From positions 1 through 54,865 of IMG/VR virus record IMGVR_UViG_3300046413_000898: DNA of 54,865 nt. One strand, 5' to 3'. Each line of letters opens with the position of its first letter. The first letter of the stretch is position 1. The notes under the pieces are model-generated. The model had not been told where the DNA came from. It saw only the letters and a program-made list of their open reading frames with translations, and searched no databases. Position numbers and translations under genes: made by a program. The DNA is from a virus. This document shows, piece after piece, positions 1 through 54,865 of the stretch.

Positions 1-20
1 CGATCGGATCAGGGGTTGGG

Positions 21-413
21 TCAGGTGGGGGTGATGACGACGGTGACGCCGGGTTCCTGCCCGTCCGGCACGTATGCCTTCTGGGCGGTGAGCCGCACGA
101 CTCGGGAGTCCTCAGCGAGCACCCCACCCGCCTGCAGCGAGTCGAGCAGGGATCGGCTGAGTTTATCGAGGTCGGGCTTCACTGCGGGCACCAGCCACCT
201 GGGTCTCTTGGGGCGTGGCATCCAGAAGCACAGTTCGACGTGGACGGGCTGGTCGATCGGTGGGCCGTCGTGCTGCGCGGCGACTGAGGCGGTGACCGTG
301 GTTCGCCAGGCTTTGTGGCGCTTGTTCGCCTCGTAGAGCCGCCCGGTGCGGGTCACGGACTTCGAGCCCTGCGGCACCGGGGTACCAACCGTCAGCGACC
401 GATGCAGAGTCAT
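21..413 (-). CDS. rusA: RusA-family Holliday junction resolvase (module A)
   Basis: This 130-aa protein is a RusA-type endonuclease that cuts Holliday junctions or branched DNA during phage recombination and replication. The acidic core typical of the family is visible as KPDLDKLSRSLLDSL, followed by [14 protein letters not shown]. The start is the ATG at 413, which overlaps the stop of the upstream gene as ATGA. It is nearly identical to the protein at 42208-42600: the first ~115 bases of the two coding ends match exactly. The next gene lies beyond the left edge. Confidence 0.93.
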   Translation of the reverse strand: MTLHRSLTVGTPVPQGSKSVTRTGRLYEANKRHKAWRTTVTASVAAQHDGPPIDQPVHVELCFWMPRPKRPRWLVPAVKPDLDKLSRSLLDSLQAGGVLAEDSRVVRLTAQKAYVPDGQEPGVTVVITPT

Positions 414-637
414 TCGACACGCTCCTGCCAATCTCGGTACCGCAGGGTCCAGGAGTTCTCCCTGCCCCTTCCTTCTGCAACGGCCAGGATTTCTCGGCGC
501 CCTACGGCAGTGATCTCGATCGTGGTGGGACCATAGCCCTCATCTCCGACGAGCCGAGTGCCTGGACCCCACCCGCGGCGACGGGCGTAGTCCGCGGAGC
601 TCTCACCGTGGCGCATGTGCGGGTTGGTCGTGCTCAC
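410..637 (-). CDS. Hypothetical protein, 75 aa
   Basis: This small, arginine-rich protein of unknown function sits between the GDTLTVGDLTDAH protein and RusA, with 4-base overlaps at both ends, so it is translationally coupled. It starts with GTG at 637. The middle part (GTRLVGDEGYGPTTIEITAVGRREILA) looks like a small beta-rich fold. It is absent from module B, where a methyltransferase gene occupies this position. Confidence 0.75.
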   Translation of the reverse strand: MSTTNPHMRHGESSADYARRRGWGPGTRLVGDEGYGPTTIEITAVGRREILAVAEGRGRENSWTLRYRDWQERVE

Positions 638-1269
638 TTGACGCGCTCCCTACGAGTCCACGGGCCACAGAGCGGGCGTCGCATGTCCGACAGCATGTAC
701 CCCGACCGCCACGAACCAACCTCGTCGTCCCACCACCACGGGTAGCCGTCATCAACTTCGATCCACTTCCATGCGCGCAGGTGGGTGTCGTTGTCGGGCC
801 ACTCGCCCACCTCGATGCGCTCCGGCACCACCGGGGTGTCGTCGGGCCAGCGGGGCGGGTCCGACACGATGATCTGACGGTCGCCAGCGCGGACCAGTAT
901 GAGGTCCCAAGGCCACCAGTTCTCGTCCGTGTCCAGGATCGGGCATCTCTTGTCTTGCGGATCAGCGACCACGCCCAGCCAGTCGTCCCCCTTGATGCGG
1001 ATGCACTGCCCGAGGATCGTCGGCTTGTCCGGCTGCACCACCGGGGGCGGAGTGATGACCTTGATCGGGCGGGAGACCCGAGCCGCCTTGTACCCACCCT
1101 CCGACGTGAACAGGCGCAGGGCGTCTGCATGGGCCTCTTCAATTCGGCCCAGTGTCATTCGGGTCCGCACCCCCTGCCCGTCGTCCACCTCGATCTCTGC
1201 GCCCAGGTGGGCGTCCGTCAGGTCGCCCACCGTCAGGGTGTCACCCGCGCTGATCTTCTTCGTGCTCAT
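634..1269 (-). CDS. Conserved phage protein with GDTLTVGDLTDAH N-terminus (module A)
   Basis: This 211-aa protein of unknown function starts at ATG 1269 behind a GGAG site. The N-terminus (GDTLTVGDLTDAHLGAEIEV) and a mid-protein block (IITPPPVVQPDKPTILGQ in the relative) are shared with the 213-aa protein at 43532-44173. The C-terminal half is rich in Trp and Asp (GEWPDNDTHLRAWKWIEV). The two versions differ mainly in residues 40-70 and at the C-terminus. Its position just before RusA in both modules suggests a role in early DNA metabolism; this is inference only. Confidence 0.8.
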   Translation of the reverse strand: MSTKKISAGDTLTVGDLTDAHLGAEIEVDDGQGVRTRMTLGRIEEAHADALRLFTSEGGYKAARVSRPIKVITPPPVVQPDKPTILGQCIRIKGDDWLGVVADPQDKRCPILDTDENWWPWDLILVRAGDRQIIVSDPPRWPDDTPVVPERIEVGEWPDNDTHLRAWKWIEVDDGYPWWWDDEVGSWRSGYMLSDMRRPLCGPWTRRERVK

Positions 1270-1293
1270 TGCTATGTCTCCTCGGTGTGGGGC

Positions 1294-1323
1294 GCGGCCC
1301 CCACACGTGAGCGTGGGGGCCGC
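1294..1323 (-). terminator. Strong hairpin between recT and next gene
   Basis: Two perfect 12-base G+C arms, GCGGCCCCCAC(A) and its complement, form a hairpin in the gap after recT. There is no U-run, so it may act as an mRNA-stabilising or attenuating hairpin rather than a true terminator. Confidence 0.5.
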
Positions 1324-1342
1324 TGGTGTTGATGGGGTGGGG

Positions 1343-2356
1343 TCACTCGCCCACAGGGGCGGTGTCCCAGTCGAGCGTCTCCGGGCCATCGCCGTCCTGC
1401 TGGGCGTCAGCCTCGAGCTCGGCGATGAACGCCTCGATCTCGTCGCTGCTCAGCCCGGCGATGCTCTCGACCTTGCGGGTGATGCCCTGTTCGGACACCC
1501 ACGCCTGCACCGCGGTGGACTTCGCTCCCCGGTCCTCGAAGCCCTGAGCCACCAGCGCCGCGTCGAGGCGCTGCCACTGGCCCCGTTTGGACTTCACGAA
1601 GTCGTCGCTGGTCTCCGTGTCGTCGGCGTCCGTGTCGGGGGCGTCAGCCGGCTCGGGCTCCGGGGCGTCGGACACGTCCGGGGTCTCCGGTTCGGGCTGC
1701 TTCTTCGCTCGCGCCGGGGTCTTGCGCTTCACCGTGCGCGGCTTCGACTCCACCGCCGCAGGGGCCGGGGCGCTGGTGTCGCCGTCGAGGTTGATCTCCT
1801 CGACAGACGTGGCCGCCATGCCGGATAGCACGTCGGCGAACATCGTGCGGCACGCCTCGGTCTGCGCCTTCGCGGTGAGCATCGCGGTGGGGTCCTGCGA
1901 GTACAGCTTGTTGCTGGTGTACCCAGCCTTCTGTGCGCGCTGGATGGTCCAGGTGAACTCGGTCCAGTTCGCGGACCCCCGGCGGCGGGCGCGCACGGTG
2001 ACGGCCTGTTCCGTCGCGGCGGTGCGCTCGATCTCGTGTCCGTGGGACAGGACCAGTGCCACCATCGTGCGTGCGTAAAGGGCGGGCTTGCCCTGCACGA
2101 TGAAGATGTTGGACAGGGCGTTCATCGGCGCCAGGCCGATCTCGCGGCCGGTGAGGATCGCCGCGGCGGTGGCTTCGACGTTGCCGCGCAGCCCGCGGGG
2201 GACGAACTCGGTGCCGCAGAGGACAGCGGCGATGCGCCCGGCGGCGTCGAGCTCCGCGGCCCAATCGGCCAGGGCCATCACGGTCTCGGATGCGGCCTGG
2301 GGCTGGGTGGCTACGGCTTTGCCGTCTCGGTCGAAGGGGGACAGTTCGTTGCTCAT
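1343..2356 (-). CDS. recT: RecT-family single-strand annealing protein (module A)
   Basis: This 337-aa protein anneals complementary single strands and works with the exonuclease encoded upstream. Residues ~10-200 form the RecT-type domain (AAAILTGREIGLAPMNALSN, KPALYARTMVALVLSHGHEI, AQKAGYTSNKLY, AQTEACRTMFADVLSG). An acidic, Pro-rich linker (~200-260) leads to a C-terminal helical domain beginning at KRGQWQRLDAAL. The relative at 47329-47997 keeps the core but lacks this C-terminal domain. The chosen ATG at 2356 follows GGAG by 5 bases; an in-frame ATG lies 18 bases upstream. Confidence 0.9.
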   Translation of the reverse strand: MSNELSPFDRDGKAVATQPQAASETVMALADWAAELDAAGRIAAVLCGTEFVPRGLRGNVEATAAAILTGREIGLAPMNALSNIFIVQGKPALYARTMVALVLSHGHEIERTAATEQAVTVRARRRGSANWTEFTWTIQRAQKAGYTSNKLYSQDPTAMLTAKAQTEACRTMFADVLSGMAATSVEEINLDGDTSAPAPAAVESKPRTVKRKTPARAKKQPEPETPDVSDAPEPEPADAPDTDADDTETSDDFVKSKRGQWQRLDAALVAQGFEDRGAKSTAVQAWVSEQGITRKVESIAGLSSDEIEAFIAELEADAQQDGDGPETLDWDTAPVGE

Positions 2357-2370
2357 GGTGTTCTCCTGGG

Positions 2371-2682
2371 TCACTTGATGCTGATCTTGGGGGCGGCCAC
2401 CTTGGTGTAGGCGTCGCGGGTGAGGTCGTCAATCTCGTCGGTGAGCAGCGAGTAGCGGGTCTCGGGCTCGTAGAGATCGGGGGCCTCGGTGGGCGGGTAG
2501 TCGCGCTCGAATCCGGCCTTGTCGAACCGGCGGTTGGGGATGACGGTGAGGGTGTGCTCGCCGGCTTCGTGCTTGCCCAGCGGCAGGGAGCGCAGCACCT
2601 CCTCGATCTCGGCCATGCGGGCCTTGTGCTGCAGGTACTCGGCCACCAGGTCGGCGGTCGTGGTCTCGGGGGTGGTGGTCAT
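2371..2682 (-). CDS. Hypothetical early protein, 103 aa
   Basis: An acidic protein of unknown function lying between the exonuclease and RecT genes. It has a helical N-terminal half (LVAEYLQHKARMAEIEEVLRSL) followed by a Tyr/Pro-rich part. It starts at ATG 2682, overlapping the upstream stop. The 119-aa helical protein at 46983-47342 occupies the matching place in module B, but I see no clear similarity. Confidence 0.75.
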   Translation of the reverse strand: MTTTPETTTADLVAEYLQHKARMAEIEEVLRSLPLGKHEAGEHTLTVIPNRRFDKAGFERDYPPTEAPDLYEPETRYSLLTDEIDDLTRDAYTKVAAPKISIK

Positions 2683-2897
2683 GGTGTGGTCTCCTTGGTG
2701 CGTTCCTGGATGTTCTTCTTCATGGTGGTGAGGGCGTCGATCAGACGCCCCACGTCGTCGGCGTCGAGGAATACCTCGGTGTATGTCGTCGGGATTCTCT
2801 TGTGTCGTTCGGTGATGTCGATTGCAACCCACTGGTCCTCGTAGTACAGGTCCAGGTACCCACGTCCGGCGCGGCACTCAACATGGAAGGCGCTCAT
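2679..2897 (-). CDS. Hypothetical early protein, 72 aa
   Basis: A small protein of unknown function (MSAFHVECRAGRGYLDLYYE), overlapping the exonuclease stop as ATGA and the next gene start by 4 bases. It has predicted beta strands at the N-terminus and a helix at the C-terminus (DADDVGRLIDALTTMKKNI). It has no counterpart in module B. Confidence 0.72.
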   Translation of the reverse strand: MSAFHVECRAGRGYLDLYYEDQWVAIDITERHKRIPTTYTEVFLDADDVGRLIDALTTMKKNIQERTKETTP

Positions 2898-3718
2898 GCT
2901 GTGGTCTCCTTCTCGGTAGTGGTGGGTGGGTCTAGTGGGGGCCGCAGGAACGCTTCCCGGCGGCCGGCGTTCTTGGTCGTGAACGCCGCTACGAGGAACT
3001 GCCGGTACGCCTCCGCGATCTCTTCGCGGCTGGTGCACAGCGGGTGCAGGTCGGTGCCCTGCGGGGTGATGTGCGCGACGTAGGTGGCGGCGATGTCGGG
3101 CATGGGTCGCTCGTCGTCGCCGTCCACCCAGAACTCGGCGCGCGCGTAGGCCGCGGTCTGCAGCGCGGTCTCCCCGTACACGTGGTTGCTTGTCTTGAGG
3201 TCGATCAGCACCGGCTCCCCGTCGTTCAGGTAGGGGCTGGTCGCTACGAGGTCGAGGGTCCCAGCCCACCAGTCGCCCCGGTGGGCGACCATCACCTCGG
3301 TCAGCACCGGGGACACTTCCCACGTGTCGAGGAACTCGAGGTATCCCTCGACCTCAGCGGCGTGGGCGTCGGGCACCTCGACCTCGTTGCCGGCGATGAT
3401 CTGTTCGGCGAGTGCGTGGATCTCGGTGCCCCGGTCAGCGGCGGCGTCTCGCACTTCCCCTGGGACCTTGCAGAGCCGGTCCACTAGGGCAGTGCGGGTG
3501 CGGCCCCTCGACCTCACATCGGGCAGCCCGCGCAGCCGCTCGACCTCCTGCGGGTTAGCGTCCACCCACTCGGCGACCATGCGCCCATGCCAGGGCGCGA
3601 TCGCGGGTTTCGGGATGCCGCCGCCGATCAGGGTGGTGACGCCCTGCACCTTGGCTTGGACGCCCTGTGGGGTGTCGAGGGTGTACCGGTGTCGTCCTGG
3701 CTCGAAGGTCAGCCCCAT
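2894..3718 (-). CDS. PD-(D/E)XK exonuclease, YqaJ/Cas4-like (module A)
   Basis: A 274-aa nuclease likely to resect double-stranded ends and load the RecT protein. The RGTEIHALAEQ helix is at ~97-106, the first acidic residue at Asp156 (GTLD), the catalytic Asp173-Leu-Lys175 within LIDLKTSN, and the QTAAYA motif at ~187-192, as in RecB-like phage exonucleases. It is paralogous to the 258-aa protein at 47994-48770. The ATG at 3718 overlaps the upstream stop (ATGA). Confidence 0.88.
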   Translation of the reverse strand: MGLTFEPGRHRYTLDTPQGVQAKVQGVTTLIGGGIPKPAIAPWHGRMVAEWVDANPQEVERLRGLPDVRSRGRTRTALVDRLCKVPGEVRDAAADRGTEIHALAEQIIAGNEVEVPDAHAAEVEGYLEFLDTWEVSPVLTEVMVAHRGDWWAGTLDLVATSPYLNDGEPVLIDLKTSNHVYGETALQTAAYARAEFWVDGDDERPMPDIAATYVAHITPQGTDLHPLCTSREEIAEAYRQFLVAAFTTKNAGRREAFLRPPLDPPTTTEKETTA

Positions 3719-4128
3719 CAGACTGCCCTCGAGAAGATGCCGTCACGGATGCGGCGGGGCCGGGCCGCGGCGACCGCTCCGCGCCAGTCTCCCAGCGCCC
3801 GGCCGATGGACTCGGCCATGTCGTCCCGCTCCACCTGGGTGGCGAACTGGTCGCCCGTGGGCCAGTCGCTGATCAGGTCACCGAGAGCGGTGAGCCCGAT
3901 GACTCGGGCGCCGAAGGCGATGGTGAGCGCGGCCTGGATGACCTCGGGGGCGTCGGTGTCGCGGTGCTCCCTGATGTACCAGGCGACGGCCTCGACGGCC
4001 TCGTCGTCGGTGCGGATCAGGTCGGGGGCGATGTGCGCCCCGTCGTGTGCCGCCCCCAGGGGTTCCACCTCGTCGGCGGGCTCCGGGGGCTCGTGGTACA
4101 TGCGCTCGATGGTAGCGAGGCTGGTCAT
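3718..4128 (-). CDS. Hypothetical early protein, 136 aa
   Basis: An acidic protein of unknown function with a clear GGAGACAGCACC-ATG start, coupled to the exonuclease by a 4-base overlap. The middle is helical (EAVEAVAWYIREHRD, EVIQAALTIAFGARVIGL). The C-terminus is basic (GAVAAARPRRIRDGIFSRAV). Confidence 0.75.
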   Translation of the reverse strand: MTSLATIERMYHEPPEPADEVEPLGAAHDGAHIAPDLIRTDDEAVEAVAWYIREHRDTDAPEVIQAALTIAFGARVIGLTALGDLISDWPTGDQFATQVERDDMAESIGRALGDWRGAVAAARPRRIRDGIFSRAV

Positions 4129-4147
4129 GGTGCTGTCTCCTGTCTGC

Positions 4148-4501
4148 TCATGCGGTGGTGCTGTTGTCGATCCAGGCGTCGATCGGTGCGGCGATGCTCC
4201 GCCAGCGGCGAGATCGCCGGTCGGCCTCCTTATCGTAGAGCCCGCGGTAGGTGCCGATGTAGCCGCCCTTCCGTGAAGCCTTCGAGGACTTCACCGTCCG
4301 GTCTGTTTTCTCGATCCATCCGCGGTTCACAGCCCGAATCAACGCGCCTTGCCATGCCGACCCGGCGGGCGGCGGGCCGCACACTTCTTCGAGGTCCTCG
4401 ACGGTGAACTCCGCGAACTTGTCTGCCGTCTCCTGGATCGCGTTCTCCGCCGCGGCGTGCCATTCCTCGGCCGTCTGGTCGAGTGCCATGGGCTTGCTCA
4501 T
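4148..4501 (-). CDS. Conserved hypothetical with GYIGTYRGLYD motif (module A)
   Basis: This 117-aa protein of unknown function is strongly conserved with the 95-aa protein at 49398-49685 (TAEEWHAAAENAIQETAD, FTVEDLEEVCGPPPAGSAW, GYIGTYRGLYD). The conserved WIEKTDRTVKSSKASRKGG segment looks like a winged-helix or restriction-related wing. The module A form adds ~25 C-terminal residues ending in INDSTTA-like sequence. The start ATG 4501 follows GAGAAGGAGAAGCC. Confidence 0.8.
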   Translation of the reverse strand: MSKPMALDQTAEEWHAAAENAIQETADKFAEFTVEDLEEVCGPPPAGSAWQGALIRAVNRGWIEKTDRTVKSSKASRKGGYIGTYRGLYDKEADRRSRRWRSIAAPIDAWIDNSTTA

Positions 4502-4608
4502 GGCTTCTCCTTCTCCCAGCTCCGCCGGCCGCCATGCAGCACTGCCCACGCCGTCCAAGCGAACGCGGCCCATGCGGCGACCGCGAGCAACACGATCCCC
4601 GCCGTCAC
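4498..4608 (-). CDS. Small single-pass membrane protein, 36 aa
   Basis: A single hydrophobic helix (IVLLAVAAWAAFAWTAWAVL) is followed by a basic tail (HGGRRSWEKEKP). The start is the GTG at 4608, overlapping the stop of the upstream mini-gene, with GGAGGG upstream. The function is unknown; it sits in the place of the 60-aa membrane protein of module B. Confidence 0.6.
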   Translation of the reverse strand: MTAGIVLLAVAAWAAFAWTAWAVLHGGRRSWEKEKP

Positions 4609-4715
4609 TGGTCTCCCTCCTGTCGCCATGGGCGGGCGATCAGCAGCACGACTGCGATGACCGCCAGCGTCAGCAGGAAGTCGGGGTGAAGTCCCCACTC
4701 GATCCACTCGGGCAT
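4605..4715 (-). CDS. Small membrane protein MPEWIEWG (module A)
   Basis: A 36-aa protein with a conserved N-terminal amphipathic stretch (MPEWIEWGLHPDFLLT), one transmembrane helix and a charged tail. It is the first gene after the structured RNA and has a counterpart in the same place at 50913-51020. The Shine-Dalgarno region AAGGAGGAGAC is identical in both copies. The conserved link to the RNA suggests co-regulation. Confidence 0.72.
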   Translation of the reverse strand: MPEWIEWGLHPDFLLTLAVIAVVLLIARPWRQEGDQ

Positions 4716-4738
4716 GTCTCCTCCTTGGGTGCGGGTGA

Positions 4739-4764
4739 GGCCCGGCACCAGTCGGTGTCGGGCC
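4739..4764 (-). terminator. Hairpin downstream of structured RNA (module A)
   Basis: A GGCCCG...CGGGCC hairpin sits 24 bases past the RNA. Unlike the module B counterpart it lacks a T-run, so it may be a weak terminator or attenuator. Confidence 0.45.
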
Positions 4765-4787
4765 GTCGTTGTGTCTGGTGTTCGTCC

Positions 4788-5065
4788 CACCTGGTCAGGC
4801 GAGCACGATCCGCTTGGCGCTCCGGGATCTACCGGGGCGACTTCCCTCACACCGTGCGGTTGCCTGCCGCAGCCTTATCGGGCTGTACCCACCCGCCATG
4901 CGGGTGCTCTGCGACGTGTAGGGGCTGGCCGGTCACCGGCCCCCGTAACGCTGTGGTGTGGGGTATATGCCTTCACCCTCCGCATCGCCTCGTGAGGCTC
5001 ACATGCGGTGGGCGCCCGGTGAATCTCCGGGTGTGTCGTGCGGATCGTGCTAGTCCGACCAGGTG
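4788..5065 (-). ncRNA. Large structured RNA of unrecognised class (copy A)
   Basis: This is a ~278-nt non-coding element between the HTH gene and the 36-aa membrane protein gene. The ends pair over a long range: outer CACCTGGTC with GACCAGGTG, an internal loop, then 12 bp of AGCACGATCCGC with its complement. Inner helices, read on the minus strand, include CCCGG/CCGGG, CCGCAT/ATGCGG enclosing GCCTC-AC-GAGGC, GGCCGG-TGA-CCGGCC, CACCCGC/GCGGGTG and CAGCC/GGCTG. Copy B (51095-51371) keeps these helices with different bases and conserves single-stranded blocks such as AGCGTTACGGGG, CCGATAAGG and GTGAGGGAAG. The orientation is inferred from the operon and the copy B terminator. Confidence 0.75.
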
Positions 5066-5072
5066 CGGCGTC

Positions 5073-5240
5073 TTAGGCCTTGGGCAGCCAGGGCGCCAGG
5101 TTGCTCTCGGGGATGACCCAGCGTGCGCCCCGCCCGGTCTTTACCGCGTCGGGGAAGGACTTGTCGTGGATCATCCGCATGATGGTGGTGCGGGAGACTC
5201 GCAGGAGCTCGGCTGCCTCGTGTGTCGTGTAGTTCTTCAT
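5073..5240 (-). CDS. Excisionase/MerR-type HTH DNA-binding protein (module A)
   Basis: A 55-aa protein with one helix-turn-helix (HEAAELLRVSRTTIMRMIHD) and a basic wing (KTGRGARWVIPESNL), typical of HTH_17/excisionase-like proteins. It follows a strong AAGGAGGTGACG-ATG start and faces the plus-strand operon across a divergent promoter region. It is a candidate early regulator of its own and the divergent promoter. The counterpart is at 51379-51540. Confidence 0.85.
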   Translation of the reverse strand: MKNYTTHEAAELLRVSRTTIMRMIHDKSFPDAVKTGRGARWVIPESNLAPWLPKA

Positions 5241-5268
5241 CGTCACCTCCTTGGTGCGTCGTAGTCAC

Positions 5269-5297
5269 AGCATGGCACACGGTGGAGCGCCAGGCAA
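5269..5297 (-). promoter_or_regulatory. Probable minus-strand early promoter (module A)
   Basis: Minus-strand TTGCCT, a 17-base spacer and CATGCT lie upstream of the HTH gene. The same layout (TTGCAC, 17, CATGCT) is kept at 51569-51597 although the rest of the region has diverged. Confidence 0.55.
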
Positions 5298-5334
5298 CAC
5301 CCCGACCCCCTTAGTGCCGTAATGATGCGTCATG

Positions 5335-5363
5335 TTGCGCAGTGACGCGCGGTGACGTACTGT
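5335..5363 (+). promoter_or_regulatory. Probable plus-strand promoter with GTGACG repeats (module A)
   Basis: TTGCGC, a 17-base spacer and TACTGT precede the 96-aa gene. The stretch 5341-5370 carries three GTGACG half-sites at 10-11-base spacing, plausible operator sites for the adjacent HTH protein. Confidence 0.45.
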
Positions 5364-5399
5364 GACGCCATGAACAACCGCACCACCAAGGAGCACGAC

Positions 5400-5690
5400 A
5401 TGCAGACCTTCACCAAGGCCCTCAAGACCATCGACGCCGGCACCACCTCCATTGGCATCGATGCCTGGACCCAAGAGGACGGCAAGCTGCGCGGCACCAT
5501 CTGGCGCCGCGCAGATGAGGAGACCGCCGCAGGCAAGTGGGACAGCGTGCTCGCGGCCTTCATCGCCGACGAGGGCGAGGATCACGACGACATGATCGGC
5601 CGTCTCCGCCAGGCCGACTGGCTCCCCGAGGAGTGGGTCCACTACGACCTCGGCGGCGACGAGGGCGACACCATCGCAGCGACTCGCTGA
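5400..5690 (+). CDS. Hypothetical protein, 96 aa (plus-strand operon)
   Basis: The first gene of the divergent plus-strand operon, started at the ATG behind AAGGAGCACGAC rather than an upstream in-frame ATG. It is acidic (MQTFTKALKTIDAGTTSIGI, DEGEDHDDMIGRLRQ) and of unknown function. Its position equals that of the 79-aa gene in module B, and the two share the leader sequence but not the protein. Confidence 0.7.
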   Translation: MQTFTKALKTIDAGTTSIGIDAWTQEDGKLRGTIWRRADEETAAGKWDSVLAAFIADEGEDHDDMIGRLRQADWLPEEWVHYDLGGDEGDTIAATR

Positions 5691-5708
5691 CGCCGAGGGT
5701 GAACCAGG

Positions 5709-6251
5709 ATGGGCTTCGCTGAAATGCCACTAGCCATGTCCGTCCCCGGTCTCACCCCTGTGGAGCGGCTCGTGCTCACATCCGTGGCTGAGCACTCGCG
5801 CCGATCGGAGGGGTGGACGATGTTCTGGGGGCAGAAGCGCCTGGCCGCACGCCTCAATGTGTCCGACCGGGCGGTGCGCAACGCATATGTGCGCCTTGAG
5901 GACATGGGGCTGGTCACCCGCACCAAGCGCACCCGGGGCGATGGCGAGAACCGCCGGCGCACCACGGACCTTGTGCGCTTCAACGTGGAAGCCGTCCGCC
6001 GGGCAGCAGATGCGGAACTGAGTTCCTCCACTAGCGGAAGTGAGTTCCGCAGGTCAGCGGAACTGAGTTCCGCGCTTAACAGGGAAGGAGAACAGGGAAG
6101 TGAACATGCATCTGCGGAACTGAGTTCCGCTAGTCGCCAGGACCCCCCGCCAGCAGACGATGATGATGGATGGAACAACGACGACTGGCACATCACAGAC
6201 GGACCAGCACCGATAGACCACAGCGCCGGTCACTACGACTGGACCGCCTGA
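5709..6251 (+). CDS. Winged-helix replication-initiator-like protein with internal iterons
   Basis: A 180-aa protein. Residues ~15-85 form a winged HTH of the HTH_36/replication initiator kind (TPVERLVLTSVAEHS, RLAARLNVSDRAVRNAYVRLEDMGLV). The C-terminal half is low-complexity and contains the repeated peptide AELSS, coded by four copies of a 17-bp palindrome. Initiator genes that contain their own origin are common in phages, so an origin role is plausible. The start is uncertain; ATGs at 5724 and 5736 are alternatives. It is plus-strand, unlike the module B initiator gene. Confidence 0.7.
   Translation: MGFAEMPLAMSVPGLTPVERLVLTSVAEHSRRSEGWTMFWGQKRLAARLNVSDRAVRNAYVRLEDMGLVTRTKRTRGDGENRRRTTDLVRFNVEAVRRAADAELSSSTSGSEFRRSAELSSALNREGEQGSEHASAELSSASRQDPPPADDDDGWNNDDWHITDGPAPIDHSAGHYDWTA
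6012..6130. repeat. Four palindromic 17-bp iterons inside the initiator-like gene
   Basis: GCGGAACTGAGTTCCGC occurs exactly at 6057-6073 and 6114-6130, with one mismatch at 6034-6050, and in truncated form at 6012-6027. Each is a perfect 8-bp dyad around a single base. This is a candidate replication origin or autoregulatory operator array. Confidence 0.85.
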
Positions 6252-6290
6252 CCCACGAACCACCACCACCCGCACGATAGGATCCCCACC

Positions 6291-6584
6291 ATGAGCACCA
6301 CCCGCATCATCAAGACACAGTCCGAGCAGCGCACCTACACCGGCAACCGCTCACGCGGCCTCCTCGGCTTCACCATCGGCCTGCCTCTGGTCCTGGCATG
6401 CTTCGTCGCCGCGATCGCCACCTGGGGCAACAACGAGGACCTGGGACGGCTGTTCTTCGTCGCCGGGCTGATTGCGTTCGCCTGGTTCGTGGTGTCGATC
6501 CTCCGACTGCTGTTGTTCGTGCTCTCAGGTGACCGGGACGTGACGGTCACCAGCCCCACCGAGTACACGGTGGTGGAGGACTGA
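6291..6584 (+). CDS. Two-helix membrane protein, 97 aa
   Basis: The third gene of the plus-strand operon, with a charged N-terminus and two hydrophobic helices at ~25-45 (LLGFTIGLPLVLACFVAAIA) and ~54-76. It lies tail-to-tail with the lysis operon. The function is unknown; a membrane protein next to the control region could act in superinfection exclusion (inference only). Confidence 0.68.
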   Translation: MSTTRIIKTQSEQRTYTGNRSRGLLGFTIGLPLVLACFVAAIATWGNNEDLGRLFFVAGLIAFAWFVVSILRLLLFVLSGDRDVTVTSPTEYTVVED

Positions 6585-6604
6585 CCACACCCGGGCATGA
6601 CGAA

Positions 6605-6646
6605 ATGGCCCCCGGCCACCTCCACAGGGGAGGGGCCGGGGGCCAT
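6605..6646 (-). terminator. Lysis-operon terminator (module A)
   Basis: Perfect 13-base arms ATGGCCCCCGGCC and GGCCGGGGGCCAT lie between the converging lysis operon and plus-strand operon. Only a short T-run follows on the minus strand; it may stop both. Confidence 0.65.
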
Positions 6647-6662
6647 GTTCATCGGCGACGGA

Positions 6663-7112
6663 TCAGGTGCCCACCTGCCGCGCCAGTCGCGCCACCGGAT
6701 CGGTGTCGTCGTCGTGGTCGTCGTCCACGGTCTGCTCGAGCTCGACCGGGGAGTCAGTGACGGCCTGGTCCTCGGTGAGGACGAGGCCGTCGGTAGGGAT
6801 CTGGTCGGGGTCCACGAGGTTCGAGGCGTACTCCCCGGTCTCGTCCGGCGAGTCCACCTGCGGCGGCAGGGGATCACGGGCCGGGTCGCGCTTGGCGTAG
6901 CCGGCCAGGACTGCGCCGGTGGCGCCGATGGCGACGAACACTGGCGCTGACCAGACGCCGAGACTCTGCACGGCTTCCTGGGGGATCGCCAGCAGGAAGG
7001 CGGCCGCGATACCAGCCAGGGCGGTCAGTGCACCGCCGGTGACGATGCCCGCGGTGACCTTGGGGCTGATGCGGGTGGGATCGGTGGATGCGCTGGCTGC
7101 GTGGCGGCTCAT
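6663..7112 (-). CDS. Holin-like membrane protein (module A)
   Basis: This 149-aa protein has two hydrophobic helices (GIVTGGALTALAGIAAAFLLAI and APVFVAIGATGAVLAGYA) and a long acidic cytoplasmic tail ending in DTDPVARLARQV. The same tail ending (DDPVARLAKQV) occurs in the holin at 52055-52501. It is coupled to the lysin stop by an ATGA-type overlap. It probably permeabilises the membrane to release the lysin. Confidence 0.78.
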   Translation of the reverse strand: MSRHAASASTDPTRISPKVTAGIVTGGALTALAGIAAAFLLAIPQEAVQSLGVWSAPVFVAIGATGAVLAGYAKRDPARDPLPPQVDSPDETGEYASNLVDPDQIPTDGLVLTEDQAVTDSPVELEQTVDDDHDDDTDPVARLARQVGT

Positions 7113-8176
7113 GCCTGCACCTCCTTGATCTGATCGGCCGGCACCTGGCGGGTGATGCGGGCGTCGGAGACGACGGTGACCGTGTCGGCCTGCGCTGCGT
7201 TGATCGCGGCGGACACGATCTGCTCGAGACGCTCCTTGTCCAGGCCAGCGGCGATGGTGCGCAGCGTCACCGATGACTTCTCGCGCATCCGCTGTTCGAG
7301 GATGCGGTGGGACTCGTTGAGGGTGCGCTCGTGGCGCTGCCACCCCAGGAACTCGCTGATGGTCTGCTCACCCTTGGCGGAACCCTGGGCGGGAATCTTG
7401 GCGCTGAGAAGCGCCTGCACGATGCGCTTCTCGGTGCGTTCGTTCTCCTCTCGGATGACGGCGCGGAACTCTTCCTTGGAGGCCATGTCAGACCACTCCT
7501 TCGTCTCGGTCGGGGCCGCCGGGGTTACCGGCTTGGCGGTGGCGGATGCCCGGGCGGGCGCGCCAGTGGGATTAGAGTAAGACCACGAGTGCTTGCCGGT
7601 GGCTGTCACCCACGCCTGGGCGGAGCGCAGTCCCTCGATCTTGCCCGGCAGCAGGGAGGCGTCGATCTTCCCCATCGAGGACCACTCGTAGTGGGCCAGC
7701 TGCAGGAAAGTGTCCGGGGCGGCAGGCTTATACATCCGCGCCAGTGCGGAGGCCAGGTAGGGCCACACGCGGATCTGGTCCGCGGTCCAGTCAGCCGGGG
7801 CGACCCCGGAGGACTCGGCCTCGATACCGATCAGCCAGCCGTTGCCCCCGTTGAGCGGCACCCCGCCGATCGGGCCGCCGACGCCGGCGTGATTCGCCCA
7901 CCCGGCGGCGACCACGTAGACCTCGCCGCCGCGCCCGAAGGCGAGGTTGCACAGCGGGCCGGGAAGGTCGGAACGTCCGCCGATCAGCATGTTCAGCGTC
8001 GGCGAGCCGGTGGTGTAGCGACGGGCGCTGGTCGTGGCCGTGTGATGGTGCAGCACGCCCTTCGGGGTGCCGTAGAACCCGCGCCCGGCCCATCCGCGGG
8101 TCTTCCACCCGTTGGTCTCGATCACGGTCAGGCCGTGCTTGCGCAGCCCGTCCGCCAGGTCAGTGAGCATCACCAT
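7109..8176 (-). CDS. Endolysin, N-acetylmuramoyl-L-alanine amidase (module A)
   Basis: A 355-aa cell-wall hydrolase. Residues ~20-190 form an Amidase_2/PGRP-like zinc domain with HHHTAT (~43-48), NHAGVGG and a late HYEWSSMGKID motif that matches the usual third zinc ligand and catalytic Lys. A Pro/Ala linker (~200-230) leads to a helical C-terminal region (EEFRAVIREENERTEKRIVQ...) that may oligomerise or bind the wall. The ATG 8176 follows AGGAG by 7 bases. Module B uses an unrelated lysin here. Confidence 0.88.
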   Translation of the reverse strand: MVMLTDLADGLRKHGLTVIETNGWKTRGWAGRGFYGTPKGVLHHHTATTSARRYTTGSPTLNMLIGGRSDLPGPLCNLAFGRGGEVYVVAAGWANHAGVGGPIGGVPLNGGNGWLIGIEAESSGVAPADWTADQIRVWPYLASALARMYKPAAPDTFLQLAHYEWSSMGKIDASLLPGKIEGLRSAQAWVTATGKHSWSYSNPTGAPARASATAKPVTPAAPTETKEWSDMASKEEFRAVIREENERTEKRIVQALLSAKIPAQGSAKGEQTISEFLGWQRHERTLNESHRILEQRMREKSSVTLRTIAAGLDKERLEQIVSAAINAAQADTVTVVSDARITRQVPADQIKEVQA

Positions 8177-8189
8177 GTGATGACTCCTC

Positions 8190-8606
8190 TCATGAAGAAT
8201 CCCCCGTGTCAGGCGGGGGCTTGGTGTGTAGTGGGCGTGAGCGCATGTTCTGCAGGTGCTGCAGGATCCGCCACGACAACGACGGAACCGGTGGACGCGC
8301 GCCGTCCTGCACCCACTTCACCACCGGGACCATGTCATCGATCAGTTCGTCCCGGTCGCGCAGGGCTCCCTCTAGGGCCACGAGGCGGCGGGTGTGCTCC
8401 GAGGACTCTGCCCGCAGGCTCTTGAGCTCTTGCTCCTGGCGGGTGAGTGCGCTTTCGAGGGTTTTCTGCCACTCGGACTGCACCGTGGTGGAGCGGTCCA
8501 CGCGCCGCGCCCACCACACCAGAAAGGCCGTGATCAAGGCGCCACCGGTGGTTATGAGCGCGGCCAGCACAGTAGGTTCCAGCGGCATCATGGCGGGACT
8601 AATCAC
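8190..8606 (-). CDS. Holin-like protein, one TM plus coiled coil (module A)
   Basis: A 138-aa protein with one N-terminal membrane helix (TVLAALITTGGALITAFLVWW) and a long coiled coil (LESALTRQEQELKSLRAE). This layout is seen in single-TM phage holins or spanin-like partners. The GTG at 8606 is chosen from the GGGGG site 5 bases upstream. It is near-identical to 54022-54453. Confidence 0.75.
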   Translation of the reverse strand: MISPAMMPLEPTVLAALITTGGALITAFLVWWARRVDRSTTVQSEWQKTLESALTRQEQELKSLRAESSEHTRRLVALEGALRDRDELIDDMVPVVKWVQDGARPPVPSLSWRILQHLQNMRSRPLHTKPPPDTGDSS

Positions 8607-9159
8607 GGCCACCCCCTGCCCTTACCCTCGGGGCATAGTCAAACGCGCCAGCGTGCGCCGCCAGCGCCAAAAGGGTCATCACCGCCCGAGTCCAGTAGTT
8701 CGCCGTGGACCCCCACCCCGAGCTCACATGCGGCGGACCACCAGCACCACCGCCACTACCGGCAGGGAACCCCATCAACCCAGAGGACTCCCACAGCAAC
8801 CACGGGCCCAGGAACAGTGCGCCGATCAGCAGTGGGATGATCACCAGCACCGAGCCAATCAGGATCAGCTGCTGCCTGGCCGCCTCACCACGCACCACAG
8901 ACAGCACCACACCCAACGCCGCCAGAACAGCGGCGACCATCCAGACACCGGCGATCACATGCGGAGTCATCCACCCCGCCACCCACGACACACCATCAAC
9001 CCGCGCCGGCGACGGACGGGACCACCACGAAGCCGCCATCAGCGCATGGGAGATCGCAAGAACAGCGAGGACCACACGGAAGAACGCCGACCTGGACACG
9101 GGAACGGGTACGCCCCGGCCGCCTAGGGGTGGCTCAGGGTCTGGTCTGTGGGTGTTCAT
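8599..9159 (-). CDS. Membrane protein of lysis module, 186 aa (module A)
   Basis: A protein of unknown function with four hydrophobic segments (~27-48, 68-90, 100-125 and ~160-175) and a Gly-rich loop (GFPAGSGGGAGGPPHVSSG). It starts at ATG 9159, just inside the tail-protein stop. The truncated gene at 54446-54865 is near-identical over the visible part. It may be a holin or antiholin partner. Confidence 0.75.
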   Translation of the reverse strand: MNTHRPDPEPPLGGRGVPVPVSRSAFFRVVLAVLAISHALMAASWWSRPSPARVDGVSWVAGWMTPHVIAGVWMVAAVLAALGVVLSVVRGEAARQQLILIGSVLVIIPLLIGALFLGPWLLWESSGLMGFPAGSGGGAGGPPHVSSGWGSTANYWTRAVMTLLALAAHAGAFDYAPRVRAGGGRD

Positions 9160-9160
9160 C

Positions 9161-11230
9161 TCAGGCCACCTTCCAGGTCGTCCACCCGCCAGCAGCGGTC
9201 CACGTGCGGGTATGGCGGCGACCATCCGCACCCCACCCGGTCTGAATCACCAGCGACGAAGTCACCCGCACCACATCGACATGTCCCTCGAATCCCTCGA
9301 CCGGCCACCCACGGCCCATCGACGCCGCCGAGGACGTGGCGTAGTACCTGCCCGATTGCAGGGCGTAGTTCAGCGAGTACGAGGTGTCGGGCATCCGCAT
9401 CACCGTGTCATCCGACGAGTGCACCTGGAACCGGGCGGAGGGCGGCGGGAACCGATCAATGCCCACGAACAGGACCGTGTTCCCGGTCCAGTGCACGACA
9501 GACTGCGAGGAGTCCGACCCCCACCCATCCTCATCCCACGCCAGCGCCTGCCCCACCTGAGCGAACGTGTTCCCCGACACGACGGTGTCCAGGCTGTTCG
9601 CGGTGACCTTCACCCCGACCGTGTCAGAGCCAGTGAGTCGGACGGTGTTCCCCTGGACGGTGAGGCCACGGACTCCACGCCCGTTCTCACAGGTCAGCAC
9701 CGCGACCGCCCCGTCCTGGCGGGACTCAAAAAGATTGTCCGCCAAGGTGATGCCCTGTGGGACAGTCGGCACAGGCGTGCCATATCCGACCATCCGGTAG
9801 AACCCGACCGAGAAGTCTCGGATCACGTTGCCCACGAACTGTGTGCCGATCCACCCCTGAAAGGGCTTGCCTCCGCCGTCATTCACCCGGAACCCAGCCG
9901 AGAAGCCCTCGATCACGTTGCCGGTGATGAGAGCGTTCTTCCCTCCGCCCTCGAAGCAATAGACCCCCACATACGGGTTTGACGAGGTGTTGTAGTTACC
10001 GGATCCGGTGATCCTGTTGTTCGCCACGATCGAGCTGTTACCTCGGATCGAGAGGCCGGAACTACGGCACTCGGAGAAATTGTTGTCCGTGATCTCGCAC
10101 CCGTAGGTTCCGGGGTGCAGCGTCATCGGGTTGAACAGCGCCCCGTACGAGGCGCACTGCTTCACGTAGCAGAACACTGACGGGTACGGCGTGCTCGAGC
10201 GGTAGGTGAAGTCGTAAGGCTGCGCACCCCACGTGGTGGAACAGCCCACCAGGCCGGAGGACTGACAGGCGGCGACATGGAAAACGTTCTGCAGCGCATG
10301 GTCAGCAGCCTCGTAGAGCATCTCGGACGCGTACGCGTGGCAGTCACGGATCTCGACGCGGTAGCAGTCCTCGAGCCCCACAGCGCGGCCCCGAGCCGTG
10401 ACCTTGACAGTGACTCGCTCGACCCTGGAATCGTTGCTGCGGATCAAGCGGACCGCGCCCATGGAGAACTGGCCCACCAGCTCCAGGTCCCGGATAGTGA
10501 CCCGGTCACCGGACCCGTCCGTTGCCCGTAGCTCCGCAGAGGTGCCCGCATCCGGGCTCGTCTCCTGTGTGGCATCCGGTCGGTACCCGTCGAACACCAG
10601 CCCGCGGTCGAGGGTGATTTGCGTTGGCGAGAGCACACCCTGCACACGAACGAACTCGGAGAAGAACGGGCCCTGCCCGCCGCTCGTGGACCACCCCAAT
10701 CGGTTCTCGCCGGCGTCATCGGACGTGGAGACTCGCTGGGAGATCAGCCTCACCACGTCACCCTGCATCAACCCGTGAGCGGTCTTGGTGGTCAGCTCGT
10801 TCGCTCCCGCGTTGACAGCCACAGCGAGCTCGGACGTGACGCCGTGGCTGCCGAACGCCCGGAAGATGTTCTCCACGGTCGTGCTGCCCTGCACGAGCAC
10901 AGTGCCGGGCTCCCCGAACACCGTGGTGCCGGCCTGAACTCGCAGGTACGGCACCCCGTCCACCTTGTACCTGCCGGCCGCGATGAACAGGACCTTGCCC
11001 GCCGCATCATCCAAAGCCGCCTGCAGAGCTGGTGCGTCGTTCGTGGTCCCGTCGCCCTTCGCCCCGTACTCCCGGGCGTCGATCGCGGTGCCGTTGCCAC
11101 CAGCCCCGATCGGCAGCTCCTGGTCGTGGTTCCAGTATCGCTCGTCCAGGCGCTCGAGCATCTTGGGCGGCAACTCCCCGGTGGGCTTCACCTTGGGGTA
11201 GATCGTGTACTCGCTCATGGCGGTCGTCAT
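9161..11230 (-). CDS. Tail spike/fibre with pectate-lyase-like beta-helix
   Basis: This 689-aa tail protein begins with a short virion-anchoring segment. It is followed by the DAREYGAKGDGTTNDAPALQAAL motif of the Pectate_lyase_3/GH28-like family (~45-70), which enters a right-handed beta-helix of repeated GN-x-I/V turns (~230-560). The C-terminal ~130 residues (SYSLNYALQSGRYYATSS, TAAGGWTTWKVA) resemble a receptor-binding tip. It probably recognises or depolymerises a cell-surface polysaccharide. The start ATG 11230 follows GGGAGGGCCCC. Confidence 0.82.
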   Translation of the reverse strand: MTTAMSEYTIYPKVKPTGELPPKMLERLDERYWNHDQELPIGAGGNGTAIDAREYGAKGDGTTNDAPALQAALDDAAGKVLFIAAGRYKVDGVPYLRVQAGTTVFGEPGTVLVQGSTTVENIFRAFGSHGVTSELAVAVNAGANELTTKTAHGLMQGDVVRLISQRVSTSDDAGENRLGWSTSGGQGPFFSEFVRVQGVLSPTQITLDRGLVFDGYRPDATQETSPDAGTSAELRATDGSGDRVTIRDLELVGQFSMGAVRLIRSNDSRVERVTVKVTARGRAVGLEDCYRVEIRDCHAYASEMLYEAADHALQNVFHVAACQSSGLVGCSTTWGAQPYDFTYRSSTPYPSVFCYVKQCASYGALFNPMTLHPGTYGCEITDNNFSECRSSGLSIRGNSSIVANNRITGSGNYNTSSNPYVGVYCFEGGGKNALITGNVIEGFSAGFRVNDGGGKPFQGWIGTQFVGNVIRDFSVGFYRMVGYGTPVPTVPQGITLADNLFESRQDGAVAVLTCENGRGVRGLTVQGNTVRLTGSDTVGVKVTANSLDTVVSGNTFAQVGQALAWDEDGWGSDSSQSVVHWTGNTVLFVGIDRFPPPSARFQVHSSDDTVMRMPDTSYSLNYALQSGRYYATSSAASMGRGWPVEGFEGHVDVVRVTSSLVIQTGWGADGRRHTRTWTAAGGWTTWKVA

Positions 11231-11295
11231 GGGGCCCTCCCTTGGGCATGAGAAAGACCCCAAACCAGACGGTCAGGGGCCAACGGGATGAGGTG

Positions 11296-13080
11296 TCAGA
11301 GGCGGGAGTCGGCGCGCAACAGGTCGTAGTAACCGAGCACCACAACGCGGCCCGCGTCGCGCTCGGCGGCCAGCCACTCGAGGAATGCGACGAAGTCGAC
11401 AGACGACAGGTACCCCTCGGTGTCCAGTCGTGAGGGGTGCAGCATCAGCGCCACTCCACGCGCTCCCGTGTAGGCGCCGGTGACACGGGCCTTCATGGTG
11501 TCGAGGGTGAGCGTGTCCACGGTGTAGTGCGACTGGCCTTGGCGGACCTCGCCGTCGAGGGTGCGGTACACCGTGCCGTCGAGGTAGCCGGCGCCCACAG
11601 CGTGCGTGCGCAGGATCGCTCGCCCAGGCGCAGTGTTCCACCAGGACTCGATGGAGCCTCCGCCGTCGAACCCGGTCGTGTCACCGGAGGAGCCGGGAGG
11701 CGCGTACCCATCAATGACCGCGGCCGGCAGATCAGCGCGCAGCTTGTCCAGCCCACCCTTGACCTGCTCTTCGAGAGCCGCCTCCGTGGCGGGTGGGGCG
11801 ACGTGGTTGAGGCTGTGGTTCCAGACCTCGAGCCAACCCTCAGAAACCCACGTGTTCACCTGCGCGGCGGTGACGCCGTCGTTCTCGGTGCGGTCCCAGT
11901 CGCCGCCGTTGAGGGCCTGCGCGGCCGGGAGGTTCAAGCGCTTGAGCGCGGGCACGACATTGTCGCGGAAGTTCCCGAGCCCGTGGTCGAAGCGCAGCGC
12001 GACGGCGGGCTTGCCGTTGGTCTTGATGACCGGGCGGCGGCGGGTGAAGTCCTGCACGAGCAGCGCATTCGCCAGCCCCGCATCTGCGGTAGACGCCGAC
12101 TGGGTCGGAGCCGTGAGGTCCCGCCACGCAGAGAACGGGAACGGGGACGGCGACGTGCTCGCCGTGGATCGGACCAGGAACCGCGGGTCCGACCCGTAGG
12201 TCTGCATCTGCTGGAAGATCAGCCCGGTCGTTGTAGCCCGGACGCTGACCCGCGCCGCGACACGTGGGATGCCCTGAGCGTCCGGCCACCCACCAGTGAC
12301 CGCTACGGCGTCCGTGGTGTTGCGGATGACCAGTTCCTGGTTAGCCCGCAGGTCATCGAGATTCACTCCTGCAGCGGGCTGTGACACCGGCAAGGCATTC
12401 CACGGGTTCCACGACGACGACGACGACGACGACCGTTCCCACATCGCAGGAGAGATGTGCTGCACGACCCGCTGATGAGCCACCGCCCGCTGAACCGAAA
12501 CGATCAGCAGACCCGCCGCGGTGTTCGGGATCGGGCTGTTCACGTAGGAGCGTGACGCCGCCAGCTCCCACACGCCAGCCTGATCCGGGCCTCGATACGT
12601 GTTCAGGTCAGCCCCCGAGGGGACGATCCCACGGGAGAGCATCGCCCCAGCCGTGGCGTTCTCCACCGCGACCGCCGCAGACGCATCGATGACCGCGTTG
12701 GGGACCTCGGAGACCTCGAACAGCCCCGGGTCTGCGGTCTCCGCCATCTGGAACGCGCCGCCCGGGCCCTCCGGGCCACGCGGCCCGATCGGCAGCTCCA
12801 GGTTCAGCGTCTGCTCCGGCGAGGTTCCCGTGATCGACGCACCAGCGCTGGCACCACCAGCGACCGTGCCGACACTCAGCACATTCGGGGGACCCGGGAC
12901 CCCGTACTGTTCTGCCTCCGTGCGGGGCACGAAGTCACGCTTCACCAGAGCAGACAGGGAACCGATCTCCCGAGTAATCGCCGCCGTCGTTGTCGAGGCG
13001 AGAGTGCTCCACCACTGCTCAGATGGGTGCATATCCCCAGCTGTCGGGGCCTGAATCTGCAGAGAAGTCGTACGAGGCAT
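11296..13080 (-). CDS. Tail protein with polysaccharide-deacetylase-like domain
   Basis: A 594-aa tail protein. A short collagen-like GPRGPEGPGG stretch lies at ~99-108 and a poly-Ser run at ~217-223, coded by a GAC/TCG trinucleotide repeat. Residues ~350-590 resemble a NodB/CE4 deacetylase: RFDHG (~363) in the place of the usual FDDG, then HSLNH (~422-426) as the zinc HxxxH, and a late LHPSRL. The His in RFDHG replaces the second Asp, so activity may be altered. It probably modifies host surface glycans during adsorption. Confidence 0.78.
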   Translation of the reverse strand: MPRTTSLQIQAPTAGDMHPSEQWWSTLASTTTAAITREIGSLSALVKRDFVPRTEAEQYGVPGPPNVLSVGTVAGGASAGASITGTSPEQTLNLELPIGPRGPEGPGGAFQMAETADPGLFEVSEVPNAVIDASAAVAVENATAGAMLSRGIVPSGADLNTYRGPDQAGVWELAASRSYVNSPIPNTAAGLLIVSVQRAVAHQRVVQHISPAMWERSSSSSSSWNPWNALPVSQPAAGVNLDDLRANQELVIRNTTDAVAVTGGWPDAQGIPRVAARVSVRATTTGLIFQQMQTYGSDPRFLVRSTASTSPSPFPFSAWRDLTAPTQSASTADAGLANALLVQDFTRRRPVIKTNGKPAVALRFDHGLGNFRDNVVPALKRLNLPAAQALNGGDWDRTENDGVTAAQVNTWVSEGWLEVWNHSLNHVAPPATEAALEEQVKGGLDKLRADLPAAVIDGYAPPGSSGDTTGFDGGGSIESWWNTAPGRAILRTHAVGAGYLDGTVYRTLDGEVRQGQSHYTVDTLTLDTMKARVTGAYTGARGVALMLHPSRLDTEGYLSSVDFVAFLEWLAAERDAGRVVVLGYYDLLRADSRL

Positions 13081-13089
13081 CAGCCCCTC

Positions 13090-15393
13090 CTATCGTCGTG
13101 CCAGGGGAGCCGCATCGAACTCGCCCAACGTCTTGTCGGCCCACACCCGGTCGCGTTCCTCGAGCGTCGCTCCGCCCCACAGCTGGTCGTACTCGAACAG
13201 CGTCGGACGGCTGGCGTGCACCCTGACCACCAGCAACTGCAGCGTCTGGGAATAATCGCCAGCCGCTATGGAATCCCGGATTCCGCGCACCACCCCGGTG
13301 ATGCGCAACCCCGTGCGGTGCGTATCGGTCACGGTGACCATGTCCCCGATCATCAGTCGCGCATCACCAGTTGTCTCCACCCCATCGACTACCGGGAACG
13401 GCTTCGCCGTCTGCTGAGCCAGCCAGAACGCTAACGACTTCGCCATGTCCTCGGTCTGGATCCACCAGCCCGCCTCATGGACCAAGTCCGGGGCACGGCT
13501 CGGCCCACCTACAGAGGCAGTGAAGTCGACGTCGGTGAGGGAGATCTTCATCTGGGCGCGCAGAACCGGGAGGTTGTAGTCCCGCCACTGGGGCTTCAGC
13601 ACCGTCCCAGTGTCTTGCGTAGCCAACTTGATCTCGGTTACCCCATTTGGCACATTACCCACCCAGGAATGGGTGATGTGGTAAGCGGACCCACCCAGCG
13701 GCCGGATGCTGCCCTGATACCCAACCCACTCCGTGTTCGGGTGGATGTTACCGTCCTTGTCGTAGGCAACGTACCCCATCCACGAACCCACGCCCCGGTT
13801 GAAGCTGTTCTTGGAGGTCTCGGCCTGGAAGAAATTCGGGTTGCTATCGACGTTGATCCAGATTTCGTCGTCCGGAGCGGTAATGAACTCCTCGAACTCG
13901 TCACCTGGTTCCATGGTCTCGCCCGACCCCTGCCACACCGGAATCCGTGAGCGGTTCGCGCGCTTCACCGCGCCCTGCTGGTACTTGACGACGGCGCGCG
14001 CCGAGGCTCCCTGTGCATCATGCGACCAGGTCAGATCCAGAATGTCATTGGTTGACGTGAGCTCTACGACGGGATCCCCGGCGGTGAAGTGGTTACGAGA
14101 TCGCCACTGCACTTTGTCGTCCTCGTCTACCCAGAACGCTGCGCATTCGGCCTCCGCCCACTGCGTGAGCAGGTCCAATGCTTTCTGCTTCTGGATCGGG
14201 GGGGACCAGAATAGCGAGGCCATCTGTGGCGGCGCAGTGATGCTCGCGTTGGCTACGAAAGTCTCATAACCCGAGGGAACGGCCGGGAACGCGACCTGGA
14301 CGCCGCCAACATCGTTGCCGCGCAGGTCGACTACAGCCCGCGTCATGGGCAGGTGCTCAGAACCCCACGGCAGTGTGGCGGAAGGATGTACCTTCGACCC
14401 CCGGTTGTTGGTCCTGATCGAGATCCGCCCCCGGCGGTTTCCAATCGCCTCGATGCGAATCGAGGCGCGCCGCCACCCCCGGCCGATGTCCCCATCGGTG
14501 GCTGAGAGGTAGGTGGCCCAGTCCTCAGCATCGGCCGTGCGAAATTGCACCAGAATCGACCGAGACGACGTGACGACGACAGCGATCCTCGCCCCGTTCT
14601 CGAACTGCACATAGACCCGCCCAGAGGTCTCCTGGGTGCCGGCGGCGGTCAGGTTGATCTCCAGCGGGCGAGACAGGTTGCCCTCTGAGTGCATCCCCAG
14701 ATCGGGGACGTACTCGGCGTAGAGCCGGTTACCCATGACCGAGTCCCACCCTTGGGCGAAGTAGGGCTGCTCGCGCCACGTCGACGACCGCCGCGAGTTC
14801 ACGATCGTTCCGCGTTCCGGGTATGCGGACCCCACCAGCGGCACGGACAGAACGGTCCGGGCCGGCATCGGCGGTGTCGTGAAGTAACCGCAATCGCGCA
14901 GCACTCGATCCACGAAATAGGAGGAAACGAGCCCGATGTTCATCGGGTTAGTCACCCCATCCGTTGTGGGCGCGGGCATGATCCGCGCCAGCGGCGGAAT
15001 ACTGACCACACGATTCAGCTGATCAGTGTTATCCACCATGCTGATCTGCAAATCAGATTCAGAAGCCGCCCCGCCCGCCTTATCCACCACACCCGAGAAC
15101 ACCTTCGCCCGAGACGTTCCGCTGAGCGCGTACACCTCCACAGGCGCCATCGGCTGCGGTGTCTCGGCGCCCCACGGCACCGGAGAACGATCCGTAACCC
15201 GGGCGTCCTGTAGCACCGTTGCCGATGCCGTCGACGCCGAGTAGCCGCCCACACCCGCCACCTGGTCCGGGAGGCTCGATGGAATCGACCTCTCGATCGA
15301 CAGGTCCTCGGCCGAGACCACCTCCCCGCCGATCACGAGCTCACCCGAGACCGTGGTCACTGAAGAGTCGTTATCCCACTGGATGTCACGCAT
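13090..15393 (-). CDS. Minor tail protein (Tal/hub-like), 767 aa
   Basis: A large tail-tip protein encoded after the Dit-like protein. The N-terminus (MRDIQWDNDSSVTTVSGELVI) and a central jelly-roll-like segment (~220-360, FENGARIAVVVTSSRSILVQF) fit a hub or baseplate protein, and the C-terminal part (MIGDMVTVTDTHRTGLRITG) resembles the late part of phage tail-hub proteins. It probably connects tube and fibres. Assignment is by position and general features. Confidence 0.7.
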   Translation of the reverse strand: MRDIQWDNDSSVTTVSGELVIGGEVVSAEDLSIERSIPSSLPDQVAGVGGYSASTASATVLQDARVTDRSPVPWGAETPQPMAPVEVYALSGTSRAKVFSGVVDKAGGAASESDLQISMVDNTDQLNRVVSIPPLARIMPAPTTDGVTNPMNIGLVSSYFVDRVLRDCGYFTTPPMPARTVLSVPLVGSAYPERGTIVNSRRSSTWREQPYFAQGWDSVMGNRLYAEYVPDLGMHSEGNLSRPLEINLTAAGTQETSGRVYVQFENGARIAVVVTSSRSILVQFRTADAEDWATYLSATDGDIGRGWRRASIRIEAIGNRRGRISIRTNNRGSKVHPSATLPWGSEHLPMTRAVVDLRGNDVGGVQVAFPAVPSGYETFVANASITAPPQMASLFWSPPIQKQKALDLLTQWAEAECAAFWVDEDDKVQWRSRNHFTAGDPVVELTSTNDILDLTWSHDAQGASARAVVKYQQGAVKRANRSRIPVWQGSGETMEPGDEFEEFITAPDDEIWINVDSNPNFFQAETSKNSFNRGVGSWMGYVAYDKDGNIHPNTEWVGYQGSIRPLGGSAYHITHSWVGNVPNGVTEIKLATQDTGTVLKPQWRDYNLPVLRAQMKISLTDVDFTASVGGPSRAPDLVHEAGWWIQTEDMAKSLAFWLAQQTAKPFPVVDGVETTGDARLMIGDMVTVTDTHRTGLRITGVVRGIRDSIAAGDYSQTLQLLVVRVHASRPTLFEYDQLWGGATLEERDRVWADKTLGEFDAAPLARR

Positions 15394-16201
15394 CCGAGCT
15401 CAACTCCTTCACAGTGAACGAAATGTTCTCCATCAGCCCCTGGTGGGCGTCGATGTGCGCCAGATCAGCGTCGAAACCCTCGACCACGACCTGGCTAGAA
15501 CCACCCCCAGGTGCCCAGTCGGAAAGCTCAGCCGACCAAGCGAGCGCCGGCAACCCGACCTGCATGGCCTCCGTGACCCGCACCCGGGCAGACACCGCAG
15601 ACGCAGAGACCGCAGGGATCGTGGCCGAGACCCGCACCGGCTCAGTGCCAGTCACCCGGGTCGAGACGTTGTCCACGATCGCGCCGTTAGCGTCCACGGT
15701 CTGCACCCAGACGACTCCGGGCCCATTGATCCACACCGCGCCGGTGAGCGGCATCCCTGGCACCACAGGTGTGCCCTCCGCGAGGGTGACCAGATTATTG
15801 TCGGCAATCACCGAGTGCCGCACGAGCCCCAGTCCAGGCACCTGCCACGCACCAGCTGGATCGCCGGCACCAGACCAAGACCTGTGCGTCGGTCCGGGCA
15901 TCGACGCCCCAAGGGTCATGACGTTCGTCGTCGTGGCCTGCACCGGCACCCACGCGAACGGACCCAGGCCGAACACTCCGGCCGTCAGTGCCTTGAGGTG
16001 ACGTGCTTCCTCCGGGGTCGCCAGCGACAGCTCGCACTTCCACTCGCGCAGAACCTGCGGAGAGACCTGAGCCCGCAGCCGCCCCCCGAGCGTCGTCCTG
16101 TAGGACGCCGCCCGGGAGGACGACACGGAGGCCTTGCCCCGGATGTGAGCGAACAACTGCATGGACCCGGGTGGGCCCAGGTACGCGCCACGGAACGGCA
16201 T
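15386..16201 (-). CDS. Distal-tail-like minor tail protein, 271 aa
   Basis: This gene follows the tape measure directly and overlaps the next tail gene. The N-terminal ~100 residues (REWKCELSLATPEEARHLKALTAGVFGLGPFAWV) match the layout of phage tail proteins at the Dit position. A beta-rich carbohydrate-binding-like half follows (~120-240). It probably forms the ring at the tail tip. Confidence 0.68.
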   Translation of the reverse strand: MPFRGAYLGPPGSMQLFAHIRGKASVSSSRAASYRTTLGGRLRAQVSPQVLREWKCELSLATPEEARHLKALTAGVFGLGPFAWVPVQATTTNVMTLGASMPGPTHRSWSGAGDPAGAWQVPGLGLVRHSVIADNNLVTLAEGTPVVPGMPLTGAVWINGPGVVWVQTVDANGAIVDNVSTRVTGTEPVRVSATIPAVSASAVSARVRVTEAMQVGLPALAWSAELSDWAPGGGSSQVVVEGFDADLAHIDAHQGLMENISFTVKELSSDA

Positions 16202-16215
16202 GATGGCCTCCTTGA

Positions 16216-19200
16216 TCAGATCGGCTGGGTATCTCGCGCAGCGCGCTTGGTGGAGCGCAGACCCCGGATCAGCTGGGAGCCGTCCAGGGTCTTGCCGGCC
16301 TCCGTCGCCTCAGCGATCCGAGCCAGGAGCTCGAGCATCAGCGACTCCGCCGACGCCTCACCCTCGCCGGTTGCGACACCGGCCTGAGCCTGCGGCACCA
16401 CCGGCGACGGAGGCGCCACCATCGACGCCAAAGCCGACTGCACCGCTGCGGACTCATGGTCGACACCGATACGCAGCGGCCTAGCCTTGGCCATGCTATC
16501 GAGCATCGCGGCAGGCGAGTTGAGCCCCGTGGACCATGCCCGCCCCATGTCGTCTGCGACGGAGCGCATCCCGGAAAGCGACCGGGCGGCGGCATCTACG
16601 GTGGACTCGGCCATGGCCTTGGCGGAGCGGGCCGCTTCGCCGGCGGCGCCGTCGATGCCCTTGGCCATGCCGGGCGGGATCCACCGGCCCACGTTCTTGG
16701 CGAACTCGCGGGATGGCGACTTGATGCCGAGGGCACCCTTCGCAGCATCCAAGGCGCCCTTCGCCAAGTCCTTGAGCGAGGAGAAGAGCGACCCGGCGGC
16801 GCCCTTTACGCCGTTGATGATGCCGTTGACAACGTCCCTGCCGATGCTGGCGGCGTTCGTCACCATGGTCCGCAGAGCGTCGAGGGCATTCGATGCCAGG
16901 TCACGGAACGCCTGCAGCGCGTTGGACGCCCCGGTGGTGATCGCCGAGACCAGGTTCTGCATCGCGGAGGACACCGTCGACTTGATCAGTGACCATGCCA
17001 CCGAGGCCGCGATGCGGATGTTGTTCCACGCATCCGTCATCACCGAGCGCATGCGGGATGCGCCGGAGCTGATGGCGGAGACCACTCCGGAGAGCGCCGA
17101 GGAGATCAGCGACTTGATGCCGTTCCAGGCGGAGGATGCGACGGACTTGATGCCATTCCACGCCGACGCCCACAGGGATCGAATCCCGGAGAGCACCGAA
17201 GAGATCACCGAGCGGACGGCGTTGATGCCGTTCGACACGGCACCACGGATCGCAGACCACACCTGGGACACGAGCGACTTCAGCAGCGACCAAGCGGCGC
17301 GCCAGTTTCCCTGGATCGCGAGCATGCCGACCCGGATCAGCACCTTGACGATGTTGATCCCGATCTGGACCGCGGCGCGGATGGCGTTCCAGATCGCCAT
17401 GACGGGGCCCTTGAGGGCGTTCCAGATCGTGGTCCAGACGGCCTGGATCGCGGCCATGCCGGTGGCGATGAGGTTCTGCACCCAGGCGATTCCGGCCATG
17501 ACGGCGCTGCTGATTCCGGTCCAGATGGACGAGACGACGCCGCCGAGCAGTGACCAGATGCCGTTCCAGATCGTGACGATCAGCTGCAGACCGGCCTGGA
17601 TGATCGACCAGAGGACCTGCAGAGCGGACGTCACGATCGTGGTGATCAGCGTCCACACCGACTGCAGGATCGTGCCCAGCCCGGTCCACACCGCGCTCCA
17701 GTTGCCCTGCAGCAGGGCCAGGAACGTCGACAGGATCGCCTGAATCACGCCGACCGCGGCGGTGATGATCGCCCCGATGGCCGAGAACACCGTCGTCACG
17801 ACCGGCAGCAGGGCCTGGATGACGGGCATCAGCAACCCGACCAGCATCGTCGCCAGCTGGGTGATGATCTGCACCACCGTGGTGATCACCGGCACGATGG
17901 CCGCGAACACCTGGCCCAGCACCGGCAGGATCGCCGAAGCGAGCTGCTGGAACACGGGAAGGATCGCGCCCACCAGAGTCTGGCCCAGGGTCAGCAGCGT
18001 CGAGCCCAGAGTGGCCAGCGCCTCGCGCAGAGGTGCCGACGTCGCGACCGCGAGCGCGAAGGCCGCGGCGATCAGGCCGATCGGTCCGGTGAGGATCGAG
18101 AACGCGGTGCCGAGCCCGGAGACGATAGTGCCGAGTACACCAGCTGCAGCGCCGCCGGCCGAGAACGCGCCGACGAGCGACGTGATCACCGGGATGATCG
18201 TGCCCAGGGTGGACAGCACGGAGATCACCACAGGGACCAGGGCGCCGATCACCGCGCCAGCGGCGGCGATACCGGCAGCCAGCCCCGGGAACCGGTTTGC
18301 GAAGCCCTCGACCGCCTGGGCGGCGGTGGTGATGATCGGGCCCAGGATCTGCAGGGCCGTGATCAGCGCGCCGGAGAGCACCGGGATGATCGGCTGGATC
18401 GCGCCCATCAGGGCTGTGAACGCCGGGGCAAGCGCCTCGATCGCGGTGCCGAGCACCGGGCCGATCGTGGAGGCGAGGGTGCCCAGCACCGAGAGGAACG
18501 ACCCGAACGCCGTGCCCAGCGCCGGGGCTGCGGTCACGAGCCCCTGGATGCCGGTGAGGATGCCCTCGAACAGCGCCGTGGCGCCCGTGGCGAGCGCGGG
18601 CGAGGACAGGGCTGCACCGAGGCCCTCGAGCAGCGCGGACCCAGCCTGCCCGGCGAGAGTCATGATCTGCGCCAGCGTCGGCGCCAGGGTCAGGAATGCG
18701 TCACCCAGCGCAGAGACACCCGGGCCGAGCGCGGCCACGGCCTGGTTCATGCCCGAGAACACCGTGGTGAGGGCGCCCTGCCACACGGGGCCGTTGATCG
18801 CGGCGGACACATTGGCCAGACCGTCAGCGAGCGCGCCGAGAGACGCCCCACCAGCAGCGGATGCGGCGCTGGCGAGGCCACCGAGGATGCCAGCGGTGCC
18901 GCTGATGACGCCACCGAGGTCCTGCAGTGCAGAGACCGCACCGTCGACCCAGGCGAAGAACTGCCCGGAGTCGACGATCCGGGTAGCCCAAGCGGAGAAG
19001 GACTCGCTGACCTGCGCGAACCAGCCAGCGAGCTGCGGGAGGTAGGACGCCCCGGCCCCGGTCAGAGTGAGGAGCCCGGAGGTCAGGGAGTTGATGCCCT
19101 CACCAGCGATGTCGATCGCGAGAGTGAGGTTGGAGAAGAGGGACTCCATCGCGGCCAGCCCGGCGGGCGACGTGAAGGCGCGGGAGATCCCGTTAGTGAA

Positions 19201-20199
19201 GTAGCCGAGCTGAGTAGCGATCTGAGGGAACCAGGTGTTCGCCAGCGGCATCAGGGCCGAGACGAAGTCCCGCACCGCGCCCTCGGCCACGGACCAGTAC
19301 GCGCCGGAGATCTGGTCCTGCAGGGCAGAGAACTGCGGGGCGAGGTCGCCCAGCACGTCGCCGCCGTCCTTGAGCGCGGCGAACAGCACACCGAAGGACA
19401 CACCCATGCCGCCGATCAGCGCCGGGAGCACCAGCGCGGCCGGGGCGATTGAGGCCAGGGACGAGGCCAGGGTGAGGATCGAGCCCACACCCGCGCCGGC
19501 CACCGACACCAGGTTCGTCAGCGTGGTGGCCAGCAGCGCGATCGAGGGGATCGCCTGGTCCATGTTCTGGACCATCGAGCGGATCCCACGCCCGAAGTTC
19601 CCCAGCACACGGGAGCCGGACAGGGCCGCCAGCGAGGCGGCGGCCGCGGCGATCGACGACCCGGACACCCGGGCGTGAATCGTCGCGAAACGATCCCGCG
19701 TCAGCGCCGCGATCCGCGCAGCAGCCACGGCCGTGTCGAGACCGACCTGCATCTCCGGCTTGTGGTCTGCGATCTGCTCAGCCAGACGCTCCGCCTCGAC
19801 ACGTGCGGCAGCGGTCTCAGCCTGGATGCGCAGCTCAGCGGCGTTGCGCTCCACCTCGGCCACCATCCGCCGGACCTGGGCGCGAAATGCCCCATCGCGG
19901 TCGAGATCCACGGGGATCTCGACCGTCGCCGCACCGCTGGCCTCTCGTGCAGCAGCCACGGCCTGACGCGCCAGCTTCGCCGCCTCAACGCGGGTCTCGA
20001 CGGCGACGGTCGCGACGCCAGATGCCGCCTTCGCTGCGGCCTTCACGGACCGGGCCACTTCGCTGGTATCGACTGCAGCCTGGATGGTGACCTTGGCCTG
20101 CTTCTCGATCTTGGCGAGCTGAGCCTTGAGCGTCTTGGCGAAGCCCGTGGTGTCCGGGACACCACGGACGGACATGCGCCCGACCTCGGATGCAGCCAT
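16216..20199 (-). CDS. Tape measure protein, 1327 aa
   Basis: The longest gene of the window sets tail length. The N-terminus is a charged coiled coil (~20-160). A very hydrophobic middle (~230-800) has many Gly/Ala-rich membrane-like helices. A region of repeated W-I/N-x-I units (~800-1130, such as VWTTIWNALKGPVMAIWNAI) is typical of tape measures. No lysozyme or peptidase domain was recognised. Confidence 0.93.
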   Translation of the reverse strand: MAASEVGRMSVRGVPDTTGFAKTLKAQLAKIEKQAKVTIQAAVDTSEVARSVKAAAKAASGVATVAVETRVEAAKLARQAVAAAREASGAATVEIPVDLDRDGAFRAQVRRMVAEVERNAAELRIQAETAAARVEAERLAEQIADHKPEMQVGLDTAVAAARIAALTRDRFATIHARVSGSSIAAAAASLAALSGSRVLGNFGRGIRSMVQNMDQAIPSIALLATTLTNLVSVAGAGVGSILTLASSLASIAPAALVLPALIGGMGVSFGVLFAALKDGGDVLGDLAPQFSALQDQISGAYWSVAEGAVRDFVSALMPLANTWFPQIATQLGYFTNGISRAFTSPAGLAAMESLFSNLTLAIDIAGEGINSLTSGLLTLTGAGASYLPQLAGWFAQVSESFSAWATRIVDSGQFFAWVDGAVSALQDLGGVISGTAGILGGLASAASAAGGASLGALADGLANVSAAINGPVWQGALTTVFSGMNQAVAALGPGVSALGDAFLTLAPTLAQIMTLAGQAGSALLEGLGAALSSPALATGATALFEGILTGIQGLVTAAPALGTAFGSFLSVLGTLASTIGPVLGTAIEALAPAFTALMGAIQPIIPVLSGALITALQILGPIITTAAQAVEGFANRFPGLAAGIAAAGAVIGALVPVVISVLSTLGTIIPVITSLVGAFSAGGAAAGVLGTIVSGLGTAFSILTGPIGLIAAAFALAVATSAPLREALATLGSTLLTLGQTLVGAILPVFQQLASAILPVLGQVFAAIVPVITTVVQIITQLATMLVGLLMPVIQALLPVVTTVFSAIGAIITAAVGVIQAILSTFLALLQGNWSAVWTGLGTILQSVWTLITTIVTSALQVLWSIIQAGLQLIVTIWNGIWSLLGGVVSSIWTGISSAVMAGIAWVQNLIATGMAAIQAVWTTIWNALKGPVMAIWNAIRAAVQIGINIVKVLIRVGMLAIQGNWRAAWSLLKSLVSQVWSAIRGAVSNGINAVRSVISSVLSGIRSLWASAWNGIKSVASSAWNGIKSLISSALSGVVSAISSGASRMRSVMTDAWNNIRIAASVAWSLIKSTVSSAMQNLVSAITTGASNALQAFRDLASNALDALRTMVTNAASIGRDVVNGIINGVKGAAGSLFSSLKDLAKGALDAAKGALGIKSPSREFAKNVGRWIPPGMAKGIDGAAGEAARSAKAMAESTVDAAARSLSGMRSVADDMGRAWSTGLNSPAAMLDSMAKARPLRIGVDHESAAVQSALASMVAPPSPVVPQAQAGVATGEGEASAESLMLELLARIAEATEAGKTLDGSQLIRGLRSTKRAARDTQPI

Positions 20200-20254
20200 G
20201 GTGCGGGCCTCCTCTCATTGCAGGGGCGGCCCGCACCGCGGCGAGCGCTGAGGG

Positions 20255-21015
20255 TCAGTGGAAGAATGAGTCGTCCACGTCCTCGAGGGATTTCGGGGCG
20301 ACCTTGCTACTCGGGCGCTCCACGGGCGTGATCTTGCGCGGCTTCTTCTTGCTGCCCTTGACCGCGACCATGTTCGCGAAGCCCTGGATCTGGTCCGAGA
20401 GGTTCTCGAGCAGGGTGGTGTCGCGGGTGCGGCCGGCGTGCTCCCAGTTGTGGAGCAAGCTCTCAGCCCGGTATGTCGAGCGCGGCTCCTTCGGGAGCCG
20501 GTCGATCAGGGCGAGCACGAGATCCGTGCGCTCCGGCGGGCCGGTGACCCCCGTATGGGGGTCAACGGCGTAGAGCGCCTGGATGTCACCGGCCGCGTCG
20601 GGGTGCTCCCTCAGCCATTCGTGGAGCGCGAGCCTTTTCCCATGGCGGATCCGTAGCCCATCGCCAGGGACTGAACAGCCTCCATGCCGTGCTCATGACC
20701 GAAGGTGTCCCACGCGTCGCCGTCGAGGACGTAGCGGTCCTCGAGGAACTCGATGAAGTCGGCCAGCGCATCGAAGTCGAGTGAGGAGACATCCACGTTC
20801 TCCAGGTCCTCCACGCCGATGTCGGAGCTGATGACGCTGATCAGCTTGCCCTGCACGCGAGCCATCTCGGAGGGGCGCATGCTCGTGATCGGCTTGAGGA
20901 GCTCATGGCCCTCGAGCTCCTCGAACTCGAGCTGCTTCTCCTCCTTCGAGGGCTGGTGGTCCTGGGGCTGCTTGGTGGCGCGGGAACGGGTCGTGCTGGT
21001 CTTGGCGGTGGCCAT
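20255..21015 (-). CDS. Tail assembly chaperone, frameshifted long form
   Basis: A -1 frameshift at 20635-20641 joins the 134-aa upstream frame to the frame ending at 20255, reading GKRLALHEWLREHPDAAGD onward. The long form keeps the N-terminal ~125 residues and adds ~128. It has a basic C-terminal part (VKGSKKKPRKITPVERP). The paired short and long chaperones coat the tape measure during tail assembly, and the location between the tail tube and tape measure genes is canonical. Confidence 0.85.
20611..21015 (-). CDS. Tail assembly chaperone, short form, 134 aa
   Basis: This is the zero-frame product, stopping just after the slippery site (…MGKGSRSTNG). Residues ~30-115 are acidic and helical (LEFEELEGHELL, DALADFIEFLEDRYVLDG), as in actinophage chaperones. 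It starts at ATG 21015. Confidence 0.85.
   Translation of the reverse strand: MATAKTSTTRSRATKQPQDHQPSKEEKQLEFEELEGHELLKPITSMRPSEMARVQGKLISVISSDIGVEDLENVDVSSLDFDALADFIEFLEDRYVLDGDAWDTFGHEHGMEAVQSLAMGYGSAMGKGSRSTNG
20635..20641 (-). other. Programmed -1 frameshift site GGGAAAA
   Basis: On the minus strand the codons GGA AAA are preceded by G, giving the canonical X-XXY-YYZ heptamer GGGAAAA. Slippage enters the open frame that continues to 20255. Confidence 0.85.
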
Positions 21016-21164
21016 GGTGAGTCCTTCCGTGACGGAGGCGTGCAGGCACGCTCGGGGCCCAGGGCCTGTCGGCGTCCGGGCTGTGAATCTGGTCGTGAGT
21101 CAGTAGGGGATGGGGACCGCTGAGGGCGCAGGACTCACACCGCGCCCCCAGCGGGGTCATGGGG

Positions 21165-21770
21165 TCAGGCCGCGGGCTCAGCCGGGGCCGCGTATTCGCG
21201 GACCGGGAACCAGCCCTTGGTGACAGCGCGCCCGTTGGGCGCGACGAGAGTCTTGGACGACAGCGCCTGGAACGACGCCTGGGTCTCGAAGAACTCCTCG
21301 ACGTCCACGGACGGGGCATCGCCCAGGCCCATGGACACACGCGGGAAGTACAGGCCGGCGCGCTTGGTGCCCTGCACGAAGATGAAGAACAGGGCGCGCT
21401 CGATCTTGCCGTCGCCGTACTGCTGGTAGTACCCGCCGGCTTCGTCGGTCCACTCGCCCTCGGGGAGCACCCGCTCGTAAGTCTCGCGGGTCATCTCGAG
21501 CGCGTTGACCACGCCCGACCACGAAACGGACTCGTAGGCCACGTCGATGGCGTCCTGCTCCCAGGAGCCCTTCTGCGTCGCGTCGCCGCCGTCCTTCTCG
21601 AACTCGGGCGGATTCTCGCGGGACGTGTGCCCGAAGGAACCCCAGCCTTCGCCGTAGGTGGCAGGGTTGCCGATGATGAACTGCGCCGGGTCGAACGGCA
21701 GCGTGTCCGGGTCGGCATCGAGCACGTTGCCGTATCCGGGAATAATGACCTTGCTCGCGTCGAGCGACAT
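21165..21770 (-). CDS. Major tail (tube) protein, 201 aa
   Basis: This is likely the tube subunit: a beta-rich protein of the usual size, encoded between the tail terminator and the chaperones. The N-terminus MSLDASKVIIPGYGNVLDAD and the central YESVSWSGVVNALEMTRETYERVLP segment fit actinophage major tail proteins. It has its own RBS and a ~90-base gap upstream, and should be highly expressed. Confidence 0.82.
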   Translation of the reverse strand: MSLDASKVIIPGYGNVLDADPDTLPFDPAQFIIGNPATYGEGWGSFGHTSRENPPEFEKDGGDATQKGSWEQDAIDVAYESVSWSGVVNALEMTRETYERVLPEGEWTDEAGGYYQQYGDGKIERALFFIFVQGTKRAGLYFPRVSMGLGDAPSVDVEEFFETQASFQALSSKTLVAPNGRAVTKGWFPVREYAAPAEPAA

Positions 21771-21866
21771 GGTTCCCTCCTAGGGAATGAGGCAGACCCG
21801 ACCCACCACCCCAAGGGGATGCGGACCGGCCTGCACGAGATGTGCTGTGGGGCGGCTGTGCGCCGC

Positions 21867-22277
21867 TCAGATCGCCATCCGCACGGTCACGGTGGCGTTG
21901 TACTGGTGGACGTCCTGCGCGGCTGCGTCGGCCCGTGGCGGGCGGAACGGCAGCACGTCGACGTCCACAGAGGCGATCGCCGCATGAGCAGGCGAGCGGT
22001 GCCCCAGATCCGGGGCGGCCTCGAGCGCCGTGACGGCATCCCAGGCCAGCTCCGAAGCATCCGAGTTCGTATCGGCCAGCGCCAGGAGCGCGACGGTCCA
22101 GACCTGCCCATCGGTCGCGCCTGCGTTGGGGACGCGGTCGCCGGTGGGGATCTGGACCCAGATGGCCGGAAGCCGCTGCGCCAGATCTGCCGGCGGATCC
22201 GACGTGCGGAACACGTCACTCCCCAGGGCATCACCGAGTACGGCGAGCACGGCCTTGTACGGCGACATAGGCCTCAC
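21867..22277 (-). CDS. Tail terminator protein, 136 aa
   Basis: Size, position and fold pattern (an N-terminal helix YKAVLAVLGDALG, a strand LPAIWVQIPTG, ending in YNATVTVRMAI) fit the tail terminator that caps the tube at the connector. It starts with GTG at 22277, overlapping the upstream stop; an ATG lies three codons in. Confidence 0.7.
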   Translation of the reverse strand: MRPMSPYKAVLAVLGDALGSDVFRTSDPPADLAQRLPAIWVQIPTGDRVPNAGATDGQVWTVALLALADTNSDASELAWDAVTALEAAPDLGHRSPAHAAIASVDVDVLPFRPPRADAAAQDVHQYNATVTVRMAI

Positions 22278-22567
22278 GAGATGCCCCGAGAGAAGGGGAA
22301 GTGCCCGTGGACGGGGGTGCCATCCGGGGCCACGTGCCCGAACTCGATGGACAACGCAGCCGGGTCGTCGGAGTAGATCTCACGGTCGGTGACGCCCTTC
22401 TTGCCGGGCACCTTACGCATCTGGATCGACTCACGGAACGCTCCCGTTCGCGTCGGGGCCAAGCCCTGGATACGGGCCCGGCGTTGCTCCATGACGGAGT
22501 CGAACTCGACGGAGTCACCGATCATGCGGGCGGCTTCGGTGGACACGCCACGGTTCAGGGAGACCAT
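22274..22567 (-). CDS. HK97 gp10-like tail completion protein, 97 aa
   Basis: A small basic protein with an N-terminal helix and the APTRTGAFRESI / SIEFGHVAPDGTPVHGHFPF pattern typical of gp10-like minor tail or tail completion proteins. It starts at ATG 22567 behind GAGGAGGTGCCTG and lies partly inside the end of the upstream gene. Confidence 0.72.
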   Translation of the reverse strand: MVSLNRGVSTEAARMIGDSVEFDSVMEQRRARIQGLAPTRTGAFRESIQMRKVPGKKGVTDREIYSDDPAALSIEFGHVAPDGTPVHGHFPFSRGIS

Positions 22568-22922
22568 CAGGCACCTCCTCGGTATCGGCCACACGCGGGG
22601 CGCGGGCACTGATTCGGATCCGCTCGTGGGCGGTCCGGGGAGACATGGTGTTCCGGGCCGGCTCACCGATCTGGTCCCACCAGCGCCCGTCCCAAAAGAC
22701 ACGGGCGCGGTGGTCACCAGGCCAGTTCCGGGCCGTCACCCAGTACGTCTCGGTGGCCTGGACGCCGTACGCGACGACCTCGTCGGCACTGAGCGGATGC
22801 ACGTTGCCGCGCACCAGGATCGGATCACCGAGGGGCCCCGTGGCGGAGACACCCTCGTCGTCGGTGGTCGTGCCGTAGCGCTGCACGAGCAGCTCGTGGC
22901 GCGGGTTGGTGAGCAGGCTCAT
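22515..22922 (-). CDS. Head-tail connector (stopper-like) protein, 135 aa
   Basis: Positioned between the adaptor and the gp10-like protein. The beta-rich core (PILVRGNVHPLSADEVVAYGV, ETYWVTARNWPG, RVFWDGRWWDQIGEP) fits head-closure or stopper proteins. ATG 22922 overlaps the adaptor stop. Confidence 0.68.
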   Translation of the reverse strand: MSLLTNPRHELLVQRYGTTTDDEGVSATGPLGDPILVRGNVHPLSADEVVAYGVQATETYWVTARNWPGDHRARVFWDGRWWDQIGEPARNTMSPRTAHERIRISARAPRVADTEEVPDGLPEPWRVHRSRPHDR

Positions 22923-23338
22923 CGCCAGCCACCTGCCCACGGGGCACGTGTGGAGACCCTGGCCGTCCCCACGAACCCCGCATCCACGGCCTTGCAACCG
23001 ATCCGTGCCAAGTCCTTGTCAGGGAACCAGATGTTCGCCGACGCGGACAGGGCGTTCTTGCTGTAGGAGTACCCGTTCTCGGACTCGGTCTTGAGCGTGG
23101 GGTCCTCGTCACGCACCAGGCGCAGGACGGCGTCGACGACGACGTCCCTCACGAGTTCCACGTCCACAGACCCCGCAACGATGCGACGCGGCAGGGACGG
23201 GCACTCACCGATCAGCGCCCGCTCAGCCTTGCCGATCTGGTGCGTGAGCCACTTCTGAGTCTCGGCGTCCTGCGTGTCGATGGCACCCTCGTAGGCGTCC
23301 ACGAGGTCATCGACAGTGACAGTGAGGATGCTCGCCAT
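22919..23338 (-). CDS. Head-tail adaptor, Gp19/Gp15/Gp42-like, 139 aa
   Basis: Helical connector protein (TVDDLVDAYEGAI, VELVRDVVVDAVLRLVRDEDPTLKTESENGYSYSKN) matching the Gp19/Gp15/Gp42 family that docks on the portal. The conserved SYS stretch and hydrophobic C-terminus are present. It starts at ATG 23338. Confidence 0.78.
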   Translation of the reverse strand: MASILTVTVDDLVDAYEGAIDTQDAETQKWLTHQIGKAERALIGECPSLPRRIVAGSVDVELVRDVVVDAVLRLVRDEDPTLKTESENGYSYSKNALSASANIWFPDKDLARIGCKAVDAGFVGTARVSTRAPWAGGWR

Positions 23339-23397
23339 GAGTCTCCTTCCAGGTGGTCTGCGGTGGCTAGCACATGACGTGATAGCCACCGCATGGC

Positions 23398-23583
23398 TCA
23401 CTTCTCGGAGTCGGTGGCGGCCTTGGACGAAGCCCGCTTGGCAGCGGGCTTGTCGGCCTCGAGGACATCCGTGTTCGAGATCAGACCCTCGGCCCACGCC
23501 GGGGCGTTCTCGCCCTCACGCAGGAAGGCGATCTCGCCATCAGCCGGGTTGCGCAGCAGGGTCGATGCCTTGATCTTCGCCAT
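23398..23583 (-). CDS. Small head-module protein, 61 aa
   Basis: A short protein (MAKIKASTLLRNPADGEIAFLREGENAPAWAEGLI) with an Ala/Lys-rich tail, encoded between the capsid and adaptor genes. Similar small proteins occur at this place in many actinophages; the function is not known. Confidence 0.72.
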   Translation of the reverse strand: MAKIKASTLLRNPADGEIAFLREGENAPAWAEGLISNTDVLEADKPAAKRASSKAATDSEK

Positions 23584-23588
23584 GCCGA

Positions 23589-24635
23589 TCAGAGCACCTT
23601 CACGGCCATGGACAGGTTCGCGTTGGCCAGGATCGGCAGCGCGATCGCGTCCGAGATGACCTCGGCGATCATCGGCGGCTTCTCGTTGCGGTAGACGCCG
23701 GCGACGATGCCCGGCTGCTCCGAGTCCTCGATCGCGTATTCCGGCGACTGCGAGGTCAGGGTGGTGCCCCAGATGGTCGAGCCCAGCGGGGTGCCGGCCT
23801 CGTTGGTCGTCGCACCCGGGGCCGGCAGCAGGAAGATGCTGTCGTCCGGCAGGACCTTGCGGGCGGTGCCGCGCACGGAGACGCGGCGATCGTAGGCGAC
23901 GATCGGGGGCAGGCTCGAGCCGACCAGGGTGTCGTTGACCTGCGCCTCGGTCGCAGAGCGGGCGCCGCCGTTGAGCAGCTGGGTCTGGAACTCCGCACCG
24001 GCGGCCAGGGCGCGGCGAGCGCGGGTGCCGGCGACGATCGCGCCGGGTGCCTCGCCGTTGATGTCGGTGTAGAGGTCGACCCAGGTCTGGATCGCCTCGA
24101 GGCGCGAGACGCTGGAGTCGGCCCAGAGGTCGGCGGCGGTGATGGTCAGGCGCTCGTCGCGACCGAAGTCGTCGTCGATCACGTTGACCACGTTGCCGTT
24201 GACGTCGCGGGTGACGGTGGCGCGGCCGGTGGCCAGCACGGTGCCGCGCAGCAGCTCGACACGGTTGGCGACTGCCTGCGTGACCTGGTCGGTGGTCTTC
24301 TGCACCTGGTTGAGCATCGCCTCGTCGGAGGCGTTGCGCAGACGGAGCTGCTGGTACTCAGTGACGGGGATCGTCTGGCTGACGGCAGGCATCTCCAGGG
24401 TGAGGCGGCGACCGCCCGGAGCGCGCCCGACCTCGGGCTCGGCGTCGTAGGCGCGGACCTCGGCCGCGTCGATGAAGCCGTTATCGCCCTGAGTCACTCG
24501 GGCGACGATGTCCTGGACAGTGCGGTTGGGCAGCCAGCGGGCGAGGGTGCCCTTCTGCTGCTCGTAGTTCTCCAGCGAAGCCCGGGCGTAGCCGGAGAGG
24601 GTGGCGGGATCGATCAGATCAGTGATCAGAGGCAT
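23589..24635 (-). CDS. Major capsid protein, E family, 348 aa
   Basis: HK97-fold capsid subunit. The length and blocks (LPNRTVQDIVARVTQG near 36-50, PAVSQTIPVTEYQQLRL ~83-98, ADLWADSSVSRLEAIQTW ~168-185, LPDDSIFLLPAPG ~262-274) fit the Phage_cap_E type. It lies after the decoration protein gene and a scaffold, with no protease recognised. Confidence 0.9.
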   Translation of the reverse strand: MPLITDLIDPATLSGYARASLENYEQQKGTLARWLPNRTVQDIVARVTQGDNGFIDAAEVRAYDAEPEVGRAPGGRRLTLEMPAVSQTIPVTEYQQLRLRNASDEAMLNQVQKTTDQVTQAVANRVELLRGTVLATGRATVTRDVNGNVVNVIDDDFGRDERLTITAADLWADSSVSRLEAIQTWVDLYTDINGEAPGAIVAGTRARRALAAGAEFQTQLLNGGARSATEAQVNDTLVGSSLPPIVAYDRRVSVRGTARKVLPDDSIFLLPAPGATTNEAGTPLGSTIWGTTLTSQSPEYAIEDSEQPGIVAGVYRNEKPPMIAEVISDAIALPILANANLSMAVKVL

Positions 24636-24650
24636 GGATCAGCCCTCCTT

Positions 24651-25016
24651 TCAGAGGTAGACGATGGTGGTGGAGGGCTGCTCGGCCGGGGCGGTGAAGC
24701 CCTCGAGCGGCACGAGCGAGGTGTTCACGCGGCCGTGGTCGTAGACCGGGACCGGCACGTTGCCGGTGGCCGGGACCTTCTGGTCGGTGAACAGGTGTCC
24801 GGCGAGCGTGCCGGCCGTGGCGTCACCGGCGACGTAGGGGGCCAGCAGCCCGTTGACTTCGGCCACGGGGTAGCCGGAGGGGACGACGCCGTTGACAGCC
24901 ACGGAGCGGAACGCATCGCCGGGCAGGGCCGCGGTGCGGCAGTTGGCGATGCCGTGGGAGGTGGCCAGCCAGCGCTGGTCACCACCGCCGAAGGACTCAC
25001 GAGTCAGGTGAGGCAT
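24651..25016 (-). CDS. Capsid decoration protein, 121 aa
   Basis: A Gly/Ala-rich beta protein encoded directly upstream of the capsid gene (HGIANCRTAALPGDAF, GLLAPYVAGDATAGTLAGHLFTDQ, VYDHGRVNTSLVP), in the manner of lambda gpD-like head stabilisers. Confidence 0.8.
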   Translation of the reverse strand: MPHLTRESFGGGDQRWLATSHGIANCRTAALPGDAFRSVAVNGVVPSGYPVAEVNGLLAPYVAGDATAGTLAGHLFTDQKVPATGNVPVPVYDHGRVNTSLVPLEGFTAPAEQPSTTIVYL

Positions 25017-25044
25017 GAGAGGTCACTCCTTCCAGAGTGGTAGA

Positions 25045-26136
25045 TCAGGAGGTGGTGGGTGCGCCCTGTCGGGCCTGGAACATCGCAGCCCCAGCGGCAG
25101 TCGAGGATGCCCCCGTGTGCCGCTGGTAGCCCTGATGCGTGGACCTGTTGGTCCGCTGGTTCGCCGTGTCGGCGGGAGTCAGGAGGGAAAGCGAGTCGGA
25201 CACCGCATCGGTGTCGACAGCGCCGTCATCGCCCACGAAGGACGAGAGGTTCACCCGGCCCAAGAACTTGTCCAGAGCGGACGGGTCGATCGACCGAGCC
25301 GCAGGGTTGCCGGTGAATGCGGCACGCACCCGCTCGTCAGCGACCTCAGCGAGCACCTGTGCACGCGCCTCAGCCTTGGCGGCCTCGACGGCGTCCGTGA
25401 CAGCGCGCTCGTCCGGGGACTGCTGCGCGCGCTGCGCCTCATCCCACTGAGCGGCCTTGGCGGCCAGCTCATCGTAGTCGGAGCGTGCCTTGGCGGTGGA
25501 CTCGTGCTTGCGGGCCTGGTGCTTCCAGTAGGCCTCGCGCTGGTCGACGGTCATCTCGGCCAGGGGCGTCTGCGCCGGGAACCCCGGCTCGCCCCCGGAC
25601 TCGGACTGATCCGGCCCGTTCGCGCCCTGATCCTGGGTGGAGCTCTGGTTCTGCGGAGCGTCCTGCGGATCGGCGTCCTTGGGTGCGGCGTTGAGCGACT
25701 GCGGCATGTTCGTGTCCTTGTCAGGTGAGTCGGTGCCCTGCTCGGGCGTGATCGTGATGTCCCCATCGGCAGGCGCGTAGGTCGCCCACCAGCGGGAGAT
25801 CGGTTCGTCCATGTCCTCGCCCTGCCCCCGCCCGCGAGCGCGCTGGGTGGCGAGCTCCTCGGGGGTGGCCAGGACGATGACTTCCTCAGCGCCGACGCGC
25901 TTAGCGTGGTCGACGCGAGCTTCCGGGTCAGCGAGCGTGCGGATGATCCACACGTCACCGCGCTCATACTGGGCGGCTCCGGTCTCCATGAGGGAGCGCA
26001 CGGAGCGCGCCAGTTCGGGGTCGCCGTACTGCTCACGCAGCTGATCCAGATCGATGACGAGGTCGTCAGGGGCGGCGTGGGCTGCGACGTAAGTCGTCTT
26101 GCCGGCGGCCGGTGGGCCACATACGGTGCGGATCAT
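25045..26136 (-). CDS. P-loop kinase fused to capsid scaffold, 363 aa
   Basis: The N-terminal ~125 residues form an AAA_33-type kinase/NTPase: Walker A GPPAAGKT at 7-14, DLDQL at 29-33, and an Arg-rich lid (ATQRARGRG ~96-104). Residues ~144-363 are low-complexity and helical (EAYWKHQARKHESTAKARSDYDELAAKAAQWDEAQRA), like the capsid scaffolds found just before capsid genes. ATG at 25707 (residue 144), with AAGGA 7 bases upstream, could yield the scaffold alone. The role of the kinase part is unknown. Confidence 0.82.
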   Translation of the reverse strand: MIRTVCGPPAAGKTTYVAAHAAPDDLVIDLDQLREQYGDPELARSVRSLMETGAAQYERGDVWIIRTLADPEARVDHAKRVGAEEVIVLATPEELATQRARGRGQGEDMDEPISRWWATYAPADGDITITPEQGTDSPDKDTNMPQSLNAAPKDADPQDAPQNQSSTQDQGANGPDQSESGGEPGFPAQTPLAEMTVDQREAYWKHQARKHESTAKARSDYDELAAKAAQWDEAQRAQQSPDERAVTDAVEAAKAEARAQVLAEVADERVRAAFTGNPAARSIDPSALDKFLGRVNLSSFVGDDGAVDTDAVSDSLSLLTPADTANQRTNRSTHQGYQRHTGASSTAAGAAMFQARQGAPTTS

Positions 26137-27290
26137 GCGGCCCTCCTGCTCTTGCGTGGCTTGGTCAGCGCCTCGAGCTCCTGCTCGTAGCGCGTGATGC
26201 GCTTGAGCGCGGCGTGACGGATGTACTGGGCCTTCTGCGGGTCGTCGAGCTCGGCCAGCAGCTTGTCGCCGTGTTCCACGGACTTCCGGGCCGCAGCCAG
26301 ACGCTTCTCGACCTCAGCGATTCGGTCGGCGTTCTTCGCCGCCTTCGCCTCGATCGTCTTGGCATCCCGCGCCGCCTCGACCGCAGCAGCACGCTTGGCT
26401 GCCATGTCCTCGACGATCTCAGTCTCGCCGTCCGCCTTGAGCACCGGGCCCAGCTCACCGTTCTCTTCCACGGTGACTCGGACGCGCTGCAGATCCCCGC
26501 GCCCTGTCGACCCAGCGGCCTTGTAGATCTTATTGAGGTCCGCCTCGTTGAGGTCGAAGCCGGGGTCCTCGGCAGCGGTGATCACCGAGACAGTGCACTT
26601 GCACCCGTTGTGGACCCCCTTGAGGTCCTCCCGGGAGTACTTCCTCGACGCGGCTGCCACGCAGAGCCCGCAGGTGCCCGTCTTGGATTCCTCCGGGTGG
26701 ATGATCCGTCGATAGCCGACGACCTTCTGCGTCTTGCGCCCGCGGGCCTTGTGCTTCTTCCTGGCCTGGGCGACCTCGTCCTCGTTGGGCTCGGCCACGA
26801 GCACCTCGCGCTCCTGGTCGCGCTGCGCCAGCGCCATGTCCATCTCGGCGAGCGCCTTGATGCGCGACTCGACCTCACGATCGATGCGATCCGCCGCCCA
26901 CTGCTGGCCCTCGGCATAGCGCAATGACTTCTCGAAGCGCCGGTGAGTCTTCACCGGACGCTCCCAGATCTGCTCGATGCTCTCACCACCGCGCTCTCGC
27001 GAGTATCGGAACGGCAGCAGGACGTCGTCGATCTCGTCCTCCGGGAACACGGCGTCCAGGTCCTCGTACTGCTGCTGGAGGGTGGCGATCGTCTGCCGGC
27101 GGACCTGAGTCTGCGCGGCCTCCACGAGGGTGGAGGACTCCCGCGAGATGGCACGCACCATCTCGCCGTCATACCAGCCGTCGAACGGCCTCCACAGCTC
27201 GAGCAGCTGCTGAACCAGCGCGGCCGTGATCGTCGTCGTGACCGACGCCTGGGCGTTGACGATCCGAGTCAGGGTCCGCAGATCAGCCAT
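26133..27290 (-). CDS. MuF-like head morphogenesis protein, 385 aa
   Basis: Follows the portal gene with an overlap. Residues ~170-240 hold the SPP1 gp7/MuF pattern (VVGYRRIIHPEESKTGTCGLCVAAASRKYSREDLKGVHNGC), with Cys and His suggestive of metal binding. The C-terminus is an Ala/Lys-rich coiled coil (~310-385). ATG 27290 is chosen; the longer frame upstream lies inside the portal gene. It probably acts in early head assembly. Confidence 0.82.
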   Translation of the reverse strand: MADLRTLTRIVNAQASVTTTITAALVQQLLELWRPFDGWYDGEMVRAISRESSTLVEAAQTQVRRQTIATLQQQYEDLDAVFPEDEIDDVLLPFRYSRERGGESIEQIWERPVKTHRRFEKSLRYAEGQQWAADRIDREVESRIKALAEMDMALAQRDQEREVLVAEPNEDEVAQARKKHKARGRKTQKVVGYRRIIHPEESKTGTCGLCVAAASRKYSREDLKGVHNGCKCTVSVITAAEDPGFDLNEADLNKIYKAAGSTGRGDLQRVRVTVEENGELGPVLKADGETEIVEDMAAKRAAAVEAARDAKTIEAKAAKNADRIAEVEKRLAAARKSVEHGDKLLAELDDPQKAQYIRHAALKRITRYEQELEALTKPRKSRRAA

Positions 27291-28695
27291 CAGATGCCAC
27301 CGCGATCTGCTCGAGCAGCGCATCCTGCGAGCGCTGCAGCTCGGCCGCGGAGATCTCCTCGGGGGAGAGCTGCAAGAACTTCTCCATCGCGGTGCGCCAC
27401 GGGACACCTGCCTCCTTCGCGGCGCGGCCGGCCTCGGCGCGCTCGGTGAGCGAGGAGCGCCGCGGGTCCGCCCAGGACGCCCGGATCGAGGCCGGGTCGG
27501 CGCGGTCCGGGAACCCGGCCAGGAGCAGGGCGGTGGAGATGACGGCCTTCATGCGTCCGTTGATGCCGAGGATGATGTCCTCGACCTCGAACACGATGCC
27601 CTCACGCTTGAGGTCCGACCCGGAGGCGGACTCGTTGGCGGCGTCCGGGGCGAGCATGTACAGCGGCGTGTTCGACACGGCCGCGAGGTGCTTAAGGTCG
27701 TCGCGCACGGCGTTAAGCACCGGGGTGATGTCGGCCTGACCGGACTCCCAGATATCCACGGCCTGCGGCAGAATCCACAGCGACCCCGGGTCGGACTCGA
27801 AGATCGCGTCGTAGTCGATCTCCTCACCCGTCTCCGGGTTGGTGCGGGGCGCGCCCTTGAGGCCGCGCTGCCGAAACGCCTGCAAGGCGATCAGGATCAT
27901 CCGCTGCAGGATGCTGTGGTTGATCCGCTCCATGGTGGGGATGTGCTGCTCGAAGCACGCCTGCCCCTCCTGGCCCAGGAGCTCGACCACAGGGACGTAG
28001 TCGACAGGCATCTCCACCGGTTGTTCGTCGAGGACCCACATGCCGGGGTGCAGCCGCCAGTTCTTGGCCGCACCGCGGGGCAGGATCGTGGGGCCCTCGT
28101 GCACTGCGGTGCGCGTGTAGCCCGGGCGCCACAGCACGGCGACGTCGCGGTCGCTGATCTCGTCGCGGTACACCTTGAGCGCGGCCAGGGGGCGCGCGGC
28201 GTCGGCCGGGTTGGGCTCGACGATCATCTGCGACGGGTGCTCCGCCGTGATCCGCACCCCACCCTCAGACCCGTCTGCCGGGTCCAGGTGATCCACGAGC
28301 AGGTACCCGGCGCTCAGCCCGGCCATCCACCGCAGCGCGGTGCGCAGCTCGTGCTTGCCGTCGGCGGACTCGAGCAGGCGGTTGACCTCGTCGTCCCCGT
28401 TCGTGGAGTCATCCACGGCCGTCTGGAAGGTTTGCAGCTGGATGCGGTGCAGGCGCGCGTTCGTGATCAGCTGCGCCAGGTTCAACGAGGCGAGCCGCTG
28501 CAGCTGGCGGAAGTTCCCGCCCTTGTCCGGGTACGGCAGGGGCGGGGTGCCCTGCAGCCACTGCTCATTGCGGTGGATCTGCGGCAGACGCTGAGCCAGC
28601 TTCTTCGACAGGTGGTGCATCCACCACTCGTCCGAGCCCCGCGGCGCCGAGGACGGGGCCGCGAGCGGAGCGAACCCTTCGGGGATCAGCAGCAT
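27283..28695 (-). CDS. Portal protein, 470 aa
   Basis: SPP1/HK97-type portal that forms the dodecameric DNA entry ring. The position between large terminase and MuF, the size, and blocks such as LQRLASLNLAQLITNARLHRIQLQTFQ (~65-90) and GVVFEVEDIILGINGRMKAVIS-like sequence late in the protein support this. Confidence 0.92.
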   Translation of the reverse strand: MLLIPEGFAPLAAPSSAPRGSDEWWMHHLSKKLAQRLPQIHRNEQWLQGTPPLPYPDKGGNFRQLQRLASLNLAQLITNARLHRIQLQTFQTAVDDSTNGDDEVNRLLESADGKHELRTALRWMAGLSAGYLLVDHLDPADGSEGGVRITAEHPSQMIVEPNPADAARPLAALKVYRDEISDRDVAVLWRPGYTRTAVHEGPTILPRGAAKNWRLHPGMWVLDEQPVEMPVDYVPVVELLGQEGQACFEQHIPTMERINHSILQRMILIALQAFRQRGLKGAPRTNPETGEEIDYDAIFESDPGSLWILPQAVDIWESGQADITPVLNAVRDDLKHLAAVSNTPLYMLAPDAANESASGSDLKREGIVFEVEDIILGINGRMKAVISTALLLAGFPDRADPASIRASWADPRRSSLTERAEAGRAAKEAGVPWRTAMEKFLQLSPEEISAAELQRSQDALLEQIAVASDG

Positions 28696-28721
28696 GGGCG
28701 TACCTCCTCGGCATCACGGGG

Positions 28722-30437
28722 TCATCGGCGGCGCGAACCACCGACCTTGAACGGGACGAACATCTCCGGAGTCGGCTTCTCCGGCTCGTTGAGCACCTGG
28801 GCGCGGGCCTCGTAGGCCAACGCTGAGGCGACCGCGGCGTCGATCTTCTTGACCGACCCCTTGGCCTCCTTGCCGATCACGATCCCGCCGCGGCGAGACC
28901 ACCGGCGGGCGTTGATCAGGTGCCGAACCAGCGCCGGATTGGCGCTGATCGCCACCTGCTCCTTGGCGATCGCGTCATGCAGACGCTCGAGCGCGAGCGC
29001 CATCTTGGTGTCGAGCTTCGTCCACCACTTCACCGTCGAGTTCCCGGACGCCTTAGCCCGGTAGCCATCGCCGTACTCGCGCTCCCACCGCTCGACCTGA
29101 TCGATCCAGTGCGGCGGATCCGCGAAGAACGCAACGACGTCATAGCGGTCATGGGCGTTGGCCACGGCCGCGTCGACCGCGACCTCGTCCACCCGCCAGT
29201 CGGCGGCCTCCGGCCCGTCCGGGCACTCCCAGATCCCGATCTCGAACAGATAGCCGTCCGAGATCCGGCAGCCGATCAGCGCCGTGGCGTCGTCGGTCTG
29301 CGCGCCGTCGAACCCCAGGGCGATCTGCTCGCCCGCAGCGACCTCGTCAGCACCACGTCCAGGCATCCCGGACGTCACGCCAGCGAGCTGCGCCGGGGTG
29401 ACCCACGCGTTGTGTTGCTCGGTCAGCGCGTTGAGGAAGTACCTGCGGGAGTCCTCTGGGGTGGAGCGCGGGTCGAAGATCTCGTCGATCAGACCCTGCT
29501 TCGAGTTCCAGTCCAGGGCCTCGCCGTAAGCCTCCTCGATCGCGCCCTCGAGCGCGTCCAGGTCCGCGAGGTTCTGCAGGTCGGACCAGCGGTGGTCGTA
29601 GAGCATACGCAGACGCCCACGCACCTTCGGCGCGCGGCCCTCAGCGAGCGCCACAAGGCTCTCCTCGACGGCCTGGGCGTACTTGTACGTCTGCTCGGCC
29701 ACGGACTCCTCACCGGGGGCGTACATGGTGGTGGTCTCGATATACCAGGTCTCGTCCACGCGCTTGCGCTTGACAAGGTTCCTGGTCACGGTCGTGTGCA
29801 TGGACCGCAACCCCGGGGTGTTGTAGAGGTGCGTCTCGTCCATGACGGCGAACGTCTCCTTGCCGCCGTCCTTGGAGGCGGATCCGGCAGTGGAGGGGGT
29901 GATCTCCCCGCCGTAGGGCAGCAACACCCGTGTGAGGCCGACGTCAAGGCCGTAGGCCTGCAGCTCCGCGAGCGGGCCCTCCTTGAGATTCAAGTAGACC
30001 TGATCGTAGACGTTGCCGGTCTGGCCCTCCTCGGTGGCCATGATCCGCACGAACGGCGAGCGCACCGGACGACCCATGGGTTCGCCGGCGGCGTACGTGT
30101 AGGTCTGACCGAGGAACTCGTACGTCTCCCCACCCTCGGCCCAGCCATCGAAGCGACACGGCCCCAGGGCCTCCAGCAGCACGAGCTCAGCCGCCAGACC
30201 GGACTTGTTGCACCCCTTGGGGCGAGAGAAGAACGCGCTGTCGACCAGGCGGCGACCATCGGCGTCGAGGCTATAGCAGTCCACGACGAACTGCGAGTAC
30301 TCGTCGCCGTGACGGATCGGCTCGCCCTGCACAGCGCCCGGGCCGTGCACGACGAAAGTCTCGATCCACCACAGACCCAGCCAGCCGAGAGACCGCGAAC
30401 GCGAGGCCCCAGGCGGGCGGACTACCTTGTGCGGCAT
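28722..30437 (-). CDS. Terminase large subunit, 571 aa
   Basis: DNA-packaging motor. The ATPase Walker A site is an atypical SRPKGCNKSG (71-80), Walker B FAVMDETH has the acidic pair at ~200-201, and the nuclease domain begins near LGFDGAQTDDATALIG (~375-390) with further acidic residues (AVDAAVANAHDRYDVVAFFADPPHW). ATG 30437 overlaps the small-subunit stop as TGATG. Confidence 0.93.
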   Translation of the reverse strand: MPHKVVRPPGASRSRSLGWLGLWWIETFVVHGPGAVQGEPIRHGDEYSQFVVDCYSLDADGRRLVDSAFFSRPKGCNKSGLAAELVLLEALGPCRFDGWAEGGETYEFLGQTYTYAAGEPMGRPVRSPFVRIMATEEGQTGNVYDQVYLNLKEGPLAELQAYGLDVGLTRVLLPYGGEITPSTAGSASKDGGKETFAVMDETHLYNTPGLRSMHTTVTRNLVKRKRVDETWYIETTTMYAPGEESVAEQTYKYAQAVEESLVALAEGRAPKVRGRLRMLYDHRWSDLQNLADLDALEGAIEEAYGEALDWNSKQGLIDEIFDPRSTPEDSRRYFLNALTEQHNAWVTPAQLAGVTSGMPGRGADEVAAGEQIALGFDGAQTDDATALIGCRISDGYLFEIGIWECPDGPEAADWRVDEVAVDAAVANAHDRYDVVAFFADPPHWIDQVERWEREYGDGYRAKASGNSTVKWWTKLDTKMALALERLHDAIAKEQVAISANPALVRHLINARRWSRRGGIVIGKEAKGSVKKIDAAVASALAYEARAQVLNEPEKPTPEMFVPFKVGGSRRR

Positions 30438-30910
30438 CAGTCCGCGATCCTCCCGCGCCGCGCCTCGATCGACGTCACCGTCGCCCCCGCACCGGATCCG
30501 GCGACAGCGACATCGGGGACCTCGATCTCCGACTTGAGACGCAGCCGGTCCTCGACCGTCGCACCGAACTTCGCCACGCGGATCCGCACCTCAGCAGAGA
30601 ACTCCCACCGGCCCTTGGCCCACATGATGTGGTGCATCAGGGCCGTGTCGAGCAGGAAGTCCCAGTCCGGGTCCGACAGCATCCGGGACGCCTGCGGCGA
30701 ACGCCGCCAGTGGTCCCACCAGCGGCGGGTCTGCGGGTGCCAGTCCTCGCCCTCGGGCAAAACCTCGGCACCCTTCGGGAGATCGGGGCCGAAATACTTG
30801 GGGCCACGCACGATCTGGCGATGCGTGTTGTCCTGCGGCAGCTTCGTACGCTCAGGCTGATCCCGACCACGAGACCGGCTCTGCTTCGGTGCGGGCCCAT
30901 GTCCGGCCAT
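30437..30910 (-). CDS. Terminase small subunit, 157 aa
   Basis: DNA-recognition subunit of packaging. It has the actinophage-type start MAGHGPAPKQSRSRGRD and the conserved WHPQTRRWWDHWRRSPQA segment (~57-74), followed by a helical core (DWDFLLDTALMHHIMWAKG). It sits directly upstream of the large subunit. Confidence 0.88.
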   Translation of the reverse strand: MAGHGPAPKQSRSRGRDQPERTKLPQDNTHRQIVRGPKYFGPDLPKGAEVLPEGEDWHPQTRRWWDHWRRSPQASRMLSDPDWDFLLDTALMHHIMWAKGRWEFSAEVRIRVAKFGATVEDRLRLKSEIEVPDVAVAGSGAGATVTSIEARRGRIAD

Positions 30911-30937
30911 GACGAGTCACCTCCGTGTCGGTGCAGA

Positions 30938-31237
30938 TCAGACCCGTGCCGGGTCCTCCTGCGTGGTGTGCGGGGAACTCCCGCCGCTCAGGGCGCCCAA
31001 ACGAGCGCCAGCCTCCTGGATCTGCCGATCAAGCACCGGCACCATGCCCTGCTCCCACCTACGCCCCAACGCGAGTACCTCGGCGCGCCGCTGCTCAAGC
31101 CGGGCCAGCCGGTCGTTCAGCCGCTTCACCTCGCGCTTCGTCTGCGCCTTGCAGACCTGCGAGCAGTAGAGCTGCGGGCGGCCGCGCCGATGGGGCGCGA
31201 TGAACTCGCCGGCGCACCACCGACAGGTCCTCCACAT
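30938..31237 (-). CDS. Zinc-ribbon/coiled-coil protein, 99 aa
   Basis: The N-terminus has a CxxC...CxxxC zinc ribbon (CRWCAGEFIA, LYCSQVCK), then a coiled coil (KRLNDRLARLEQRRAEVLALGRRWEQG). It is encoded just before the small terminase and may help packaging or endonuclease action. ATG 31237 is preferred; 31252 is an in-frame alternative. Confidence 0.68.
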   Translation of the reverse strand: MWRTCRWCAGEFIAPHRRGRPQLYCSQVCKAQTKREVKRLNDRLARLEQRRAEVLALGRRWEQGMVPVLDRQIQEAGARLGALSGGSSPHTTQEDPARV

Positions 31238-31401
31238 GTCCACCACCCCCATCCACAGGCCGCAGAAGGCCGCGCATCATACCAGGCCCGCGACCGCATA
31301 TCGGGGCGAGCCCAGACCCCCAGACCCACGCGCACAGCGTCCTGCCGAACTCAGCGGAGGGGGGAGCCGACCTCCAGGGGAGGGGGTCGGGCGGGGGCGG
31401 G
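31238..31401 (-). promoter_or_regulatory. G-rich gap with possible promoter before the packaging genes
   Basis: No gene is seen. A perfect-looking -10, TATGAT on the minus strand (31276-31281), is preceded by TGG but has no good -35. Runs of G/C (31360-31400) make this a possible cos or late-promoter region; neither is proven. Confidence 0.35.
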
Positions 31402-32241
31402 TCAAGCGGCCTCGGCCATGAGCTGGGCGCCCTTGAGCGAGTTGCAGATCGCGTGGGCGGTGCGGAGGTTCGTGAGGTCGTCCGTTCCGCCGACTGCTCG
31501 GGGGATGACGTGGTCGAGGGTTGGTGACCATGGGTCGTCGTACCGATAGGTCTTGCTCGTCGCCCCGCCGCATAGCCAGCAGGTGAAGTTGTCACGGGCA
31601 AGGACTGCGCCTCGATGCTTGAGCCACGGCCCCTTGTGGATCCGGCCTGGTAGGCGTCGTGCTTCTACCCGCTTCCTGCATCGAGTGGAGCAGTACACCT
31701 TCCCCCACGCGGGGTTGGTGGTGAAGGTGTGCCCGCAGTCCGCGCATGGGATGTAGGCGACTTGGCAAGTGGTGGCTCGGGCGAGGTCAGCTCGTGCGCG
31801 ATCGCGTGCCCTGCGGGCGCACGGGTCCGAGCAGTACCTTCGTTCCCGCCCGGCCCTGCCAACCCAGGCAATGTCGCACTCTGGGCAGGTGCCGTACTGG
31901 AGATCGCATTGGCCGCGTATCTTGCTGCTCTCGAGCGGGTCGATCCGGTGGGCAGCCTGTGCCATCTTCCCTGCCCGGGCGAGTTGCCCTGTGGCGCGGT
32001 TGTTGAGGTCTCGGCAGGTGCGGGAACAGAAGCGGGCGGAGGCGCGGGCCGTGAAGCTCTCGCCGCAGAGCTGGCAGGTCTTCTCGTGGTGGTGGCCGCG
32101 GATGACCTCGCCATTGGCTACCTGCTTGCGGTAGATCTCGCGGTTCCGTCTGCGCTTGCGTTCCTTGGCGCAGTCCGGTCCGCAGGTGAGCCGCTTGGCG
32201 GGCTGCCCGCATTCTGTGCAGGTGCGGGTAGGGTTGGGCAT
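31402..32241 (-). CDS. HNH endonuclease with multiple zinc ribbons, 279 aa
   Basis: Four Cys-rich zinc ribbons in a row (CTECGQPAKRLTCGPDC, CQLCGESF...FCSRTC, CPECDIAWVG...YCSDPC, CADCGHTF...YCSTRC) are followed by a C-terminal HNH domain (CWLCGG ... LDHVIPRAVGGTDDLTNL ... AICNSLKG). It may be a homing endonuclease or the packaging-associated HNH. ATG 32241 follows AGGAGG by 9 bases. Confidence 0.85.
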   Translation of the reverse strand: MPNPTRTCTECGQPAKRLTCGPDCAKERKRRRNREIYRKQVANGEVIRGHHHEKTCQLCGESFTARASARFCSRTCRDLNNRATGQLARAGKMAQAAHRIDPLESSKIRGQCDLQYGTCPECDIAWVGRAGRERRYCSDPCARRARDRARADLARATTCQVAYIPCADCGHTFTTNPAWGKVYCSTRCRKRVEARRLPGRIHKGPWLKHRGAVLARDNFTCWLCGGATSKTYRYDDPWSPTLDHVIPRAVGGTDDLTNLRTAHAICNSLKGAQLMAEAA

Positions 32242-32304
32242 GTGATCGTTCCTCCTGTGAACGGTTGCCATGCCCCCGGCTGTTGACGCAGCGCGGGGGT
32301 CTTC

Positions 32305-32610
32305 TCATGCCGTCGGGTCGATCCCCGGGTGCTGCTCCGGAGGGCGACGCTCACGCGGACGGCGGGACGACGTCGCGCCCTGCGCGCCGGTGATGCGGTC
32401 GTGGTGCCACGAGCACAGCGACGCGAGGTCGTCGTGATCATCAGCCTCGCCGCGGTGATGAACATCGGTCGCTCGCGCAGTGCACCGCAGCCCGGTGTCC
32501 GGGGAGACGTAGGTGCACCGCCCGCCATCAGCACGCAGCTGACGGCGACGACGCCGCTCCCAGTCGGGAGGCAGTGCCGCGGTGCGCCCGGACCGATCAC
32601 CCCACGGCAT
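32305..32610 (-). CDS. HNH endonuclease near terminase, 101 aa
   Basis: Small basic HNH protein with RRQLRADGGRC, CTARATDVHH and LASLCSWHHDRITGAQG. HNH proteins near terminase genes often stimulate cohesive-end cleavage during packaging. ATG 32610 overlaps the upstream stop (TGATG). Confidence 0.82.
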   Translation of the reverse strand: MPWGDRSGRTAALPPDWERRRRRQLRADGGRCTYVSPDTGLRCTARATDVHHRGEADDHDDLASLCSWHHDRITGAQGATSSRRPRERRPPEQHPGIDPTA

Positions 32611-33185
32611 CAGGAGAACCGGCCGAGGTAGGCGAAGGCTGCCGACAGGCGAGGGCTCTCTGCATACCCCACGAGGACGTTGCACGGCGAACAGAGCAGG
32701 GCCCGGACACACGCCCCGCATGCCTTCTCTCCGGGGCAGCAAGCGTGGTCATGGTCGATCAGGAGTTGCCGTCCGGTCTCTACCTCGGGGACCCCGCATA
32801 GCGCGCATGCACCGCCTTGAGCAGCGTGCATCGACTGGTAGGTCTCAACCGTGATGCCGAACGCTGCGCATCGGTCTCGAAGCCTGTTCGCTCTGGTGCG
32901 CTCTGGGTTAGCCACCCTGGACCGCCGGTTGTAGTCAGCGGCCTTGCCCATGTTCTGGGGTAGCTGGTGCCATCGCTGCAGGTAGTCGCGCACGCAGGGC
33001 AGGCACTTGTTGTTGAGCCCGTCTGCCCTGTCGCTCGACTTGCCGAACTCCTTGACTCGCAGCCACTCTTTGCAGGATGTGCACCGCTTGACCCCGACAC
33101 GGAGGGTCGTCGCTGTCTTGTTCCTCTTGGGGAGCTTCCCGCCATAGGCTTCTGTGGCGATCTCAATCGGCGTACGCTGGTCCAT
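32610..33185 (-). CDS. Recombination endonuclease VII-like, 191 aa
   Basis: N-terminal CxxC zinc-ribbon part (CTSCKEWLRVKEFGKSSDRADGLNNKCLPC, ~35-64), then an Endonuclease_7 domain with CALCG, IDHDHACCPG, and RALLCSPCNVLVG (~125-180). It probably resolves branched DNA before packaging. ATG 33185 follows AAGGAG by 6 bases. Confidence 0.87.
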   Translation of the reverse strand: MDQRTPIEIATEAYGGKLPKRNKTATTLRVGVKRCTSCKEWLRVKEFGKSSDRADGLNNKCLPCVRDYLQRWHQLPQNMGKAADYNRRSRVANPERTRANRLRDRCAAFGITVETYQSMHAAQGGACALCGVPEVETGRQLLIDHDHACCPGEKACGACVRALLCSPCNVLVGYAESPRLSAAFAYLGRFS

Positions 33186-33262
33186 GTCGAACTCCTTCAC
33201 AGTTCGTCCACGCCCTCGTCCTGTTCCCGCAGGAGCGAGGGCACTTGTCTGTCAGCTTGGAT

Positions 33263-33517
33263 CTATCCGGGGCCCACCGGATTGGATCCCTTTCTCGAGC
33301 CGGGCCAGTAGCCGTACACGTCCTTGAACCACTGTGATGCTGTGCGCTTTGCCTGCACGATGCTCATGTGCTTGACCAGCTGCCGATATAGCGCCGTCCA
33401 GGGATGGGCGTGCCCGACCCAGCGCGTCTTGCCTGGGCCCTGGGTCCACCACCACTTGAGGTAGCCCCGCGTTCCCTGCTTCGGGTTTGCGGTGGCGTCA
33501 GGCCATGCAGATGCCAC
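33263..33517 (-). CDS. Conserved actinophage protein, ~84 aa
   Basis: A small basic, Trp-rich protein (GTRGYLKWWWTQGPGKTRWVGH, HPWTALYRQLVKHM, AKRTASQWFKDVYGYWPG) of a type widespread before packaging genes in actinophages. The function is unknown. GTG 33517 is preferred because GGAGG lies 8 bases upstream; ATG 33523 is too close to that site. Confidence 0.75.
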   Translation of the reverse strand: MASAWPDATANPKQGTRGYLKWWWTQGPGKTRWVGHAHPWTALYRQLVKHMSIVQAKRTASQWFKDVYGYWPGSRKGSNPVGPG

Positions 33518-33604
33518 GACCATCACCTCCGTTGTGTGGGTCGGCGGGTGCGATCACCGGGGAGGAGTTGCCCTGGTCCGCACACCGCCGGTCTATGGGG
33601 CCGC

Positions 33605-33721
33605 CTACCAGCGGCCGATGATCTTCCAGCAGCGGGCGCATTGCCAGGCTGTGGGGTCGGGGCAACGCTCCCACCAGTGGGCGTTGCAGGCGCAGAGGAT
33701 GCGTCCGAGGCGGGTTCGCAT
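33605..33721 (-). CDS. Zinc-ribbon mini-protein, 38 aa
   Basis: A 38-residue protein (RILCACNAHWWERCPDP ... WQCARCWKIIG) with two CxxC-type pairs, started behind AGGAGACCACC. It is too short for most gene callers. Confidence 0.62.
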   Translation of the reverse strand: MRTRLGRILCACNAHWWERCPDPTAWQCARCWKIIGRW

Positions 33722-33857
33722 GGTGGTCTCCTGTGTGGTGTTCCCCTGGCGGGGTGCGATGCGTGTATCCAGTGCGTCGTCTGCGCGGACGGCATCTTGT
33801 TGTGTGGTTGCCCTGCCAGGGGTGGTGGGTGGCGCGGTGAAACGGCACCGCACCGAG

Positions 33858-33929
33858 TGCGGGTGCCCGGGGTCGAACCGGAGGACTGGTCCACGGCAGG
33901 CCTGCTCACCCTGCCTCCACCTCACCCGC
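33858..33929 (-). other. tRNA-like element (degenerate or attP-like)
   Basis: The 72-base span ends in perfect 7-bp acceptor arms (GCGGGTG and CACCCGC) and a good T arm (CCGG-TTCGACC-CCGG, with one more U-G pair). The D and anticodon stems do not pair well, and no CCA is encoded. It is either a decayed tRNA, an unusual one, or an attachment site that matches a host tRNA 3' end. Confidence 0.3.
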
Positions 33930-34036
33930 TGCCCCACGTCTGGGGCTCAACAGCCAGCCAATCCCGGGGGACGACTGGCAACAATGTCCTGGTGGTTTCG
34001 CACAGGGTGCTGGGCCCGCCAGGTGGCCACGTTGTC

Positions 34037-34106
34037 CCTCGCGCCCCGGAGGTGTGTCTTTGCGCGGACGGTGCCCCAGGGTGGGGCGGGTGTCCGGGGC
34101 GCGAGG
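34037..34106. repeat. 14-bp perfect inverted repeat with inner hairpin
   Basis: CCTCGCGCCCCGGA at 34037-34050 is the exact complement of 34093-34106. The 42-base loop contains GCCCC-AGGGT-GGGGC. This is a strong secondary structure in gene-free DNA. Confidence 0.8.
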
Positions 34107-34129
34107 TGGTCTACATTGGGGCACGGTGG

Positions 34130-34357
34130 TCAGTCGCGGGGAAAGGGCGACGTGAGCTCCTCGGGGATGACGACCTCGTGTGCGATCAGCCTGGACACGA
34201 TGCGGTCAGCGACCTTGATCAGGTCGAGGCCAATTTCGTCTGCCTCGTAGCCGGCCCGTTCGATAGCCGATTCGAGCTCGACGTACACGTGGTCCTTGGC
34301 TGCTGAGACCTCGGCGGGCTCATACCCCTTGGGGTGCTCTCGGTCTGCCTGGCTCAT
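34130..34357 (-). CDS. Hypothetical protein, 75 aa
   Basis: An acidic helical protein (MSQADREHPKGYEPAEVSAA, DHVYVELESAIERAGYEADEIGLDLIKVADRIV) of unknown function. ATG 34357 follows AAGGAG by 6 bases; ATG 34375, overlapping the upstream stop, is an alternative. Confidence 0.65.
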   Translation of the reverse strand: MSQADREHPKGYEPAEVSAAKDHVYVELESAIERAGYEADEIGLDLIKVADRIVSRLIAHEVVIPEELTSPFPRD

Positions 34358-34371
34358 ATCGGTCTCCTTGG

Positions 34372-34596
34372 TCATCGTGGCCTGCGGTCGGCTCTGCCGA
34401 TGGCGCGTTCGGCGGTGGGGTCGCGGCCTTGCCAGGCGTGGGACACCTGGGTCTCGGCGGGGGACGTGAACGGTGAGTTCCCCATCGACTGGTTGAACTT
34501 GCGGCGCGCCCGGCGGCCCTGCTCTCGGACCCTCTCATCGTCGCGTTGGGCGGTGAGGTACCGGAGGAGGCGGTGGTCGTCAGGGTCGAGAGTCAT
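34372..34596 (-). CDS. Hypothetical basic protein, 74 aa
   Basis: A highly charged, basic helical protein (DHRLLRYLTAQRDDERVREQGRRARRKFNQ) with no clear domain, which could bind nucleic acid. It sits directly after a terminator, so the pair 34130/34372 probably has its own promoter. Start 34596 has GGGGG 8 bases upstream; 34602 is an alternative. Confidence 0.62.
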   Translation of the reverse strand: MTLDPDDHRLLRYLTAQRDDERVREQGRRARRKFNQSMGNSPFTSPAETQVSHAWQGRDPTAERAIGRADRRPR

Positions 34597-34613
34597 GCTC
34601 ATCACCCCCAGGC

Positions 34614-34650
34614 ATGAAAGAACCCCGGACCGTTTGGTGCCGGGGTTTCA
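34614..34650 (-). terminator. Rho-independent terminator
   Basis: Minus-strand stem ACCCCGG / CCGGGGT is followed by TTCTTTC. It ends the long right-arm operon after the 267-aa gene. Confidence 0.75.
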
Positions 34651-34682
34651 TGGTGTCGCCTTCTTCGTCACTGCTGGCGAAT

Positions 34683-35486
34683 CTACGATCCAGCATAGGT
34701 CACAGTCTCCTCGGTAGCAAGTGGCTTGTCTGCGTGTCGTGGTCCTTTGCCTGCGGCGGTGAGAACGTCCATGCAGTCCCCGAGCCTCACCCCGCCGTCG
34801 TTGGTGAGTTGTCCGCGCTTCACCCGGCCGTGGAGGCCGTCGTAGGTGACCTTGTAGCCCATGGTGTTCAGCAGGCGGGCTGCTTCTCTCTCGGAGACCC
34901 GCATGTTGCGTGCCTCGGTGACTCGGTCTTCGCGGGCTGCGATGAGTTCGGCTACCCACCAGCGGGCGTCGCAGGCCGGGCAGTGCACCACAAGGTCCCC
35001 CGGTGTCACGACGAGCTGGGGCTGGTCGTGCCCGGAGGGCTGGCAGTCGCACTCCCCCACGACAACGCCGGTCTCCTGGATGTCGATCATGCGCTCGGCC
35101 TCGGCGTCGGCGGAGATGAGGCCGTGGTAGAGGTCGTGGATGTCTGGGTGCGCTGCGACGTGTGCGAGGCCCCGGAGGGCTTGGAGGGCGAGTTCGATGT
35201 GGGTGTGTCCGCGTGTGGGCCACCCTGCGGCGGTGGCGGCTCCGGTGAGGTGGCCTTCGAGGCGGGTGCGGGTGATGGACGCGCCGACGTGGAAGGGCAT
35301 GGCCTCTTGCCCGTCTCCGCCGCCGGTGACTCCGCGGACTTGTGCGGATTGGCGGGTGATGGTGGTTTCGAGGTCGTGGAGGCGGTCTGGGGTGCGGGCG
35401 ATGACGGTGTGGAGGTGGTCGGCGTGGGTGCGGCACAGGTGGCCGATGGTGGCGTCCTGGTCGGCGCAGATCTCGCAGGGTGTCAT
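34683..35486 (-). CDS. Zinc-binding hypothetical protein, 267 aa
   Basis: N-terminal MTPCEICADQDATIGHLCRTH Cys/His motif, a helical middle (LEGHLTGAATAAGWPT), a second ribbon (CDCQPSGHDQP ... VVHCPACDARWWV, ~165-195), then a likely HTH (VSEREAARLLNTMGYKVTYDGLHGRVKRG, ~215-245). This layout is common in actinophage right arms and may be regulatory. The function is unknown. Confidence 0.78.
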   Translation of the reverse strand: MTPCEICADQDATIGHLCRTHADHLHTVIARTPDRLHDLETTITRQSAQVRGVTGGGDGQEAMPFHVGASITRTRLEGHLTGAATAAGWPTRGHTHIELALQALRGLAHVAAHPDIHDLYHGLISADAEAERMIDIQETGVVVGECDCQPSGHDQPQLVVTPGDLVVHCPACDARWWVAELIAAREDRVTEARNMRVSEREAARLLNTMGYKVTYDGLHGRVKRGQLTNDGGVRLGDCMDVLTAAGKGPRHADKPLATEETVTYAGS

Positions 35487-35743
35487 GGGCGGGCTCCGTT
35501 CTTGATGCGGGTGAAGGCGCGCTTACCGGCTTCCCATGCCTGGTTGATCGCTGCGACTCGGGCGCGAGCAGCGAACGTGGTCGCGTCCCGCACAGCGGCT
35601 TCATGGGTCGTGTAGTGCGCTGCTCCTACAGGGGTAGACCAGCCGTTGGGGAATGGGTGGTATGTCGGCCAGTTCCTGGCTGGGGTGAGGGTCCACCCGT
35701 ACTGGGTCTTACGGACGATGACGAGGGGGTTGCGGTAGGTCAC
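35483..35743 (-). CDS. Hypothetical protein, 86 aa
   Basis: A basic protein of unknown function starting with GTG at 35743 (overlapping the upstream stop). Its start VTYRNPLVIVRKTQYGWTL resembles the 72-aa protein at 36850-37068 (VTHRNPPARIRWDDAFDAWGV), and both contain AHYTTHEAAV- or CDAIYLAN-like middles, so they may be distant paralogues. Confidence 0.68.
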   Translation of the reverse strand: MTYRNPLVIVRKTQYGWTLTPARNWPTYHPFPNGWSTPVGAAHYTTHEAAVRDATTFAARARVAAINQAWEAGKRAFTRIKNGARP

Positions 35744-35904
35744 TGGTCGTCCTTCTTCTTGGTGGTGTCGAGGAGGTCTTCGCCGACGATGAACAGCAGG
35801 GCGGCGGTGATGAGGGACTCGTAGCGGTGGTCGTCCCACCAGACAGCGAGAATCCCGGCGGCGACGGCGAGGGCTATGAGGATGGCCCCGATAGTGCGGG
35901 TCAC
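35740..35904 (-). CDS. Small WWD-type membrane protein, 54 aa
   Basis: Two hydrophobic helices flank a WWDDHR loop (GAILIALAVAAGILAVWWDDHRYESLITAALLFIV). It is paralogous to 36674-36853 (AVLAALATIWWDGHRWQSGATAFLLLII). It starts with GTG overlapping the upstream stop. Confidence 0.7.
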   Translation of the reverse strand: MTRTIGAILIALAVAAGILAVWWDDHRYESLITAALLFIVGEDLLDTTKKKDDQ

Positions 35905-36077
35905 TGGTCGGTGTTCCTTCGTGATCGGAAGATGATTTTCCAGGCGCAGACGATACACAGCAGCGCCGCGGCCATGAGCCCGGTCCTTCCCTCTTCCCAA
36001 ACCATCGCGACGCCCATGAATATGAAGGCCAAGTTGATCAGCACGTCGTTGGCCTTTCGTGGCTCCTTGGCTCTCAC
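35901..36077 (-). CDS. Small membrane protein, 58 aa
   Basis: A two-helix membrane protein (LINLAFIFMGVAMVW and LMAAALLCIVCAWKIIF) with basic ends, of unknown function. It has the same two-helix topology as its neighbours, with WEEGR in the loop in place of WWDDHR. Confidence 0.65.
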   Translation of the reverse strand: MRAKEPRKANDVLINLAFIFMGVAMVWEEGRTGLMAAALLCIVCAWKIIFRSRRNTDQ

Positions 36078-36286
36078 TGGTTGTCCTCCTCGTCGGTGAT
36101 GCCGACCAGGATCATGGCCGTGATGACGTCGTAGACGGCGTTCTCGTACCGGGCCTTGATGGCCTCGGAGACCAGGCCGTGGTCCCACATCCAGTATCGG
36201 ATGCAGCCCGGGATGTAAGACTTCGTGAAGCGGGCGTAGCAGTCGCGGGCGAAGCCTTCGAGGTTCTCGTTCGGGGTGGTGGTCAT
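36074..36286 (-). CDS. Hypothetical protein, 70 aa
   Basis: A helical protein (LEGFARDCYARFTKSYI, ENAVYDVITAMILVGITDEED) of unknown function. It is coupled by 4-base overlaps on the downstream side. Confidence 0.68.
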   Translation of the reverse strand: MTTTPNENLEGFARDCYARFTKSYIPGCIRYWMWDHGLVSEAIKARYENAVYDVITAMILVGITDEEDNQ

Positions 36287-36516
36287 GATTCCTCCTGGTC
36301 GGAGTTGACGAAATCAGCGAGGATGTCGGCCATGCCGATCTGCATCGCGAGGGGAGCGGCGCTGGAGGTCCAGACGTATCGCTCTTCGATCCGGCCGTCG
36401 GCGTGGAGGCGCTCGGTGCGTGCGACGATCATCACGTTGGTGGCAGTCTCACCGTCCTCGAGCGGGATGCTGGGCACGGTCACGCCCATGCAGCTGGTGT
36501 TCTTCTCGTTGGTCAT
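36283..36516 (-). CDS. Hypothetical protein, 77 aa
   Basis: A protein of unknown function with a beta-hairpin-like centre (TATNVMIVARTERLHADGRIEERYVW) and a helical end (PLAMQIGMADILADFV). Overlaps both neighbours by 4 bases. Confidence 0.68.
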   Translation of the reverse strand: MTNEKNTSCMGVTVPSIPLEDGETATNVMIVARTERLHADGRIEERYVWTSSAAPLAMQIGMADILADFVNSDQEES

Positions 36517-36677
36517 TCTTCACCGTCTCCTGCGTTGGGGGCCTTGGCGTAGAGCACGCCGTTTTCCTCGTAGCACGTGTAGCCGTGGGACTCGAGTACG
36601 CCCCGGTATGCGTCGAATTGCCGGTCGGCCATCTGGGGTACGGACGCCGCGGCGAGTGTCAGACAGTGCTCGTTCAT
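36513..36677 (-). CDS. Hypothetical protein, 54 aa
   Basis: A small protein with an N-terminal amphipathic helix (QMADRQFDAYRGVLESHG) and a beta turn (YTCYEENGVLYAKAPN). The function is unknown. Confidence 0.65.
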   Translation of the reverse strand: MNEHCLTLAAASVPQMADRQFDAYRGVLESHGYTCYEENGVLYAKAPNAGDGEE

Positions 36678-36853
36678 GACTTCTTCTCCTTGGTGTTGTG
36701 GTTGTCGGCGTTCCCGAGGCAGGCGGCGGCGATGATGAGCAGTAGGAAGGCGGTGGCGCCGGACTGCCAGCGGTGCCCGTCCCACCAGATGGTTGCGAGG
36801 GCCGCGAGGACGGCGAGGGTCATGAGGGCGGTGCCGATGCGGGTGAGGGTCAT
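36674..36853 (-). CDS. Small WWD-type membrane protein, 59 aa
   Basis: Two helices around IWWDGHRW, paralogous to the 54-aa protein at 35740-35904. ATG 36853 overlaps the upstream stop. The tail is charged (NADNHNTKEKKS). Confidence 0.68.
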   Translation of the reverse strand: MTLTRIGTALMTLAVLAALATIWWDGHRWQSGATAFLLLIIAAACLGNADNHNTKEKKS

Positions 36854-37068
36854 GCGTGTGTCCTTACGTTGAAGTGGATCGCCTGGATGTGGTCCGGGGG
36901 TGTGATCGTTGCCTCGGTGGGTTCGATGCGGGCGTTGTTGGCCAGATAGATGGCGTCACACCAGTTGGTACACAGGATCGTGTCGTTGGGATCGGTGGTG
37001 CTGGTGACACCCCAGGCGTCGAAGGCGTCGTCCCATCGGATGCGGGCGGGTGGGTTGCGGTGGGTCAC
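36850..37068 (-). CDS. Hypothetical protein, 72 aa
   Basis: A protein of unknown function (RIRWDDAFDAWGVTSTTDPND, CDAIYLANNARIEPTEATI). GTG 37068 follows AAGGAACAAGCA. It may be a distant paralogue of 35483-35743. Confidence 0.66.
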   Translation of the reverse strand: MTHRNPPARIRWDDAFDAWGVTSTTDPNDTILCTNWCDAIYLANNARIEPTEATITPPDHIQAIHFNVRTHA

Positions 37069-37129
37069 TGCTTGTTCCTTCCGAGTGTGGGTGCGCCCCC
37101 GGCGCGTGGCCGGGGGCGCATGGGTGGGG

Positions 37130-37456
37130 TCAGGCGGGCGGGTTGAGGGCGGCTTCCAGGACGGCTCGGGCATCGGCGCGGAAGCTGTCCTTCTCCTCGG
37201 GGAACAAGATCAGCCAGATGGCCTCGTGGTTGTCAGTGGCGCACATCTGGATCGCGGCCTTCTCGACCTTGTCGTCGGTGATGGTGGTCAGGTCGCGCAG
37301 CCGCTCGATCTCGTCCATGGCGGCGGCACCGTACTCACTGCCCCACCCGTTCGGGTCCTGATCGAGTGCGTGCCGGGCATCCACGTGCTGGTCGTGGTCC
37401 CAGGTCGTGCAGCCCTTGTCCGGGCCATCGGTCGTGCAGATGATGGCGCGGATCAT
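37130..37456 (-). CDS. Hypothetical protein with VLEAALNPPA tail, 108 aa
   Basis: The N-terminus contains CTTDGPDKGCTTWDHDQHVD, the middle ITDDKVEKAAIQMCATDN, and the C-terminus ARAVLEAALNPPA. This LEAALxP ending recurs in the genes at 37764 and 38146, whose 3' DNA ends are near-repeats, suggesting duplication of a module. Confidence 0.7.
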   Translation of the reverse strand: MIRAIICTTDGPDKGCTTWDHDQHVDARHALDQDPNGWGSEYGAAAMDEIERLRDLTTITDDKVEKAAIQMCATDNHEAIWLILFPEEKDSFRADARAVLEAALNPPA

Positions 37457-37767
37457 GCGTCCTCCTCGGACTCGGCATGGCAGACGCTGATCTCGTGGAT
37501 CAGGCGCTCGATGTGCTCGAAGGCGGCCTGCACGGGCGCCGCGATCGGCGGCGCAGTCACGTCGAGTTGGTGACGCTCGATGTGTGCGGCCAGGGCCAGG
37601 TCCAACGCCCAGGCCCCCACCTCGCCGTCCGGGTGCGGCGCGGCCCAACGGACGATGCGCAGCTCTCGGATCTCGTCGGGCCGGATGGACACGACGTTCA
37701 GCCCCATAGCGCGAGCGCGCTGGGTCGTCTCGATGAGTTCGCGGGCTCGAGCGGTGTCGATACTCAT
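37453..37767 (-). CDS. Hypothetical protein, 104 aa
   Basis: A mainly helical protein (ARARELIETTQRARAMGLNVVSIRPDEIRELRIVRW, AAFEHIERLIHEISVCHAES) of unknown function, coupled to its neighbours by 4-base overlaps. Confidence 0.7.
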   Translation of the reverse strand: MSIDTARARELIETTQRARAMGLNVVSIRPDEIRELRIVRWAAPHPDGEVGAWALDLALAAHIERHQLDVTAPPIAAPVQAAFEHIERLIHEISVCHAESEEDA

Positions 37768-38144
37768 GACTGGTTCTCCTTCGGTGTGAGGGCGGCTTCC
37801 AGGGCAGTGCGAGCGCGGCGGCGGTAGGACTCTCTGACGCCCCCGGAGACCTCCCCGCTGTCCCACATGCGCCGCGCATTCTCTGTTGTGCGGGTCTTGC
37901 CGAACGTGCGGCGGAAGAGGGCGAAGCCTGCCCGCTCGACCATGTCGTCGGTGATGACCGGAGCCTCCGGGACGAAGTCCGCATAGCGGCTGGCGATGTA
38001 CTCCTCAACCTCGTCTCCGTCGTCGTCGGACCCAAGCCATGTATGGGCTAGGGTCTCGGCGTCCGCGATGGCATCCTCGTGTCCGTGTGCTCGTGCGCGC
38101 AGGAGGTTCCTCGCTGCTGCGCCCCGTTCGTGTGCGTATCCCAT
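37764..38144 (-). CDS. Hypothetical protein with ALEAALTP tail, 126 aa
   Basis: A helical protein of unknown function (ITDDMVERAGFALFRRTFGKTRTTENARRMWDSGE) ending in RARTALEAALTPKENQS. The ITDD-V-E-A and LEAALxP elements are shared with the gene at 37130, so these look like diverged paralogues. Confidence 0.7.
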   Translation of the reverse strand: MGYAHERGAAARNLLRARAHGHEDAIADAETLAHTWLGSDDDGDEVEEYIASRYADFVPEAPVITDDMVERAGFALFRRTFGKTRTTENARRMWDSGEVSGGVRESYRRRARTALEAALTPKENQS

Positions 38145-38145
38145 G

Positions 38146-38739
38146 TCAGTTCTCCTCCGGGTTGAGTGCGGCTTCCAGGGCGGTGGCGATAGTCAGCGCG
38201 TCCTCCCCCGTCTTGTCCCTCGCGGTCGGCTGAAGTGCTGCCTCAAGAACGTCCGAAGCCATGTCATCTGCCATCTCAACAGCTCCCCCCGGGGACATGC
38301 GGTGCACGGCGACGAGGTACATCAGGAGTCTCTTTCTTGCCCGGTCTACCATGTCGCCCGGTGTCTTCCCCGGCTCCGTGTCGCCCCACAGCCAGGAAAC
38401 GTGCGCCTCGAACGGCGCCAAGCGCTCCACCTCAGCGCGCAGACGCTCGATCTCGTCCAGGGCCTGCGGGAGATCCACCCTGGCCCGGGCGATGAACAGC
38501 GCGTCGGGGTAGCTGTTGAGGTTCCCCCGTCCGGCCTTCTCGGGGATGCCTTCGCTTGTCCGAAGCACGGGCTGCGCCCCGTCGAAGCCCATCCGAGCGA
38601 AGCCCATGACAAGCGCGTCGCCCCGCCGCGCCAGCCTGACGTGCGCTCCTCCTGAATTGCTCCACATCCACGGCCCGGCGGTCGCGGCCTCGCATCGCGC
38701 GCGTGCGGCTTCGTGCCGCTCGTCGGTCCAGGTGCTCAT
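38146..38739 (-). CDS. Hypothetical protein with LEAALNP tail, 197 aa
   Basis: The N-terminal ~100 residues (WTDERHEAARARCEAATAGPWMWSNSGG, NLNSYPDALFIARARVDLPQALDEIERLRAEVERL) resemble the actinophage Ead/Ea22-like group. The C-terminus carries two LEAAL units (VLEAALQP, ALEAALNP), suggesting internal duplication. Confidence 0.75.
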   Translation of the reverse strand: MSTWTDERHEAARARCEAATAGPWMWSNSGGAHVRLARRGDALVMGFARMGFDGAQPVLRTSEGIPEKAGRGNLNSYPDALFIARARVDLPQALDEIERLRAEVERLAPFEAHVSWLWGDTEPGKTPGDMVDRARKRLLMYLVAVHRMSPGGAVEMADDMASDVLEAALQPTARDKTGEDALTIATALEAALNPEEN

Positions 38740-39074
38740 GCTTCCTCCTCGATGTTGGCGTATTCCCAGACCATGCAGTCCCCGTTCCAGGACGGGATGA
38801 TCGGCCCGTTACGGACGGGCTCCCCATCCGGGGCGCACAGTTCGGCGCAGCTCCAGGCGTTGTCGTTGGCGACGTGGATGCACTCGTCGTGAGGAACGCC
38901 GTGCTCGATCTGCTCGGCCACGGTCCAGCCATCCTCCCAGCGATACGGATCATCGGGGTCGGGTTCAGGGTAGATGTGGCAGGCGGAGTTCCGGTCACCG
39001 TCGCAGGTGATCCAGGACTCCACTCCCTCCCCAGCGACGTGCTTGTGGTGGACGTGGTGCAGGTGCTTGGTCAT
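38736..39074 (-). CDS. Hypothetical Cys/His-rich protein, 112 aa
   Basis: A protein of unknown function with a His-rich start (HLHHVHHKH) and spaced Cys residues (WITCDGDRNSACHIYPEPDPD, CAELCAPDGE), which could bind metal. Confidence 0.7.
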   Translation of the reverse strand: MTKHLHHVHHKHVAGEGVESWITCDGDRNSACHIYPEPDPDDPYRWEDGWTVAEQIEHGVPHDECIHVANDNAWSCAELCAPDGEPVRNGPIIPSWNGDCMVWEYANIEEEA

Positions 39075-39229
39075 GATGCGGTCTCCTCGGTGTCGGTGGT
39101 GTAGCGCGCGGAGTGGTCCGCGCCGTCCAGGGACAGCCATGCGTCCTTCCCCAGCTGCTGAGCGGTGCGCTGCGCCTCGTGTGCGAGCCAGTCGCATCTC
39201 GCGCAGTCCTCGTGCTTCTTCTCGATCAT
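39071..39229 (-). CDS. Hypothetical small Cys protein, 52 aa
   Basis: MIEKKHEDCARCDWLAHEAQ start with a CxxC pair, then a helical segment. It overlaps both neighbours by 4 bases. The function is unknown. Confidence 0.62.
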   Translation of the reverse strand: MIEKKHEDCARCDWLAHEAQRTAQQLGKDAWLSLDGADHSARYTTDTEETAS

Positions 39230-39702
39230 GGTGTGTCCTCCTTGATGAACGTCAACCAGTGGGTCTTGGCGGTCTTGCCGGATCGGTGCCCGAACAAGGG
39301 CTGGTGAGGCGTCAGCGCGAGGACCTCACTCACCGGGATCTGCGTCTCGTTCCACTTGAAGACCAAAACACCAGACGGGCGAAGGACCCGGAAGCACTCG
39401 GAGAAGCCCGCCCTGAGATCCTCGCGCCAGTCGTCCCCTAGCACGCCGTACTTGAGGGCCTGCCAGCCCTTCCCCGCCCGTCGCAGGTGCGGCGGGTCGA
39501 ACACCACGAGCGGGAAGGTCCCGTCCTCGAAAGGCATGTCGCGGAAGTCCATCAGCACGTCGGGGCGGATCGACAGCGCCCGCCCGTCGCAGAGCACGTG
39601 GTCCTCGGAGCGGATGTCGCCGAACAGTGCCCGCTGGTCGTCCTTGTCGAACCACATCATCTTGCTTCCGGCGCAGGGGTCGAGAACAACGGGGTCGTTC
39701 AT
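39226..39702 (-). CDS. SAM-dependent methyltransferase-like protein, 158 aa
   Basis: Short class I methyltransferase fold: an initial VLDPCAGSKMMWF motif, LVVFDPPHLRR as the catalytic-type loop, and GVLVFKWNETQIP. It lacks a recognition domain. Similar short DPPH proteins are common in actinophages. The target (DNA or other) is unknown. Confidence 0.75.
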   Translation of the reverse strand: MNDPVVLDPCAGSKMMWFDKDDQRALFGDIRSEDHVLCDGRALSIRPDVLMDFRDMPFEDGTFPLVVFDPPHLRRAGKGWQALKYGVLGDDWREDLRAGFSECFRVLRPSGVLVFKWNETQIPVSEVLALTPHQPLFGHRSGKTAKTHWLTFIKEDTP

Positions 39703-39704
39703 GG

Positions 39705-40160
39705 TCAGTTCCCTCCTGTGGATCCGAAGCCGCCGGTGCCTCGTGCGCTGCCCGGCAGTGCGTCCACGACCTGCGGGGTGGCGTAGGCGATCGGTGCCAC
39801 GACGAGCTGCGCTATCCGATCCCCAGCGGAAACAGACACAGTGTGCAAGTCGGTGATGTTGACGAGCAGAACGATCAGCTCCCCGGTGTACCCGTGGTCG
39901 ATGGTGCCCGGGGCGTTGGCGACGGTGATGCCGCGCAGGGCCATGCCGGAGCGGGGGTTGATGAGTCCTACGTGGCCGTATGGGATGGACACGGCGATCC
40001 CGGTTCGGACCGGGAGCACGTACCCACGGCGGCTGGGGTCCATGAGGACCTGGCTGTTGCTGGTGTCTTCGAGGGCGTACAGGTCGAGGCCGGCGTCACC
40101 GGAGTGGGCGCGGGTCGGGACGATGGCGTCGGGGTCGAGCAGCTGGATGGGGAGTCGCAT
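39705..40160 (-). CDS. dut: Trimeric dUTPase, 151 aa
   Basis: Hydrolyses dUTP to dUMP, which keeps uracil out of phage DNA. All five motifs are present: SGDAGLDLYA (~20-29), PRSGMAL (~69-75), GTIDHGYTGEL (~85-95), GDRIAQLVV (~113-121) and RGTGGFGSTGG (~140-150). ATG 40160 has AGGAG 8 bases upstream. Confidence 0.95.
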   Translation of the reverse strand: MRLPIQLLDPDAIVPTRAHSGDAGLDLYALEDTSNSQVLMDPSRRGYVLPVRTGIAVSIPYGHVGLINPRSGMALRGITVANAPGTIDHGYTGELIVLLVNITDLHTVSVSAGDRIAQLVVAPIAYATPQVVDALPGSARGTGGFGSTGGN

Positions 40161-40185
40161 GGTCATGTCTCCTGGGTTGCGGTGG

Positions 40186-40863
40186 TCAGATCGAGGTTCT
40201 GCTGGTCTTGCGGCGGGTGCGCTTGTGCAGGCGGGCGTCACGGGCGGCGAGGTAGCGGGCCAGTGCGGGGTCCGTGACGATGTGGGCGGGCTCCGGGGCG
40301 GGCTCCTGGGTGGGTTCCGTGGCTCTTGCCGCTTCTCGGTCAGCTCGGGCAGCGGCCCGTGCCGCATCCCTCTGGGCGCGCTCAGCGTCCTGCTCTGCGC
40401 GGATCCGCTCCCGCTCAGCATCACGCTCAGCGCGCAACCTGGCGCGTTCCGCCCGGGCTGCTTCCCGCTCAGTGCGCACCCTGGCCCGCTCCGCCGCCCG
40501 CTCAGCCTTCGCCTGCTGAGCAGCCCGCTTCCGACGAGACGCCTCCTCACGGGCCGCAGCCCTCTCCAGGGTCGTCCCACCATTCGCGTGGCACGCCGCG
40601 CAGCAGTCCACAGAGTGGCAGGGAACAGTGCCCGGGGCGTCCGCCGCCCGTGTGTCGGTCTCCCTGATGCGCTGGTGGCAGTGCTTGCACCTGGCCCTAG
40701 ACCAGTCGGTCGGTTCCCGCAGGACCTTCCCGTTCCGCAAGTCCCGCCGGTAGCACGTCAGGCACTGGTCATGGGCTCCTTTACGCCACAGTCCCTCCGG
40801 CTGGCCCGGCCCCCAGCCTCCGAGAGCTCGGCCGCACGCACAGTGCGTAGCCTTCTGAGTCAT
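40186..40863 (-). CDS. Zinc-ribbon and Ala/Arg coiled-coil protein, 225 aa
   Basis: Residues ~1-100 hold Cys pairs (HCACGRALGG, CLTCYRRDLRNGK, CKHCHQRI, CCAACHANGG). Residues ~100-190 form a very long Arg/Glu/Ala helix. The function is unknown; it may bind nucleic acid or act as a structural organiser. Confidence 0.72.
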   Translation of the reverse strand: MTQKATHCACGRALGGWGPGQPEGLWRKGAHDQCLTCYRRDLRNGKVLREPTDWSRARCKHCHQRIRETDTRAADAPGTVPCHSVDCCAACHANGGTTLERAAAREEASRRKRAAQQAKAERAAERARVRTEREAARAERARLRAERDAERERIRAEQDAERAQRDAARAAARADREAARATEPTQEPAPEPAHIVTDPALARYLAARDARLHKRTRRKTSRTSI

Positions 40864-40895
40864 GGTGTTGTCTCCTGGTGTGGTGTTCCGGCTGG

Positions 40896-41108
40896 TCAGT
40901 CGCCCGTCGGCGATGTTGGCTGCTGGTGCCACTCGAAGCTGTCGTTGATCCAGGCGTCGATGTCGGCCTTGCGCCAGTACCATCGGCCGCCGATCTTGGC
41001 CTTCGGGGGCGCGGTGCCGCGCCAGATGCGTTGCCGGAGAGCGGCGGGCGTGATGCCGAGGTACTCGGCGGCCTGGTCGGTGTCCCAGAAATCGGGGGGG
41101 AGCTTCAT
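40896..41108 (-). CDS. Excisionase-like HTH protein, 70 aa
   Basis: HTH_17/MerR-like domain (DTDQAAEYLGITPAALRQRIWRG) with a KIGGRWYWRKADIDAWI wing. It could be an excisionase or a transcriptional regulator of the right arm. No integrase was found nearby. Confidence 0.85.
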   Translation of the reverse strand: MKLPPDFWDTDQAAEYLGITPAALRQRIWRGTAPPKAKIGGRWYWRKADIDAWINDSFEWHQQPTSPTGD

Positions 41109-41301
41109 GCTTGCGCCTCCTTAGCGGCGGATCTTGCTGACGTTGATTACCGTAGCACCGTGTTGCGTTGCGTTATGTCTACGCCGGGGGAGCACTACGA
41201 AATATTACGGGCGGGCGGGCGCTGCCCCACAGGGCGAGAGCGGCCCCGCACACAGGTGCGGGGCCGGGTACGGGGTGTTAGAAGATCAGGTCACCCTAGG
41301 G
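41109..41301 (-). promoter_or_regulatory. Gap with hairpin and possible promoter of right-arm operon
   Basis: A 9-bp-arm hairpin (GGCCCCGCA / TGCGGGGCC) at 41242-41265 is probably a terminator after the DUF7768-like gene. The minus-strand stretch 41150-41180 carries CACGGTGCTACGGT, resembling CACGGTGCAACGCA at 51588-51601, a possible shared operator motif. Confidence 0.4.
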
Positions 41302-41652
41302 TCATTGGTTCTTCCCGATCACTCGAACCTCGATAGGTTGCTGCGCGGCTTGCGCGGCGTGGATCGCCGAATGCATCCCGGGGCTCACCCCATAGTCGAT
41401 ATAGACGGCCGTGAGGTCAGCGCACCTCGCCCACGTGAGTCCCGCGGCGATCCCCTGCGCACGCTCACGGGGGTCGGTGTCTGCGAGGACCTGCGGGTAC
41501 AGCAGATGGGATGCAAGGGGCGCCTCCCCGCGTGACAGACTGTGCGCCAATGCGCGCCGGGCGTACTCAACATGTGTCGTTTCGTCGCCCAGCGGTCCGG
41601 GCGCGAACGGTGACTCGACCGCCACGCGCCGCGGCTCGTCTGGCCCCGCCAT
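41302..41652 (-). CDS. DUF7768-like protein, 116 aa
   Basis: The sequence VESPFAPG...ETTHVEYARRALAHSLSRGEAPLASHLLYPQVL...GIAAGLTWARCADLTAVYIDYGVSPGM matches my memory of a conserved phage Rossmann-like domain related to nucleoside 2-deoxyribosyltransferase/YspA folds. It may act on nucleotides. It is encoded next to SSB. ATG 41652 overlaps the SSB stop. Confidence 0.7.
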   Translation of the reverse strand: MAGPDEPRRVAVESPFAPGPLGDETTHVEYARRALAHSLSRGEAPLASHLLYPQVLADTDPRERAQGIAAGLTWARCADLTAVYIDYGVSPGMHSAIHAAQAAQQPIEVRVIGKNQ

Positions 41653-42158
41653 CAGAACGGCGGGTCCTGGTCCTGGCCGGGACCCCAGTCGTAGCGGCCC
41701 TGACCTGACTGCCCCTGCTGACCCCACGGGTCGTTCTGGGGCCGCTGGCCCTGCTGTCCGCCGCCGCTGAAGCCGCCGCCCGACCCGCCTCCGCGGGACT
41801 GGCGGTTGACCGTGGCCGATGCGAAGCGCAGCGACGGGCCGATCTCATCGACGTCGAGCTCCATCACCGTGCGGCGATCGCCTTCCTTCGTGTCGAAGGA
41901 CCGGGACTTGAGCCGCCCCTGGGCGATGACGCGCATGCCCTTCTGCAGCGTCTCGGCGACGTTCTCCGCCGCCTCCCGCCACACCGAGCAGCGCATGAAG
42001 ATCGTCTCCCCCTCCTTCCACTCGTTCGCCTGCTTGTCGAAGGCGCGGGGCGTGGAAGCGATCGTGAAGTTCGCGACCGCTGTGCCGTTCGGCAGGAAAC
42101 TCAGCTCGGGCGTAGCGGTCAGGTTGCCGATGATGGTGATGGTGGTGTCGTTGGCCAT
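41652..42158 (-). CDS. ssb: Single-stranded DNA-binding protein, 168 aa
   Basis: OB fold (~5-110: [69 protein letters not shown]), a Gly/Gln-rich linker and the acidic tip DQDPPF that recruits partners. It starts behind AAGGAGAACCAA. Confidence 0.94.
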
Positions 42159-42207
42159 TTGGTTCTCCTTGGTTGTGTTCTGCGAGCCGCTCGGATCAGG
42201 GGTTGGG

Positions 42208-42600
42208 TCAGGTGGGGGTGATGACGACGGTGACGCCGGGTTCCTGCCCGTCCGGCACGTATGCCTTCTGGGCGGTGAGCCGCACGACTCGGGAGTCCTC
42301 AGCGAGAACCCCGCCGGTCTGCAGTGAGTCCAGGATGGACCGGGTGAGCTTGTCGAGGTCGGGCTTGACGGCGGGCACCGGCCACCTGGGTCGCTTGGGG
42401 CGCGGCATCCAGAAGACGAGCTCGACGTGCACGGGCTGGTCGATTGGTGGGCCGTCGTGCTGCGCGGCGACCGAGGCGGTGACAGTGGCCCGCCACGCCT
42501 TGTGGCGCTTGTTCGCCTCGTAGAGCCGCCCGGTGCGGGTGACGGACTTCGAGCCCTGCGGCACCGGGGTGCCAACCGTCAGCGAGCGATGCAGGGTCAC
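42208..42600 (-). CDS. rusA: RusA-family Holliday junction resolvase (module B)
   Basis: Near-identical 130-aa copy of the protein at 21-413, with the same [14 protein letters not shown] and [14 protein letters not shown] motifs. It starts with GTG overlapping the stop of the methyltransferase gene. Its first codons are duplicated at the start of that methyltransferase. Confidence 0.93.
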
Positions 42601-42601
42601 T
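42568..42601. repeat. 34-bp direct repeat, copy 1 (rusA start)
   Basis: 34 bases over the start of rusA. Only two differ from copy 2 at 43503-43536. Together the two flank the methyltransferase gene. Confidence 0.88.
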
Positions 42602-43535
42602 CGCCCACCTCTTCATTCATATTGGTGTCCTCTACGAAGCCTTGCCCGATTAGCCGCTTTCTCGCCAGCTCCATATATTCCGGGTTCAACTCAATTCCAG
42701 CGAATCGTCTACCTAACAGCCCCGCCGACAGTGCCGTTGTTCCCGACCCCATAAAGGGATCGAGAACAATATCGCCCGGTTGGCTTGCGGTTAATATGCA
42801 CGGATCTACAAGAGTCGGCGGAAATGTTGCAAAATGACCGGACGCTTCACGGTACGCCCGCGTTTTCACATCCCACACAGTGCGCAGTCGCCTGTCGTTC
42901 GGTCCTTTTACTGCACCGACATCGTATAGGTACCTCTCCGACTTCGAGAGTAAGAACACATACTCGTGACTCCTCGTTGGTCGATCTCGAACACTTTCAG
43001 GCTGACAATTGGGCTTGTTCCAGACAATATCGGACCGCAGGTACCATCCGCGCTCCTGCAGTGCGAAGGCTAGGCGCCAGGGAACACCTATCAAATCTTT
43101 TGGCTTCAAACCTTCGGGAGTATTCGGGCGTTGACTCATGGCGCGAGCTGCATTCTTCTTGTCAGGCGCGCGCCAGGTTCGCCCTCCACTGGTGTAGGAG
43201 TCGCCTATATTTAACCAAAGCGTTCCATCATCCCTCAGCACCTGATATACGAGATCAAACACGTCTGCAAGCGCTTCGATGAAGGAGTAGACGCTGCTTT
43301 CGAGACCGATCTGCCCGTCAATCTTGTAATCCCGAAGCGACCAGTAAGGTGGAGACGTGACCACGGTTTGCGCCGAAGCCTTAGGCATCTCCGCAAGCAC
43401 TTCGTGAGCGTCTCCGAGAATTAGCGCTGACCGATTCATCACGGTCAGGTAGTCCGCCTCCGGCGGATGCTCGAAGGTGCCGAACCTCGGATAAGCGATG
43501 GAGGTGCCCACCGTCAGCGATCGATGCAGGGTCAC
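42597..43535 (-). CDS. N4-cytosine/N6-adenine DNA methyltransferase
   Basis: A 312-aa beta-class DNA methyltransferase. The catalytic motif TSPPYWSLRDY is at ~60-70 and the SAM-binding DPFMGSGTTALSAG at ~259-272, with GIELNPEYMELARKR near the end. It may protect phage DNA against host restriction. Its G+C is visibly lower than that of its neighbours. The first ~11 residues ([11 protein letters not shown]) duplicate the RusA start, and the conserved domain begins at MNRSALILGDA. No partner endonuclease gene was found. Confidence 0.88.
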   Translation of the reverse strand: MTLHRSLTVGTSIAYPRFGTFEHPPEADYLTVMNRSALILGDAHEVLAEMPKASAQTVVTSPPYWSLRDYKIDGQIGLESSVYSFIEALADVFDLVYQVLRDDGTLWLNIGDSYTSGGRTWRAPDKKNAARAMSQRPNTPEGLKPKDLIGVPWRLAFALQERGWYLRSDIVWNKPNCQPESVRDRPTRSHEYVFLLSKSERYLYDVGAVKGPNDRRLRTVWDVKTRAYREASGHFATFPPTLVDPCILTASQPGDIVLDPFMGSGTTALSAGLLGRRFAGIELNPEYMELARKRLIGQGFVEDTNMNEEVGE

Positions 43536-43536
43536 T
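43503..43536. repeat. 34-bp direct repeat, copy 2 (methyltransferase start)
   Basis: Second copy of the RusA start sequence. The methyltransferase begins in it and borrows its start codon and first ~11 codons. Confidence 0.88.
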
Positions 43537-44173
43537 TGACGCGCTCCCCACGAGTCCACGGGCCGTCGAGAGGCTTCACATAGCCCCCGTCGCGGTCGAT
43601 CCACGGACGGACCCAGCCACCCTCCTGGGGGACCCACCGCCAGATGTAGTCGTCGATTTCTATCCACTCCCACTCGCGCAGGTGCATGTCGTCGTCGGGC
43701 CACTCGCCCACCTCGATGCGCTCCGGCACGTCCGGGGTCTCGTCGGGCCAGCGGGGCGGGTCCGACACGATGATCTGACGATCACCGGCACGGCGCAAGA
43801 CGTAGTCCCAGTGCCGCCAGTACCCGTCCATATCCCAGAGCAGGCCTCTCCCCTCCTGAAGATCAACGACCATACCCCGCCAGTCGTCGTCCCCCTCGAT
43901 GCGGATGCGCTGCCCGAGGATCGTGGGCTTGTCCGGCTGCACCACCGGGGGCGGGGTGATGATCTTGACGGGAGTGGAACGGGTGAACGCCCTCCTCTCC
44001 TCCCCGCGCTCGGTGACCAGCCTCGTGAAGGCGTAACCAGTGTCGATGCTTCCGAGCGTCAGCCGGTAGAGGATCCCCTCCGGCTCTCCGACCTCGATGA
44101 ACGCCCCCACGTGGGCGTCCGTCAGGTCACCCACCGTCAGGGTGTCACCCGCGCTGATCTTCTTCGTGCTCAT
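43532..44173 (-). CDS. Conserved phage protein with GDTLTVGDLTDAH N-terminus (module B)
   Basis: 213-aa homologue of the protein at 634-1269. It shares the first 23 residues, VVQPDKPTILGQ, and a DRQIIVSDPPRWPDETP block. The middle (residues 30-65) and the WRW/WVRPW C-terminus differ. The function is unknown. Confidence 0.8.
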   Translation of the reverse strand: MSTKKISAGDTLTVGDLTDAHVGAFIEVGEPEGILYRLTLGSIDTGYAFTRLVTERGEERRAFTRSTPVKIITPPPVVQPDKPTILGQRIRIEGDDDWRGMVVDLQEGRGLLWDMDGYWRHWDYVLRRAGDRQIIVSDPPRWPDETPDVPERIEVGEWPDDDMHLREWEWIEIDDYIWRWVPQEGGWVRPWIDRDGGYVKPLDGPWTRGERVK

Positions 44174-44271
44174 TGCCCTGTCTCCTTCCTCGTGTGAAGC
44201 CCTCAGAATCGTTTCTGCGGGCCTAGAAACTGCTCACCCCCACACGGGGGCGTCCAACACCTGCCCGGCGC

Positions 44272-45537
44272 TCACGCAGCAACCTCCGACTGACCACGCC
44301 CATACAGGCGCGCCCGCACCGACGCAGGCACATCCTCATCATTCCAAGGCAGCGGGCCACTCGTCGTCAGCACATCCGGCCACGCCCGCTGATCACGATC
44401 ACCACGCCACCGCGACAACTCGATCACCCGCCGACGCTCCGACGACTCCTCCACGTCCAACCGCAGCCCAATACCGAACTCCGGCCAGCCAAGCAACGCC
44501 GATGAGCCACGAGGCGCGAGGTTCCTATCCCCCGCCGAGTTCGTGCCCTTCCCGGCGTGAGCCTCGATCAGCAGCGACAACCCCCGGTCCCGGATCGAAT
44601 CCAAGGCCGTGAGCACAGGCGCCGCTTCGTCATCCGTCGTGATGGCCCGCGACGTGATCTTGTACAGCGGGCCGATCGCCACCAGATCCGGTTCGATCTC
44701 GTCGATCTTCCGGTGCACCGCCCCGATGTGGGACTCCCTGGTCACGTCCAGCCGTGGCGAGCACACAACGTGCACCCGCTCTCTCGGGTCCCCCTGGGTG
44801 CCCGCCTTGAGCAGCGTCTCAACCATTGGGGACACGGCGCGCTTCCACTGCCGTTCACTGTTCTCCGCGTCGATCACCAACACCCGCAGAGGCGTGATGT
44901 CCGTCAGCGCGAAAGGGTGCAACCCGGCCGCGAGGCAAAGCACCATCTGCCGGATGAACATCGTTTTGCCCGTACCCTCCGCGCCGGTGAGCATCAGCCG
45001 GTCTCCGCGCTCCATGAGCCCATCGACCAACCAGTCATAGTTCGCCGGGACCTTGAGCAGATCCCCGAGCTCCTTCCCTTGGAGGACACCTTCTGTGGAA
45101 CCTGCCCGCAACTGCCGGAGGCCCTCGATCATCTGAGACAAGGCCTCCCCTGTCTCGGCCCCCTGCGCCTGGGCGATGACCTGCTGCATGGACCGACGCA
45201 CCCAGGACTCGTGAACGGTGTTCGCCAGGGCGGAGACGGTGTGCTCCGTCATGCCCCACACCGACGACGCCCACGAGTGCGGGTCCGCCGGCGAAAGTCC
45301 CCGGATGCCCTTGCGTTCGATCTCGATCCCCAGGGTCCCTGGGTCCAGCGGGGACTTCGCCGCCCACGCGGTGGTGACGAGGTCCCAGCATTGCTCCATG
45401 CGCGGGTCGTAGAACTCGCAGGAAGTGACCACGGCGGACGCGACCCTGAGCAGGTCGGGGTTGAAGGTGACCGCCCCGATCAGCTGCTGCTCGGCGGTGA
45501 AGCCGTTCACAGTGCGCTGCTCGAAAGGTTCATCCAT
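44272..45537 (-). CDS. DnaB/RepA-like replicative ATPase, 421 aa
   Basis: Residues ~10-120 resemble the DnaB N-terminal domain. Walker A GAEGTGKT is at 185-192, and the Walker B-like VLVIDAEN and RecA-like C-terminal core follow to ~390. It is probably the phage replicative helicase or loader, partner of the initiator gene just upstream. Module A shows no such gene within the window. Confidence 0.86.
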   Translation of the reverse strand: MDEPFEQRTVNGFTAEQQLIGAVTFNPDLLRVASAVVTSCEFYDPRMEQCWDLVTTAWAAKSPLDPGTLGIEIERKGIRGLSPADPHSWASSVWGMTEHTVSALANTVHESWVRRSMQQVIAQAQGAETGEALSQMIEGLRQLRAGSTEGVLQGKELGDLLKVPANYDWLVDGLMERGDRLMLTGAEGTGKTMFIRQMVLCLAAGLHPFALTDITPLRVLVIDAENSERQWKRAVSPMVETLLKAGTQGDPRERVHVVCSPRLDVTRESHIGAVHRKIDEIEPDLVAIGPLYKITSRAITTDDEAAPVLTALDSIRDRGLSLLIEAHAGKGTNSAGDRNLAPRGSSALLGWPEFGIGLRLDVEESSERRRVIELSRWRGDRDQRAWPDVLTTSGPLPWNDEDVPASVRARLYGRGQSEVAA

Positions 45538-46163
45538 GAGTCGCTCCTCCTTACCTGTGGTGGGCGGGGCTTGGCCTTGGTGAGCCAGTTGCGGAACCCG
45601 GCGTCCCAGTCCACGAGCCTGCGGTCGTGGGCTTGGGCGTGGTTGCGGAAGGTCTCGGCTTCGTGTGCGAGGTCGAGGTTCTTCTCGTTGGCCTTGGCCC
45701 TGTGCGTGTCGTTCGGCTCCCAGCTGTCCGGAAGGCGGCGCTCGCGCTGCTTCCGCGGAGCGGGAGCATTCATTGGTTCTAGTTCAGTGGTTCTAGTTAC
45801 TGCGACATCTGTGGGGAGAGGGTGGCGACATTCTTGGGGAGAGGGTGGCGTCACTGGTGACGCCACCCCTGGGACGTGGTGAACGTGGTACAGGTTCGAT
45901 GTCCGCTCCGTCGAACCCGGCTTCCACCGGGGCTCCACCGTCACAGCTTGGATCTTCTCGAGCTCATCGATGTACCGGTCCACGCTCTTCTCGCTCCGGC
46001 CCACCTTCGAGGCCAACAGCTTGCGCCCCGGCCACGCGGACCCCGTGTCGTTGTCCGCGAACTTGAGCATGACCATGTACAGGCGCAGCGCACCGTCCGA
46101 GATGTCTGACTCGAGCACCCAGTCCGGTACAGTGCGGAACTTCCCCGCGGTGAAGTCACTCAT
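45507..46163 (-). CDS. Winged-helix replication initiator-like protein, 218 aa
   Basis: N-terminal winged HTH (VPDWVLESDISDGALRLYMVMLKFADNDTG, RKLLASKVGRSEKSVDRYIDELEKI), a linker coded by repeats, and a C-terminal helical part with RDRR-type charge (AEAFRNHAQAHDRRLVDWDAGFRNWL). It precedes the ATPase gene with an overlap. Start ATG 46163 overlaps the upstream stop; ATG 46169 is also possible. Confidence 0.75.
   Translation of the reverse strand: MSDFTAGKFRTVPDWVLESDISDGALRLYMVMLKFADNDTGSAWPGRKLLASKVGRSEKSVDRYIDELEKIQAVTVEPRWKPGSTERTSNLYHVHHVPGVASPVTPPSPQECRHPLPTDVAVTRTTELEPMNAPAPRKQRERRLPDSWEPNDTHRAKANEKNLDLAHEAETFRNHAQAHDRRLVDWDAGFRNWLTKAKPRPPQVRRSDSWMNLSSSAL
45775..45868. repeat. Repeat cluster inside the module B initiator gene
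   Basis: Two GGTTCTAGTT at 45775 and 45789 (14-base spacing), two GGGGAGAGGGTGGCG at 45813 and 45836, and a 12-bp-arm dyad GGGTGGCGTCAC/GTGACGCCACCC at 45843-45868. This is a candidate origin, as in module A. Confidence 0.7.
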
Positions 46164-46356
46164 CGGCATCACCGTCAAGCATCCGGTCGAGGTCGGCGCG
46201 CTTGAAGCGCAGCCGCCCGGCCATTTCGTCGCGGGTCAACCCCAGGGTGTTGCCCTTGTCGAGGAAGTACATGAGGGTTCGGTACTCGGCCTCGATTCGT
46301 TCGCGGCTGACGTCCAAGAACTCGAGGACGAGCCGTTGTCTGCTATCCTGTTCCAT
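46156..46356 (-). CDS. Hypothetical early protein, 66 aa
   Basis: An acidic/basic helical protein (RLVLEFLDVSRERIEAEYRTLMYFLDKG) with a possible HTH at TRDEMAGRLRFKRADLDRML. AAAGGAGACAAC-ATG sets the start; ATG 46425, overlapping the upstream stop, is the alternative. Confidence 0.65.
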   Translation of the reverse strand: MEQDSRQRLVLEFLDVSRERIEAEYRTLMYFLDKGNTLGLTRDEMAGRLRFKRADLDRMLDGDADE

Positions 46357-46380
46357 GTTGTCTCCTTTCTTCGCGGTGAA

Positions 46381-46407
46381 GGCCCCTAGCCCTCTTGGAT
46401 AGGGGCC
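46381..46407 (-). terminator. Hairpin upstream of the 66-aa gene
   Basis: GGCCCCTA/TAGGGGCC arms with an 11-base loop, no long U-run on the minus strand. Probably an attenuator or mRNA-processing hairpin. Confidence 0.45.
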
Positions 46408-46421
46408 TTCGCTGTTGGTGC

Positions 46422-46565
46422 TCATCCCCGCTTGGCAACCAGTTCCGCGACAAGCAGCTGCATCGTCTGATCCTCGGTGAACCCGGTTTCCACCAGGGCG
46501 AGGAAGTACTCGCGCAAGCTGGTGGCGGCCCTCATCGGTTCGCTCAGGCCATCGTTGTTGTCCAT
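46422..46565 (-). CDS. Hypothetical protein, 47 aa
   Basis: A short acidic helical protein (DGLSEPMRAATSLREYFLALVETGF, QTMQLLVAELVAKRG) of unknown function. An AGGAGGACTGAC-type site precedes the ATG. Confidence 0.62.
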   Translation of the reverse strand: MDNNDGLSEPMRAATSLREYFLALVETGFTEDQTMQLLVAELVAKRG

Positions 46566-46575
46566 GTCAGTCCTC

Positions 46576-46986
46576 CTATGAGTTGTGCCCCGTGGTGGGG
46601 CATTCGTTGTCTGCGCCGTCCGGCAGATACCGTGACAGCGCCTCGTCCGTAAGCCTCAGCCGCGACCCATCATCCGAAAGCAGGAACCACGCCTGCTCCG
46701 GCTCGGACCAGCACGCGACCTCCGCCGGCTGGCGCACCCCATTCCGGGAGACCTTCCAGCCCCGCAGTCGGCCGATCACCGCGAAGACCGCATCGGACTC
46801 GAGCTGCTCGTTGTGGCGCTTGCACATGGTCACCAGGTTCGACAGCCCGTGGCCGCGCTTCGACCCGCCCATGCCACGGTTCGCTCGGTGCTGCGGGGTG
46901 AGGTCGTACTCGGTGCCGCAGGCCACGCACTTGTAGCCGTCACGCTCCTGCATTCGCTTCACAGAACCGGTCGGTGTTGCGCTCAT
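46576..46986 (-). CDS. HNH endonuclease-like protein, 136 aa
   Basis: N-terminal HNH fold (YKCVACGTEYDLTPQHRANRGMGGSKRGHGLSNLVTMCKRHNEQLE, ~17-61), then a Trp-containing C-terminal part. It is probably a nuclease or homing endonuclease between the RecT and replication genes. Confidence 0.82.
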   Translation of the reverse strand: MSATPTGSVKRMQERDGYKCVACGTEYDLTPQHRANRGMGGSKRGHGLSNLVTMCKRHNEQLESDAVFAVIGRLRGWKVSRNGVRQPAEVACWSEPEQAWFLLSDDGSRLRLTDEALSRYLPDGADNECPTTGHNS

Positions 46987-47342
46987 GCTCCCGGCCCCCT
47001 GTCTGCGTACAGCTGGGCGGCCATGCGCTCGTCCACATGCTCCGAGCGCAACGCGTCACTCTTGGCGCGGCACCAGTGGAGCTTCTGCTTGAACGACTCC
47101 GCCTCAGCCTCCGCCGCCACCTTGTGCAACCGGATACCCATGACCGCGTCGTCCGCATCAGCCAGCGTCTCCGCCGCCGCCTGCGACAGCTTCGTGTCAT
47201 CGTCACGGGCCCGCACGATGAACTTCGCCCGGGCCCGCCTGTACTCGTTCTCCGCCCGCGCCGCCTCGTTCGTGTGATCCCGGTACGTCAGGATCAGCTT
47301 GTCCCAGGCGAGCAGGTGCTCGTTGATGTCACTCTGTGGCAT
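46983..47342 (-). CDS. Hypothetical helical protein, 119 aa
   Basis: Almost all helical (LLAWDKLILTYRDHTNEAARAENEYRRARAKFIV, AAAETLADADDAV). It lies after RecT in module B. The function is unknown; coiled-coil assembly is likely. Confidence 0.72.
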   Translation of the reverse strand: MPQSDINEHLLAWDKLILTYRDHTNEAARAENEYRRARAKFIVRARDDDTKLSQAAAETLADADDAVMGIRLHKVAAEAEAESFKQKLHWCRAKSDALRSEHVDERMAAQLYADRGPGA

Positions 47343-47997
47343 CGCTGTCGTTCTCCGGCGGGTTCTCGAGCTCGGGCACCTCCGGCTCCGGCGCCTTAGC
47401 CCGCTGCACCGTGCGCCGCTTCTTCGGCTCCGGCGCCGGCTCAGGGGCGTTCGACAGCTCGATGTCCTCCACCGACGACAACCCCATCAGCGCATCCGGG
47501 GCCACCAGCTTCGCGGCCTCCGCCTGGCACTTCGCCGTCAGCATCCCGATCGGGTCTGTCTTGTACTTCTGGTTCGACGTGTACCCCGCCCGGTCAGCCC
47601 GTGCCATGGTCCACTCGACCTTCTGCCACACCTGCGAGCCACGGCGCCGGCACTGGAACACCACCGCCTGCTCCGTCGCGGACTCACGGGTGATCTCGTG
47701 CCCAGCAGACACCGCCAGCGCCATCATCGTGGAAGCGTACAGCGCCGGCGTACCGTGGACCACGTACACCGACCGCAGGGAAGCAATCGGGTCCAGACCC
47801 AGCGTGTTCCCGTACAGCATCGCCGTCGCCGCCTCAGCAGGCTTGCCCTGGAAGTGCTTCGGGGCGAACGCCGTCTGGCACAGCTTCTGCGCCAGCGTGT
47901 ACCCAGCGTCCAGCTCTGCCGCGTAGTACGCCAACGACTTGACCCCCGGCGCCTCAGCGCGGGGGTCGTAGGCCTCGTTCTCTGCGAGCTCGCTCAT
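47329..47997 (-). CDS. recT: RecT-family single-strand annealing protein (module B)
   Basis: A 222-aa relative of the module A RecT (AAELDAGYTLAQKLCQTAFAPKHF, ATAMLYGNTLGLDPIASLRSVYVVHGTPALY, ADRAGYTSNQKYKTDPIGMLTAKCQAEAAK). It ends with a Pro/Glu-rich tail and lacks the extra C-terminal domain of the A copy. Confidence 0.9.
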   Translation of the reverse strand: MSELAENEAYDPRAEAPGVKSLAYYAAELDAGYTLAQKLCQTAFAPKHFQGKPAEAATAMLYGNTLGLDPIASLRSVYVVHGTPALYASTMMALAVSAGHEITRESATEQAVVFQCRRRGSQVWQKVEWTMARADRAGYTSNQKYKTDPIGMLTAKCQAEAAKLVAPDALMGLSSVEDIELSNAPEPAPEPKKRRTVQRAKAPEPEVPELENPPENDSDATE

Positions 47998-48770
47998 GCT
48001 CTCTCCTTCGTCTCGGGCCACACCGGGTCACCCAGGTAGTTCTTGCGCTTGTCCACCGTCTTGGCGATGTACGCGGCCGCCAAGAAGTCTTGGAACTGGC
48101 TGTCGATCTGCTTGCGTGATGTCGCCAGCGGGTGCAGCCGCACCCCCGAAACGGTGATGTGCGCGACGTAGGTCGCCACCACTTCCGGCATGGGGTGCTC
48201 GGTGTCTGGGTCGTCGTCCTCCACCCAGAACTCGGCGCGGGCGTACGCGGCGCACTGCAACGCAGTGTCGCCGTACACGCGGTTGGAGGTCTTCCAGTCG
48301 ATCAGGACCGGCAGCCCGTCATGGAGCTTCGGGGAAGTGCCGATGAAGTCCACCCGGCCCGCGTACCAGTGCTCCCGGTTTGCCAGCGACTTCTCCACCA
48401 CCACGGGCTGCAGGTTCAGGTCCTCGATGAAGTCCACCAGTCCCTCCACCTCCGGGCGGTGCGCCTCTGGGATCTCCACCTCATCGCCAGCAAGGTACCG
48501 CTGCCCCAGGTCGTGGATCTCCGTGCCGCGCATAGCCGCCTTGTCGCGCACCAGGTCGTGCACCCGCGACAAGGTGGGCACGAGCTCCCCTGTGGAGCGC
48601 AGTCGGTCCACCTCCTCCGGGTTCTTGTCCACCCATTCCGCCACGGTGCGAGCCGCCCACGGAACCAGCGCCGGCTTCGGGATGCCACCACCGATCAGGG
48701 TGGTCGCTCCCTTCACCGGGCGCTTGTCCAGCCGGTAGCGGTGGGCTTTCTCGCTGAACGTCAGACTCAT
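47994..48770 (-). CDS. PD-(D/E)XK exonuclease (module B)
   Basis: 258-aa counterpart of the module A exonuclease. Asp141 (GRVDF), Asp158-Trp-Lys160 (LIDWKTSN) and the QCAAYA motif (~172-177) are present. It overlaps the recT gene by 4 bases, a tight exonuclease-annealase unit. Confidence 0.9.
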   Translation of the reverse strand: MSLTFSEKAHRYRLDKRPVKGATTLIGGGIPKPALVPWAARTVAEWVDKNPEEVDRLRSTGELVPTLSRVHDLVRDKAAMRGTEIHDLGQRYLAGDEVEIPEAHRPEVEGLVDFIEDLNLQPVVVEKSLANREHWYAGRVDFIGTSPKLHDGLPVLIDWKTSNRVYGDTALQCAAYARAEFWVEDDDPDTEHPMPEVVATYVAHITVSGVRLHPLATSRKQIDSQFQDFLAAAYIAKTVDKRKNYLGDPVWPETKERA

Positions 48771-49141
48771 CGCTGCTCCTTCGTTTCGATGTAGTGCTGG
48801 ATGTCCTGGATCAGCTGCTCGTGGTCGTCCGGGGTCATGTCGTCCCACACCTCCGTGCGCAGCATGTCCTTCCAGTCCTCCCACCGGATCGTGTGGTACG
48901 GGGCGTCGTGGCACCCGAAGGCGTGGTCCTTCTTCCCGAGGTCACCCATGCGGTCCGTGAACGCTGCCCACAGGTGCCACGCCCACCGCTCCGCCGCATC
49001 CCGTGTCGAGCGCACGGGCTTCACGTCGTGGCTGATGCGGTCCGGGTCCGTCATCCGCGTCCGATCGAACTGGATCGGGGAGGGGTCGGGCCGCTCCGGT
49101 TCATCCCACATGCGCGCCCACTTCCCATCTGGTGCAATCAC
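48767..49141 (-). CDS. Hypothetical early protein, 124 aa
   Basis: A Trp/Asp-rich protein of unknown function (APDGKWARMWDEPERPDPSPIQFD, RDAAERWAWHLWAAF, MTPDDHEQLIQDIQHYIETKE). Overlaps the exonuclease start. No counterpart is seen in module A. Confidence 0.72.
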   Translation of the reverse strand: MIAPDGKWARMWDEPERPDPSPIQFDRTRMTDPDRISHDVKPVRSTRDAAERWAWHLWAAFTDRMGDLGKKDHAFGCHDAPYHTIRWEDWKDMLRTEVWDDMTPDDHEQLIQDIQHYIETKEQR

Positions 49142-49401
49142 TGGTCATCCTCCTTCGTTGTTGCGGGGCGGTGGATTTCGTGGCCCTCGCCGCGCTTATG
49201 GACGCTCCACCCGTCGGGCCACGGCAGGTTGCGGAGCTCGAGGCCCCACCCGTCGTCGGTGACGGATACGACATCTACCTCGCAAAGCATGGCGCCCCCG
49301 TCGTCGTCCACGACGATCAACTGCGCTCCGGGCTTGGGTGGGGTTGACCCGCTGACTCTCACAAGATCATCGATGAATTCGAATACCAGGGGACGCGTCA
49401 T
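49138..49401 (-). CDS. Hypothetical early protein, 87 aa
   Basis: A beta-rich acidic protein (LVFEFIDDLVRVSGSTPPKPGAQLIVVDDDGGAML, VVSVTDDGWGLELRNL) of unknown function. Confidence 0.7.
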   Translation of the reverse strand: MTRPLVFEFIDDLVRVSGSTPPKPGAQLIVVDDDGGAMLCEVDVVSVTDDGWGLELRNLPWPDGWSVHKRGEGHEIHRPATTKEDDQ

Positions 49402-49685
49402 CGGTCTTCCTCCAGATCATAGAGCCCGCGGTAGGTGCCGATGTAGCCACCCTTCCGCGAAGCCTTGGACGACTTCACCGTCCGGTCCGTTTTCTCGATC
49501 CAACCGCGGTGCACTGCCTTGAGCAGCGCGCCCTGCCACGCCGACCCAGCCGGCGGCGGGCCGCACACCTCTTCGAGGTCCTCGACGGTGAACTCCGAGA
49601 ACCTGTCTGCCGTCTCCTGGATCGCATCCTCTGCTGCGGCGTGCCATTCCGCCGCGGTCGGCTCGAGGACCGCCGGGCCGCTCAC
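49398..49685 (-). CDS. Conserved hypothetical with GYIGTYRGLYD motif (module B)
   Basis: 95-aa counterpart of 4148-4501. It shares nearly all of TAAEWHAAAEDAIQETAD, FTVEDLEEVCGPPPAGSAW and WIEKTDRTVKSSKASRKGG. GTG 49685 overlaps the membrane-protein stop. Confidence 0.78.
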   Translation of the reverse strand: MSGPAVLEPTAAEWHAAAEDAIQETADRFSEFTVEDLEEVCGPPPAGSAWQGALLKAVHRGWIEKTDRTVKSSKASRKGGYIGTYRGLYDLEEDR

Positions 49686-49864
49686 GACCGCACCCGGTGC
49701 CACAGCACCCGCACCACCGTGCACGCCGCCGCCACCGCGAAGAACCCCACAGCGACCAGCACCGCGGTCTGCCACCACCCCAAGAGGGCCATGCCGCCGC
49801 TGACTCCGAGCGCCGCGCCACCGTGCGGGATCGCACTGACTTGATTCACATCTGAGCCGTACAC
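49682..49864 (-). CDS. Small membrane protein, 60 aa
   Basis: One or two hydrophobic segments (GGAALGVSGGMALLGWW, VLVAVGFFAVAAACTVVRVLW) and a basic end. GTG 49864 follows GGAGACAACAG. It stands where module A has its 36-aa membrane protein. Confidence 0.65.
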   Translation of the reverse strand: MYGSDVNQVSAIPHGGAALGVSGGMALLGWWQTAVLVAVGFFAVAAACTVVRVLWHRVRS

Positions 49865-49881
49865 CTGTTGTCTCCTTTGTC

Positions 49882-50916
49882 TCAGCTGGCGTGATGCCAG
49901 GTCATGTCTGAACGTCGAACGAACGTGAGCAGCGCCTTCACGTGGGCGAACTGCAACGCGGCCGCGTAGGCCATCTCCGGGACCAGTGCGGCGGCCACCA
50001 GGCGGTGACGCCACCCCATACCCCAGACCGTCACGACCCGCTCCACGATGAACACCGCCAAGATCGCCAGCCCCCACCAGGACGGCTGCAGGCCGTAGAT
50101 CGGGGTGAGTACCGCGGTGAGGACCAGGAACGACCAGAACGCGAGGATGGACACCAGCAGCAGCGCCTGCTGCCGCCAGTACACCGCCGTCACACGATTG
50201 AGGCCGTGCCGGGTCACAACGTCCAGCGCCCCACGCGACCAACGAGCTCGCTGCTTGATCAGGTCCGGGATCGTGTCCATCGTGTCCGTCAGCACCCCAC
50301 ACCCAGCCGGCGAGGTCAGGCGCGCGCCGGTCGCCTTGAGGCGCACCGTGAGGTCGAAGTCCTCCGTGATCGCATCCTCGTCGTAGTACGAGCCGTAGCG
50401 GGCACGCACAGCCTCGAGGGCCGACATGCGGATCAGCGCCGCCGTGCCCGACAGAACATGCGTGTGGTCGCTCATCGTGTTCTGAACGGTGTAGCGCTCC
50501 CACTCCCTCGCAGTGCACCCACGCAACCAGCCCGTGTCGTCGTCCGCGAGGAACACCGCGCCAGCCGCATCCGCACGGCCACGCGGCCCAGGCCCCAGTG
50601 CATCGAGTGCGTTCTGCACCCACACCGGGGACATCACCGTGTCAGCGTCCATCGGCAGCACCATGTCCCACGGGGACGGGTCAGCGTAGGCGATCGCCCG
50701 ATTGAGAGCTCCTGCCTTGCGTCCGGTGATCTTCCCGAAGTCCACGACCTCGATCCGCGGGTCACGCACTCGCGCCGCCGACGCCACAGTGATGTCGTCC
50801 TGCGCGTTGTTCACCGCAACAATCAGCCTGTCAGGGGACCGCGTCTGGTCCAGCAGGGACCGCAGCGTCCGGTCGATGTCCGGCTCCGTCACGGCCGGCA
50901 CGATAGCGATGATCAC
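49882..50916 (-). CDS. Membrane GT2 glycosyltransferase, 344 aa
   Basis: Processive GT2-type enzyme: PMDAD at ~88-92 (DxD), TEDFDLT at ~184-190 (catalytic base), QRARW at ~222-226 (the Q-x-x-R-W motif of cellulose, chitin and hyaluronan synthase types), then three or four C-terminal membrane helices (~250-330). It could build or modify a surface polysaccharide and block superinfection, but the target is not visible. Absent from module A. Confidence 0.88.
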   Translation of the reverse strand: MIIAIVPAVTEPDIDRTLRSLLDQTRSPDRLIVAVNNAQDDITVASAARVRDPRIEVVDFGKITGRKAGALNRAIAYADPSPWDMVLPMDADTVMSPVWVQNALDALGPGPRGRADAAGAVFLADDDTGWLRGCTAREWERYTVQNTMSDHTHVLSGTAALIRMSALEAVRARYGSYYDEDAITEDFDLTVRLKATGARLTSPAGCGVLTDTMDTIPDLIKQRARWSRGALDVVTRHGLNRVTAVYWRQQALLLVSILAFWSFLVLTAVLTPIYGLQPSWWGLAILAVFIVERVVTVWGMGWRHRLVAAALVPEMAYAAALQFAHVKALLTFVRRSDMTWHHAS

Positions 50917-51020
50917 GACTCGTCACCCCTCCAGAACAGGGCCACCAGTCCGATGACCGCGATGATCCCGATGGTCAGCAGGAAGTCGGGGTGCATCCCC
51001 CACTCGAGCCACTCAGGCAT
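50913..51020 (-). CDS. Small membrane protein MPEWLEWG (module B)
   Basis: A 35-aa protein (MPEWLEWGMHPDFLLT then one membrane helix and WRGDES). It is the first gene after the structured RNA, as in module A, and overlaps the glycosyltransferase start. Confidence 0.72.
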   Translation of the reverse strand: MPEWLEWGMHPDFLLTIGIIAVIGLVALFWRGDES

Positions 51021-51038
51021 GTCTCCTCCTTGGGTACG

Positions 51039-51070
51039 AAAAAAGCCCCGGCTCCTCGAAGGGCGCCGGG
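51039..51070 (-). terminator. Rho-independent terminator after the structured RNA (module B)
   Basis: Minus strand: CCCGGC/GCCGGG stem with an inner CCT/AGG pair, then TTTTTT. It lies ~25 bases after the RNA and ~18 bases before the small membrane gene, a layout for attenuation or for ending a free RNA. Confidence 0.82.
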
Positions 51071-51094
51071 ACGGGTTCTGCGTGTTGTCTCTAC

Positions 51095-51371
51095 CACCTG
51101 ACCAGTTCAAGCAGCACCGATTCGCGCCCAGGAACCTGCCTGGGCGGCTTCCCTCACGCTTCACGGTTGCCTGCCGCAGCCTTATCGGACTGTGTCCACC
51201 CGCCATACGGGTGCTCTGCGACGTGTGGGCACCGACCGGTCACCGGCCCCGTAACGCTCTGCGTGGGTTATATTTCTTCATCCGCCGTGTCGCCTCGTAA
51301 GGCTCACACACAGTGGATGTCCGGTGAAACTCCGGATCGTGTTGCTCGGTGCTGCTTGAACCAGCCAGGTG
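51095..51371 (-). ncRNA. Large structured RNA of unrecognised class (copy B)
   Basis: 277 nt closed by CACCTG/CAGGTG, an internal loop, and a 15-bp helix of TTCAAGCAGCACCGA with its exact complement. The inner closing helix has no sequence similarity to copy A but pairs fully. CATCC-A-CTGTGT/ACACGG-C-GGATG replaces CCC-A-CCGCAT/ATGCGG-A-GGG of copy A, and CACGC/GCGTG replaces CACACC/GGTGTG. It is not a tRNA, tmRNA, RNase P, 6S or riboswitch form that I recognise. Confidence 0.78.
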
Positions 51372-51378
51372 ATTAGGC

Positions 51379-51540
51379 TCAGCTGAGCCAGGGTGCAAGG
51401 TCGCTCTCGGGGATGACCCAGCGTGCGCCTCGTCCGGTCTTTCGCGCCCCGGGGAGGGACTTGTCGTGGATCATCCGCATGATCGTGGTCCGGGAGACTC
51501 GCAGGAGCTCTGCTGCCTCGTTGCTGGTGTAGTGCTTCAT
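51379..51540 (-). CDS. Excisionase/MerR-type HTH DNA-binding protein (module B)
   Basis: 53-aa counterpart of the gene at 5073-5240 (SNEAAELLRVSRTTIMRMIHD, KTGRGARWVIPESDL). The stop lies 8 bases before the RNA. Identical AAGGAGGTGACG leader. It probably regulates the divergent promoters. Confidence 0.85.
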   Translation of the reverse strand: MKHYTSNEAAELLRVSRTTIMRMIHDKSLPGARKTGRGARWVIPESDLAPWLS

Positions 51541-51568
51541 CGTCACCTCCTTGGTTCGTTGTGGTCAC

Positions 51569-51597
51569 AGCATGGCACACGGTGACGCACGGTGCAA
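51569..51597 (-). promoter_or_regulatory. Probable minus-strand early promoter (module B)
   Basis: TTGCAC, 17-base spacer, CATGCT on the minus strand. It is conserved with module A. CACGGTG repeats overlap it and may be operators. Confidence 0.55.
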
Positions 51598-51635
51598 CGC
51601 ACTGCCCGCCCATGGTTCGTAATGGTGCGTAATGA

Positions 51636-51663
51636 TTGACAGTGGTGCGCCGTGGTGTACGGT
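51636..51663 (+). promoter_or_regulatory. Probable plus-strand promoter (module B)
   Basis: Consensus TTGACA followed after 16 bases by TACGGT, upstream of the 79-aa plus-strand gene. It overlaps several GTGGTG/CGGTG repeats. Confidence 0.55.
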
Positions 51664-51700
51664 GATGTCACCAACAACCGAACCACCCAAGGAGCACACC

Positions 51701-51940
51701 ATGCGACGCAACGAGGTTGCATCCGTTATCCAGTACGAACGCCACGACTGCTCCCGGCCGAAGGGCATCAAGACCCCTGGCGTCATCTGGCAGTGCGCCG
51801 ACTGCGGCGTCATCTGGGAGACCATCCGCCGGGATGCTGGTGGCATGGTGGCCAACGTCGGGAACTATGGCCCGGTAGGCGACGAGGTCGTCTACGACCC
51901 ACACCGGGAGCGCGTTCTGGCCAACCTCCGCGGACACTGA
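51701..51940 (+). CDS. Hypothetical protein with CxxC, 79 aa
   Basis: The only plus-strand gene of module B. RBS AAGGAG lies 6 bases before the ATG. The CADCG element and earlier HDCSR could bind zinc (WQCADCGVIWETIRRDAGG). The function is unknown; the position suggests a lysogeny or exclusion role. Confidence 0.66.
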   Translation: MRRNEVASVIQYERHDCSRPKGIKTPGVIWQCADCGVIWETIRRDAGGMVANVGNYGPVGDEVVYDPHRERVLANLRGH

Positions 51941-51952
51941 CCCCAGACACGC

Positions 51953-51996
51953 AAAAAAGGCCCCCGGTCCCACCCATCAGGGTGAGGCCGGGGGCC
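51953..51996 (-). terminator. Lysis-operon terminator (module B)
   Basis: Minus-strand GGCCCCCGG/CCGGGGGCC with inner CACCC/GGGTG and TTTTTT. It ends the lysis operon. Confidence 0.85.
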
Positions 51997-52003
51997 TAGT
52001 CAT

Positions 52004-52054
52004 TCAGCGGCGGCGGATCTTGTTCGCCAGCCATTTGGCGACGTGCCGAACCAT
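52004..52054 (-). CDS. Possible basic mini-ORF, 16 aa
   Basis: Starts directly after the holin stop (TAA-ATG) and encodes MVRHVAKWLANKIRRR, an amphipathic cationic peptide. No separate RBS; expression by re-initiation is possible. Confidence 0.3.
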   Translation of the reverse strand: MVRHVAKWLANKIRRR

Positions 52055-52501
52055 TTAGATCACCTGCTTTGCGAGTCGAGCGACAGGGTCATCGTCCAGG
52101 TCATCTTCCTCGGTGGTGGGTTCGGTGACCGGCTGCTCACCAGTAGCGGGTGCATACTGCGCCGGCCCCGCGGCCTGCGCGGCCGCCAGGCGGGAGACGA
52201 TCTGGTCAACCTGGTCCACGGCCTCCTGCGCGTAGAGCGCGTCGCCCTGGTCCGTGGGCGTGTTCTTGCCGCCCTGCCGGGCACCCAGGCCCGACGTTGC
52301 GGTGGCGATCGGCATACCCAGCCAGCTAGCCAGCAGCGCGATCTTCACCTCGTTGGGGAGATCCGCGAGCAGGACGATGAGAAGGACGATGACTCCGGTG
52401 GCGACGGAGGCGATCGAGCCCCACATCAGTGCGCCGGACTGCGCCCCTCGCGTCGTCGCGCCCACGGTCTTGCCAGTTGTGGTGGTAGCTGCCTCAGCCA
52501 T
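52055..52501 (-). CDS. Holin (module B), 148 aa
   Basis: Two hydrophobic helices (MWGSIASVATGVIVLLIVLLA and IALLASWLGMPIATATSG) and an acidic tail ending DDPVARLAKQVI, like the module A holin. Overlaps the lysin gene by 8 bases. Confidence 0.82.
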   Translation of the reverse strand: MAEAATTTTGKTVGATTRGAQSGALMWGSIASVATGVIVLLIVLLADLPNEVKIALLASWLGMPIATATSGLGARQGGKNTPTDQGDALYAQEAVDQVDQIVSRLAAAQAAGPAQYAPATGEQPVTEPTTEEDDLDDDPVARLAKQVI

Positions 52502-54008
52502 TGGTGGTCTCCTTCTCAGTGTGGGCCAGGATCTTGGAGACCCCGGCGGCGATCACGTTCAGGGAGTGCTCCACGCGCTCCTGGTGGTCTTCGACCGCGA
52601 CCCGGTGCTCCTCCTGACGGACCCGCTCGTGGCGTGCCCAGCCCTCGTTGTCGAGCGCGGTCATGTCCCCCGTGGCATCGCCCTTGGGGGGAATGATGAT
52701 CTTGGAAAGGTCGATGCTGGCGATGGTTGCCTCCTTGGTCGTGGTCTGCTTGGTAGCAACATGCTTGCCCTTCGCCGCGGGCTTTGCCTTGGTCGTCGGG
52801 CTCGGCCACATGGTGCCGTTCAAGGTGCGGTTCAGGTCGAGGTCCCCGGCGTAACCCTTGAACCTGCCGCGCCGACTGTACTGCCACGCGGCGATGTTCC
52901 ACCCAGCCACGCTCGGCGCACCGGCGAAGCTGGTGGCGTAGGCGGAGAACGGCTTATCAGACCCGTAGGCCGCGATCCACACCGGGACCTTCTTGTCCAC
53001 GGGGCGCCACCCGGATGCCGTGAGGAAGTCGCGGCGAGTGTAGAGCACGAGGTGCACACCGGGCGCCTTAGCGCGCAGGCGGGCCAGGAAGTCGGACGCC
53101 CACCGGGCGTAGGCCCCGGCCTTGTCCTCCTCCCAGTCGAGGACGAGGCCAGAGAACCCCTTCTGCGACAGGTAGGGGCGGGCTACCTTGAGGAAGTAGT
53201 CCACCTCAGCGTCGGAGCTGTTGGAGAGAGGGCGGGCGAAGTGGTACAGCATCCACGGGATGCCCTTAGCCTGCGCGGCCTTGACATGCCCTGCGGTTTT
53301 CTTGCCCGACCACCCCACGCCCTCGGTGGCCTTGATGATCGCCGCGTAGGTTGGCACGTCCCGGATCACGGTCGTCGGCTGGTAGTCGGAGACGTCGATC
53401 CAGTTCTTCGGCCAGCTCGTGGCCGTGGTCGCCGCGGCGGTTCCGGCCTTGGACGCCGACCCCGTGCCCTTAGTCGCCGTCCCGGTCCATGACGTGTACG
53501 TGTTCGGGGCGTAGGGGATCGTCAGCCACGGGGCAGGGTCGATCGAACCGTACGTTCCGTTGGACCAGTTCGGCCGCCCAGGGACAAGCCCAAGGTGCAG
53601 GTGCGGTCCGGTGGACGTACCCGTGTTGCCCGTCTTGCCGATGATGTCACCACGCTTGACGCGCTTGCCCACAGGGGCCTCGTCATTGGACGACAGGTGC
53701 GCGAAGATCCAGTGGGACCCGGCGTCGTTGCGGAGCACGGTCATGATGCCGCCGCCGCCCCGCCTGTTATTCACAGCGGGCTTGAGCTGGAACCACCTGG
53801 GGACCCAATCGTCCGGGCCACCAGGCAAATTCCACGCCCAGTCGGCGTGGACGATGACGCCGTCATCGGGCGCGACAACCGGGGTGCCGGTTGGGGCCGC
53901 GAAGTCGATCGCGCCGTGGGCGGCTCCACCCGAGAACCGGGTGCTGTACTTGCCGTTGAAGGGTTGGGTGACCCGGTACATTGCGGGCACCGGTCGCATT
54001 GAGGTCAC
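52494..54008 (-). CDS. Bifunctional endolysin M23 peptidase + GH25 lysozyme (module B)
   Basis: A 504-aa enzyme. Residues ~15-150 form an M23 peptidase with HGAIDF (His31, Asp35) and GPHLHLG (~135-140). Residues ~200-420 form a GH25 muramidase (WIDVSDYQ with Asp205; LVLDWEED with Glu293). A Lys/Ala linker and a helical C-terminus follow. GTG 54008 has AGGAGG 6 bases upstream; the longer open frame upstream is not coding. Confidence 0.9.
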   Translation of the reverse strand: MTSMRPVPAMYRVTQPFNGKYSTRFSGGAAHGAIDFAAPTGTPVVAPDDGVIVHADWAWNLPGGPDDWVPRWFQLKPAVNNRRGGGGIMTVLRNDAGSHWIFAHLSSNDEAPVGKRVKRGDIIGKTGNTGTSTGPHLHLGLVPGRPNWSNGTYGSIDPAPWLTIPYAPNTYTSWTGTATKGTGSASKAGTAAATTATSWPKNWIDVSDYQPTTVIRDVPTYAAIIKATEGVGWSGKKTAGHVKAAQAKGIPWMLYHFARPLSNSSDAEVDYFLKVARPYLSQKGFSGLVLDWEEDKAGAYARWASDFLARLRAKAPGVHLVLYTRRDFLTASGWRPVDKKVPVWIAAYGSDKPFSAYATSFAGAPSVAGWNIAAWQYSRRGRFKGYAGDLDLNRTLNGTMWPSPTTKAKPAAKGKHVATKQTTTKEATIASIDLSKIIIPPKGDATGDMTALDNEGWARHERVRQEEHRVAVEDHQERVEHSLNVIAAGVSKILAHTEKETTNG

Positions 54009-54021
54009 GATGTGCCTCCTC

Positions 54022-54453
54022 TCATTCAGACGACCCCGTGTCAGGCGGGGGCTTGGTGGTGGGTAGTGGGTCCGTGGATGGGCGTGAGCGCATGTTCTGC
54101 AGGTGCTGCAGGATCCGCCACGACAGCGACGGGATTGGGGGGCGGGCGCCGTTCTGCACCCACACCACGACTGGGACCATGTCATCGATCAGTTCGTCCC
54201 GGTCGCGCAGGGCTCCCTCTAGGGCCACGAGGCGGCGGGTGTGCTGCGCGGACTCCGCTCGTAGGCTCTTGAGCTCATCCTCCTGGCGGGTGAGTGCGCT
54301 TTCGAGGGTTTTCTGCCACTCCGACTGCACGGAGGTGGAGCGGTCTACGCGCCGCGCCCACCACACCAGAAAGGCAGTGATCACGGCGCCACCTGTGGTG
54401 ATGATCGCCGCCAGCACCGTAGGGTTCAGCGGCATCATGGCGGGATTAATCAC
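54022..54453 (-). CDS. Holin-like protein, one TM plus coiled coil (module B)
   Basis: 143-aa near-identical copy of 8190-8606 (ILAAIITTGG, LVWWARRVDRST, EDELKSLRAE), with a slightly longer C-terminus. GTG chosen from the GGGGG spacing. Confidence 0.75.
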   Translation of the reverse strand: MINPAMMPLNPTVLAAIITTGGAVITAFLVWWARRVDRSTSVQSEWQKTLESALTRQEDELKSLRAESAQHTRRLVALEGALRDRDELIDDMVPVVVWVQNGARPPIPSLSWRILQHLQNMRSRPSTDPLPTTKPPPDTGSSE

Positions 54454-54865
54454 GGCCACCCCCTGCCCGGCACCTCGGTGCCTGGTCAAACGCCCCAGCA
54501 TGAGTCGCCAGGGCCAGCAATGTCATCACCGCCCGGGCCCAGTAGTTCGCCGTAGAGCCCCACCCCGAACTCACATGCGGCGGACCACCAGCACCACCAC
54601 CACTACCGGCAGGGAACCCCAACAGCCCAGAGGACTCCCACAGCAGCCACGGCCCCAGGAACAGTGCGCCGATCAGCAGAGGGATGATCACCAGCACCGA
54701 GCCGATCACGATCAGCTGCTGCCGTGCCGCCTCACCACGCACCACAGACAACACCACACCCAACGCCGCCAGAACAGCGGCGACCATCCAGACACCGGCG
54801 ATCACATGCGGAGTCATCCACCCCGCCACCCACGACACACCATCAACCCGCGCCGGCGACGGACG
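54446..54865 (-). CDS. Membrane protein of lysis module (module B, 5'-truncated)
   Basis: Only the last 139 codons are in the window; the start lies beyond the right edge. Near-identical to 8599-9159 (ARQQLIVIGSVLVIIPLLIGALFLGPWLLWESSGLLGF). The function is unknown; it may be a lysis partner. Confidence 0.75.
   Translation of the reverse strand, partial: RPSPARVDGVSWVAGWMTPHVIAGVWMVAAVLAALGVVLSVVRGEAARQQLIVIGSVLVIIPLLIGALFLGPWLLWESSGLLGFPAGSGGGAGGPPHVSSGWGSTANYWARAVMTLLALATHAGAFDQAPRCRAGGGRD

Follow-up and report, generated by a model that had tools for sequence, protein, structure and literature searches.

The 54,865-nucleotide window analysed here contains what appears to be a real, conserved and unclassified structured RNA, probably present once in each of two related phages, and its structure, derived from two sequences, is well supported. 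RNA A (4788..5065, minus strand) lies in the phage that we call X and RNA B (51095..51371, minus strand) in phage Y. Their minimum free energies are -151 kcal/mol (z -5.9 versus shuffles) and -146 kcal/mol (z -7.3 versus shuffles), respectively, and the two share a common fold. Both elements, of about 277 nt, are located where the original prediction had placed them, between a gene for a helix-turn-helix (HTH) protein and the gene for a small membrane peptide, MPEW. Each begins no more than about 10 nt past the stop codon of the HTH gene (53–55 aa) and ends approximately 70 nt upstream of the MPEW gene (35–36 aa).

Probably two related phages in one record

Comparison of the record with itself revealed that positions 1–9018 are collinear with 42188–54865. 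Identity between these early regions is 95% for the SSB-side gene, about 80% for one further gene, 61% for a gene of unknown function, about 51% for the exonuclease and 46% for RecT, with 85–96% for the lysis-side genes and 78% (DNA) for the block of MPEW, RNA and HTH gene. The homology continues up to both ends of the record, where the last 114 nt are an exact repeat of 8905–9018 and the first 119 nt match 42188–42306 except at one base. The interiors of the two early regions are far less similar than these end overlaps of about 115 nt. Near-exact overlaps at the ends together with divergent interiors are the pattern expected when an assembly graph joins two phages that have a late region in common, and the simplest, and probable, account of the record is that it combines two related actinobacterial-type phages with one common late region (about 9.0–42.2 kb). 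A real tandem of relatives, or terminal redundancy that has since diverged, would be a possible if less economical account. The terminase, portal, capsid and tail genes are those of a tailed phage, and among named phages those closest in terminase sequence infect Streptomyces and Gordonia.

Phage X is represented by the early region 1–9018, which carries RNA A, and phage Y by 42188–54865, which carries RNA B. Because the early regions are collinear and the record ends overlap its interior, the two RNAs are read as probable orthologues, occupying one locus in two phages with no duplication within a phage. The original prediction had described them as two copies in one phage, which is probably not the case. 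An argument likening the element to the put RNAs discussed below, on the ground that a single phage would use two copies for two of its operons, was abandoned once the early regions proved collinear, and any duplication claimed in the window should be re-read with the composite record in mind. Since an apparent duplication is turned into two orthologues, the compensatory changes between A and B become informative.

Two details of these regions deserve mention. A conserved pair of genes, about 61% identical (43532–44173 and 634–1389, minus strand), is of unknown function and matches nothing in PHROG or Pfam. In phage Y, the endolysin-like gene (563 aa, 52494–54185) matches that of phage X (7109–8612) at its two ends only, with 62% and 41% identity, a pattern suggestive of a swapped central part.

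Common fold and compensatory changes

Folding of the A/B pair with RNAalifold gave 85 common base pairs in 11 helices, of which 16 pairs are changed on both sides, eight on one side and none is broken. Shuffling of alignment columns with refolding yielded 4.6 ± 1.8 both-side changes over the whole element, and none of 500 shuffles reached the 16 seen. In the part enclosed by the closing helix, P1, there are seven both-side changes in five helices versus 2.2 ± 1.3 in shuffled alignments, a value reached by one of 500 shuffles. When the 3′ letters were dealt out at random, the real pairing was reached in 0 of 500 trials. A sliding control, in which 32–40% of cells were paired when slid, carries a bias, since the same two sequences had supplied the structure. 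The common fold and the shuffle tests thus support the large structured RNA with compensatory changes that had been proposed.

P1 is formed in RNA A by 5040..5065 (5′ strand) pairing with 4813–4788 (3′ strand, 4788..4813), and in RNA B by 51346..51371 pairing with 51120–51095 (51095..51120), all on the minus strand. It is only 58% identical between A and B, yet all 24 consensus pairs are kept, nine of them with both sides changed and none broken, which bears out the predicted compensation of the closing helix; the part inside P1 is 81% identical. Other helices also change while keeping their pairs, as had been noticed, and their number is larger than the two first reported, namely five besides the closing one. 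The blocks described as invariant and single-stranded are, by contrast, partly paired in the common fold, where GCG of AGCGTTACGGGG lies in P5, GTGAGG of GTGAGGGAAG in P4 and CC of CCGATAAGG in P9.

P1 closes a multi-branch that contains, in order, P2, P3, a joint ending in AUAUA, the P4 domain and P10 (all minus strand). P2 (A 5015..5031, B 51336–51320) is a hairpin with a 7-nt loop and one both-side change. The core domain (A 4845..4962, B 51267–51152) is closed by P4, which in RNA A pairs 4962–4955 with 4852–4845; its strands are CCCACACC and GGUGUGAGG in A, and CCCACGC and GCGUGAGG in B. P4 encloses P5, P6 and P7, the last of which contains P8, P9 and an unpaired GATAAGG, and one both-side change is found in each of P4 and P9. 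P10 (A 4817..4841, B 51148–51124), the last hairpin before P1 closes, also has one. The pairing of P7 and of the apical stem of P3 is only predicted, as both are invariant between the two RNAs.

The P3 hairpin (A 4974..5014, B 51319–51279; minus strand) contains a motif that we assign to the kink-turns, by visual inspection and on the basis of what is established for such motifs. The sequence is CCGCA-UGU-GA-GCCU...AGGC-GA-UGCGG in A and CUGUG-UGU-GA-GCCU...AGGC-GA-CACGG in B, so that a 3-nt UGU bulge, tandem G-A/A-G pairs and the NC and C stems can all be recognized. The defining bases and the GCCU-AGGC stem are identical in A and B, and the C-stem is compensated, with three both-side and two one-side changes in the flanking stem. 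The kink-turn is a building block and defines no class, and alone it says nothing on function.

The RNA most likely corresponds to the minus strand, in the same sense as the flanking genes, as suggested by an excess of G-U pairs and by a common fold stronger than that of the plus strand. The helices contain 12 G-U pairs versus two A-C juxtapositions (partly counted by eye). The plus strand also yields a low-energy common fold, as might be expected if the element acted as DNA, for example as an origin or recombination site with a folding strand and no transcript. The minus-strand fold is, however, the stronger (-135 versus -122), one-sided G-U changes favour it by eight to three, and the element is oriented with the flanking operon, all of which makes a DNA-level role scarcely credible. 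A protein-coding reading was rejected on account of 1-nt insertions and deletions between the two cores and of the pairing-preserving changes.

Comparison with known RNA classes and search for relatives

A search of the whole window against Rfam 15 returned no match at the gathering score, and with permissive thresholds the best sub-threshold hits (E 0.07–0.6) were chance-like, in agreement with the earlier impression that no known RNA class fits. The large ornate RNAs GOLLD, ROOL and OLE are big folded bacterial or phage RNAs of unclear function (PMC12286853). The present element resembles them as a large folded RNA, but is shorter and matches none of their Rfam families.

Its size and complexity, together with conserved unpaired stretches in the core, could conceivably reflect self-cleavage or self-splicing, by which the RNA would process the transcript of the HTH gene. 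The Rfam covariance models for group I and group II introns gave no match, nor did any self-cleaving ribozyme family in Rfam, and both neighbouring genes are complete, which would leave splicing nothing to join; we consider such an activity highly improbable. Of the functions first suggested (riboregulator, antiterminator or ribozyme-like element), the last is therefore left without specific support, while the first two are possible and fit the layout of terminator and ribosome-binding site described below.

A covariance model built from A and B (R1) recovers its own two members, by construction, at 324–335 bits (323.7 for A and 335.2 for B), and a positive control was run. Applied to phage genomes, as had been suggested, the model detected no homologue among 84 related records, comprising 80 IMG/VR phages with a related terminase and four Arthrobacter/Glutamicibacter phages. 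BLAST comparison with the IMG/VR phages carrying a related terminase gave short matches only, none of them to the RNA, and in the nearest relative (G001, terminase 76%) the HTH gene is also absent. DNA similarity searches of phage and plasmid records returned nothing or short chance matches, searches of IMG/VR and GTDB contigs for patterns of conserved blocks returned nothing or chance matches within coding sequence, and neither the HTH nor the MPEW protein yielded a close relative that could serve as an anchor. Three kinds of candidate were set aside: a 56-nt, 13-bit model match inside an HTH gene (L112), judged to be chance; a pattern match within coding sequence (L005); and matches to GTCGCAG...GATAAGGCTGCGGC only, likewise judged to be chance, in a coding stretch of phages of about 120 kb and others (L105–L109; for example L105 8625–8670, L106 2502–2547 and L109 6379–6424). 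As a model built from two sequences can reach only relatives of moderate divergence, the lack of a relative in the collections searched points to rarity or poor sampling, and not to uniqueness.

Genomic setting and possible control of read-through

The gene order is common to both phages: HTH gene, RNA, hairpin and MPEW, with the exonuclease and RecT further on. All of the features described here are on the minus strand. The HTH gene of phage X (5073..5240, 55 aa) encodes an excisionase-family DNA-binding domain (TIGR01764, E 1.8e-10, above the cut-off; PF12728, E 3.9e-12), and that of phage Y (51379..51540, 53 aa) matches TIGR01764 with E 1.3e-11. RNA B is followed by an intrinsic terminator (51039..51072; stem 51072–51045, six U at 51044–51039), which confirms the one predicted after this copy. 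The counterpart past RNA A (4739..4764) is a stable hairpin (-20.9 kcal/mol, z -5.2) without a U tract, so that a clear terminator is seen in phage Y only. The spacer between P1 and the hairpin is 22–23 nt in both phages, despite its diverged sequence. The MPEW genes, recognized from sequence, follow at 4605..4715 in phage X (36 aa) and 50913..51020 in phage Y (35 aa); the latter has a ribosome-binding site, AAGGAGG (51031–51025), about 7 nt past the U tract.

Upstream, a very strong intrinsic terminator (51953–51995; stem of -38 kcal/mol, six U) marks the end of the preceding lysis unit in phage Y, which implies that the HTH unit starts afresh. A consensus scan reported no promoter; by eye, TTGC-17-CATGCT is conserved upstream of both HTH genes. 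As the gap of about 7 nt between U tract and ribosome-binding site leaves no room for a promoter, expression of MPEW in phage Y would have to come from read-through, unless a promoter is hidden within the RNA or hairpin.

The succession of RNA, hairpin and ribosome-binding site is typical of termination-level control, and we tentatively propose that the nascent RNA acts in cis to set read-through past the hairpin into the early operon (MPEW, exonuclease and RecT), the likeliest of the readings considered, if still short of probable. The single RNA of each phage, at the same locus, would be part of a leftward early transcript begun upstream of the HTH gene. As the polymerase moves out of the HTH gene, the RNA would fold into a compact domain closed by P1; some 22 nt further on comes the terminator-type hairpin, with the MPEW ribosome-binding site right behind it. 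Once folded, and either unaided or in complex with a protein or ligand, the RNA could then set how much transcription continues past the hairpin into MPEW, exonuclease and RecT. Here we infer the cis action, the effect on read-through and its direction alike. In favour of this reading are the compensated fold (P1, P2, P3, P4, P9 and P10), the shared gene order, the constant spacer, the narrow gap before the ribosome-binding site, the strong terminator upstream of the HTH unit and the G-U excess that points to the strand of these genes. Against it stand the missing U tract in phage X, the lack of a promoter in the consensus scan, the restriction to two sequences and the failure to find mutually exclusive pairing between RNA and hairpin, as in both phages the lowest-energy fold of the entire stretch contains P1 and the hairpin together.

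The main rival is a free-standing non-coding RNA or RNP that acts in trans: produced on the transcript of the HTH gene, then excised or terminated at the hairpin, and with P1 holding it together, it would act elsewhere in the cell. The element is indeed a self-contained domain whose long closing helix drifts in sequence while remaining paired, the phage Y terminator would supply a 3′ end, and kink-turns are often bound by proteins. Such an RNA would, however, leave MPEW of phage Y without a visible promoter past the terminator, and the phage X hairpin is no clear terminator; we regard a trans role as possible, if rather unlikely.

Read-through control would place the element nearest in its working to two known systems, terminator-coupled leader RNAs and put, and on the features tested it is a member of neither. 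With riboswitches and T-box leaders it shares, in phage Y, the succession of a structured domain, a terminator and the ribosome-binding site of an operon; in phage X the hairpin without a U tract takes the terminator's place. Those leaders open their transcripts, whereas here the RNA follows a gene, shows no antiterminator pairing and has no Rfam match. A ligand-sensing riboswitch ahead of the early operon would suit the multi-helix fold, the kink-turn sequence, the conserved joints and the terminator and ribosome-binding site that come next, but no Rfam riboswitch matches, alternative pairing with the terminator is lacking, a gene precedes the RNA and no metabolic gene lies directly behind in both phages, which makes it quite improbable. 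The put RNAs of phage HK022 (putL and putR), of about 70 nt and two stem-loops, suppress downstream termination without dedicated protein factors (PMC9378689). The likeness lies in a structured nascent RNA within a phage early unit; at about 277 nt and 11 helices, and in another host group, the present element does not have the size or shape of put. HK022, moreover, has two put elements, as opposed to one element per phage here, where read-through is a proposal. We consider it unlikely that actinobacterial phages have here a new class of large RNA, with several times the size of put, which alone or with one protein alters the elongation complex or the decision taken at the terminator. Should it govern read-through, the RNA would stand out by its size among the RNA regulators of early transcription in actinobacterial-group phages.

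In phage Y, a gene for a family 2 glycosyltransferase (49882–50916, minus strand) is located between MPEW and the recombination genes; it is absent from this position in phage X.
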